Part shown: in pieces, positions 1 to 39,964 of the stretch
Numbering within the stretch: the first letter of the stretch is position 1
Layout: each line of letters opens with the position of its first letter
Assembly: GCA_017994695.1 (NCBI GenBank)
Contig: JAGOKF010000032.1
Span: forward strand, 1 to 39,964
Source: Myxococcota bacterium
GTDB lineage: Bacteria; Myxococcota_A; UBA9042; DTJE01
Direction of reading: 5' to 3'
DNA length: 39,964 bases
The notes under the pieces: generated by a model
The model's database searches: none
Seen by the model: the letters and a program-made list of their open reading frames with translations, nothing else
Told to the model about the DNA's origin: nothing
Translations under genes and position numbers: made by a program

Positions 1-143
1 AAGAAAACGTCCGCCCCCCTCCCTCCACATACCTGCGAATTTGCGATTCCCCCGCCTCGTCCACGCCCACCGCCCCACTACTGGGACCCGTTGCTCCAAC
101 TCCCCATCACTTCCGGCCAGGGCTGGGACTGTCCCCCGTCCGG

Positions 144-171
144 TTGACGGCGGGGGAGCGGCGGGAATAAT
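144..171 (+). promoter_or_regulatory. Sigma-70-type promoter of tRNA-Leu
   Basis: The sequence shows a -35 box TTGACG (144-149), a 16-base spacer and a -10 box AATAAT (166-171), each matching consensus at five of six positions. Transcription would start near 178, about 15 bases before the mature tRNA. Such a match is rare in DNA this GC-rich. The stretch 1-143 upstream holds no gene I can support. Confidence 0.6.
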
Positions 172-192
172 CTCGGGACGCCTTGGGGCTCC

Positions 193-276
193 GCCGGAGT
201 GGTGAAACTGGTAGACGCGCGGGACTCAAAATCCCGTGTCCGCAAGGGCGTGTGGGTTCGATTCCCACCTCCGGCA
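193..276 (+). tRNA. tRNA-Leu (anticodon CAA)
   Basis: The cloverleaf can be drawn by eye. The acceptor stem GCCGGAG (193-199) pairs with CTCCGGC (269-275), with discriminator A276. The anticodon stem CGGGA/TCCCG closes the loop CTCAAAA, placing anticodon CAA at 227-229, which reads UUG leucine codons. A long variable arm (about 237-251) and the T-arm GTGGG-TTCGATT-CCCAC (252-268) mark a class II tRNA. After A276 the genome reads CCC, so the 3' CCA is not encoded and must be added after transcription. No integrase gene or attachment repeat is seen nearby. Confidence 0.97.
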
Positions 277-315
277 CCCAGTCGACAGCATGGGGCTTCA
301 GGCCGGGAGGCAGCG

Positions 316-2580
316 ATGCGCCAGGGGACCCGCGGCATCGGGGTGCGAGGATCCGGCCCTTCCCGGAGGCCGCGGAATCGCGCGATGGCCCATCGGCTCG
401 TCGCGGGACTGGCGGCCATCCTGGTCCAGGCGGGTTGCGGATCCGCCGGGGGGATCCAGGGGAACTGCACCTGCCCGGACGCGACCCCCGGCGTGGACCT
501 GCCGGATGTCGGGTGGGGCGACCAGGACCAGGGCGGGACCCGGGAACTGCCTGCCCGGGAAGACGCGCTGGCGGCAGATGCGGCGGAGATCCACGACGGC
601 GAGATGCCGGATCCCGGGGACACCGCCGATGCACCGGTCCCCCTGGATCCTGCCCCCGACAGGGTCCTGGAGGACCCGTCCGTCCACCCGGATGCCACGG
701 ACGAGGATTTGCCCCCCGCCTGCCCGTCCCCTCCTGCCCCCTGGGCCTCCTGGCCCCTGGACCGGCTGGAGGAAGGGATCTACCGGGACGTCGCGGGGAA
801 CGGCCACGGAGCCGCTCCCAAAGGAATGTTCGCTTCCGTTCCGGGAATCCGGGGGAATGCCGCCTCGGGTCCGGGTGACGGATGGCTCGAAGTCGAGCGT
901 CCCCGGGCGATGACCCCCGCGGGAACCCTGGCGTTCTGGATCCGGCCCCCGTCGGGTGTCGAGGACCGTTCCCGGACCGTGTTGCAGCAGGCCGGGATCC
1001 TGGACCTGGACCGGGACGGACTGCTGGACGTGGTGCTGGCCAATGCCTATTCGGACCAGGAGGGACCCGGGACCGATTCATTCATCTACCGCAACCGCGG
1101 CGCGGGGGACTTCGACCCGGTCCCGGTCCGGCTGCCGACATGGTCGGCGACCGGGGTGGCTGCTGGCGACCTCGACGGCGACGGGTGGCTGGACCTCGTG
1201 ATTTCCCACCAGTGGGATCGGCTGGCGGATCCCTGGCGCACCAACGTCTATCGCGGGTCGCCGGAGGGACCGGTCCCGGACCCGTCCGGGGCCCTGAATT
1301 CCGGGTCCGGGGGTGTCGCCATCGCGGACCTGGACGGGGACGGCTGGCTGGACCTGGTGTTCGGGGCGGGGGTGATCGCGGAAGGGAAGGGGGCCCGGGT
1401 CTTCTTCGGTGCCCCGGACGGATTCGACCCCGGCCGGACCCTGGACCTGCCCGGAGGCGATCCCCGGGGGGTCACGGTGGCGGACCTGGACGGGGATCGG
1501 CTGCCCGACGTGGTGGTCAGCAACCTGATGGGCCATGCCTCCGCTCCCGACTGGACCCGGATCTTCCGCAACGGCCCCGGCGGGATCGATCCTCTCCACC
1601 CCCTGCTGCTGCCCTCCGATTCCTCCTACGGCAACACCGCGATGGACCTGGACCAGGACGGCTTCCCGGACCTCGTCGTCTCTTCCTACATCGACGAGCG
1701 GGCGCCGGGGGACTACACCGACGACCGGTACGACGTCTCTTCTTGGATCCATCCCGGGAGCCGCGACGGCTTCGTGCCTGCGAACCGCATCGCGATCCCT
1801 TCCTTCGGCGGCCTCGACGCCTCGGCGGCGGACCTGGACGGGGACGGCTGGCCCGACCTGCTGATGGCCAACTTCTACGACGGGCGCAAGGACAACCGGG
1901 GGCTTCCCGTGGACCCCCTGGACGTCCCCTCCCGGGTATATTTCGGTTCGCGGGACGGGTTCTCGCCCGATCGGCGCGTGGAGCTGCCGGCCCACGGGAA
2001 CCATGGTCTGGTGGCCGGGGACCTCGACGGCGACGGCTGGCCCGAGGTGGTGGTGCCCAGTTCCTGGGACGGGACGCGGCACGACCTCGACACCCGGATC
2101 TATCGCGGGGGACCGGCAGGGCCGTACCCCTCCTCCTTCCGGTCGCTTCCGGGACAGGGGACCGGCGGCGCCGCGATCCCGGGAAGCCCCTACTGTGCCG
2201 CGGGCACCGTCTATGGCAGCCAGCCCTGTCGCCACGGATCCCTCCGGGTTTCCTGGGACCGCGGACGGATCCGGGCGGACCTCCACGACGATGCCGGACG
2301 TCTGCGATCGGTGTCGGCGGCGGGAAGGGCAGGGGAGTGGATGCTGGTGGTCGTCACCTGGGACGCAGGGAGCGGGTCCCTGGCCCTCTTCCTGGACGGC
2401 CAGGAGGCGGACCGCATCGAGGGGACGATCCGGCTGGGGCAGTCGTTCCCCTGGCGCATGCGGATGTTCGCCGACGCCGAGAACCTCGACCGCTTCGACG
2501 GCACCCTGGACGACGTGCGCCTGTGGGATCGGGCCCTGCCGGCAGGTGCGATCCGCTGCCTGGCCGGGGAGGGCCTCTGA
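316..2580 (+). CDS. Lipoprotein: LamG-like domain split by a seven-motif FG-GAP/VCBS propeller
   Basis: A 754-residue exported protein of unknown ligand. The ATG at 316 was chosen because GGGAGG lies five bases upstream; a second in-frame ATG at 385 would give a shorter signal peptide but lacks a well-spaced ribosome site. The hydrophobic segment ends in QAGC (Cys41), a lipobox with a non-standard -3 residue. After an Asp/Pro/Gly-rich linker, residues about 142-220 look like the first half of a LamG/concanavalin-like fold. Residues about 227-617 carry seven D-x-D-x-D Ca-binding motifs (DLDGDGWLD type), the number expected for a seven-bladed integrin-like propeller. Residues about 641-754 resume the LamG fold, ending with a DDVRLWDRAL motif. 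It probably binds a ligand at the cell surface. It begins only 39 bases after the tRNA. Confidence 0.88.
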   Translation: MRQGTRGIGVRGSGPSRRPRNRAMAHRLVAGLAAILVQAGCGSAGGIQGNCTCPDATPGVDLPDVGWGDQDQGGTRELPAREDALAADAAEIHDGEMPDPGDTADAPVPLDPAPDRVLEDPSVHPDATDEDLPPACPSPPAPWASWPLDRLEEGIYRDVAGNGHGAAPKGMFASVPGIRGNAASGPGDGWLEVERPRAMTPAGTLAFWIRPPSGVEDRSRTVLQQAGILDLDRDGLLDVVLANAYSDQEGPGTDSFIYRNRGAGDFDPVPVRLPTWSATGVAAGDLDGDGWLDLVISHQWDRLADPWRTNVYRGSPEGPVPDPSGALNSGSGGVAIADLDGDGWLDLVFGAGVIAEGKGARVFFGAPDGFDPGRTLDLPGGDPRGVTVADLDGDRLPDVVVSNLMGHASAPDWTRIFRNGPGGIDPLHPLLLPSDSSYGNTAMDLDQDGFPDLVVSSYIDERAPGDYTDDRYDVSSWIHPGSRDGFVPANRIAIPSFGGLDASAADLDGDGWPDLLMANFYDGRKDNRGLPVDPLDVPSRVYFGSRDGFSPDRRVELPAHGNHGLVAGDLDGDGWPEVVVPSSWDGTRHDLDTRIYRGGPAGPYPSSFRSLPGQGTGGAAIPGSPYCAAGTVYGSQPCRHGSLRVSWDRGRIRADLHDDAGRLRSVSAAGRAGEWMLVVVTWDAGSGSLALFLDGQEADRIEGTIRLGQSFPWRMRMFADAENLDRFDGTLDDVRLWDRALPAGAIRCLAGEGL

Positions 2581-2592
2581 CCCCGGGATCGG

Positions 2593-2613
2593 GGGCCTCC
2601 CGTCCGGGAGCCC
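2593..2613. terminator. Possible hairpin between convergent genes
   Basis: CTCCCG (2597-2602) pairs with CGGGAG (2605-2610), and GGG/CCC extends the stem past a one-base bulge. The two-base loop would open by one pair in practice. There is no T-tract. The position between two convergent stop codons suggests a bidirectional end of transcription, but in GC-rich DNA a short stem like this is weak evidence. Confidence 0.3.
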
Positions 2614-2650
2614 TGCGGCAGCGGCCCGGGAACGCGGGGCCGAAGGCCCT

Positions 2651-3415
2651 TCAGGCTTCGTCCGGGCGGGAGGGGGCGGCCGAGGGGGACAGGCCACGGA
2701 CCTGGCGCCGGATGCGCAGGACGTCCCTCAGCATGCGCAGGGAGTCCCGGATCGGCGACACCCGGGACCGGCGGTCGTCGATCCAGCGGACCGGCACCTC
2801 CACCACGTCGAACCCCAGGCGCTGGGCCCGGGCGATCACCTCGACGTCGAAGGCGAACCCGTCGGTGGTCATGTCCGGGAAGACCGCCCGGGCCACCTCG
2901 CGCCCGAACAACTTGAAGCCGCACTGGGTGTCCTGGATGCCGGGCACGACCAGGGCCTGGACGATGAACCGGAAGGAGACTCCCATCAGGCGCCGGTACC
3001 AGGGCTGGGGAACCTCCATCCGGGACCGGTCCAGCGCCCGGGAGGCGATCACCAGCGCGCGGGGATGGGCCGCCGGGGCCAGGTTCAGGACCTCCTCGAT
3101 GGGGGTCGAGTTGTCGGCGTCGGTGAACAGGACGTAGGCCTTCGAGGCCTGGAGGGCCCCGTGGCGGACGCTGAAGCCCTTGCCCCGGTTCCGGTCGTTC
3201 CGCAGCAGGCGGATCCGGGGATCCTTCCGGGCGAAGGCCTCGACCCGGGCGGAGGTGTCGTCCCGGGAGCCGTCGTCCACCACCAGGATCTCGAAGTCCT
3301 CGATCGTCGAGAGGGCGAACCGGTGAACCTGCTCCAGGGTCGCGTCGATGCGCTCCGCCTCGTTGTAAGCGGGGATCACGATGCTCAGTTCCCGGAGCGG
3401 CGTGGACACCGACAT
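2651..3415 (-). CDS. Family 2 glycosyltransferase, polyprenyl/dolichyl-phosphate glucosyltransferase-like
   Basis: A 254-residue cytoplasmic GT-A enzyme expected to move a sugar from a nucleotide donor to a polyprenyl phosphate or similar acceptor. It starts with the family opening SIVIPAYNEAERI, followed by VVDDGSRDDT. The metal-binding DxD is DAD at residues 99-101 in FTDADNSTP, and DTQCGFKLF (about 162-170) is typical of the DPG/DPM synthase subgroup. There is no C-terminal membrane anchor. The ATG at 3415 was chosen because homology begins right after it; the upstream Shine-Dalgarno is poor, and the predicted promoter would give a leader of only about ten bases. It is divergent from the transporter at 3596 and convergent with the LamG lipoprotein. 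The acceptor cannot be told from sequence. Confidence 0.9.
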   Translation of the reverse strand: MSVSTPLRELSIVIPAYNEAERIDATLEQVHRFALSTIEDFEILVVDDGSRDDTSARVEAFARKDPRIRLLRNDRNRGKGFSVRHGALQASKAYVLFTDADNSTPIEEVLNLAPAAHPRALVIASRALDRSRMEVPQPWYRRLMGVSFRFIVQALVVPGIQDTQCGFKLFGREVARAVFPDMTTDGFAFDVEVIARAQRLGFDVVEVPVRWIDDRRSRVSPIRDSLRMLRDVLRIRRQVRGLSPSAAPSRPDEA

Positions 3416-3431
3416 CCCCGAACCAGAGGGC

Positions 3432-3440
3432 GATATAGCA
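3432..3440 (-). promoter_or_regulatory. Possible extended -10 promoter of the glycosyltransferase
   Basis: On the minus strand the sequence reads TGCTATATC, an extended -10 (TGn plus a hexamer matching TATAAT at four of six). Start of transcription would be near 3425, giving a very short leader. A TTTACA lies further upstream but at 23 bases, too far to act as a normal -35. Confidence 0.35.
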
Positions 3441-3537
3441 TCGCCGACTTCCACTCCCCCTGTAAAGGCCCAGGGGGCCCTTTCCGGGGGGGGGAACCGG
3501 GTTTGGGAGGGGCGGACCAGGAAACCGCCAGGAGGAT

Positions 3538-3567
3538 TTGACCGGCCCGACGTGTCCATGAAATCAT
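3538..3567 (+). promoter_or_regulatory. Possible promoter of the POT transporter operon
   Basis: TTGACC (3538-3543, five of six) is followed after 18 bases by AATCAT (3562-3567, four of six). Transcription would start near 3574. The -10 overlaps the left arm of the inverted repeat at 3563-3600, so this repeat may be an operator rather than, or as well as, an RNA hairpin. Confidence 0.35.
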
Positions 3568-3600
3568 CCGGTCTTCTCGTCGGGGGGAGGACCGGATGAT
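3563..3600 (+). repeat. Perfect 11-bp inverted repeat enclosing the ribosome site and start codon of the POT gene
   Basis: The left arm ATCATCCGGTC (3563-3573) is the exact reverse complement of the right arm GACCGGATGAT (3590-3600). The 16-base loop holds the G-rich Shine-Dalgarno (3582-3590), and the right arm contains the ATG at 3596. If the whole element is transcribed, it would fold into a hairpin that hides the start codon. If transcription starts near 3574, it is instead a candidate operator for a dimeric regulator. Confidence 0.75.
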
Positions 3601-5239
3601 CCAGGGACATCCGAAAGGGCTGCTGGTGGCGTTCTTCGCCAACATGGGGGAGCGCTTCGGCTTCTACACGATGATGGCGATCCTGGTCCTGTTCCTCCAG
3701 GCCCGCTACGGCCTGGCCGAGGACGACGCCGGCGTCATCTACAGCGTCTTCTACTTCCTGATCTATGCCCTGGCCCTGCTGGGGGGCTACATCGCGGACC
3801 GGACGGGGAGGTACCGGAGGACGATCCTCGCGGGCCTGGTGGTGATGATGTCGGGGTACCTGGTCATGTCGGTCCCCGGCAGCCCGCTGCCGGTGGTGCT
3901 GGGGGGCCTGCTGGCCATCGCCTTCGGGAACGGCCTCTTCAAGGGGAACCTCCAGGCCCTGGTGGGCCAGATGTACGACGACCCGGCCTACGGGAGGCTC
4001 CGGGACTCGGCGTACAGCATCTTCTACATGGGGATCAACATCGGGGCGATGTTCGCCCCGAACGCCGCCCGGGGCATCCGCAACTGGGCCCTGGCCCGCC
4101 AGGGGTTCGGGTACGACGGGAGCCTCCCGGGCCTCTGCCACAAGTTCCTGAAGGGGGAGATGGGCGACACGGCGGCTTTCCAGGACCTGGCCCGGAAGGT
4201 TTCGGGGAGCGAGGTGGCGGACCTGTCGGCCTTTGCCCGGAACTACCTGGACGCCTTCTCCACGGGCTACCACTATGCCTTCGCCATCGCCGCGGCGGCG
4301 ATGCTGGTGTCGCTGCTGGTCTATGTCCTGTTCCAGCGCATCCTGCCCGAGCGGGGCGGCGCGAAGGGCGGTGTCCGGGGGGAGACCACCATGTCGCCCC
4401 AGGAGGAGAAGCGGCGCCTGGCGGCCCTGGGGCTGGTGTTCCTGGTGGTGATCTTCTTCTGGATGTCCTTCCACCAGAACGGCCTGACGCTGACCTATTT
4501 CGCCCGGGACTTCACCGTGAAGGAGGTGAATGCCTGGACGGCCTACATCTTCGACATCCGGGGCCTGATCTCCCTGGCCGCGATGATCATCGGGACGGTG
4601 ATGCTGGTCCGCCGGGGACAGGCGGCCTCCCGCCGGGGGATCGGCCTGGGACTGGTGGCGGCGGGAGCGGCGGCCTCCTGGTTCCTGCTGCGATCCTACG
4701 GCCCGAGCAATCCCATCGAGGCCGAGACCTTCCAGCAGTTCAACCCCTTCTTCGTGGTCTTCCTGACCCCGGTCGTCGTCGGGTTCTTCGGATGGCTCCG
4801 GGCCCGGGACCGGGAGCCCTCCACGCCGCTGAAGATCGGCATCGGGATGCTGTTGGCCGCCGTGGGCTTCCTGGTGCTCCTGGCGGGTTCCATCGGCCTG
4901 CCGTCCCCGGCGGACCTGGGCGGCGGCCCCTCGCCGGAACGGGTAGGGCCCCAGTGGCTGATCGGCTCCTACCTGATCCTGACCGTGGCGGAGCTCTTCC
5001 TGAGCCCGATGGGCCTCTCCTTCGTGTCGAAGGTGGCCCCGCCGCGCTTCCAGGGGCTCATGCAGGGCGGGTGGCTCGGGGCGACGGCCATCGGCAACCA
5101 ACTGCTCTTCGTGGGATCCTTCATGTGGGTCCGCTTTCCGCTGTGGACCGTCTGGGCGGTCTTCGTGGTCTGCTGCCTGATCTCGGCCGCCTTCATCTTC
5201 TCGATCTACCGCAGGCTCCACGCGGCGACCTCGGGATAG
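3596..5239 (+). CDS. POT/PTR2-family MFS transporter (proton-coupled oligopeptide type)
   Basis: A 547-residue inner-membrane protein with 12 to 14 hydrophobic segments, expected to import di- or tripeptides or related solutes with protons. The N-terminal NMGERFGFY (residues 16-24) is the family's ExxER helix, but the first acidic residue is Asn16, while Glu19 and Arg20 are kept. FYMGINIGAMFAP (about 143-155) matches the second PTR2 signature, and a GxxADRxGR loop motif lies near residue 65. The ATG at 3596 is preceded by GGGGGGAGG with a five-base spacer. The start lies inside an inverted repeat. The LsrG-like gene follows after 44 bases on the same strand, suggesting an operon. The substrate is not fixed by sequence. 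Confidence 0.92.
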   Translation: MIQGHPKGLLVAFFANMGERFGFYTMMAILVLFLQARYGLAEDDAGVIYSVFYFLIYALALLGGYIADRTGRYRRTILAGLVVMMSGYLVMSVPGSPLPVVLGGLLAIAFGNGLFKGNLQALVGQMYDDPAYGRLRDSAYSIFYMGINIGAMFAPNAARGIRNWALARQGFGYDGSLPGLCHKFLKGEMGDTAAFQDLARKVSGSEVADLSAFARNYLDAFSTGYHYAFAIAAAAMLVSLLVYVLFQRILPERGGAKGGVRGETTMSPQEEKRRLAALGLVFLVVIFFWMSFHQNGLTLTYFARDFTVKEVNAWTAYIFDIRGLISLAAMIIGTVMLVRRGQAASRRGIGLGLVAAGAAASWFLLRSYGPSNPIEAETFQQFNPFFVVFLTPVVVGFFGWLRARDREPSTPLKIGIGMLLAAVGFLVLLAGSIGLPSPADLGGGPSPERVGPQWLIGSYLILTVAELFLSPMGLSFVSKVAPPRFQGLMQGGWLGATAIGNQLLFVGSFMWVRFPLWTVWAVFVVCCLISAAFIFSIYRRLHAATSG

Positions 5240-5283
5240 GGGGCGCCGCCCGGGGGAACAGGCTCCAGGAAGGGGAGGTCCCG

Positions 5284-5592
5284 ATGTCGGAAACCGTGCT
5301 GGTCCACGTCCGGGTGCGGGAGGAGTTCGTGGAGGCCTTCGTCGAGGCGACCCGGGAGAACGCCCGGTGCAGCCGCCAGGAACCGGGGGTGCTGCGGTTC
5401 GACGTGCTCCAGAGCGCCGCCGACCCGTGCCGCTTCGTGCTGGTGGAGTGCTACCGCGACCGGGAGGCGCCGGCGGCCCACAAGGCGACGGCCCACTACG
5501 CCCGGTGGCGGGAGATCGTCGAACCGATGATGGCGGAGCCCCGAAAGGGCCTCTGGTACCGGGAGGTGCCGGTCGCCGGGGATCGGCCATGA
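5284..5592 (+). CDS. LsrG-like antibiotic biosynthesis monooxygenase (ABM) domain protein
   Basis: A 102-residue cytoplasmic protein with a dimeric ferredoxin-like ABM fold. It closely resembles Escherichia coli LsrG, which processes phospho-AI-2, and YgiN, a quinol monooxygenase: QEPGVLRFDVLQ, the AHKATAHY segment and the MMAEPRKG tail all line up with LsrG. The ATG at 5284 is preceded by GGGGAGG. The stop overlaps the start of the next gene in ATGA (5589-5592), so the two are translationally coupled. Pairing with an alcohol dehydrogenase suggests joint work on a reactive carbonyl or sugar-derived substrate. No lsrK, lsrF or Lsr transporter is present, so a role in AI-2 turnover is unproven. 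Confidence 0.85.
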   Translation: MSETVLVHVRVREEFVEAFVEATRENARCSRQEPGVLRFDVLQSAADPCRFVLVECYRDREAPAAHKATAHYARWREIVEPMMAEPRKGLWYREVPVAGDRP

Positions 5593-6737
5593 CCTTCGAC
5601 CTGGTGATGCCCCGGCACGTCCGTTTCGGTTCCGGCGTCTCGACGGAGGCCCCCGAGGGACTGCGGGGTGTCTCGCGGGTGCTGGTCGTGACCGGCCGGG
5701 ACCCGGGCCGGCATCCCCGGGTGGTCGAGTCGCTGCGGCAGGCCGGGCTGGCCCTCGTCCACTTGGGGATCGGGCGGGAGCCGACCGTCGAAGATGCCCG
5801 GTCCGCGGTCCGGACGGCCCGGGAGGAGGGATGCCAGGGGGTCGTGGCCCTGGGAGGCGGATCGGTCCTGGACCTGGGAAAGGCCGTGGCCGGACTGCTG
5901 GCCAACCCCGGGGACCCGATGGACTACCTGGAGGTCGTGGGCAGGGGCCGTCCGCTGGAGCGACCGGCACTGCCCCTGGTGGCCATCCCGACCACCGCCG
6001 GGACCGGTTCGGAGGTCACCCGGAACGCGGTGCTGGCGGTGCCCGACGCCGGGGTCAAGGCGAGCCTCCGGAGCCCCTTCCTGCTCCCCGCCCTGGCCCT
6101 GGTGGACCCCGATCTCACGGTCGGACTTCCCCCGGAAGTCACCGCGTCCTGCGGCATGGATGCCCTGGTGCAACTGCTGGAGCCCTTCACCAGCGCCCGG
6201 GCCAATCCCTTCACGGATGCCTTGTGCCGGGAGGCGATCCCCCGGGTCCTGGCGGCCCTGCCCAGGGCGTTCCGGGACGGATCGGACGCGGAGGCCCGGC
6301 GCGAAATGGCCCTCGGGAGCCTCTTCGGCGGCATCGCCCTGGCCCACGGCGGCCTGGGAGCCGCCCACGGACTGGCGGCGGCCATCGGAGGCCGCTTCCC
6401 GGCGCCTCACGGTTCCCTCTGCGCCCGGCTGATCGTCCCGGTGATCCGGGCCAACGAACGGAAGGCCCGCCAGGTGGGCGACCGGCGCACGGAACGGCGC
6501 TACCGGGAACTGGCCGCCCTGGCGACCCGGAACCCCGAGGCCACGGTCCCGGACGCCGTGGAGGCCCTGGGGACCCTGGTGGAACGGCTGGGCATTCCCC
6601 GCCTGGGGGCATGGGGAATCGGGGAGCAGGACCTGGAGGCACTGGCGCTGGCGGGAAGCCGGGCCGGGAGCATGAAGGCGAACCCGGTCCCCCTGGCGAT
6701 CGAGGATCTCCGGCTGATCCTGGCCGAGGCGACCTGA
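5589..6737 (+). CDS. Iron-containing (type III) alcohol dehydrogenase
   Basis: A 382-residue cytoplasmic NAD(P)-dependent oxidoreductase that would interconvert an alcohol and an aldehyde or ketone. The nucleotide-binding GGGS lies at residues 89-92, and PTTAGTGSEVT (about 134-144) is the family signature. Of the usual Asp-His-His-His metal ligands, Asp191, His260 (in GLGAAHGLA) and His274 (in PAPHG) are present. The second ligand is Gln195 in GMDALVQLLEP. A Gln here is, as I recall, found in a known subgroup, so activity is likely but the metal or substrate may differ. The start overlaps the stop of the LsrG-like gene by four bases. It ends 25 bases before a convergent gene. The substrate is unknown. 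Confidence 0.92.
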   Translation: MTFDLVMPRHVRFGSGVSTEAPEGLRGVSRVLVVTGRDPGRHPRVVESLRQAGLALVHLGIGREPTVEDARSAVRTAREEGCQGVVALGGGSVLDLGKAVAGLLANPGDPMDYLEVVGRGRPLERPALPLVAIPTTAGTGSEVTRNAVLAVPDAGVKASLRSPFLLPALALVDPDLTVGLPPEVTASCGMDALVQLLEPFTSARANPFTDALCREAIPRVLAALPRAFRDGSDAEARREMALGSLFGGIALAHGGLGAAHGLAAAIGGRFPAPHGSLCARLIVPVIRANERKARQVGDRRTERRYRELAALATRNPEATVPDAVEALGTLVERLGIPRLGAWGIGEQDLEALALAGSRAGSMKANPVPLAIEDLRLILAEAT

Positions 6738-6762
6738 TCGGCGTCCCTCAGGAAACGACGGG

Positions 6763-7704
6763 TCACAGGAAGACCATCGCACCGGCCCCGAAGCCCAGCA
6801 GCACCGCCAGCCAGTGCCGGGCCTGCATCCGCTCCTTCAGGATCAGCGCCGCCAGGGGCAGGATGAAGACATTGGACAACTGGTTCAGCACGCTGGCGAT
6901 GTTCACGTAGGTCAACTGGATGCCCCGGGTCCAGAGGTAGATGGCCAGGTAGGTCCCCAGGACGGCCGGGAACAGGGCGGGAATCCACGCCCGGCCGGGC
7001 CGGAGGGCCGCCAGCACGTTTCGGCGGTGGCGGGGCAGGATCCCGAGGGCCAGCAGGAACGACACGCCGCCCCCCAGCCGGATGGACAGGGCCCACCAGA
7101 TTGGGCTCCGGTCCAGGATCGGCTTCACCAGCACGATGGCGAAGGCCATCAGGGCCACCGCCACCGTCGCGATCGCGATGCCGCCCTTCTCGCGCTTCCA
7201 GGCCTCTGGGTCGAAGGCCCGGGGTTCCCAGGTCCCGGCCACGATGGCCAGCCCCATCAGCACCGCGGCCACGGGCAGCCACATCGTCACCGGTTCCCCG
7301 AGCATCAGGAACGAGAAGATCATCACGAAGGGGCTGTAGGAGCAGTCCACGATGGCCAGCCGCGAGGCGCCCAGGCGGTTCAGGGCCACGAAGAACAGCG
7401 TGTCCGCCATGCCGATGCCGATGACGCCGCTCACGAAAAGCACCAGCGCGTCCCGGACCTCCCCCGGGTGGCTGCCCGGCAGCCACGATCCCCCGGTCAT
7501 CAGGTGGGTCGCGACGGCCAGGGACAGCCCGATCCACCCCTTGAACAGGTTCAGCGTCAGGGGGGGCATGAAGTCCCCCGCCCGGCGGAACAGCACGACG
7601 GCCAGGGCCCAGACGACCGCCGTGAGGGTCGAAAGGATCTCTCCGAGGTAGGTCCGATCCAAGGCCGTCTGCTCCCGGGCCGTCGCGGCGCGCAAGGGTA
7701 GCAC
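6763..7704 (-). CDS. EamA/DMT-superfamily transporter
   Basis: A 313-residue inner-membrane protein with about ten hydrophobic helices in two EamA halves (about residues 18-140 and 175-313). The conserved second-half segment (YVNIASVLNQLSNVF, then LKERM) fits drug/metabolite exporters. The substrate is unknown. The start is uncertain. The GTG at 7704 has GGAGAGG about ten bases upstream; an in-frame TTG a little downstream (Leu15 of the long form, in TALDRTY) has GGGAG about nine bases upstream and would remove a polar N-terminal stretch. It converges with the dehydrogenase gene and is divergent from the GH31 gene. Confidence 0.88.
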   Translation of the reverse strand: MLPLRAATAREQTALDRTYLGEILSTLTAVVWALAVVLFRRAGDFMPPLTLNLFKGWIGLSLAVATHLMTGGSWLPGSHPGEVRDALVLFVSGVIGIGMADTLFFVALNRLGASRLAIVDCSYSPFVMIFSFLMLGEPVTMWLPVAAVLMGLAIVAGTWEPRAFDPEAWKREKGGIAIATVAVALMAFAIVLVKPILDRSPIWWALSIRLGGGVSFLLALGILPRHRRNVLAALRPGRAWIPALFPAVLGTYLAIYLWTRGIQLTYVNIASVLNQLSNVFILPLAALILKERMQARHWLAVLLGFGAGAMVFL

Positions 7705-7887
7705 AACCCGTGGGCCTCTCCGGTCGGAATTCCCGCAAACCCCGGAAGGACTCCGTGGCGGGAACCGGGGGAAGGGACGGACGGGGGACCGGGACTCCCG
7801 TCCGGGAAGGAATCGGGCTGGGCAACCCGCATGGGCAATGGTATGGATCGCCGGTTCCTACCGGATTCGACAGGACGGGAGGTTCGA
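7705..7887. other. Divergent intergenic region (EamA gene / GH31 gene)
   Basis: This stretch separates two divergent genes and must hold both promoters, but I see no hexamer pair close to consensus on either strand. A small perfect hairpin CCGGT-TCCT-ACCGG lies at about 7851-7864 in the likely GH31 leader. GGGAGG at 7878-7882 is the ribosome site for the ATG at 7888. Confidence 0.4.
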
Positions 7888-10584
7888 ATGAGACGCCTGG
7901 CGTGCATCGCGTTGGCCTGGATGATGGCATGCGGCGGAGGGGGTGGAGGAAGCCCGGACGTCCTCCCGGACCAGGGGACCGATCCGGGAGCGCCGGGCGA
8001 CGTCGTCGCGGACTCCCCCGCCGAGGTCGGACCGGGCGATCTCCCCGACGGGCGGGACCTGGTGCCGCAGGATCTTCCGGCCGAAGGGGGAACGGACCCC
8101 GCCGGCGAGGAGATCGAGGAGGACCCGGGGCCCGAGGAGGCCACCCTGGGAACCGACACCCAACTGGTGGTGTCCCGGGACGAACGGACCCTGTCCCTCT
8201 GGGTCGGGGGCAAGCGGGTGCTCCTGGTTCCCCCCGACGGCCTCCGCCTGGGGTTGGTGGACGAACTGGACGAGAACGTGTCCTACGACCCGTGGCCCCT
8301 GGTGGCCCAGGAACCGGCCTACACGCCCCCAGACGGCCTCCGGTGGGAGACGGTCACCCGGGTCCGGATCGCCGAAGCCGGCGAGGACCGGATCCTCCTG
8401 GCCCTCACCTTCGGCACGGACATCCGGGCGACGCTCGAGATCCTCTCCTCCGATCCCGGCCGGTTCCGGCTGGTCTGGACCCCCGCCAGCGACCGGGTCG
8501 CCTTCGTCAGCATCCGGCCCCAGGTGCGCCCCGAGGAGGCCTTCTACGGCCTCGGGGCCTGGCTGGACCAGGCGGAGCACCGGGGGACCCTGCGGGCCAT
8601 GCAACTGGAGGCCGACGACCTGCTGGAAGGGCGCTACAACGAGGCCCACGTCGGCATCCCGTTCCTGATCGGCACCGAGGGATGGGGCCTCTTCGTCGCC
8701 TCCCGCCATCCCGGGGTCTTCGACGTGGCCCGGTCCCAAGAGGACCGGGTGGACGCCGTGTTCGGGACGGCCTTCGACACCTCCCGGGGGGTCGAGTTCC
8801 ACCTCTTCGCCGAAGCCCATCCCCGGGACATCACGAGGCACTACTACGAGGTCACGGGCCATGCCCTGCTGCCCGCGCGGTGGGGCCTGGGTCCCGTGAT
8901 CTGGCGGGACGAGATCGACGGCCAGCAGGCGGTGCTGGAGGACCTGGAGACGATCCGGGACCTGGACCTCCCCACGACGGCGTACTGGATCGACCGGCCC
9001 TATGCCAACGGAGTGAACTCCTTCGACTTCCACCGGGACCACTACCCCGATCCCCAGGCCATGATCGACCGGGCCCACGCCCTGGGCTTCCGGATGGCCC
9101 TCTGGCACACCCCCTACGTCAGCGAGGACCGGGAGTCCTCCCCCGAGACCATCGCCCTGGCCCGGGAGGCCCGGAACCAGGGCTACTTCCCGCCGGTGAC
9201 GGGCCTGCGCCTGAACCACTGGAGCGACCCCATCGACCTCTCCAATCCCGAGGCCTACACCTGGTGGCAGGGACTGATCCGACGCTACACGGACATGGGC
9301 ATCGAGGGGTTCAAACTGGATTACGGGGAGGACATCGTCCCGGGCCTCCTGGGGATCCGGAGCGTCTGGCGCTTCGCCGACGGCACGGACGAGCGGACGA
9401 TGCACAGCCGCTGGAGGCTCCTCTACCACCGGGTCTATGCCGAGACCCTGCCCCCCGACGGCGGGTTCCTGCTGTGCCGCGCCGGTTCCTGGGGCGACCA
9501 GGTGAACGTCAGCGTGATCTGGCCCGGGGACCTGGACGCGAACTTCGCCCGCCACCGGGATCCCATTCCCGGGGACCCGAAGGGCTACGCCTACGTCGGG
9601 GGGCTCCCGGCATCGGTCGTCTACGGCCTGTCCCTCGGGCCGTCGGGCTTCCCCTTCTTCGGAGCGGACACCGGGGGGTACCGCCACTCGCCGCCCGACC
9701 GGGAAACGTTCATGCGCTGGTACCAGCAGACGGCCCTGTCGTCGGTCATGCAGGTCGGAACCTCGTCGAACGACGTCGCCTGGGAGTTCACGCTGCCGGA
9801 CGGGTCCCCGGACGTGGAACTGTTGGACAACTACCGGGAGTTCGCCCGGCTGCACCTGCGGCTGTTCCCCTACGAGTGGACCCTGGCGAAGGACATCGCC
9901 CGGACCGGATACCCGATCGAGCGTCCCCTGGGACTGGAGTACCCCGCCATGGGCCGCCATCCGTCGGACACCTACCTCTTCGGGCCCAGCCTGCTGGTCG
10001 CCCCGGTGTTGACCCAGGGCCAGCGCCAGCGAACCGTGCTGCTGCCCCCGGGGCGCTGGCGGCACTGGTTCACCGGCGACGTCTTCGACGGCGGGAGCCG
10101 AGGCGGCGCCGAGATCACCGTGGCCGCCGACCTGACCGAACTGCCCCTGTTCCAGCGGGAAGGGAGCGTGATCCCGATGCTCCGCCCGACGATCGATGCC
10201 ATCGCACCGACCCTGGAGCCCGAACGGGTGGACTCCCTGGCCACCGACGCGGGCCTGCTCCACGTCCGCGTGTTCCCGGGACCGGCGGAGGACTTCCCGA
10301 TGTACGACGGGACCGTCCTGAGCCAGTCCTTCCTGTCCCCGAGCCTGGTGATTGGCATGGTGGCCGGCACCGAGTACCGCAAGGGCGCGATCTTCGAGGT
10401 GGTCGGCGTCGGGAACGAGCGGCCCCTGCTGGTCCGGTTCGACGGCGGACCCGGGGTCGAGGCGTCCAGCCTGGAGGACCTGGAGTCCCTGGAAGGTCCC
10501 GGGTGGTTCTTCGAGGAGGGGGTCCTCCGGGTCCGGGTTCCGGCGGCCGGGGACCGGGTCCAGGTGCTGTTCCCCTCCGAGTGA
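7888..10584 (+). CDS. Glycoside hydrolase family 31 lipoprotein (alpha-glucosidase/alpha-xylosidase type)
   Basis: An 898-residue exported lipoprotein expected to hydrolyse alpha-linked glycosides outside the inner membrane. The signal peptide ends in WMMAC (Cys15), followed by an acidic Pro/Gly linker to about residue 85. A beta-sandwich N-domain precedes the catalytic barrel. The nucleophile is predicted as Asp478 in GFKLDYGED, close to the KTDFGE motif of YicI-type xylosidases. The acid/base is predicted as Asp548 in IWPGDLDANF. YWIDRPYANG and ALWHTPY are also family-like. C-terminal beta domains follow (about 700-898). The ATG at 7888 has GGGAGG six bases upstream, and choosing it gives a clean signal peptide. 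The SMUG1-like gene follows after 47 bases. Confidence 0.92.
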   Translation: MRRLACIALAWMMACGGGGGGSPDVLPDQGTDPGAPGDVVADSPAEVGPGDLPDGRDLVPQDLPAEGGTDPAGEEIEEDPGPEEATLGTDTQLVVSRDERTLSLWVGGKRVLLVPPDGLRLGLVDELDENVSYDPWPLVAQEPAYTPPDGLRWETVTRVRIAEAGEDRILLALTFGTDIRATLEILSSDPGRFRLVWTPASDRVAFVSIRPQVRPEEAFYGLGAWLDQAEHRGTLRAMQLEADDLLEGRYNEAHVGIPFLIGTEGWGLFVASRHPGVFDVARSQEDRVDAVFGTAFDTSRGVEFHLFAEAHPRDITRHYYEVTGHALLPARWGLGPVIWRDEIDGQQAVLEDLETIRDLDLPTTAYWIDRPYANGVNSFDFHRDHYPDPQAMIDRAHALGFRMALWHTPYVSEDRESSPETIALAREARNQGYFPPVTGLRLNHWSDPIDLSNPEAYTWWQGLIRRYTDMGIEGFKLDYGEDIVPGLLGIRSVWRFADGTDERTMHSRWRLLYHRVYAETLPPDGGFLLCRAGSWGDQVNVSVIWPGDLDANFARHRDPIPGDPKGYAYVGGLPASVVYGLSLGPSGFPFFGADTGGYRHSPPDRETFMRWYQQTALSSVMQVGTSSNDVAWEFTLPDGSPDVELLDNYREFARLHLRLFPYEWTLAKDIARTGYPIERPLGLEYPAMGRHPSDTYLFGPSLLVAPVLTQGQRQRTVLLPPGRWRHWFTGDVFDGGSRGGAEITVAADLTELPLFQREGSVIPMLRPTIDAIAPTLEPERVDSLATDAGLLHVRVFPGPAEDFPMYDGTVLSQSFLSPSLVIGMVAGTEYRKGAIFEVVGVGNERPLLVRFDGGPGVEASSLEDLESLEGPGWFFEEGVLRVRVPAAGDRVQVLFPSE

Positions 10585-10631
10585 CCGATCGGCCGGGCTC
10601 CGGGGGGACGGCGCGGCAGAGGGAGGCGTCC

Positions 10632-11354
10632 GTGGACCCGGTGGAACGCATTCTCGAGGCCTCGGATCGACTGAAGCGGCAGGTGGCGACCCTCGCCTTC
10701 GGCCCGCCCACGGCCCTGGTGCTGAATCCCCTGGAATACGCGTGGCCCATGTGGGAGGCCTACTGCCGCCGCTATGCACGGCCAGGGGTCGAGGCGGTCC
10801 TGCTGGGGATGAATCCCGGGCCCTTCGGCATGGCCCAGACGGGAGTCCCCTTCGGGGCGGTCCCGGTGGTGACCGGCTGGCTGGGGATCCGGGAACCCAT
10901 CCATCCTCCTCCGGTGCAGCACCCGAAGAGGCCCGTCGAGGGACTGGCCTGCCGCCGGGTCGAGGTGAGCGGCCAGCGCCTGTGGGGGTGGGCGATGCGC
11001 CGCCACGGGACCCCCGACCGGTTCTTTGACCGGTTCTTCGTCGCGAACTACTGCCCCCTGGTCTTCCTGGAATCCTCGGGGCGGAACCGGACCCCCGACG
11101 CCCTGCCGACCGGGGAGCGGGCGGCCCTGTTCGACGCCTGCGACCTCGCCCTCCGGGACATCGTGCGGGCCCTGGGCGCACCGCGGGTCGTGGGCATCGG
11201 GGCCTTCGCCGAGGGAAGGGCCCGGGAGGCTCTCCGGGGAACCGGGGTCCAGGTGGGACGGGCCCTCCATCCGAGCCCCGCCAGTCCCCGGGCCAACCGG
11301 GGCTGGGAGGAGGCCTTCGAGGCCGACCTCCGGGTCCTGGGCCTGGACCCCTGA
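10632..11354 (+). CDS. SMUG1-type uracil-DNA glycosylase
   Basis: A 240-residue cytoplasmic base-excision repair enzyme that removes uracil and some oxidised pyrimidines from DNA. Motif 1 is GMNPGPFGMAQTGVPFG (residues 59-75), identical in form to animal SMUG1, with the catalytic Asn61. Motif 2 is HPSPASPRAN, with His213. The GTG start at 10632 was chosen for its AGGGAGG ribosome site and because homology begins soon after; the frame is open far upstream, inside the GH31 gene. It is probably co-transcribed with GH31, but no functional link is evident. Confidence 0.93.
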   Translation: MDPVERILEASDRLKRQVATLAFGPPTALVLNPLEYAWPMWEAYCRRYARPGVEAVLLGMNPGPFGMAQTGVPFGAVPVVTGWLGIREPIHPPPVQHPKRPVEGLACRRVEVSGQRLWGWAMRRHGTPDRFFDRFFVANYCPLVFLESSGRNRTPDALPTGERAALFDACDLALRDIVRALGAPRVVGIGAFAEGRAREALRGTGVQVGRALHPSPASPRANRGWEEAFEADLRVLGLDP

Positions 11355-11382
11355 ACTTCCCGTTTCCCCAGGCGGCATTGCC

Positions 11383-11404
11383 CCTGGAGGGCTTTGCCTC
11401 CAGG
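11383..11404 (+). terminator. Hairpin after the GH31-SMUG1 unit
   Basis: CCTGGAGG (11383-11390) and CCTCCAGG (11397-11404) form a perfect 8-bp stem with a six-base loop, 29 bases after the SMUG1 stop codon. The following CCCTTCCTT is pyrimidine-rich but not a true T-run. It is the best terminator candidate in the window. Confidence 0.5.
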
Positions 11405-11422
11405 CCCTTCCTTCGATAGACT
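11394..11422 (+). promoter_or_regulatory. Possible promoter of the giant Cys-rich lipoprotein
   Basis: TTGCCT (11394-11399) and TAGACT (11417-11422) each match consensus at four of six, with an ideal 17-base spacer. Transcription would start near 11429, 44 bases before the ATG. The -35 box overlaps the right arm of the upstream terminator hairpin. Confidence 0.35.
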
Positions 11423-11472
11423 CGTCGGGTGGCACTTGGGCGGAAGGGCTTCCCTGTCCAGGAGGTGAGCGG

Positions 11473-14400
11473 ATGAGTCGGCACCCTGCGCCATGTCTCG
11501 TATTGGTGGCGATGCTGTTCCTCGGCGTCGTGTCCTGTTCCTCCTCCCAGGGAGGCGGCGACTTGACGGATCCGGGGACCGTCGATCCGGGGATCGATGC
11601 GGCCCTCCCGGACCTCCTGCCCGAAGTGCCCCTGGACGTGGATGCGGGGACCGAGGGGATCCGGGATCCCGGCCAGGACACCGCCGTGGCGATCCCGTGC
11701 TCCAACCCGAAGAACTGCGAGGCGCTGCTGGAGGAGGGCGCCCGGCCATGCCAGGAGCCGTTCTGCGGGTCCGACGGGTTCTGCCGGTGGGCGCCCCTGC
11801 CCAACGGGACGGCCTGCGACGACGGGGACCCCTGCACGCTCTCGGACCAGTGCCGCCGGGGATCCTGCATCGGTCGCCCGGCGGACTGTGACGACGGCAA
11901 TGCCTGCACCGCGGATCGCTGCGGTCCCGACGGGGCCTGCGTCCACGACCCGGTCGATGGCTCCTGCGACGACGGCAATGCCTGCACCGCCGACGACCGC
12001 TGCGTGGACGGCCGGTGCCAGGGTGGGGGCAACGAGTGCCCCTGCATCGGGGACGGGGACTGTCCGGACGACGGCGATCGCTGCAACGGGGTGCTGCGGT
12101 GCGTCCAGCAGGTCTGCGTCCTCGACCCCGACTCGATCGTTCGCTGCGACCCCTCGGACTCCCCCTGCTCGGAGAGCCGCTGCCAGCCCGAAACCGGCCG
12201 GTGCGAATCGGAGCCGGTCCGGGAAGGGGCGCCCTGCGATGACGGGAACGCATGTTCCTTCGGGGATCGCTGCCAGCAGGGGGTTTGCGGCGGGACCACG
12301 ACGGTCTCCTGCGACGACGGAAACCCCTGCACCGACGATTCCTGCGATGCCCGCCGGGGCTGCGTCCATGCCTTCAACGAGGCCCCCTGCGACGACGGCA
12401 ACGCCTGCACGGAGGCGGACATCTGCCGCCAGGGAGCCTGCATGGGCCGACTGACGCCCCGCTGCGGCTGCCGGGTGGACGAGGACTGCGCGGTCCTCGA
12501 GGACGGCAACCGCTGCAACGGGACGCTCACGTGCCAGGAGGGCTTCTGCCGGGTGGATCCCCTGACGGTGATCGTCTGCGACACCACGGGACTGGGGCCC
12601 TGCCGCACCGCGATCTGCGATCCCGGATCCGGGGCCTGCGTCCTGGGGAACCTGGCCGACGATCGCCCGTGCGACGACGGCGATGCCTGCACGCCCAACA
12701 GCCTGTGCCGGGATGGGAACTGCGTCGGGGTCGGGGATCGCATCGTCTGCGACGATGGAAATGACTGCACCACCGAACGGTGCGAGTCCGCGGTCGGGTG
12801 CGTCTTCGAACCCAGGTCCGGGGCCTGCGAGGACGGAAACCTGTGCACCGAGAACGACTTCTGCCAGGACGGGCGCTGCCGTGCCGGCACGGACAGGGTC
12901 TGCTTCGACGGCAACGCTTGCACCGACGACCTCTGCGAACCCCTGCTGGGCTGCGTGTTCCCGTACAACGAGGCTCCTTGCGACGACGGGGACTCCTGCA
13001 CGCTGGGCGACCAGTGCCTGCAGGGAAGGTGCCGGCCCGGTCCCCGGGATCCCTGCGACGACGGGAATCCCTGCACGACGGATTCCTGCAATGCGGACCA
13101 GGGCGGGTGCGTCCACGTGGCGAACTCGGACCCCTGCGACGACGGGGACTGGTGCACGGTGGGAGACGTCTGCGTCCAGCAGGTCTGCCGGCCGGGAACC
13201 CCCAGGGACTGCTCGGACGGCAATCCCTGCACCGAGGACGTCTGCGACCCCGAGGCGCGGGAGTGCGCCTGGCCGGCCGACGACACGGCCGCCTGTGACG
13301 ACGGGAAGGCCTGCACCGACGACTTCTGCATGGGCGGCCAGTGTGTCGGGGTGCTGAACTGCGACGACGGGAATCCCTGCACCCGGGACTTCTGCGATCC
13401 GGAAACGGGCGACTGTCGGACGGAGGCCATCGAGGCCCCCTGCGACGACGGGGACCCCTGCACGGTGGAGGACGCCTGCACCGGCGATGCCCTCTGCCGG
13501 GGATTCGCCAAGGACTGCGAGGACGGGAATCCCTGCACCGTGGATTCCTGCGAACCCGAAACGGGCAGGTGCTTGAACGAGGATGTCCCGGTCGATGACG
13601 GCGACCCGTGCACGATCGACTCCTGCGACGCCGCCACCGGGGAGATCACCCACGTGCCCGTGGAATGCTCCAACCACGACGCCTGCGACGGCATCGAGAC
13701 CTGCAACCCGATGACGGGCCAGTGCGTTCCCGGGATCCCCGTCCGGTGTGACGACGGCGATCTCTGCAACGGCCTGGAGGCCTGCAACCCCTCCTCGGGG
13801 AGATGCGAACCGGGAATCCCGCTGGACTGCGAGGATCACAACCTCTGCACGCTGGACCAGTGCCTCCCGGCCTCGGGCTGCAAGAACACCCCGCTGGTCG
13901 GGACCACCTGCAACGATCGGGACCCGTGCACCGTGGACGACCGCTGCCTGGCGGACGGGGAATGCGGGGGGCGGCCCGTCGAGTGTTCCGACGGCGATGC
14001 CTGCAACGGGATCGAGACCTGCGACCCCCTGTCGGGATCCTGCGTGACCGGGGTGCCGATCCAGTGCGACGACCTGGACGTGTGCAACGGGATCGAGACC
14101 TGCGACCCCGCGACCGGGAAGTGTGTCCCGGGGCCGGCCCTTCCCTGCGACGACCAGAACCCGTGCACGGACGATTTCTGCGACCGCGTCACCGGCTGCT
14201 ACCACCAGGACAACACGGATCCCTGCGAGGACGGGCTGGCCTGCACCGTCGGGGATCAGTGCGGGGGCGGCATCTGCCTGTCGGGGGGCCAGAGGAACTG
14301 CGACGACGGGATCGCCTGCACCGACGACGATTGCATCGAGCCCGGAGGATGCGTCCACCTGCCGAATGACGGGGCCTGCGAGGAAGGCAATCCCTGCACC

Positions 14401-17346
14401 GAGAACTTCTGCGACGTCGCCGCCGGGGGCTGTCGCTACCGGGACCGGAACGGGCAGCCCTGCGACGACGGCAACGCCTGCACGGTCAACGACCAGTGCC
14501 TGTTCACGCTGTGCCTGGGAATGGGCCTGACCTGCAGCGACGGCATCGCCTGCACGGAGGACTACTGCGACCCGGCGACGGGATGCCGCAACGATCCGGT
14601 CCACGAGCGGTGCGAGGACCGGAATCCCTGCACCGACAACCTCTGCGATCCGGACCAGGGAGGGTGCGTCTTCCCGGACAACGAGGACCCCTGCGACGAC
14701 GGCAATCCCTGCACCCTGGGGGACCGGTGTGGGCTCGGGGAATGCATCGGCGGGACCAGGGACCCCTGCGACGACCACGTGGGCTGCACCGAGGACTTCT
14801 GCCAGGACTTCTTCGGGTGCCGGCACGTCCCGGTGGACGACCTCTGCGACAACGGGAACGTGTGCACGATGGATTCGTGCGACGAAACCCTGGGATGCCG
14901 ATACGAACTCCTGACGGGAGGTCCCTGCGACGACGGGGATCCCTGCACGCGGAGAGACCTGTGCGAACAGGGACGCTGCATGGGATCGGACCCGGATCCC
15001 TGCGACGACGGCGTGGACTGCACCCTCGATTCCTGCATCGCCCGATCCGGCTGCCAGCATGTGCCCTCGAACGACCGGTGCGACGACGGGGCCTCGTGCA
15101 CCTTCGACGTCTGCACCAACGAGGGCTGCCAGTGGATGCCGAGGGACTCTTTGTGCGAAGACGGGAACGCCTGCACCCAGGACTTCTGTGTCGGTGCCGG
15201 GGAGCCGGGCACCGGATGCCTCCACGTCGCCCTGGACGGACTGCCCTGCTCGGACGACGACTTCTGCACCGAGGAGGACCGCTGCGTCGAAGGGCGCTGC
15301 ACCGGATTCCCGGTTTCGTGCGACGACGGCCTGGCGTGCTCCGAGGACTCCTGCGATCCCCTCTCCGGGTGCCTGAACATCCGGAATGATGCCCTGTGCG
15401 ACGACGGGATCCCCTGCACCCGCGACCGGTGCACGACCGACGGCTGCTTGTCGGAACCGGACGACTCCCTCTGCAACGACGGCATCTCCTGCACGGACGA
15501 CTTCTGCATTCCGTCCCTGGGCGGGTGCGTCGTCGTGCCGGTGGACTTCCGCTGCGACGACGGGACGTCCTGCACGGATGACCGGTGCGACCCCGAAGCG
15601 GGGTGTATCTGGACGTCTTGGGACAACCTCTGCGACGACGGGGTTCCCTGCACGACGGACCAGTGCGTTCCGGGAGTCGGCTGCCGGAACACGCCGGACA
15701 TTGCGATGTGCGACGACGGGATCGGCTGCACGCTGGACTACTGTGACGTCTCCATCCGGGATTGCGCCCACGTTCCCCAGGACGGCGTCTGCGACGACGG
15801 GCTGATCTGCACCACCGACACGTGCGATCCCTCCCAGGGGAGTCCCGGCACCGGCTGCCGGAACGAGGCGAACCCGTCCATCTGCGACGACGGCAATCCC
15901 TGCACCGAGGATCTCTGCGGCCAGGGAGGTCCGGCTCCCCTGGGATGTTCCTACGGGAACAAGAACGACGTCCCCTGCGACGACTCGGACCTCTGCACGC
16001 TGGGAGACGCCTGCTTCGGCGGGCGGTGCATTCCCGGAACCGTGGACTGCGGCAGGCCCGAGTGCGGGAACCACTCCTGTGATGACGAGGACGTCTGCAC
16101 GATCTCCTCGAGATGCCTGTACCAGGGGGATGGACAGGGCATCTGCACCTTCGGCGTCTCGGCGTGCGACCGCCCCGACTGTGCCGGGTACGCCTGCGAC
16201 GACGGGGACCCCTGCACGATCGCCGAGGCCTGCGAGGCCGACGGCACCTGCCTGGGTCACGGGCGGGCCTGCTGGAACCCCGAGTGCGCCGCTCACCCGG
16301 ACTGCCCCGAGGCGGACTGCTTCGACGGGGTGGACGAGAACCTGGACGGCCGGACCGACTGCTGGGATCCCTCGTGCCGCTACAAGGCCGGCTGCCTGGT
16401 GTCGGTGGACTGGTGCCGCCTCCAGTGGCCGCTTCAGATCACCACCGTGGAGGGGGCTCCGACGACGGTCTATGGCCGGGTGTACGTGCAGGGGATCACC
16501 ACGGTGAGCGGAGGCATCGACCCCTATCCGACCCTGGTGGCGGAGGTGGGATACGGGCCCTGGGGATCGGACCCCAGGGATGGCGGCTGGTCGTGGTTCC
16601 AGGCCAGGGGCAACCACGACTACGGACCCGACAGCCCCTCCTACGAGGCCTCGAACGACGAGTACCTGGCGAATCTTCCCGGTTCCCCGCCGCCCGGGTC
16701 GGACTACGCCTTCCGGTTCAGCGGGGACAACGGGAGCATCTTCCTCTACTGCGATCGGGACGCCCGGGGCGACGGCCGGGGCGACGGCAGCGCCGACGGA
16801 TACGATCCCCAGGACGCCGGGAAGATGATGTCCTACCCGAACCTGTACTTCAGCGAGTACGTGGAAGGATCCAGCAACAACAAGGCCCTGGAGATCCACA
16901 ACGCCGGGAGCGTCGCCGTGCTCCTGTCGGACATCATGATCCGGATCTACTTCAACGGTGCCGTCACTCCCGGGGCCTCCATCACCCTCGGTTCCTCCGG
17001 CTCCCTGGCCCCGGGCGGGGTCTTCGTGCTCTGCAACTCCTCGGCAGGGGCAGGGCTCCTGTCTCTGTGCAACGGGGTGTCCGGGAGCCTGACCTTCAAC
17101 GGGGACGACGCCGTGGAACTGCTGGGCCCGGGGCAGGTCGTCCTGGACGTCATCGGGCAGATCGGGTTCCGGCCCAGCGTCGAGTGGGGAAGCGGACTGG
17201 TGTCCACGGCGGACAACACGATCCGGAGGAAGTGCACGATCCACCAGGGAGACCGGAACGGCGGGGACGTCTTCGACCCGGCCCTCGAATGGGAGGGCTT
17301 TTCGGTGGACACCTTCAACGGACTCGGGAGCCGGGGATGCCTTTGA
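11473..17346 (+). CDS. Giant Cys-rich repeat lipoprotein with C-terminal lamin-tail domain
   Basis: A 1957-residue exported protein. AGGAGGTGA (11460-11468) five bases before the ATG is a full anti-Shine-Dalgarno match and points to strong translation. The signal peptide ends in GVVSC (Cys22). After an acidic linker, residues about 114-1600 hold roughly 50 units of the type C-D-D-G-[ND]-x-C-T-x-x-x-C, on the order of 200 cysteines, which implies oxidative folding outside the cytoplasm. A DGVDENLDGRTDCWD motif follows. Residues about 1645-1785 form a domain common in myxobacterial surface proteins but of unknown role. Residues about 1788-1957 look like a lamin-tail domain (FSEYVEGSSNNKALEI), with the TIRRKC...GDRNGGD ending seen beside some extracellular nucleases. 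A long rigid stalk carrying a binding domain is my inference. Confidence 0.92.
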   Translation: MSRHPAPCLVLVAMLFLGVVSCSSSQGGGDLTDPGTVDPGIDAALPDLLPEVPLDVDAGTEGIRDPGQDTAVAIPCSNPKNCEALLEEGARPCQEPFCGSDGFCRWAPLPNGTACDDGDPCTLSDQCRRGSCIGRPADCDDGNACTADRCGPDGACVHDPVDGSCDDGNACTADDRCVDGRCQGGGNECPCIGDGDCPDDGDRCNGVLRCVQQVCVLDPDSIVRCDPSDSPCSESRCQPETGRCESEPVREGAPCDDGNACSFGDRCQQGVCGGTTTVSCDDGNPCTDDSCDARRGCVHAFNEAPCDDGNACTEADICRQGACMGRLTPRCGCRVDEDCAVLEDGNRCNGTLTCQEGFCRVDPLTVIVCDTTGLGPCRTAICDPGSGACVLGNLADDRPCDDGDACTPNSLCRDGNCVGVGDRIVCDDGNDCTTERCESAVGCVFEPRSGACEDGNLCTENDFCQDGRCRAGTDRVCFDGNACTDDLCEPLLGCVFPYNEAPCDDGDSCTLGDQCLQGRCRPGPRDPCDDGNPCTTDSCNADQGGCVHVANSDPCDDGDWCTVGDVCVQQVCRPGTPRDCSDGNPCTEDVCDPEARECAWPADDTAACDDGKACTDDFCMGGQCVGVLNCDDGNPCTRDFCDPETGDCRTEAIEAPCDDGDPCTVEDACTGDALCRGFAKDCEDGNPCTVDSCEPETGRCLNEDVPVDDGDPCTIDSCDAATGEITHVPVECSNHDACDGIETCNPMTGQCVPGIPVRCDDGDLCNGLEACNPSSGRCEPGIPLDCEDHNLCTLDQCLPASGCKNTPLVGTTCNDRDPCTVDDRCLADGECGGRPVECSDGDACNGIETCDPLSGSCVTGVPIQCDDLDVCNGIETCDPATGKCVPGPALPCDDQNPCTDDFCDRVTGCYHQDNTDPCEDGLACTVGDQCGGGICLSGGQRNCDDGIACTDDDCIEPGGCVHLPNDGACEEGNPCTENFCDVAAGGCRYRDRNGQPCDDGNACTVNDQCLFTLCLGMGLTCSDGIACTEDYCDPATGCRNDPVHERCEDRNPCTDNLCDPDQGGCVFPDNEDPCDDGNPCTLGDRCGLGECIGGTRDPCDDHVGCTEDFCQDFFGCRHVPVDDLCDNGNVCTMDSCDETLGCRYELLTGGPCDDGDPCTRRDLCEQGRCMGSDPDPCDDGVDCTLDSCIARSGCQHVPSNDRCDDGASCTFDVCTNEGCQWMPRDSLCEDGNACTQDFCVGAGEPGTGCLHVALDGLPCSDDDFCTEEDRCVEGRCTGFPVSCDDGLACSEDSCDPLSGCLNIRNDALCDDGIPCTRDRCTTDGCLSEPDDSLCNDGISCTDDFCIPSLGGCVVVPVDFRCDDGTSCTDDRCDPEAGCIWTSWDNLCDDGVPCTTDQCVPGVGCRNTPDIAMCDDGIGCTLDYCDVSIRDCAHVPQDGVCDDGLICTTDTCDPSQGSPGTGCRNEANPSICDDGNPCTEDLCGQGGPAPLGCSYGNKNDVPCDDSDLCTLGDACFGGRCIPGTVDCGRPECGNHSCDDEDVCTISSRCLYQGDGQGICTFGVSACDRPDCAGYACDDGDPCTIAEACEADGTCLGHGRACWNPECAAHPDCPEADCFDGVDENLDGRTDCWDPSCRYKAGCLVSVDWCRLQWPLQITTVEGAPTTVYGRVYVQGITTVSGGIDPYPTLVAEVGYGPWGSDPRDGGWSWFQARGNHDYGPDSPSYEASNDEYLANLPGSPPPGSDYAFRFSGDNGSIFLYCDRDARGDGRGDGSADGYDPQDAGKMMSYPNLYFSEYVEGSSNNKALEIHNAGSVAVLLSDIMIRIYFNGAVTPGASITLGSSGSLAPGGVFVLCNSSAGAGLLSLCNGVSGSLTFNGDDAVELLGPGQVVLDVIGQIGFRPSVEWGSGLVSTADNTIRRKCTIHQGDRNGGDVFDPALEWEGFSVDTFNGLGSRGCL
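11812..16260 (+). repeat. Tandem Cys-rich coding repeats, about 50 units
   Basis: The array encodes about 50 degenerate units of some 25-35 residues built on C-D-D-G-N-P-C-T-x-D-x-C, often followed by G-C and a short variable linker. A few units depart from the pattern (C-N-G-I-E-T-C at 13690-14100, and two C-N-G-x-L-x-C units). At DNA level the core recurs as TGCGACGACGGCAAC-like strings, but third positions vary, so the array is old or selected rather than freshly amplified. Confidence 0.9.
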
Positions 17347-17406
17347 GGCAACCCCGCAGGGAGGGTCCCGGGTTCCGTCTCCCGGCGGTATCGGCTCCTC
17401 CGTCGG

Positions 17407-19251
17407 CTACCGGGGGGGATCCCATCGCATCGTTCCGGCCGGCATGATGTCCCCGTAGATCAGGGCAGTCCCGGCGTCGAACATCACCGGAAGACCTCCC
17501 ATCAGGGCGACGGCGGCGGAGACCCGGCCACGGGAGATCCACCAGTCGAAGGGAACTCCCTGCATCACGTGGACGACCGGCAGGGACCCGCCGGCCAGGC
17601 GGTCCAGCAGGGACTCCTGGGCAGGCGAGAACGCGGCCTGGAAGGTGGCCACCACCACCACGTCGGATCCCGGGGCGACGCTTTCCAGCCACTCGGCGGC
17701 CTGTTCCTCGGTCCCCTCCACCAGGAAGTCCTGGAACTGCACCGACGGGTCCCGGGCCCGGAGAGATTCGCAGAAGGAACGCTCGTTGACCCAGGACCAG
17801 CCGGAAGCCGGATCGGGCAGGTAGGCGGCGGGACCGATGCAGGCCACCCGGCGGTTCGTCAGGGGCAGGACCCCGTGGTCCTCCAGCAGCACGACCGCCT
17901 GTTCCGCATGAGCCCGGGACATCGCCGCGTCCTCGGGCCGCCCGATCCGCGACGGCAATGCCGCGATGTCCTCCTCGTCGGGGCGGATCGGCCGGTCCAG
18001 CAGGCAGTACTTCTGCTTGTGGCGCAGGATCCGGCGGGTGGACTCGTCCAGTTCGGCCGCGAAATCCGGCCGGGCCGCGACCTCCCGGGCGATGGCCTCC
18101 ACCAGGGCATCCAGTTCCTTGTCCTCGACCGAGACGTAGAGCAGCAGGTCCGCACCCGCCTTCAGGGCCTCCAGGCCCGGGATGTCTCCGGGACCGAGCC
18201 CCTGGAGCGCCCCCCGCATGCCCAGGTCATCGGTGACCACCAGCCCGTCGAACCCCAGTTCCCCTCGGAGGAAGCCGGTGATCACCGGCCGGGAGGTGAC
18301 GGCAGACCGAGAGGGATCCAGGGCGTCGTAGCGGGCCGGGATGACCATCACGGCGTCGCAACCCGCCTGGAAGGCCGACCGGAAGGGCTTCAGCAGCCGG
18401 TCATCCAGTTCCTGCCGGGAGGCGGTGTTCACGACGAACTCGTGGTGGGTGTTCCCGGCCGTCATGCCGTCGCCAGGGAAGTGCTTCAGGGTGGGGATCA
18501 CGCCTTCCTGCTGGAGCCCGAGGCATGCGGCGACGCCCAGTTCGGCGTTCAGGTCCACGTCGGGTCCGAAGGTCCGGGTGTTCAGGTTGCCGTTGTCCCA
18601 TCGGTAGTGGGTGTCCAGCAGCGGCGCGAAGTCCATCTGGATTCCCAGGGCCCGGATCTCCCGGCCCATCATCGCGAACTGACGGAAGGCGACCCAGGGG
18701 GACCCGGTGGACCCGATGGCGGTCGGGCCGATGTTGTCGGTGCCTCCCATCCTGTGCTGCAGGACGCTGTACACCCCTCCCTCCTGGTCCGTGGCGACCA
18801 GCAGGGGGACCCCCGAGGCCTCCATCGAGGCCGCCTGGGCGTCGCGGAGGAACCGGGCGGTCGATTCGTGGTCCCGCACGGCGACGCCCGTGACCTGGCT
18901 GACGAACCCTCCGCCGGGGAAGTACCGCCGCAGACGGTCCCAGGTCTTGGCGTCCATCGCCCGCCCGTCCCGCGCCAGGGAGAACACCAGGTGCTGCCCG
19001 ATTCGCTGGAGGGGGCTCATCTGCCCGAGGATTTCCTCGATCCGGTCCGGGTTCGGGGAGCAGAAGGGCCGCGCGACCGACGAGGGATCGAAGGCATCGG
19101 GAGCCGGGGCATCGAGGACCTGGTCATCCGCGTTCCCGCCATCGAGGTCCCGGGATGCCCGGGAATCCCCGGAGCAGGACCACCCGGCCAGCGATGCGAC
19201 CGTTGCCAGGAGGGCGGCGAACGCCCCGGGACGGGAATCTCGGATCTCCAT
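17407..19251 (-). CDS. Glycoside hydrolase family 3 lipoprotein, NagZ-like, with altered catalytic dyad
   Basis: A 614-residue exported protein related to beta-N-acetylhexosaminidases that cut peptidoglycan or chitin sugars. The signal segment ends in GWSC (Cys26), a loose lipobox. The N-terminal barrel carries the nucleophile Asp341 in VVTDDLGM. The conserved KHFPGHG...DSH stretch is KHFPGDG...NTH (residues 256-269): the second His is Asp261, and the Asp of the His/Asp acid-base dyad is Asn267, while His269 remains. A GH3 C-terminal domain follows (about 430-614). The ATG at 19251 has GGGAGG six bases upstream. The thrombospondin-repeat gene lies 98 bases upstream on the same strand. Activity may be altered or lost. 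Confidence 0.88.
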   Translation of the reverse strand: MEIRDSRPGAFAALLATVASLAGWSCSGDSRASRDLDGGNADDQVLDAPAPDAFDPSSVARPFCSPNPDRIEEILGQMSPLQRIGQHLVFSLARDGRAMDAKTWDRLRRYFPGGGFVSQVTGVAVRDHESTARFLRDAQAASMEASGVPLLVATDQEGGVYSVLQHRMGGTDNIGPTAIGSTGSPWVAFRQFAMMGREIRALGIQMDFAPLLDTHYRWDNGNLNTRTFGPDVDLNAELGVAACLGLQQEGVIPTLKHFPGDGMTAGNTHHEFVVNTASRQELDDRLLKPFRSAFQAGCDAVMVIPARYDALDPSRSAVTSRPVITGFLRGELGFDGLVVTDDLGMRGALQGLGPGDIPGLEALKAGADLLLYVSVEDKELDALVEAIAREVAARPDFAAELDESTRRILRHKQKYCLLDRPIRPDEEDIAALPSRIGRPEDAAMSRAHAEQAVVLLEDHGVLPLTNRRVACIGPAAYLPDPASGWSWVNERSFCESLRARDPSVQFQDFLVEGTEEQAAEWLESVAPGSDVVVVATFQAAFSPAQESLLDRLAGGSLPVVHVMQGVPFDWWISRGRVSAAVALMGGLPVMFDAGTALIYGDIMPAGTMRWDPPR

Positions 19252-19279
19252 CGGGAACCTCCCGGAGAACCGGGGACAG

Positions 19280-19308
19280 GAAGTCTCACGAGTGGCACAA
19301 GGTGTCAA
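19280..19308 (-). promoter_or_regulatory. Possible promoter of the GH3 gene
   Basis: A perfect -35 box TTGACA lies on the minus strand at 19308-19303. The hexamer 17 bases on (GACTTC) is a poor -10 and no better one is nearby, so an accessory factor or chance is possible. It would allow GH3 expression apart from the upstream gene. Confidence 0.25.
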
Positions 19309-19349
19309 CCGGCGAAGATTCGCTGGATCGGGTTCCGGTCCGCTCCGGC

Positions 19350-21743
19350 CTAGCAGATACAGGCGACGGGGTTGGTGTAGCATGCCCAGACACAGACCGC
19401 ATCGCCGGTCTTGAACGAGGACCAGCAGGAACCGTTGGAGCAGCCGTAGTTGCAGCAGGAGTTCCAACCGACGCAGTTCTGGATCTGGGAGCCGTGGCGG
19501 TCGCAGGAACCCGTGGACCCGCAGGCCCTGTCCTGCCGGACCACCGATCCGTCGCAGTAGCGGCCCACGAAGCACACGGCCCCGGCGCAGGCCGACGGGT
19601 CGTCCACCGCCCGGGACCGGCAGGCGAAGGAATCGTTGCAGTAGCCCTCGGTCCGGTGTCCCCGGCATTGCCCGGGGGCATCGCAGGTGGGGGGAGCGTT
19701 CAGGGCCTGACAGTCCTCGCCCGAGGCGCAGCAGAGGTCCCCGACCGCCCCGCAGCAGTGCCCGTTGGAGCAGTAGTCCTGGGCGCACTCCCAGGCGCTG
19801 GAGCAGGTCCCGCCCGGAGGGACCTTGGGCAGGCACTCGTCCTGCCGGCCGTCCCGGTCCAGGTCGTTCCCGTCGCAGAAGAAGCCGGCCCGGCAGTCCT
19901 CCGCCCGCTGGCAGGAGATCAGGCAGCCCCCCGTTCCGCCGCAGGCGTAGTCTCCGCACTGCCACTCCGTCCCCTCGTCGGTCGCGGCGTTGCAGTTGTC
20001 GTCCAGTCCGTTGCACACCTCGGTGGCGCCTGGATACCGGGCGGGGTCGCAGGGCGCGCAATCCACCAGGTCCAGGGCCCCGTCGTTGTCGTCGTCCGGG
20101 TCGCAGGCATCCCCAGGTCCGTCGCGGTCGCAGTCCGCCTGGTCGGCGTTGGGAGCCAGGGGACAGTTGTCCTCGGCGTCCGGGATGCCGTCATTGTCGT
20201 CATCCAGGTCACAGGCATCCCCCAGGGTGTCCTGGTCGAAGTCCTGCTGGCCGGGATTGTAGACCTCGGGACAGTTGTCCCTCTCGTTGACGATGGCGTC
20301 TCCGTCCAGGTCCGGGTCGCAGGCGTCCCCTAGGCCGTCCAGGTCCAGGTCCCTCTGCTCCGGATTGGCGTGTTGCAGGCAGTTGTCCCGGTCGTCGGGC
20401 ACGCCGTCCCCGTCGCGGTCCGGGTCGCAGAGGTCGCCCAGGCCGTCCAGGTCCAGATCCTCCTGGCCGGGATTCGGGATGTCCGGGCAGTTGTCCTCCA
20501 GGTTGCCCACGCCGTCCCCGTCCCGGTCGGGGTCGCAGGGGTCTCCCAGGCCGTCGAGGTCCAGGTCCCGCTGGCCGGGGTTGGCATTCCCGGGGCAGTT
20601 GTCCCGGTCGTCGGGCACGCCGTCCCCGTCCCGGTCGGGATCGCAGAGATCGCCCAGGCCGTCCCGGTCCAGGTCCTCCTGGAGGGGATTCCGGGTGTCC
20701 GGGCAGTTGTCCTCCAGATTGCCCACGCCGTCCCCGTCGCGGTCCGGGTCGCAGGGGTCGCCCAGGCCGTCCAGGTCCAGGTCCTCCTGGGCGGGATTCG
20801 GGATGTCCGGGCAGTTGTCCTCCGGGTTGCCCACGCCGTCCCCATCCATGTCGTCGTCCACGCAGTCCCGGATCCCGTCCCGATCCCGGTCCGGGAAGTC
20901 CTCGTCGGTGAGCCCGTTGCAGTTGTCGTCCTGGCCGTTGCACTCCTCGGCCGCGGGAACCCGGCCCTGGCAGGGAGCCCACCCGCCGGAACCCAGGCAT
21001 TGCTGGGTTCCCGGGCAGGACCCGTGGGAGTTGACTACCTGGCAGGCCCGTTCCCGGCCGCCATCCCGAGGGGCCCTGCAGGCGCAACTGCCCGTTTCCG
21101 GGAGGCACCATCGCTGCCCCTGGGGATCGGGATCGCAACGGAAGCCGATCGGGCACCCGTGGAGATCGTCGCAGGCGACCGAGCACCGGCGTCCGTCCGC
21201 CCCCTGGTCCCGGCAGACCCCCTGGTCGGTCTTGCAGTCGCCGTTGGATTCGCAGAGGGAGCAGATGGCCCAGAAGGAAGGGGCGCAGATGAAGACCGGA
21301 TCGGACCCCGAGATGGGCGTTCCCCGGCAGACCCAGCCTTCGGGGCAGCGGTCCAGGCAGAAGGCGGTGCAGACGCCTCCCGCCCCGGTATCCAGGCACA
21401 GGCCGCTGCGGCAGTCCTGCATGGTCGAGCAGGGATCGCCCATGCCTCCGGTGGTGGGCCCGGCATCCTCGACGGGATCCGTCGCCGGATCGCCGGAAGA
21501 CGCGTCGTGAGGCACGGGAAGATCACCCGGGACTTCCGGGAGGGATCCGTCGGGGCGATCCACGAGGCCGGACGAATCGGGGACTTGCTGGCCCGGATCC
21601 CGGAGGTCATCGGCAAGATCCCCCGTCGGGGGGGATCCGGTGTCGTCGAGCGGGCTCCCCCCGCCGCCGCACCCGGGAAGACCCGCCGCCAGAAGGACCG
21701 CCATCACGGTCCAGGGAACCGAACAAAACCTCGGGCCGCTCAT
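19350..21743 (-). CDS. Lipoprotein with thrombospondin type 3 repeats and MopE-like motifs
   Basis: A 797-residue exported protein. The ATG at 21743 was chosen for its AGGAGG ribosome site and because it gives a clean signal peptide ending in GLPGC (Cys25). A Cys-rich segment with spaced disulfide-like pairs precedes C-N-G-Q-D-D-N-C-N, a motif typical of MopE-like and myxobacterial surface proteins. Seven 36-residue thrombospondin type 3 units (D-x-D-G-D-G-V...D-N-C-P...D-C-D-P) follow, expected to bind calcium and form a stiff rod. A second C-N-G-L-D-D-N-C-N and a Cys-rich C-terminal region (about 570-797) end the protein. No enzyme domain is recognised. It is divergent from the SGNH gene and shares its -10 element. 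Confidence 0.9.
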   Translation of the reverse strand: MSGPRFCSVPWTVMAVLLAAGLPGCGGGGSPLDDTGSPPTGDLADDLRDPGQQVPDSSGLVDRPDGSLPEVPGDLPVPHDASSGDPATDPVEDAGPTTGGMGDPCSTMQDCRSGLCLDTGAGGVCTAFCLDRCPEGWVCRGTPISGSDPVFICAPSFWAICSLCESNGDCKTDQGVCRDQGADGRRCSVACDDLHGCPIGFRCDPDPQGQRWCLPETGSCACRAPRDGGRERACQVVNSHGSCPGTQQCLGSGGWAPCQGRVPAAEECNGQDDNCNGLTDEDFPDRDRDGIRDCVDDDMDGDGVGNPEDNCPDIPNPAQEDLDLDGLGDPCDPDRDGDGVGNLEDNCPDTRNPLQEDLDRDGLGDLCDPDRDGDGVPDDRDNCPGNANPGQRDLDLDGLGDPCDPDRDGDGVGNLEDNCPDIPNPGQEDLDLDGLGDLCDPDRDGDGVPDDRDNCLQHANPEQRDLDLDGLGDACDPDLDGDAIVNERDNCPEVYNPGQQDFDQDTLGDACDLDDDNDGIPDAEDNCPLAPNADQADCDRDGPGDACDPDDDNDGALDLVDCAPCDPARYPGATEVCNGLDDNCNAATDEGTEWQCGDYACGGTGGCLISCQRAEDCRAGFFCDGNDLDRDGRQDECLPKVPPGGTCSSAWECAQDYCSNGHCCGAVGDLCCASGEDCQALNAPPTCDAPGQCRGHRTEGYCNDSFACRSRAVDDPSACAGAVCFVGRYCDGSVVRQDRACGSTGSCDRHGSQIQNCVGWNSCCNYGCSNGSCWSSFKTGDAVCVWACYTNPVACIC
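20097..20852 (-). repeat. Seven 108-bp coding repeats (thrombospondin type 3)
   Basis: The array is exactly 756 bp, seven in-frame units of 108 bp. Units 2-3 (20529-20744) and 4-5 (20313-20528) alternate VGNLEDN and VPDDRDN types, so they form a 216-bp higher-order repeat. Units 6 and 7 have drifted, and a partial eighth unit follows. Confidence 0.9.
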
Positions 21744-21796
21744 GCTGGCCTCCTGCCTGGTGGTGGGAATCACCCGTCCCCGACCGTGATGGTTCG

Positions 21797-21804
21797 ATTA
21801 TAAT
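21797..21804. promoter_or_regulatory. Palindromic -10 element shared by two divergent genes
   Basis: ATTATAAT is its own reverse complement and holds a perfect TATAAT on each strand (plus 21799-21804, minus 21802-21797). It sits in the 91-base gap between divergent lipoprotein genes. Starts would be near 21811 (plus, 24-base leader) and 21790 (minus, about 47-base leader). I see no good -35 box on either side at 16-18 bases. Confidence 0.6.
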
Positions 21805-21834
21805 GGAAAGACTTGCAGTTCGAGGATCGGCAGC

Positions 21835-24150
21835 GTGAGTCCGCGAAACCTCCCGGTTCCCCGGAGAGTGCTGGTCCTGCTCTGGACCGCGATCCTGGCC
21901 CTGGGATGCGGCGGGACCGCGCTCCTGCCGGACGCGGGTCTTCCGGGGGATCCGGGAATCCTGGAAACCGGGGAGGTCCCGGGACTTCCGGAGGATGGCG
22001 GGGCGGATTCCCGGGATGCGGGTTCGCTGCCCAAGGAGGACCTCCCGGGAACAGGGGACGGGACCGGGGAGATCCCCGAGGGTCAGGACGTCGTTTCCTT
22101 TCCGTGCCGGGAACCGTCGGACTGCGAAACCGCGGTGGGACCCGCACCTGCCTGCCATTCCTGGGCCTGTTCCGGTGGCGCCTGCGTGCCGGATCTCCTG
22201 CCCGAGGAAACCCCCTGCGACGACCGGGACGCATGCACCCGGAACGACTTCTGCCGGGAGGGGAGGTGCATCGGGTCTCCGGTCCAGTGCCCCGAGGAGG
22301 CCGGATCCTGCACCGGAAGGGTCTGCGACCCGGGCCGGGGGTGCGTGGACTATCCCAGGACGGGAAACGCCTGCGATGACGGCGACCTGTGCACGGCCGA
22401 GGACCGCTGCATCCTGGGGTCCTGCCGGGGTTCCCCGGTCCGGTGCGACGACGGCGACCCCTGCACGGAGGATTCCTGCGACCCGGCATCGGGATGCCGG
22501 ACGGTCACGATCCCGGGGGCCCCCTGCGACGACGGGGAACCCTGCACGGTGGAGGATGCGTGCCTGGAGGACGGAACCTGCCAGGGGCGCCCCGATGCCT
22601 GCGACGACGACAACCCGTGCACCGACGATTCCTGCACTCCCGGGGTGGGCTGCCTCCACCGGCCGATCCACGGCAGGGCCTGCGACGACCGATCCCTCTG
22701 CACGCTGGACGACCACTGCGAGTCGGGTCGGTGCGTCGGGACCCTGGTGGACTGCCGCGACGGCAATCCCTGCACCCGGGATGCCTGTGACCCGGATTCC
22801 GGCTGCATCCATCCCCCGGCCGACGGCGTGCCCTGCGACGACGGGAATTCCTGCACCGACGTGGACCTCTGCCTGGGCGGGTCCTGCCAGGGAAGGGCCA
22901 CGGCCTGCGAGGACGGCAACCCCTGCTCCCTCGATTCCTGCACCCAGCACTCGGGGTGCATCCACCGCGTTTTGTCGGGGATTCCCTGCGAGGACGGCGA
23001 TGCCTGCACGGTCGGCGATTCCTGTGTCCAGGGGCGATGCATCCCCGGGGGACCCGCGGTGTGCGACGACGGGAATCCCTGCACGGCCGACTCCTGCGAC
23101 CCGGCCCGGGGCTGCCTCCACGATCGCCTTCCGGGGGCGACGCCGTGCGACGACGGCAACGCCTGCACGGCCGCGGACCGGTGCGTCTTCGGGACCTGCG
23201 TCGGCGACTGGACCTCCTGTGATGACCTCAATCCCTGCACGGACGATTCCTGTGACCCCGGCATCGGCTGTGTGCACGTTTCCGCGACCCGTCCATGCGA
23301 TGACGGGGATCCCTGCACGGCCGGCGATTTCTGCGCCGGGGGAACCTGTCATCCCGGGAGGAACCCCCAGTGCCTCGCCATCCGCCGCGTCGTGCTGGCG
23401 GGGGATTCCTGGTCCACGGGCTTCATCCAGCCTCTCCGGGATGCCCTGGACGCCCGGGGGTACGAGGAGGTCGTCGTCTCCTGGGAGACGACTTCGAAGC
23501 CCGGTTCCACCGTGGCCGGCTGGCTGGCGGATCCCGGCCTGATGGGGGCCCTGGCGATGGCTCTGGACATGGAGCCTCTTGCGGGGATGCTGCTGTTCAC
23601 CCTGGGGGGCAACGACTACCTCCGGGCCTGCAACGACGGCCTGGGACTCCTGGACGCCTGGGGATGGTATCTCGCCCTGGGGAGAATCCAGGCGGACCTT
23701 CAGACCTTCGTGAACATCGTCCGCACGGGACGTCCCGGGCTCCGGATCGTGCTGATCGGCTACGACTACCTGAACTACCTGCTGATCGAGGCCCTGTCGG
23801 GGGGCTTCCCGGGGATGGACATGGGCGAGTTCAACCTGGGACTGGTGGAACTGGCCTCCCTGGGAAGGGCCGTGGGGGAGACGACGCCCAACATGGTCTA
23901 TGCCCACAACATGGGGCTGATGCAGCACGTCTTCGGGGATCCGCTGTTCGGGTACGGACCGGGGGCGGCGCCCCGGCCCGGGCCGGCCCCGGGCTATGCC
24001 CCCTTCCCGGGGGGGTGGTGGACCCATCCCAGTCCAGCGGGCCACATCCCCGACGGGATCCATCCGGACTACGCCGGGTTCCGGGCCCTCATCGAACACA
24101 CCCTCGACCAGGGGCCGGCGGCATTCATCGAGGGGCGTCCCTGGCCCTGA
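21835..24150 (+). CDS. SGNH/GDSL hydrolase lipoprotein on a Cys-rich repeat stalk
   Basis: A 771-residue exported protein expected to hydrolyse esters such as O-acetyl groups on glycans, or lipids. The GTG start at 21835 has GAGG nine bases upstream and follows the palindromic -10. The signal peptide ends in the classic lipobox LALGC (Cys25). Residues about 126-510 hold about 15 C-D-D-G-N-x-C-T units of the same kind as in the giant protein. The C-terminal hydrolase shows GDSW with nucleophile Ser525, GGND with Asn593, and D-G-I-H with Asp740 and His743; the block II Gly was not placed. The next gene follows after 62 bases on the same strand. The fusion suggests the repeats hold the enzyme away from the cell surface. 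Confidence 0.92.
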   Translation: MSPRNLPVPRRVLVLLWTAILALGCGGTALLPDAGLPGDPGILETGEVPGLPEDGGADSRDAGSLPKEDLPGTGDGTGEIPEGQDVVSFPCREPSDCETAVGPAPACHSWACSGGACVPDLLPEETPCDDRDACTRNDFCREGRCIGSPVQCPEEAGSCTGRVCDPGRGCVDYPRTGNACDDGDLCTAEDRCILGSCRGSPVRCDDGDPCTEDSCDPASGCRTVTIPGAPCDDGEPCTVEDACLEDGTCQGRPDACDDDNPCTDDSCTPGVGCLHRPIHGRACDDRSLCTLDDHCESGRCVGTLVDCRDGNPCTRDACDPDSGCIHPPADGVPCDDGNSCTDVDLCLGGSCQGRATACEDGNPCSLDSCTQHSGCIHRVLSGIPCEDGDACTVGDSCVQGRCIPGGPAVCDDGNPCTADSCDPARGCLHDRLPGATPCDDGNACTAADRCVFGTCVGDWTSCDDLNPCTDDSCDPGIGCVHVSATRPCDDGDPCTAGDFCAGGTCHPGRNPQCLAIRRVVLAGDSWSTGFIQPLRDALDARGYEEVVVSWETTSKPGSTVAGWLADPGLMGALAMALDMEPLAGMLLFTLGGNDYLRACNDGLGLLDAWGWYLALGRIQADLQTFVNIVRTGRPGLRIVLIGYDYLNYLLIEALSGGFPGMDMGEFNLGLVELASLGRAVGETTPNMVYAHNMGLMQHVFGDPLFGYGPGAAPRPGPAPGYAPFPGGWWTHPSPAGHIPDGIHPDYAGFRALIEHTLDQGPAAFIEGRPWP

Positions 24151-24163
24151 TCCTGCGCCCCCG

Positions 24164-24172
24164 TGGTATCTT
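24164..24172 (+). promoter_or_regulatory. Possible extended -10 before the EEP-fusion gene
   Basis: TGGTATCTT is an extended -10 (TGn plus four of six matches). Transcription would begin near 24179, 34 bases before the ATG. Read-through from the SGNH gene is equally possible. Confidence 0.3.
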
Positions 24173-24212
24173 CCCGGAAGGCACGGCCAGGCATGGGGAC
24201 GGGGGGATCGGG

Positions 24213-27200
24213 ATGGCAACAGGCAGCGGACGAGAGGGGCGTTTCCCCCGAGGATGGGCGGTCCTGGCGATGGCCCTGCTGGCGGGATGCGGCGGGTCCG
24301 GCGGAACCGGAGGTGCGGACCCGGCGGGGTCGGATCCGGGGGATGTTCCGGGGGATGCGATCCGGGTTCCGGACGATGGCAGCGCCATGGACACGGCTCC
24401 GGAAGCGGGCGCCGACATGCCGGAAGACGGGGGCGGCGACGGGCCGGAGGGCGCGGACCCCGGGGAGGAGGGGGATGGTGGCCACGACCCGGGGACGCCG
24501 GACCTCCCCCCGGTACCCGAGGAGATTCCCCCCTGGCAACTGGCCCGGCAACGGGCGCTGCTGGCCCATGCCTGCCAGGCGCCCCTGCGGCCCGGGGACG
24601 TCATCCACCTGCTGGCCCACCTGGCCTGTGCCGAACGACTGGGGATGCCCGGGGTGCCCGCCGGCGCGGTTCCCGACGACGCCTACGACCGGGTGTTCCA
24701 GAAGATGTGGCGTCTGGACGACACCAGCGACTTCGATGCCTTGCGGCTCGTGAACCTCCTGTTTGCGGCTTCGGGACACGAAGCCGTTTCCCCGGTTCTC
24801 TGGCAGCGGATCGAGGAGGCCCTGCTGGGCTTCAAGTACTGGTTCAGCGACCCGACCCCGGCCCGGGAGTGGGAGGGGCGGCCCGTGAAGGACCGCATGT
24901 GGTACTGGTCCGAGAACCACGAACTGGTCTTCCGAACCGTCGAGTACCTGCTGGGGCAGCGGTTCCCGGACCGGACCTTCCAGGTGACCGGCCAGACCGG
25001 TGCGTGGCATCGGGATCGCGCCCGGCGGGAAATCCTCCGCTGGTTCTCGGATCGCGCCCGGTGGGGATTTTCCGAGTGGCTGTCGGACGTGTATTACAAC
25101 TGGGACATGAACCCCCTGATCACGCTGGTCGAGTGGGCCGACGACGAGGAGGTGCGCCGGAAGGCGGCCATCGTGCTGGACCTCGTGTGGCTGGACGTCG
25201 CGTTGAACATCCATCGCGGCAACTTCGGGACCACCCACGGCCGCTCCTACATCAAGGACAAGGCGGCCGCCGTGACCCAGGACACCTTCGACGCCGCCCG
25301 GCTCTTCTTCGACGACACCGACGAGTCCTGGACCGGGGACGCTCCCGGGGCCGCGGTGCTGTTCGCCCGGAGCCGTCATTACGCGATGCCCGATGTCCTG
25401 GTGCGCATCGCCCGATCGCGCGAACCCTTCGAGAACCGCCAGCGGATCGGCCTGCCGATCCCGGAGGAGGCACCGGCCGACCCCGACGATCCCGTCCCGC
25501 CGCCTCCCTACGGCCTCACCTGGGGCGAGGAGCACCTGGCGACCTGGTGGGCGATGGGGGCCTTCACCGCGTGGCCCGTCCTCCCGGTCACGCTGGACGT
25601 CGCGACCCGCTACGACCTCTGGACCGGGTCCTTCGACGCCCTGGGGGCCGTGGCCGGGATGCTGGACCTGACCCAGCCCGTCGAGGTGCTGGTGCGGGAC
25701 CTCCATCCCCTGTACCGGATGTTCTGGCGCGTCTTCAACACGGGTCTGCTGACCGAGGCCTTCGTCCGGACCTGGCGGGGGCCGAACGGCATGCTGTCCA
25801 GCGTCCAGGACTACCGCAAGGGGAGCCCGGCCATGCAGGTCCATGCCTGGCAGGCGACGCTGTCCGAGCGGGCCGTGGTCTTCACCCAGCATCCCGGATC
25901 CCTTCCGGTCGCCCCGGGGGATCCGGTCCCCGCCGACTGGAACTGGCAGGCCTACGACGAGCACGGCGGCGGGTACTGGACCGGCGACGGGTCCCTCCCC
26001 CGCATCGGACAGTCGGGGGATCTGGCCGTGATTCTCTACGCCCCCCAGTTCGAGCCCCGGCCCCTGGGACTCGATGCCGTGAACTGGCGGGACGAGACCC
26101 ATGCCTACTTCCCGGTGGCCCACTTCGACGAGGTCGTGCGGCAGGGCCAATGGACGTTCGGCCGAAAGGGAGACGGGTACGTGGCCCTCTGGTCCCTCCG
26201 GGAACCCTCCTGGCGGGAGGGGCAGCCCGAGGTCTTCCGGAACGACGGAAGACCCTTCGACCTGGTGGCGCCGGGGGCCCAGGCGGTCTGGCTGGTCCGC
26301 CTGGGGGACCGGCAGGAATGGGGCGGTTTCGAGGCCTTCCGGCAGGCGATGGAACAGGGCGAGATCCGGACCGAGCCCCTGGGCGACCGGGACGGGAACG
26401 GATTCCCGGACGGCTACCGGGTGGAATGGGACTCCCCCGGGCGCGGCCGGGTCGTCTTCGGGTGGGACGAACCCCTGGTGGTGGACGGGCGGGAGATCCC
26501 GCTCCGGTGGGAGGAACGCTACGACAATCCCTTCGTCCGCGCCCCCTTCAACGGGACCCGCCAGGACATCCGGGCCGGGGATCGCCGGCTCTTCCTGGAC
26601 CTGGACCGGGAACTGCGCCTCGCGACGCCACCGTCCCCAGAGAACTTCACCGCGGTCACGTTCAACGTCGGGACGCCCCTCTTCGATCCCGCGGCACCCC
26701 CGGGGGGATTCGGCCCCGGGGAGGCCCGGGTGGCGGACCAGTGGTACGGGAACGGCCTGGCCTTCCTGCCGGCGATGGAGGCGGTCCGGGCCTGGCTGGA
26801 ACGGACCGACCCCGACCTGGTGGCGTTCCAGGAGGTCTTCCATCCCGACGCCTGTCCCTCGATTCCGGAGGAGGCCCGGGAGGGCTTCGCCTGCCAGGAC
26901 TGGACCCCCGGGGGGCCGACCGTGATGCAGCGGGTGCTGGGACCCGGGTGGCAGGTGGCCTGTCACCCCGGGAAGCCCGACAAGTGCGCCGCGGTGCACC
27001 GGCGCTTCGGGCGGTTCCGGGGCTGCGGCGAGGATTTCTGCCTGGAGGGCCTTCAGGGGACCACGGTCGAGGGCTGCGGGAAGGGCGCCCGGGTGGCCCG
27101 GGGGGTGATCGATCGCTGGGACGGCCAGGAACCCCTGACCCTGGTTTCGGTGCACGGTTCCTCGGGGATCTCCCCCTCGGACCAGGACTGCCGGGTCCGG

Positions 27201-27602
27201 CAGTTCCGCCAGGTCTTCATGGACCTCGGGGATGGGAGTCCGGGGGCCAACGGGGAGCGGAACCTGATCCTCGGGGATTTCAACACCGACCCCGGCCGGA
27301 TGGCGGAGGTCGATCCCAGCGCGGCCTTCCTCCGGGACTACGTCGGGGAGGATCGCCCCTTCCACTTCGTGACGGACGTCGGGCCCGATGCGACCCCTTC
27401 CTACGGCGGACTGTTCAACATCGACCACCTGGTTTCGGATCACCTGGAGGGGACCTGCGTGACCCCGGGAGTCACCGAGGGCGTCTTGCCGGTGGCGGAC
27501 TTTCCGTGCTTCGATCACCATCCCGTCGCCTGCCGACTTGCCTTTCCCGGCTGGACCGGGCCCGTCCCCGGCGATGGCGGAGGTCCGGCTGCTTCCCGGT
27601 GA
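24213..27602 (+). CDS. Lipoprotein fusing a lyase-like toroid/beta-sandwich region to an EEP phosphodiesterase domain
   Basis: A 1129-residue exported protein. The ATG at 24213 has GGGGGGA just upstream and gives a signal peptide ending in LLAGC. After an acidic linker, residues about 105-530 are helix-rich (with W-Y-W-S-E-N-H-E) and residues about 540-800 beta-rich (with FGRKGDGYVALWS). This layout resembles alpha/alpha-toroid polysaccharide lyases, but I cannot name the family. Residues about 812-1115 form an endonuclease/exonuclease/phosphatase domain with the expected residues: Asn818, Glu874, Asp1022 and Asn1024 in GDFNTD, and Asp1101-His1102 in FDHHPV. It should cut phosphodiesters or phosphate esters outside the cytoplasm. 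Several cysteines suggest disulfides. It converges with the antiporter gene, 25 bases away. Confidence 0.88.
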   Translation: MATGSGREGRFPRGWAVLAMALLAGCGGSGGTGGADPAGSDPGDVPGDAIRVPDDGSAMDTAPEAGADMPEDGGGDGPEGADPGEEGDGGHDPGTPDLPPVPEEIPPWQLARQRALLAHACQAPLRPGDVIHLLAHLACAERLGMPGVPAGAVPDDAYDRVFQKMWRLDDTSDFDALRLVNLLFAASGHEAVSPVLWQRIEEALLGFKYWFSDPTPAREWEGRPVKDRMWYWSENHELVFRTVEYLLGQRFPDRTFQVTGQTGAWHRDRARREILRWFSDRARWGFSEWLSDVYYNWDMNPLITLVEWADDEEVRRKAAIVLDLVWLDVALNIHRGNFGTTHGRSYIKDKAAAVTQDTFDAARLFFDDTDESWTGDAPGAAVLFARSRHYAMPDVLVRIARSREPFENRQRIGLPIPEEAPADPDDPVPPPPYGLTWGEEHLATWWAMGAFTAWPVLPVTLDVATRYDLWTGSFDALGAVAGMLDLTQPVEVLVRDLHPLYRMFWRVFNTGLLTEAFVRTWRGPNGMLSSVQDYRKGSPAMQVHAWQATLSERAVVFTQHPGSLPVAPGDPVPADWNWQAYDEHGGGYWTGDGSLPRIGQSGDLAVILYAPQFEPRPLGLDAVNWRDETHAYFPVAHFDEVVRQGQWTFGRKGDGYVALWSLREPSWREGQPEVFRNDGRPFDLVAPGAQAVWLVRLGDRQEWGGFEAFRQAMEQGEIRTEPLGDRDGNGFPDGYRVEWDSPGRGRVVFGWDEPLVVDGREIPLRWEERYDNPFVRAPFNGTRQDIRAGDRRLFLDLDRELRLATPPSPENFTAVTFNVGTPLFDPAAPPGGFGPGEARVADQWYGNGLAFLPAMEAVRAWLERTDPDLVAFQEVFHPDACPSIPEEAREGFACQDWTPGGPTVMQRVLGPGWQVACHPGKPDKCAAVHRRFGRFRGCGEDFCLEGLQGTTVEGCGKGARVARGVIDRWDGQEPLTLVSVHGSSGISPSDQDCRVRQFRQVFMDLGDGSPGANGERNLILGDFNTDPGRMAEVDPSAAFLRDYVGEDRPFHFVTDVGPDATPSYGGLFNIDHLVSDHLEGTCVTPGVTEGVLPVADFPCFDHHPVACRLAFPGWTGPVPGDGGGPAASR

Positions 27603-27627
27603 GGCGAGCACGGGCGGCCGGGACGGA

Positions 27628-28893
27628 TCAGCCTTCCTGCTTCCGGTCGGTTTCCGCTGCCGCAACGGGGTCCCGATAGAGGATCCGGAACAGCGGCGAA
27701 GCCCATCCCCTCTCCACCAGGAAGGCCAGGATGGCGGTGACCAGGATGCTGATCAGGATGACCCCGTAGGCCAGGTCGCGAACGGTCTCTCCCCGGGACA
27801 ACTGCTGGTCCGCCGCCAGGGCGGCAAGCACCGCCGAGGCGAGCCCCTTCGGCACCATCACCGAGGCGACCGCGGCGTCCTGCATCCCCATCCGCCGAGG
27901 ACAGGCGATCCGGACCACCGGGATCCGCACCAGCAGCGTGACCCCGACAATCGCGAGGCTCCCGAGGACCAGGGCCGGCTCCTTCAGCGGCATCAGGATG
28001 CCGATGTACACGAAGAAGAAGGTCTTCATCACGAAGACCAGTTCGGCGAAGAAGTCCCGTTCCTGCTGCAGCAGGTGGCCGACCCGGATCTCCTGGCCCA
28101 GCCAATGGAGTCCCCGCTGGACGGACTCGGTGTTTCCCAGGACGAATCCGAAGGTCAGGGCCGCGACGGCGCCGCTGAATCCGAGGATTTCGGTGATGCC
28201 GAAGACGACGAAGACGAAGGCCGGGGTGGTGATCATCGAGGTCTGGAGGGTCCGGACCCGATCCAGCAGCAGGGACCACGCGACTCCCGACAGTCCGCCG
28301 ATCCCGGTGGCGAGCAGCAGGGAACTGATCATCCGGCCGAGGATGGCCGGACCCAGGGGCTCGTCACGGCCCACGGCGGCCAGGTAGCCGAGCACCAGGA
28401 TGATGCAGAGCACGTCGCTCAGGGCGGCCTCGACCACCAGCACCGTCCGGGCCGAATCGGACACCCGCAGGCGCGAGACCATCGGGATCACGACCGCCGA
28501 GGCGGTGGCCGCCGAGATCGTCCCCAGGGTGAGGGCCGGGAGGAGGTCCATGTCGAACCATCCGTGGGCCAGTGCGCCGACCGCCGCGGTGACTCCCAGG
28601 ACATTGATCACGGCCAGGCGCACGCCGCCAGACAGGGACCTGGCGAGGACCCGGAGATTCAGGTCCAGGCCTCCCTCGAAGAGAATCAGGACCAGGGAGG
28701 CCGTGGTGAAGACGTGGCCCACGGTTCCCAGACGGTCGGCGGACAGCCATCCCAGGACCGGCCCGATCAGGAGCCCGACCAGCACCAGGGGCAGCACGTC
28801 GGGAATCCGGGTCCGTTCAAAGACCCCTGCGAAGAGGTGGGAGAGGAAGATCATCAGTCCCAGCAGGACGATGACCCAGGCCGACACCTCCAC
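27628..28893 (-). CDS. Cation/proton antiporter (CPA superfamily)
   Basis: A 421-residue inner-membrane protein with about 12 helices that would exchange Na+ or K+ for H+. LVLILFEGGLDL and TSAATASAVV-like helices (here GTISAATASAVVIP) are typical of the family. The ion-binding pair usually written N-D or D-D appears as Ser-Asp in EAALSDVLCI, so the coupling ion is uncertain. No cytoplasmic RCK/TrkA domain follows. The GTG at 28893 was chosen because AGGAGG lies seven bases upstream and the first helix begins at once. Upstream in-frame starts would run over the predicted promoter. Helix packing and total length fit CPA1 better than CPA2. Confidence 0.87.
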   Translation of the reverse strand: MEVSAWVIVLLGLMIFLSHLFAGVFERTRIPDVLPLVLVGLLIGPVLGWLSADRLGTVGHVFTTASLVLILFEGGLDLNLRVLARSLSGGVRLAVINVLGVTAAVGALAHGWFDMDLLPALTLGTISAATASAVVIPMVSRLRVSDSARTVLVVEAALSDVLCIILVLGYLAAVGRDEPLGPAILGRMISSLLLATGIGGLSGVAWSLLLDRVRTLQTSMITTPAFVFVVFGITEILGFSGAVAALTFGFVLGNTESVQRGLHWLGQEIRVGHLLQQERDFFAELVFVMKTFFFVYIGILMPLKEPALVLGSLAIVGVTLLVRIPVVRIACPRRMGMQDAAVASVMVPKGLASAVLAALAADQQLSRGETVRDLAYGVILISILVTAILAFLVERGWASPLFRILYRDPVAAAETDRKQEG

Positions 28894-28957
28894 CCGCACT
28901 CCTCCTTCCAGGCACTCCGCGTGAACGGGGCGCTTCCCAGGCGCGACCGGACCGGTA

Positions 28958-28977
28958 CTGGAGCCGGTGGGCTCCGG
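28958..28977 (-). other. Hairpin at the start of the antiporter leader
   Basis: CTGGAGCC and GGCTCCGG form an 8-bp stem (one G-T pair) with loop GGTG, immediately after the predicted transcription start of the antiporter gene. It could stabilise the mRNA or attenuate. The rest of the 251-base gap (28894-29144) shows no gene. Confidence 0.35.
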
Positions 28978-28983
28978 GAGTTC

Positions 28984-29013
28984 AAGGTATCCCATCCGGT
29001 CGGGGACCGTCAA
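28984..29013 (-). promoter_or_regulatory. Possible promoter of the antiporter gene
   Basis: On the minus strand TTGACG (29013-29008, five of six) is followed after 18 bases by TACCTT (28989-28984, three of six). Transcription would start near 28976 with a leader of about 83 bases. Confidence 0.35.
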
Positions 29014-29144
29014 CACGTGGAGGATGCGGGCGGCGTGGGGCAGCGGAGGGAAGGCCGGCCCCCCGGATTGGACCCGACGGCATCGGACCCGGGAGGGGAA
29101 GCCGGATCGTCACGCGGAGGAATCCGGAGGCATGGGCCCGGGAA

Positions 29145-30377
29145 TCAGAAGAACAGCTGGGCCTGGGTGGTGAAGGCCTTGGTCCAGGGGGCGTCGCCCA
29201 GTTTCCCGGCCTTCGTGGCGGCGAACTCGGCCTTCACGTTGGCGCCGTGCTTCCGGATCCAGAAGTTCAGGCCGCCCCGGACCGACAGCAGGTCGCTGTT
29301 GGCCCGGTCGCCCTTGAACCAGTCCACCGCCAGGACCGGCTCGAAGAAGGTCCAGCGATAGCCGATCTCGGTCAGCAGGCCCATGCCGCTGGCCTTGGCG
29401 GCCACCAGGGAGGAGGTCCCGTCCTTGGCGTACACCAGGTCCTTGCCGTGGTCGTACCAGAAGAAGGCCAGTTGGGTCACGAACTCGTGCTGGAAGTCCT
29501 TGCCGAAGGGGATGTCCAGGAACAGGTCCGCCGAGACCCCCACCGCGTGGGTGGTCCGCCCGGGGGTCGTGATGGCCTTCGAGGCGTCCAGCACCGGGGC
29601 CGATTTCATCGCGGCGTCCATCTGGAGGTCGAAGCCGGCGCCCAGGGACAGGAGCGGGGCCTGGCCGAAGTAGATCCCCTTCGGGAAGAAATCCGGCTCG
29701 GTGCCGAGGATGGCGTACCGGACATGGCCGGTGAAGCGGGGCCAGTCCTCGGGGTTCGAGGCCAGGGCGACCTTGCCGTCCTTGTCCTTGATGGCCTCCC
29801 CCTTGGCATCCTTGGCCAGCACCTGGTTCTGGGCGCCGTTGAAGACGCCCAGCCGGTACTGGAACTTCTTCTTCGCGGCGTAGCCCCGGAACTGGATGCC
29901 CGCGTCCCGCCAGACCTTGTGGCTCCCCGCGGGGAAGCGGATCATGTCCACGTGGTAGTCCAGGGCGTTCAGCCCCACAGCCCCCTGCATGTTGGGCCGG
30001 CTGAAGGGGAGCAGGATCATGCCCACGTCCACGATGAAGGCGTCGTGGAGTTTGAACGACACGAAGGCGTCCTGGATGAAGAAGGGCTGATCCCAGTTCC
30101 CGCCCTTGCCGAAGTTCGCCTGCTCGGTCTCCATGAAGAAGGAGATCCCCTTCCAGAGATCGCCGAACAGCAGGATCCGGGACCGCCGGATGAAGAAATC
30201 CTTGCTCCAGTCGGACTTGTTCGGAGCGGCATCCTCGGCGAACTGGGCCTGGACCTGGAGCAGGTAGTCGATGTTCAGGTTGGTGTGCTCGCCCAGTTCG
30301 AACTTCCAGGCGCGGGCGGGCAGCGACACGGACAGCAGCACCAGCACCAGACCGACGAACGATGCGACGCGATGCAT
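29145..30377 (-). CDS. OprP/OprO-like outer-membrane porin
   Basis: A 410-residue outer-membrane beta-barrel. The signal peptide (residues 1-23) ends in ARA before Trp-Lys-Phe. Alternating polar and aromatic strands fill the mature part, and the last residue is Phe, the usual barrel-insertion signal. The FIRRSRI...FFMETEQANFG segment is typical of phosphate-selective porin O/P homologues, many of which are not phosphate-specific. TCACCTCCT at 30382-30390 is the complement of an ideal AGGAGGTGA site before the ATG. It lies 66 bases after the ActP-like gene on the same strand, so it is probably the outer-membrane entry route for the same solute. Confidence 0.85.
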   Translation of the reverse strand: MHRVASFVGLVLVLLSVSLPARAWKFELGEHTNLNIDYLLQVQAQFAEDAAPNKSDWSKDFFIRRSRILLFGDLWKGISFFMETEQANFGKGGNWDQPFFIQDAFVSFKLHDAFIVDVGMILLPFSRPNMQGAVGLNALDYHVDMIRFPAGSHKVWRDAGIQFRGYAAKKKFQYRLGVFNGAQNQVLAKDAKGEAIKDKDGKVALASNPEDWPRFTGHVRYAILGTEPDFFPKGIYFGQAPLLSLGAGFDLQMDAAMKSAPVLDASKAITTPGRTTHAVGVSADLFLDIPFGKDFQHEFVTQLAFFWYDHGKDLVYAKDGTSSLVAAKASGMGLLTEIGYRWTFFEPVLAVDWFKGDRANSDLLSVRGGLNFWIRKHGANVKAEFAATKAGKLGDAPWTKAFTTQAQLFF

Positions 30378-30443
30378 GGGGTCACCTCCTCTTCCGGAAC
30401 ATCCGGTTCCGGGCGCCGAACCTCCAGGACGCGTGCGGCCATT

Positions 30444-32336
30444 CTACTCCGGCTTCCCCTTGGGCTGGGTCAGCAGGGACACCACCACCAGGGTCAGGAA
30501 CGATGCAGGGATGCTGAACAGGCCGGGATTCTCGAAGGGGATCGGTGCGTCGGCGGCCTTGAGCCCGTACAGCGTCCAGAGGGTCGGCGAGAACAGGATG
30601 ATGCCGACCGCCACCAGGATTCCCACCAGGATCGAGGCCACGATCCCCTTCGCCGTCGTCTTCTTCCAGAACAGCATCATCACGATGGCGGGGAGGTTCG
30701 CCGAGGCGGCCACGGCGAAGGCCAGTCCCACCAGGAAGGTGACGTTGATGCCGTGGAAGACGATGCCCAGCACCATCGCGAAGATTCCGACCACGATGGC
30801 CGAGATCTTCCCGGCCTTCACCTTGGACTTGTCGCTGAGCTGCATGCCCCCGAAGCGGTCCATCAGGTCGTGGGCCACGGCGCCCGACGCGGCGACGATC
30901 AGCCCCGACACCGTGCCGAGGACCGTCGCGAAGGCGATGGCCGAGATCACGGCGAAGAGGAGCCCGCCGAAGGACCTCGCCAGCAGCGGTGCCGACATGT
31001 TGTTGTCGGCGGGGTTCACCACGGCGTTGACCATCGCTCCCAGGCCCATGTAGAGGGTCAGCACGTAGAAGAACCCGATGGCCGCGATGGCCACGATGGT
31101 GGACTTCCGGGCCGCCGCCGGCGAGGGGACCGTGTAGTAGCGGATCAGGATGTGAGGCAAGGCCGCCGTGCCCAGGAACAGGGCCAGCATCAGGCTCACG
31201 AAGTCCAGTTTCTGCAGCGGGGTGCCCTCGACCTTGAACTTCTGGCCCGGCTTCAGCAGCTTGTTGCCCGGCACGATGGCGGGGCAGTAGGCGGTCACCT
31301 TGTCGTCGCCGGCCTGGAACTTGACCTGCTTGAAGAGCTGCACCCGGGTCTTCGGGCTGCCCATCCTGGCCAGGAAGTCCGCGGGCCCGATGGGGCCGGT
31401 CGATTCGGTCGTCCCGTCGATGGAGACCAGGTTGCCCGCCTGCCGGAGCGAGCCGCCCTCTTCGCCGTTCACCACGCGGCCCGAGGGTGTTTCCGCCTCG
31501 TACTGGCATTCGTGCAGGCGGACCTCGCCGTCCTCGACGGCCTTCTTGAACCACCAGACCTTGCCGTCCTTTTGGGCCTTCACGTAGGTCACGCCTCCGG
31601 CCTCGGCGGTCCCCGCCACCTGCCACGACGGATCCTCGATGGCGATCCGGCCGTCGGCCTCCGTCGCCGCCAGGGTCGCGTAGGCATGGAACGGCTTCCG
31701 GCCGCCCTGGTCCGGCTCCGTGGACAGGCCCCGGAACAGCACGGCGATGACGACGACGAGGCTGAAGACCACCAGCAGACCGCCCTTCAGGAACTGCACG
31801 TAGGTCGTCGAGGTCATCCCGGCGGTGGCGACGATGATGATGACGATGGTCCCGACGAGCACGACGCCGACCGCGTGGGGCAGACCCAGCAGCGGGGTGA
31901 TCAGGACTCCGGCGCCGACCATCTGGGGGATCAGGTAGAAGATGCTGACGATCAGGGTGCTGATGCCCGCCGCCAACTGGATCCCCTTGCTGTTGAAGCG
32001 GGAATCCAGGGCGTCGGTGAAGGTGTAGCGCCCCAGGCGCTTCATGGGTTCCGCCACGACGAACATCGCGACGATCCATCCGGCCAGGTAGCCGATGGAG
32101 TAGAGGAATCCGTCGTATCCCGCGGTGGCGATCATGCCACAGATGCCCAGGAAGGACGCCGCGGAGAGGTAGTCGCCGGCGAAGGCGATGCCGTTGACGG
32201 ACCAGTGGATGGTGCCGCCGGCGGCGTAGTATCCCGCCGCGGAACGGGTCCTGCGGGCGAAGAAGAAGGAAAGGCCGAGCACCGAGGCGACGAAGGCGAG
32301 GAAGACGATGATGGGCATCCAGTCCATGTCACTCAC
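30444..32336 (-). CDS. actP: ActP-like sodium/solute symporter (acetate permease type) with extra loop domain
   Basis: A 630-residue inner-membrane transporter of the SSS family, expected to import acetate or another short carboxylate with Na+ or H+. The first helices carry the family sequence GDYLSAASFLG (about 54-64) and DALDSRFNS, and LPHILIRYYTVPSP (about 394-407) matches ActP. Between these, residues about 205-375 form a hydrophilic, partly beta-rich loop (with DGKVWWFKK), which makes the protein some 80 residues longer than Escherichia coli ActP. Its start overlaps the stop of the DUF485 gene by eight bases, the usual yjcH-actP arrangement. The exact substrate is inferred from this pairing. 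Confidence 0.87.
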   Translation of the reverse strand: MSDMDWMPIIVFLAFVASVLGLSFFFARRTRSAAGYYAAGGTIHWSVNGIAFAGDYLSAASFLGICGMIATAGYDGFLYSIGYLAGWIVAMFVVAEPMKRLGRYTFTDALDSRFNSKGIQLAAGISTLIVSIFYLIPQMVGAGVLITPLLGLPHAVGVVLVGTIVIIIVATAGMTSTTYVQFLKGGLLVVFSLVVVIAVLFRGLSTEPDQGGRKPFHAYATLAATEADGRIAIEDPSWQVAGTAEAGGVTYVKAQKDGKVWWFKKAVEDGEVRLHECQYEAETPSGRVVNGEEGGSLRQAGNLVSIDGTTESTGPIGPADFLARMGSPKTRVQLFKQVKFQAGDDKVTAYCPAIVPGNKLLKPGQKFKVEGTPLQKLDFVSLMLALFLGTAALPHILIRYYTVPSPAAARKSTIVAIAAIGFFYVLTLYMGLGAMVNAVVNPADNNMSAPLLARSFGGLLFAVISAIAFATVLGTVSGLIVAASGAVAHDLMDRFGGMQLSDKSKVKAGKISAIVVGIFAMVLGIVFHGINVTFLVGLAFAVAASANLPAIVMMLFWKKTTAKGIVASILVGILVAVGIILFSPTLWTLYGLKAADAPIPFENPGLFSIPASFLTLVVVSLLTQPKGKPE

Positions 32337-32616
32337 CTCCCTTCGTCGATCCGGCCATCTGCCGTTCCCGGGCCTGGCACATGCCGTTGTAGATCAGCGC
32401 CAGGACCAGGGCGAAGACGATCAGTCCCATGCCATAGACCACCGCGAGGTTCATCCCCAGCAGGACCGTGGCTTCCATGGCCTCCGGCGCCAGCAGGTTC
32501 ACCGCGACGAATCCGGCATAGACCGCGCAGTAGATCACGAACATCCAGACGCCGAGCCGAGCCTTGTAGTCGGAAGCGGGATCGGGACCCTGCCTCGCTG
32601 CCGGTTCATGGAGCAT
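32329..32616 (-). CDS. DUF485 (YjcH-type) small membrane protein
   Basis: A 95-residue protein with two predicted membrane helices (about 23-43 and 51-75) joined by a short loop, matching the DUF485 family that nearly always precedes ActP-type symporters and may assist them. AGGAG lies six bases upstream of the ATG at 32616. It overlaps the symporter gene by eight bases, implying coupled translation. A good promoter stands 76 bases upstream. Confidence 0.88.
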   Translation of the reverse strand: MLHEPAARQGPDPASDYKARLGVWMFVIYCAVYAGFVAVNLLAPEAMEATVLLGMNLAVVYGMGLIVFALVLALIYNGMCQARERQMAGSTKGGE

Positions 32617-32691
32617 GGGATTCTCCTGGTTGTGGGAAGCCTTCCGGTCGCGGCCCGGACGCCCTGTACCGGGACGCCATCATGGGACCGG

Positions 32692-32721
32692 AATATACGG
32701 AGGAAGAGAAAGAGGCGTCAA
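32692..32721 (-). promoter_or_regulatory. Strong promoter of the DUF485-symporter-porin operon
   Basis: On the minus strand TTGACG (32721-32716) and TATATT (32697-32692) each match consensus at five of six with an 18-base spacer. Transcription would start near 32685, giving a leader of about 69 bases. The spacer and flanks are unusually pyrimidine-rich. A T-run (GCGTTTTTTCC) just upstream could serve the end of the preceding gene, but its hairpin is weak. Confidence 0.6.
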
Positions 32722-32785
32722 GGGAAAAAACGCAGTGTTTCCGGGGGGGAATGGGGCACAAAGACACATACAAGGACCAATTCGG

Positions 32786-35677
32786 TCATGAATGTCCGAG
32801 GAAATCGAAGGAGATCTTTCGCAGGAGTGTGGCGATCTGCCCCAACCCCCGGCGAAGAGCCCCTTCCTGGACCTCGGCGAGATCCCGCGGATCCACCAGG
32901 TTCGTCGGAGGCGTTCCCCGGCCGATGCAGGCCGCCTGGTGCCGGAGCCGGATTTCCATCAGCAGCAGGTAGGTGGCGCGGCTGTCCCGGAGGGTCTGGG
33001 ACGACAGGTGTCCCTGCCGGTGGAGCGTTTCCAGCCGCCCCAGGGTGGTGGTGTCCGGGACGCCGTGCCGCAGGGCGTACAGCCTTCCGAAGTTCACCAG
33101 CGGCAGCACCGCCTCCTTGACGTTGAACGTGTGCCCCGCCGGGCCGCCGTCGGCCGACGTCAGGATCTTGCCGAAGAGACCCCGGGGGGGCTTGTACAGC
33201 AGCGCGTTCTGGGCCAGGTGGCCGAAGAAGGAGGGGGTCTGTTCCATTTCCCGGAAGACGTGGGACTGGAGGGAGGATGCCAGTTCCCCGGAACCCCAGA
33301 GCGTCCGGAAGTCGAAGAACATGTTGACCGTCAGGAGATCCTGGGGCGTCCCGGCCCGGATCCAGCGGGTGAAGAGGTCCTTCCAGGCCCCCAGGGGCTG
33401 CACCCACTGGGGGTTGCGGGCCATCATGCCTCCCGGGCAGGAGGCGTAGCCGCAGCGTTCCAGGTCCTCGCAGACCCGCCGGCCCAGCCGAAGGAACCAC
33501 TCCCGGACGGCCTCCAGGCGATCCGCCGGGACGTCGTCGAACAGGATCGCGTTGTCCTGGTCTGTCACCAGGGTCTGCTCGTGCCTTCCCTGGCTCCCGA
33601 GGACCAGGAACGCGAAGGGGGCGGGGGGATGGCCGGCCTCCGCCAGGGCGAACTCCAGCAGACGCCGGGTGACCCCGTCGGCCACGGCCGTGATCAGCCG
33701 GGCGGTCCCCTCGGGACTCCCGCCAGCGTGAAGGGAGGCGTCCACCAGGGCGGGAAGCCGCTGCCGTTCCAAGGTGAGTTCCTCGGCCGTGCGGGCCGCC
33801 GCGATGGACCGCAGGAGGTGGTTCGCGGGATGCATCCCGATCCCCGAGAGGTCCTCCCGGGAAAGGGTTCCAAGGATTTCCGGGCCGGTTCCCCGGACCA
33901 CCAGGTGGCCCACCGATGCACGGGTCATGCGGACCATGGCCTCCGCCGCCGGGGCGTCCGGCGCGATGCAGTCCACCGGGGCGGACATCACGCGATAGAC
34001 CGGAAGGGAGGGGTCCCGGGACTCGGCGAGGACCCGTCGCCGAAGGTCACCGTCGGTGACGATCCCCAGACAGTCGCCTCCGGGTCCCTCGACCAGCAGG
34101 GCGTCCCTCCCGACCTGGTCCATCCGGACCGCGGCCTTCCATGCCGGGTCCTCGGCCCGGCAGAACTCCGCCGGGACGGCCAGTTCCGACACGGGGGATT
34201 CCCATCTCCGCCGGTCCTCCAGAGCCGCGTCGATCATCCGGGTCCGCTCCTGTTCCCGCAGGGAGGCCTCGGTCACGTCCTCCAGGATCCCCTCGACCCT
34301 GGCCGGCTGGCGCGTGTCGGGGTCGTGGACCATCATCGCGAAGAGGCGTACCCGGCGAAGTCGTCCCTGGCGCTGGCGGATCGGAATCTCCAGACCTTGA
34401 ACCGTGCCTTCCGAAGCGAGGGCCTGGACGATCCGATCCCGGTCCTCGGGAAATGCGCAGTGATCCATCAGGGAGAGCCCCTGGATCTCCTCGGCCGGTC
34501 CGTATCCCAGGATCCGCCGGGCGGCCGGACTCGCCCACAGAAGGATCCCCCTCCGACCGGGACGGGTCCGGAAGACGCCCAGGGGCAGGGCCGCCTCCAG
34601 CGATGGGATGCTCTCCAGGCCCAACCCTTCCAGCGGTCCTCCTCCGGGGGCCCGTCTCATCTCGCGGATTTCCAGGATGACCCCGGCCCTTCCCTCCATC
34701 GAGATCGGGGTGGTTCGGACCAGGGCATCGACCCGGCGTCCCGAGGCGTGCCGGAGGCGGACCTCTCGGGGAGTCCCGGGATCGGTGTCGCCGGCGGAGA
34801 GGGGGTCTGGGGAGTCCGGGTCCGTCTCCAGCAGTCCCGAAAGCGGCTGTCCTGTCAGGCCTCCGGACTCGGAACCGACCATCTGCTCCAGAACGGGGTT
34901 CGCATAGACGCAGACGCCCTCCAGCACCAGCGCCGTCCCGTTGGCGGAGGATTCCACCAGGGCCTGGAACCGGTCGTGGGAGGACTTCAGCGCCTGCTCG
35001 ACCTCGCTGCGCCTCCGCTCGATGCGGAGGCTCTGGTAGGACACGAAGACCAGGATCAGGACGACCACCGACACGAGCACCGCCGAAATCCGGACCAGGC
35101 GCCCGGCGAGGCTCGCGATCTCGGCCTTCACGTCCTCGGTGTAGATGCCCGTCCCGATGACCCATTGCCAGGGCTCGAAGCCCATCACGAAGGACTCCTT
35201 GGGCGCCAGGCGCCCGGGATCGTCCTTCCACTGCCACACGTAGTCCACATAGCCGCTGCCCGATTCCCGGACCCGCTCCACGAAGGCGACGAAGATGCGG
35301 TTGCCTTTCGGGTCGCGGAACTCCGTCAGATCCTGGCCGTCCAGGTCGGGGCGGAAGGGGTGCATGATCATGCGTGGGGTCATGTCGGTGATCCAGAAGT
35401 AGTCCTTCCCTTCCGGACCGTATCGGAGGTCCCGGATCCTCTGGGCGGCGACCTTCCGGGCCTCGTCGGGGGTGTAGCGGCCCGCCTGCTCCTCGGCCAG
35501 CACTTCCTGGAGGACCGACCAGGCGGACCGGGTCAGTTCCCGGATCAATTCCCGCTTCCGATCGAGCTGGCTGCGCTCGAAGTCGGGGAGCAGGATTCCG
35601 AAGATCAGCCCGGTGAAGAGGGCCACCGCCAGCAGCGTGGGAAGCACGATGCGCAGGAGGAAGCCGCGGATGTCCAT
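32786..35677 (-). CDS. Membrane sensor: Cache, two PAS-like, CBS pair, DUF294 nucleotidyltransferase
   Basis: A 963-residue inner-membrane signalling protein. GGGAGGTGAGG precedes the ATG at 35677. Order: a membrane helix (about 8-30), a periplasmic single Cache-type domain (about 35-205, with KDYFWITDM and WVIGTGIY), a second helix (about 212-235), two PAS-like domains (about 255-380 and 395-510), two CBS motifs (about 530-660), the DUF294 nucleotidyltransferase with GSQGRHEQ and TDQD (Gly694, Ser695, Asp706, Asp708), and a DUF294 C-terminal domain (about 820-960). Most DUF294 proteins I know are cytosolic with cNMP and CBS domains, so the Cache-PAS front end is unusual. It lies between the exonuclease and the symporter operon and may report an external carboxylate. 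Its target is unknown. Confidence 0.88.
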   Translation of the reverse strand: MDIRGFLLRIVLPTLLAVALFTGLIFGILLPDFERSQLDRKRELIRELTRSAWSVLQEVLAEEQAGRYTPDEARKVAAQRIRDLRYGPEGKDYFWITDMTPRMIMHPFRPDLDGQDLTEFRDPKGNRIFVAFVERVRESGSGYVDYVWQWKDDPGRLAPKESFVMGFEPWQWVIGTGIYTEDVKAEIASLAGRLVRISAVLVSVVVLILVFVSYQSLRIERRRSEVEQALKSSHDRFQALVESSANGTALVLEGVCVYANPVLEQMVGSESGGLTGQPLSGLLETDPDSPDPLSAGDTDPGTPREVRLRHASGRRVDALVRTTPISMEGRAGVILEIREMRRAPGGGPLEGLGLESIPSLEAALPLGVFRTRPGRRGILLWASPAARRILGYGPAEEIQGLSLMDHCAFPEDRDRIVQALASEGTVQGLEIPIRQRQGRLRRVRLFAMMVHDPDTRQPARVEGILEDVTEASLREQERTRMIDAALEDRRRWESPVSELAVPAEFCRAEDPAWKAAVRMDQVGRDALLVEGPGGDCLGIVTDGDLRRRVLAESRDPSLPVYRVMSAPVDCIAPDAPAAEAMVRMTRASVGHLVVRGTGPEILGTLSREDLSGIGMHPANHLLRSIAAARTAEELTLERQRLPALVDASLHAGGSPEGTARLITAVADGVTRRLLEFALAEAGHPPAPFAFLVLGSQGRHEQTLVTDQDNAILFDDVPADRLEAVREWFLRLGRRVCEDLERCGYASCPGGMMARNPQWVQPLGAWKDLFTRWIRAGTPQDLLTVNMFFDFRTLWGSGELASSLQSHVFREMEQTPSFFGHLAQNALLYKPPRGLFGKILTSADGGPAGHTFNVKEAVLPLVNFGRLYALRHGVPDTTTLGRLETLHRQGHLSSQTLRDSRATYLLLMEIRLRHQAACIGRGTPPTNLVDPRDLAEVQEGALRRGLGQIATLLRKISFDFLGHS

Positions 35678-35699
35678 CCTCACCTCCCGGGTCGGGTGT

Positions 35700-36407
35700 T
35701 CATGCCCCCGCTCGAAGCAGATCGCCAAGGGTGCCCCGTCCCATTCTTTCCAGGCGCGACGCGAGGCCCAGCAGGACCTCGCCGCACAGCAGCGCATCTC
35801 CGAGGGCCTCGTGGTGCCGGTCCACGGGGATTCCCAGTGCCCCTGCGACATCGGGCAACCGCAGGGAACGGAGAGGGCCCGCGTCGCTTCCCAGGAGCGG
35901 CTGCTCCGCGAAGAAGGACGCGAGGCGGGCGGTATCGACGATGGGCCACCGGAAGGGAACCCCGAAGATCCGCTGGAAGGCGTGTTGCAGGAACTCCTGG
36001 TCGACGGCCCGGACGTGGACCACCAGGACCCGCCCTTCGAGGCGGGGCAGCAGCAGCGCCAGCACCTGACGGAGCGGCGGGGCGCTCCGGAGGCGGTCGG
36101 GAAGCAGGTGGTGGATCCGGATCGAACCGGCGGTCACGGGCCTCTCGGGAGGAGGGGCCACGAGGCTGGTCCAGGCTTCCGACAGTCGGATGCGTCCCCC
36201 GTCGATCGGCACGGTCCCGACGGAGAGGATCGGGTCCGAGACCGGATCCAGCCCGCCGGTCTCCAGGTCCAACGCCAGGAACGGGACCTGTCGCCAGGGG
36301 GTGGAATCGGGCGGTTCGGGCGGCACCGGAAGGTTCGTCGGTCCGGGGAGCGGTTCCCGGCGGGAGACCCCGGGGATCCGCCGGTTCCTGGCGGTCAGTA
36401 GCGCCAT
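35700..36407 (-). CDS. DnaQ-like 3'-5' exonuclease
   Basis: A 235-residue cytoplasmic protein of the DEDD family. Exo I is FLALDLETGG with Asp47 and Glu49, Exo II is weak with Asp136 in VHVRAVDQEF, and Exo III is H-E-A-L-G-D with His199 and Asp204 (DEDDh type). GGAGG lies five bases before the ATG at 36407. The start overlaps the stop of the upstream gene by 13 bases and the sensor gene follows 22 bases later, so the three are tightly coupled. Similar exonucleases travel with DUF294 proteins and sodium/solute symporters in other bacteria, and their substrate there is not known to me. A general role in replication proofreading is unlikely. Confidence 0.88.
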   Translation of the reverse strand: MALLTARNRRIPGVSRREPLPGPTNLPVPPEPPDSTPWRQVPFLALDLETGGLDPVSDPILSVGTVPIDGGRIRLSEAWTSLVAPPPERPVTAGSIRIHHLLPDRLRSAPPLRQVLALLLPRLEGRVLVVHVRAVDQEFLQHAFQRIFGVPFRWPIVDTARLASFFAEQPLLGSDAGPLRSLRLPDVAGALGIPVDRHHEALGDALLCGEVLLGLASRLERMGRGTLGDLLRAGA

Positions 36408-38008
36408 GGGCCCTCCGACCAGGGCCCCCGATCCAGCAGGCCCGACAACCGGTGCATCACCTCCAGGGCGTCCCGTGCCAGGCCGCGATCCCGAGGATGC
36501 AGGTCCCGGGGACGAATCCTCGGGATCGCGGAAGGTTCTCCAGGGACGACGTCCGGGTCGCCCAGCGCGATCTCCAGCCGAAGGCCGAGCGTCCAGGCCC
36601 CGACCGCCGCCCGGGCCATCTCCTCCGGCAGGATTCCCCGGCGGGCGGCCTCCATCCATCTCGCCGGAGTCGTGCGGGATCGGTCCGTCGCCAGGACGGC
36701 GGCGATCCTTGCCAGATCCCGGAGGGGAAGGAACAGCAGGTCCTCCGGCGTGATGGACTCTTCCAGACGGCCGTCCTGCCGGACCACCATTCCCCGGAAC
36801 AGTCCCAGGGGCAGCCTCAGCCGAACCTGGGAGATGCAGCGGCGAAGGTTTTCCGGCGCCTTCAGCGTGTCCGCCAGGATGCCCCGGAACCGCTCGGGAT
36901 CGAGGGGGCCGGCGACCGGCCGGGCGTCAAGCCACTCGGCGACCAGGTCCAGGCTTCCGCCAGCGACCGCGGACGCGTCGGACTCGTCCAGGCAGCGTGC
37001 GGCCGATCGAAGCGGCGGTGGGGGGAATCCGGCGACCGGGGACGCCTGGAGGATGCGGTCCATCTCTTCCAGGGCGTTCCGGGCAGCCACGCGATCGGCC
37101 TCGGTGGCGTCCCGGGCGATCAGCATCAGGGGAATTCCGGGGACGAAGGCGCACCGGTCCGCAGGGGCAGTGGTGAGCAGCGACCAGGGGCAGCGGGGGA
37201 ACCGGTCCCGGCCGGCGAGGTCCGCCGCCTTGCGGACCCGGGCATCCGCGACGCAGGCCATCAGGCGGGCCCGGGAAGCCTCGGCCAGGCTGCCGGGGCG
37301 CCGTCCCGACAGCGTCGCGAGCGCCGCGCGGGTCCAGTCCCCCAGGGCCTCGGGGGAGGCCACGGCCCGCAGTCTTTCCCACAGGTGCAGCAATGCCGCC
37401 GCAGGGGGGTGGAGGGACGCCAGGGGGAAGAGGGGCGTGGATGCCCGATGCCCGGGACCGGGGCCTTCCTCGAGGGACTCCAGCAACCGGGCCAGGGCCT
37501 CGGCGGCAGGGGAGGGCCGGTCGGGCGGACCGGACCGGTCCGGTTCTCGGGTGCCTTCCGGGGAGGACTCGTTCATCGGATGGCGCCCCGGCAGGGGATC
37601 CAGGACCGGAAACCGGGCCAGGCGTTCCGCCGGACTCCAGCGGGTCCAGGGAAGGATCGGGCCCGCATCGTCCAGGGACGCGAGGACTTCGGCCGGGATC
37701 CGGTAGAGGAGGCAGTCCTCCTCGGCGACGGGAGCGACCCTGGAGGGGGCCTGCGACGGTGCGTCGCACGCCAGGAAGTCCCCTTCGCCGATCCGGTCGA
37801 AGGAGGTCGGGAGGACCTCCGATGGGACGCGGATCGTGCCGCTGCGGATGACGACGAGGTCCCCGTTCCCCGAGGCGATCAGAGGACCCAGGTCCGACTG
37901 GCGCGGAAGGTAGAGGACCTCGGCCCCGCGGGCCACCCGGTCCACGACGGAGGAGGGGACCTCGCTCCAGGGGACGTGGTCGCGGAGGAACCGGGAGACA
38001 TCTTCCAT
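36395..38008 (-). CDS. Cyclic-nucleotide-like domain protein with degenerate DUF294 domain
   Basis: A 537-residue cytoplasmic protein, probably regulatory. Residues 1-125 resemble the cNMP-binding fold found at the front of DUF294 proteins (VIRSGTIRV, GEGDFLACD), but the phosphate-binding G-E-x-A is missing. A low-complexity linker replaces the CBS domains. Residues about 240-380 align with the DUF294 nucleotidyltransferase, yet where the downstream sensor has GSQGRHEQ...TDQD this protein has TTAPADRC...PGIP, so the catalytic residues are gone. The C-terminal domain is well kept (about 400-530, with RLRLPLGLFRGMVV). AGGGG precedes the ATG at 38008. It starts the gene set that leads to the symporter and could be a pseudoenzyme partner of the sensor. 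Confidence 0.8.
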   Translation of the reverse strand: MEDVSRFLRDHVPWSEVPSSVVDRVARGAEVLYLPRQSDLGPLIASGNGDLVVIRSGTIRVPSEVLPTSFDRIGEGDFLACDAPSQAPSRVAPVAEEDCLLYRIPAEVLASLDDAGPILPWTRWSPAERLARFPVLDPLPGRHPMNESSPEGTREPDRSGPPDRPSPAAEALARLLESLEEGPGPGHRASTPLFPLASLHPPAAALLHLWERLRAVASPEALGDWTRAALATLSGRRPGSLAEASRARLMACVADARVRKAADLAGRDRFPRCPWSLLTTAPADRCAFVPGIPLMLIARDATEADRVAARNALEEMDRILQASPVAGFPPPPLRSAARCLDESDASAVAGGSLDLVAEWLDARPVAGPLDPERFRGILADTLKAPENLRRCISQVRLRLPLGLFRGMVVRQDGRLEESITPEDLLFLPLRDLARIAAVLATDRSRTTPARWMEAARRGILPEEMARAAVGAWTLGLRLEIALGDPDVVPGEPSAIPRIRPRDLHPRDRGLARDALEVMHRLSGLLDRGPWSEGPWRY

Positions 38009-38028
38009 CGAAACCCCTGTGCCCGACG

Positions 38029-38034
38029 ATTGTA
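38029..38034 (-). promoter_or_regulatory. Possible -10 box of the DUF294-exonuclease-sensor operon
   Basis: TACAAT on the minus strand matches consensus at five of six. The best -35 at 18 bases (TTCCGC) is poor. Transcription would start near 38022, only about 13 bases before the ATG. Confidence 0.35.
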
Positions 38035-38073
38035 GGCCAGGGGAGGGGCGGCGCGGAAGGACCGGGCGGAGGA

Positions 38074-39964
<1,891 letters not shown>

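Follow-up and report, generated by a model that had tools for sequence, protein, structure and literature searches.

A predicted surface lipoprotein from an uncultured myxobacterium, with a probable polysaccharide lyase of an unnamed family fused to a predicted EEP phosphodiesterase

Polysaccharide lyases of the heparinase II/III superfamily (PL12 heparinase III, PL15, PL17, PL21, PL33, PL35, and PL39; PF07940/PF16889) combine a toroid, in which the catalytic Asn/His and Tyr lie about 53-57 residues apart, with an antiparallel β-sandwich bearing a further His. For PL33, which has this fold, a set of Asn, Tyr, and His has been named (PMC11848413). The spacing between the catalytic Asn and Tyr, computed from a published residue table (PMC12088678), is 53-63 residues in toroid lyases: 59 in chondroitin AC lyase (1RWA). 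In PL8 (chondroitin AC and hyaluronate lyases), His is located nine residues before Tyr. The endonuclease/exonuclease/phosphatase (EEP) superfamily comprises DNase I, sphingomyelinase, inositol polyphosphate 5-phosphatase, and ExoIII, with an active-site core including GDxN and DH motifs. Within an open-access library, no paper was found in which "polysaccharide lyase" occurs together with "endonuclease exonuclease phosphatase". The protein described here shares features with all of these systems.

The analyzed stretch of DNA (referred to as the window; 39,964 nucleotides of contig JAGOKF010000032.1 from a Myxococcota bacterium) contains an open frame of 1129 codons on the + strand (24213..27602; all positions below are on this strand) with no internal stop. 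A signal peptide (24213..24290) ends with the lipobox LLAGC, in which Cys26 is invariant in an alignment of 11 relatives, as expected for the lipoprotein proposed in an earlier note made from the sequence alone. An acidic Asp/Gly/Pro-rich linker, the least conserved part (residues 27-104; 24291..24524), is followed by an α/α toroid domain (residues 107-508; 24531..25736), an antiparallel β-sandwich domain (residues 509-805; 25737..26627), and an EEP domain (residues 811-1112; 26643..27548). The identical fused layout was found in a sister genome (Deltaproteobacteria MAG, contig JAKPOP010000003.1), the protein of which is 82% identical, and a codon comparison with this orthologue gave dN/dS values of 0.12, 0.13, 0.25, and 0.39 for the toroid, β-domain, EEP domain, and linker, respectively. 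This orthologue, together with purifying selection on both halves, indicates a real, maintained gene rather than a chance frame, and the two-domain protein of the earlier note therefore stands. The protein is probably located on the cell surface. Synteny with the sister genome spans 20 kb, and thus the neighboring genes in the window provide no specific evidence.

The N-terminal domain (residues 100-808) was modeled with AlphaFold2 from an alignment of 74 rows, built with relatives found in the genome collection. The model (mean pLDDT 95.5, pTM 0.95) consisted of helices followed by an antiparallel β-sandwich, and its best matches among solved structures were polysaccharide lyases of PL12, PL35, PL8, PL17, and PL15, together with dermatan sulfate epimerase. 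Ten matches at an E value of 0.001 or better were obtained by Foldseek against the PDB; nine were chains of polysaccharide lyases and the tenth was human dermatan sulfate epimerase, with GAGase II (PL35, 8khv; E 1.1e-5) and heparinase III (PL12, 4fnv; E 3e-5) as the best lyases. Heparinase III (5jmf) was also at the top with VIA-align (Z 11.7, with an rmsd of 7.1 over 414 residues), and PL8 (1cb8, Z 9.6; 1n7q, Z 8.8) and PL17 lyases came next; Z values below 8 by this method can reflect a common arrangement, and mostly helical models reach 13-14 by chance. The relation to these lyases is distant, since sequence identities were 6-13%, with whole-chain TM scores of about 0.2. The fold carries weight because one enzyme class occupies the top of both lists and because the gene context, described below, agrees with it. 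In a viral fold library, one unnamed protein of 809 amino acids (E 3e-5) and ODV-E66, a known chondroitin lyase (E 0.023), were matched. The lyase-type layout of toroid and β-sandwich, proposed earlier from the sequence, was thus borne out, and the fold search assigned this region to no known non-enzymatic family.

Residues 105-808 matched nothing in Pfam, NCBIfam, or PDB sequences; for the whole protein, the only Pfam match was Exo_endo_phos in the C-terminal part, and no NCBIfam model scored above its cut-off. There was no consistent Pfam or NCBIfam family among 74 family members, in line with the family being unknown as the earlier note had it, and four plasmid-borne members were likewise without a match. 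The Pfam Hepar_II_III models matched none of the 74 members (E values up to 1), and Lyase_8 matched neither the protein nor the family members; a search with Lyase_8_N gave no match in 138 relatives, but the controls were also silent, so that this result is uninformative. Two further candidates were discarded: a β-xylosidase found with the N-terminal profile among PDB sequences (E 0.56) was a chance match, and antibody light chains from a single-sequence PDB search (E 0.014 and above) were not credible. Comparisons by hhalign with about 30 heparinase II/III-type proteins were not significant (probabilities of 0.3-0.5%), and, therefore, membership in this superfamily is not claimed. The best stretch of that weak, non-significant alignment placed Asn-His on Asn-His, and Tyr294 near the Tyr motif of the heparinases, which may serve as a lead only. 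The N-terminal domain differs from the heparinase II/III superfamily in these respects (no Hepar_II_III match, hhalign probability below 1%), and from PL8 in the absence of a Lyase_8 match.

One scan yielded 223 relatives of the N-terminal domain, of which 80 were kept. They were distributed among Myxococcota (including Nannocystis), Pseudomonadota, Bacteroidota, Spirochaetes, Planctomycetota, Firmicutes, Tenericutes, and Lokiarchaeota, and further members were found on plasmids of Rhizobium (123 records), Sinorhizobium, and Haladaptatus; where the plasmid records carried an annotation under the match, it read "hypothetical protein". By sequence comparison, the N-terminal domain is a large, multi-phylum family, with members in archaea as well, without a name in Pfam or NCBIfam.

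Several residues were conserved throughout this family. Glu288, Ser291, Tyr294, Arg344, Gln542, Pro561, and Pro596 were present in 80/80 sequences, and Asn235, His236, and His630 in 79. Eleven remote relatives, with no Pfam match where tested, retained Asn235, His236, Tyr294, and Arg344, and lacked Gln542 and His630. Asn235-His236 (24915..24920), in the motif S/T-E-N-H, are the predicted charge neutralizers, Tyr294 in the motif E288-x2-S291-x2-Y294 (25074..25094) is the predicted catalytic residue, and Arg344 (25242..25244) is a predicted active-site arginine. The Asn235-to-Tyr294 spacing is 59, the same as that in 1RWA, and the toroid Asn, His, and Tyr, being similarly spaced, may correspond to those of the heparinase II/III superfamily. 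On the other hand, Asn and His are adjacent, whereas the His of PL8 precedes Tyr as described above. In the β-domain, no His was found at a distance matching the heparinase II/III superfamily: the next near-invariant His, His630, is 336 residues after Tyr, versus 130-166 in toroid lyases as computed from the same table (PMC12088678). In the proposed mechanism, Asn235 and His236 would neutralize the carboxylate of a uronic acid, Tyr294 and the nearby Arg344 would handle the C5 proton and the leaving oxygen, and the bond at C4 of the uronic acid would be cleaved by β-elimination.

The gene context pointed to the same chemistry. Lyases leave a 4,5-unsaturated uronic acid, which is removed by enzymes of GH88/GH105 and processed further by KduI and KduD. 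GH88 was found at 16/80 loci: fused to the domain in one (L035; PF07470, E 1.6e-60), and as the immediate neighbor in 15 more, in several phyla. When 1.19 Mb of flanking DNA was searched with the L035 GH88, no copies other than the fused or adjoining ones were detected. The window's own genome (3.96 Mb) contains one GH88, so that the number expected by chance in these flanks is well under one. Among the Pfam families of neighboring genes at 19 mostly non-myxobacterial loci, GH88 ranked first, together with sugar transporters, xylose-isomerase-like barrels, and sulfatases. On plasmids of R. johnstonii (lyase-like protein WP_011649440.1) and R. etli, the lyase-like gene directly precedes GH88, and genes for GH28 and an ABC transporter come next; the same order of lyase-like gene and GH88 was found on plasmids of Catenovulum and Thioclava, the latter locus also containing kduD, kduI, and a rhamnose mutarotase gene. 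Annotated plasmids with the hypothetical protein-GH88 pair carry ABC or MFS transporters, kduI, and kduD, and on a Salipiger plasmid the lyase-like gene adjoins kduI, with kduD and GH88 close by. The Myxococcota genes mostly stand alone, mostly without a GH88 neighbor. Lyase function is the economical reading of this context, with the unsaturated uronide produced by the N-terminal domain normally being removed by a GH88 enzyme. Taken together, the fold, the near-invariant residues, and the linkage to GH88 and kduI/kduD suggest that the N-terminal domain is very probably an unclassified uronate lyase; the lyase-type layout suspected in the earlier note gains support from this linkage.

It is very unlikely that the domain instead epimerizes uronates at C5 or serves as a binding module without catalytic activity. 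Dermatan sulfate epimerase (6hzn; Z 8.2, E 2.6e-5) among the fold matches is consistent with such a function, but GH88 and kduI/kduD process lyase products, and the near-invariant Asn-His-Tyr-Arg set also argues for a lyase.

Pfam Exo_endo_phos (PF03372) matched the C-terminal domain at residues 845-1049 (E 1.6e-6; 28.4 bits versus a cut-off of 24.5), and matched 21/21 EEP relatives. In an alignment of 21 Myxococcota EEP domains, the following residues were invariant, together with several cysteines: Asn818 (26664..26666), Glu874 as the predicted metal ligand (26832..26834), His981 as the predicted first catalytic His (27153..27155), Asp1022 and Asn1024 of the GDFN motif (27276..27284), Asp1071-His1072 (27423..27428), and the putative catalytic pair Asp1101-His1102 (27513..27518). 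The active-site residues listed in the earlier note (Asn818, Glu874, Asp1022, Asn1024, and His1102) were all confirmed at these positions. All core active-site residues of the superfamily, including the GDxN and DH motifs, are therefore shared. A His in a V-x-V-H strand with a final D-H is the pattern of DNase I, sphingomyelinase, and 5-phosphatase, and not of ExoIII. The domain nevertheless differs from known EEP enzymes in belonging to its own Myxococcota subfamily, secreted, with conserved cysteines and no close PDB relative: the EEP profile found no significant relative in the PDB (best, ExoIII, E 0.29), and no EEP relatives were found in viral contigs. A structure model based on three sequences only was too poor (pLDDT 40.7) to show the four-layer α/β sandwich of the superfamily. 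From the motifs and the Pfam match, residues 811-1112 appear to be an intact EEP phosphodiesterase, which would be metal-dependent and use the His981 and His1102 pair in the manner of the DNase I/sphingomyelinase branch.

The fusion itself is rare. A match spanning both domains was found in 3/379 Myxococcota genomes (the window genome, the sister, and G008), and in nearly all genomes holding both halves, these were separate genes; the architecture is thus not a common annotated one, in keeping with the earlier note, which knew of no described fusion of this kind. An in-frame TAG lies within the toroid of the G008 copy and may reflect either a genuine disruption of the gene or a flaw in the assembly. 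This copy and an unfused one from another genome (G002) formed a fully supported group in the lyase tree, separate from the window pair, and fused copies did not form one clade; therefore, either an ancestral fusion was later lost, or the fusion arose twice. Another multi-domain lyase-type fusion is present in the same genome as the window (G000:C132, frame 2520-6212); it differs in having GH88 as its partner and a lyase part of a known family, Hepar_II_III_C.

A second type of phosphodiesterase was found with the lyase domain outside Myxococcota. In a Hydrogenedentes MAG (L078), the domain is followed by PI-PLC-C1 (E 3.2e-75), the sole PI-PLC-C1 of that genome, and in Catenovulum, PI-PLC and metallophosphoesterase genes lie a few genes downstream of the lyase-GH88 pair. 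Across the 80 loci, PI-PLC occurred only as this one fusion and one nearby gene, and the nearest L078 relatives were unfused frames, save one joined to a PhoPQ_related domain. A general link between lyase and PI-PLC was rejected, as there were only these two cases, with no repetition in relatives.

We consider it probable that the protein combines two enzymes, a polysaccharide lyase of a family unnamed in Pfam and NCBIfam and an EEP phosphodiesterase, both activities being predicted. Both would be tethered on the outer surface and would attack in one place a polymer or mixed matrix holding uronic acids and phosphodiesters. A single substrate common to both domains is speculative, and the specific mixed polymers named in the earlier note (teichoic acid, a phosphorylated glycan, or DNA within a matrix) were not supported: stand-alone EEP genes had unrelated neighbors (kinases and amino-acid enzymes) with no sugar context, which does not reveal the EEP substrate, and the two halves are separate nearly everywhere. 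Division of labor on one matrix is a tentative possibility, in which the lyase would degrade acidic exopolysaccharide, and the EEP domain, as a DNase, extracellular DNA of the same biofilm or prey. The DNase I-type His pair, secretion, and conserved cysteines fit such a role, as do the stand-alone EEPs, which are widespread in Myxococcota whether or not sugar genes are present, as for a general nuclease; however, no nuclease-specific feature was identified, and ExoIII, the best PDB profile match, was far from significant. Somewhat more doubtful is a protein in which two independent enzymes have only the lipoprotein anchor in common, with no joint substrate. The separation of the halves, the scattering of fused copies in the lyase tree, and the neighbors of stand-alone EEPs are all consistent with this, but purifying selection has kept the fusion since the split of the two species.

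It is unlikely, on present evidence, that both domains act on one phosphodiester-linked glycan, such as plant or algal glycosyl inositol phosphoryl ceramide (GIPC) or a phosphodiester-containing capsule. The separate fusion of the lyase domain to an unrelated PI-PLC-C1, the only one of its genome, keeps such a substrate open, and the Catenovulum genes are compatible with it. Plant GIPCs have a Man-GlcA-Ins-P head group (PMC11496612), and are one candidate, as a speculation. On the other hand, the PI-PLC fusion stands alone among relatives, PI-PLC-C1 is common in Myxococcota (35/53 genomes), and the lyase is accompanied by GH28 at the rhizobial loci and by rhamnose genes at a Thioclava locus, with no phosphodiesterase. 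We give little credence to the broader proposal that lineages joined the lyase to EEP or PI-PLC because the substrate is a uronic-acid glycan on a phosphodiester, for example, a glucuronyl inositol phosphate lipid; if true, this would be the first lyase route into uronic-acid glycans carried on phosphodiesters.

The novelty of the two-enzyme protein lies mainly in the widespread lyase family without a Pfam or NCBIfam name, which outweighs the real but rare fusion. This lyase-like family is common on Rhizobium plasmids and also occurs in Haladaptatus and Lokiarchaeota, and its conserved residues, fold, and GH88 partner make the chemistry testable. The fusions with EEP and, separately, with PI-PLC provide a lead on the substrate. 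If the lyase chemistry is confirmed, the family would constitute a new polysaccharide lyase family, and would predict the use of uronic-acid glycans in many organisms.

The third known copy of the lyase-EEP fusion, that of the Myxococcota genome G008 (L022 / L039), carried an in-frame TAG in its toroid, and no frameshift was detected in the alignment outside this codon. The protein at L132 (287-2071, forward strand) consisted of tandem EEP domains: one of the Myxococcota type, followed by a second EEP-type domain of different appearance. The window genome itself contained a second lyase-type fusion, in which a heparinase II/III-like domain (PF07940) preceded GH88 in a single open frame (G000:C132, L120 2520-6212, forward strand).

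In the window, two Cys-repeat-rich proteins matched the slime-mould repeat PF00526, over 15 stretches (11026-17343, forward strand) and 6 stretches (21835-24150, forward strand), respectively. The latter gene was located just upstream of the lyase-EEP ORF (24213-27602, forward strand), and the C-terminal end of its product showed a weak match to SGNH hydrolase. A protein with thrombospondin type 3 repeat (seven stretches) was encoded at 19353-21773 on the reverse strand.

A second layer of remote relatives of the (predicted) lyase domain, ~580-680 amino acids in length, was found at L216-L227 in genomes related to that of L078, a Hydrogenedentes MAG locus; the E-N-H and Tyr motifs were also present, and no Pfam or PDB match was obtained among the members tested. 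At L078 itself, the lyase domain was fused to PI-PLC-C1 (3155-6040, forward strand). PKD repeats and a PhoPQ_related domain (PF10142) preceded the lyase domain in the fusions at L070 (5400-10061, forward strand) and L203 (1492-4875, reverse strand).
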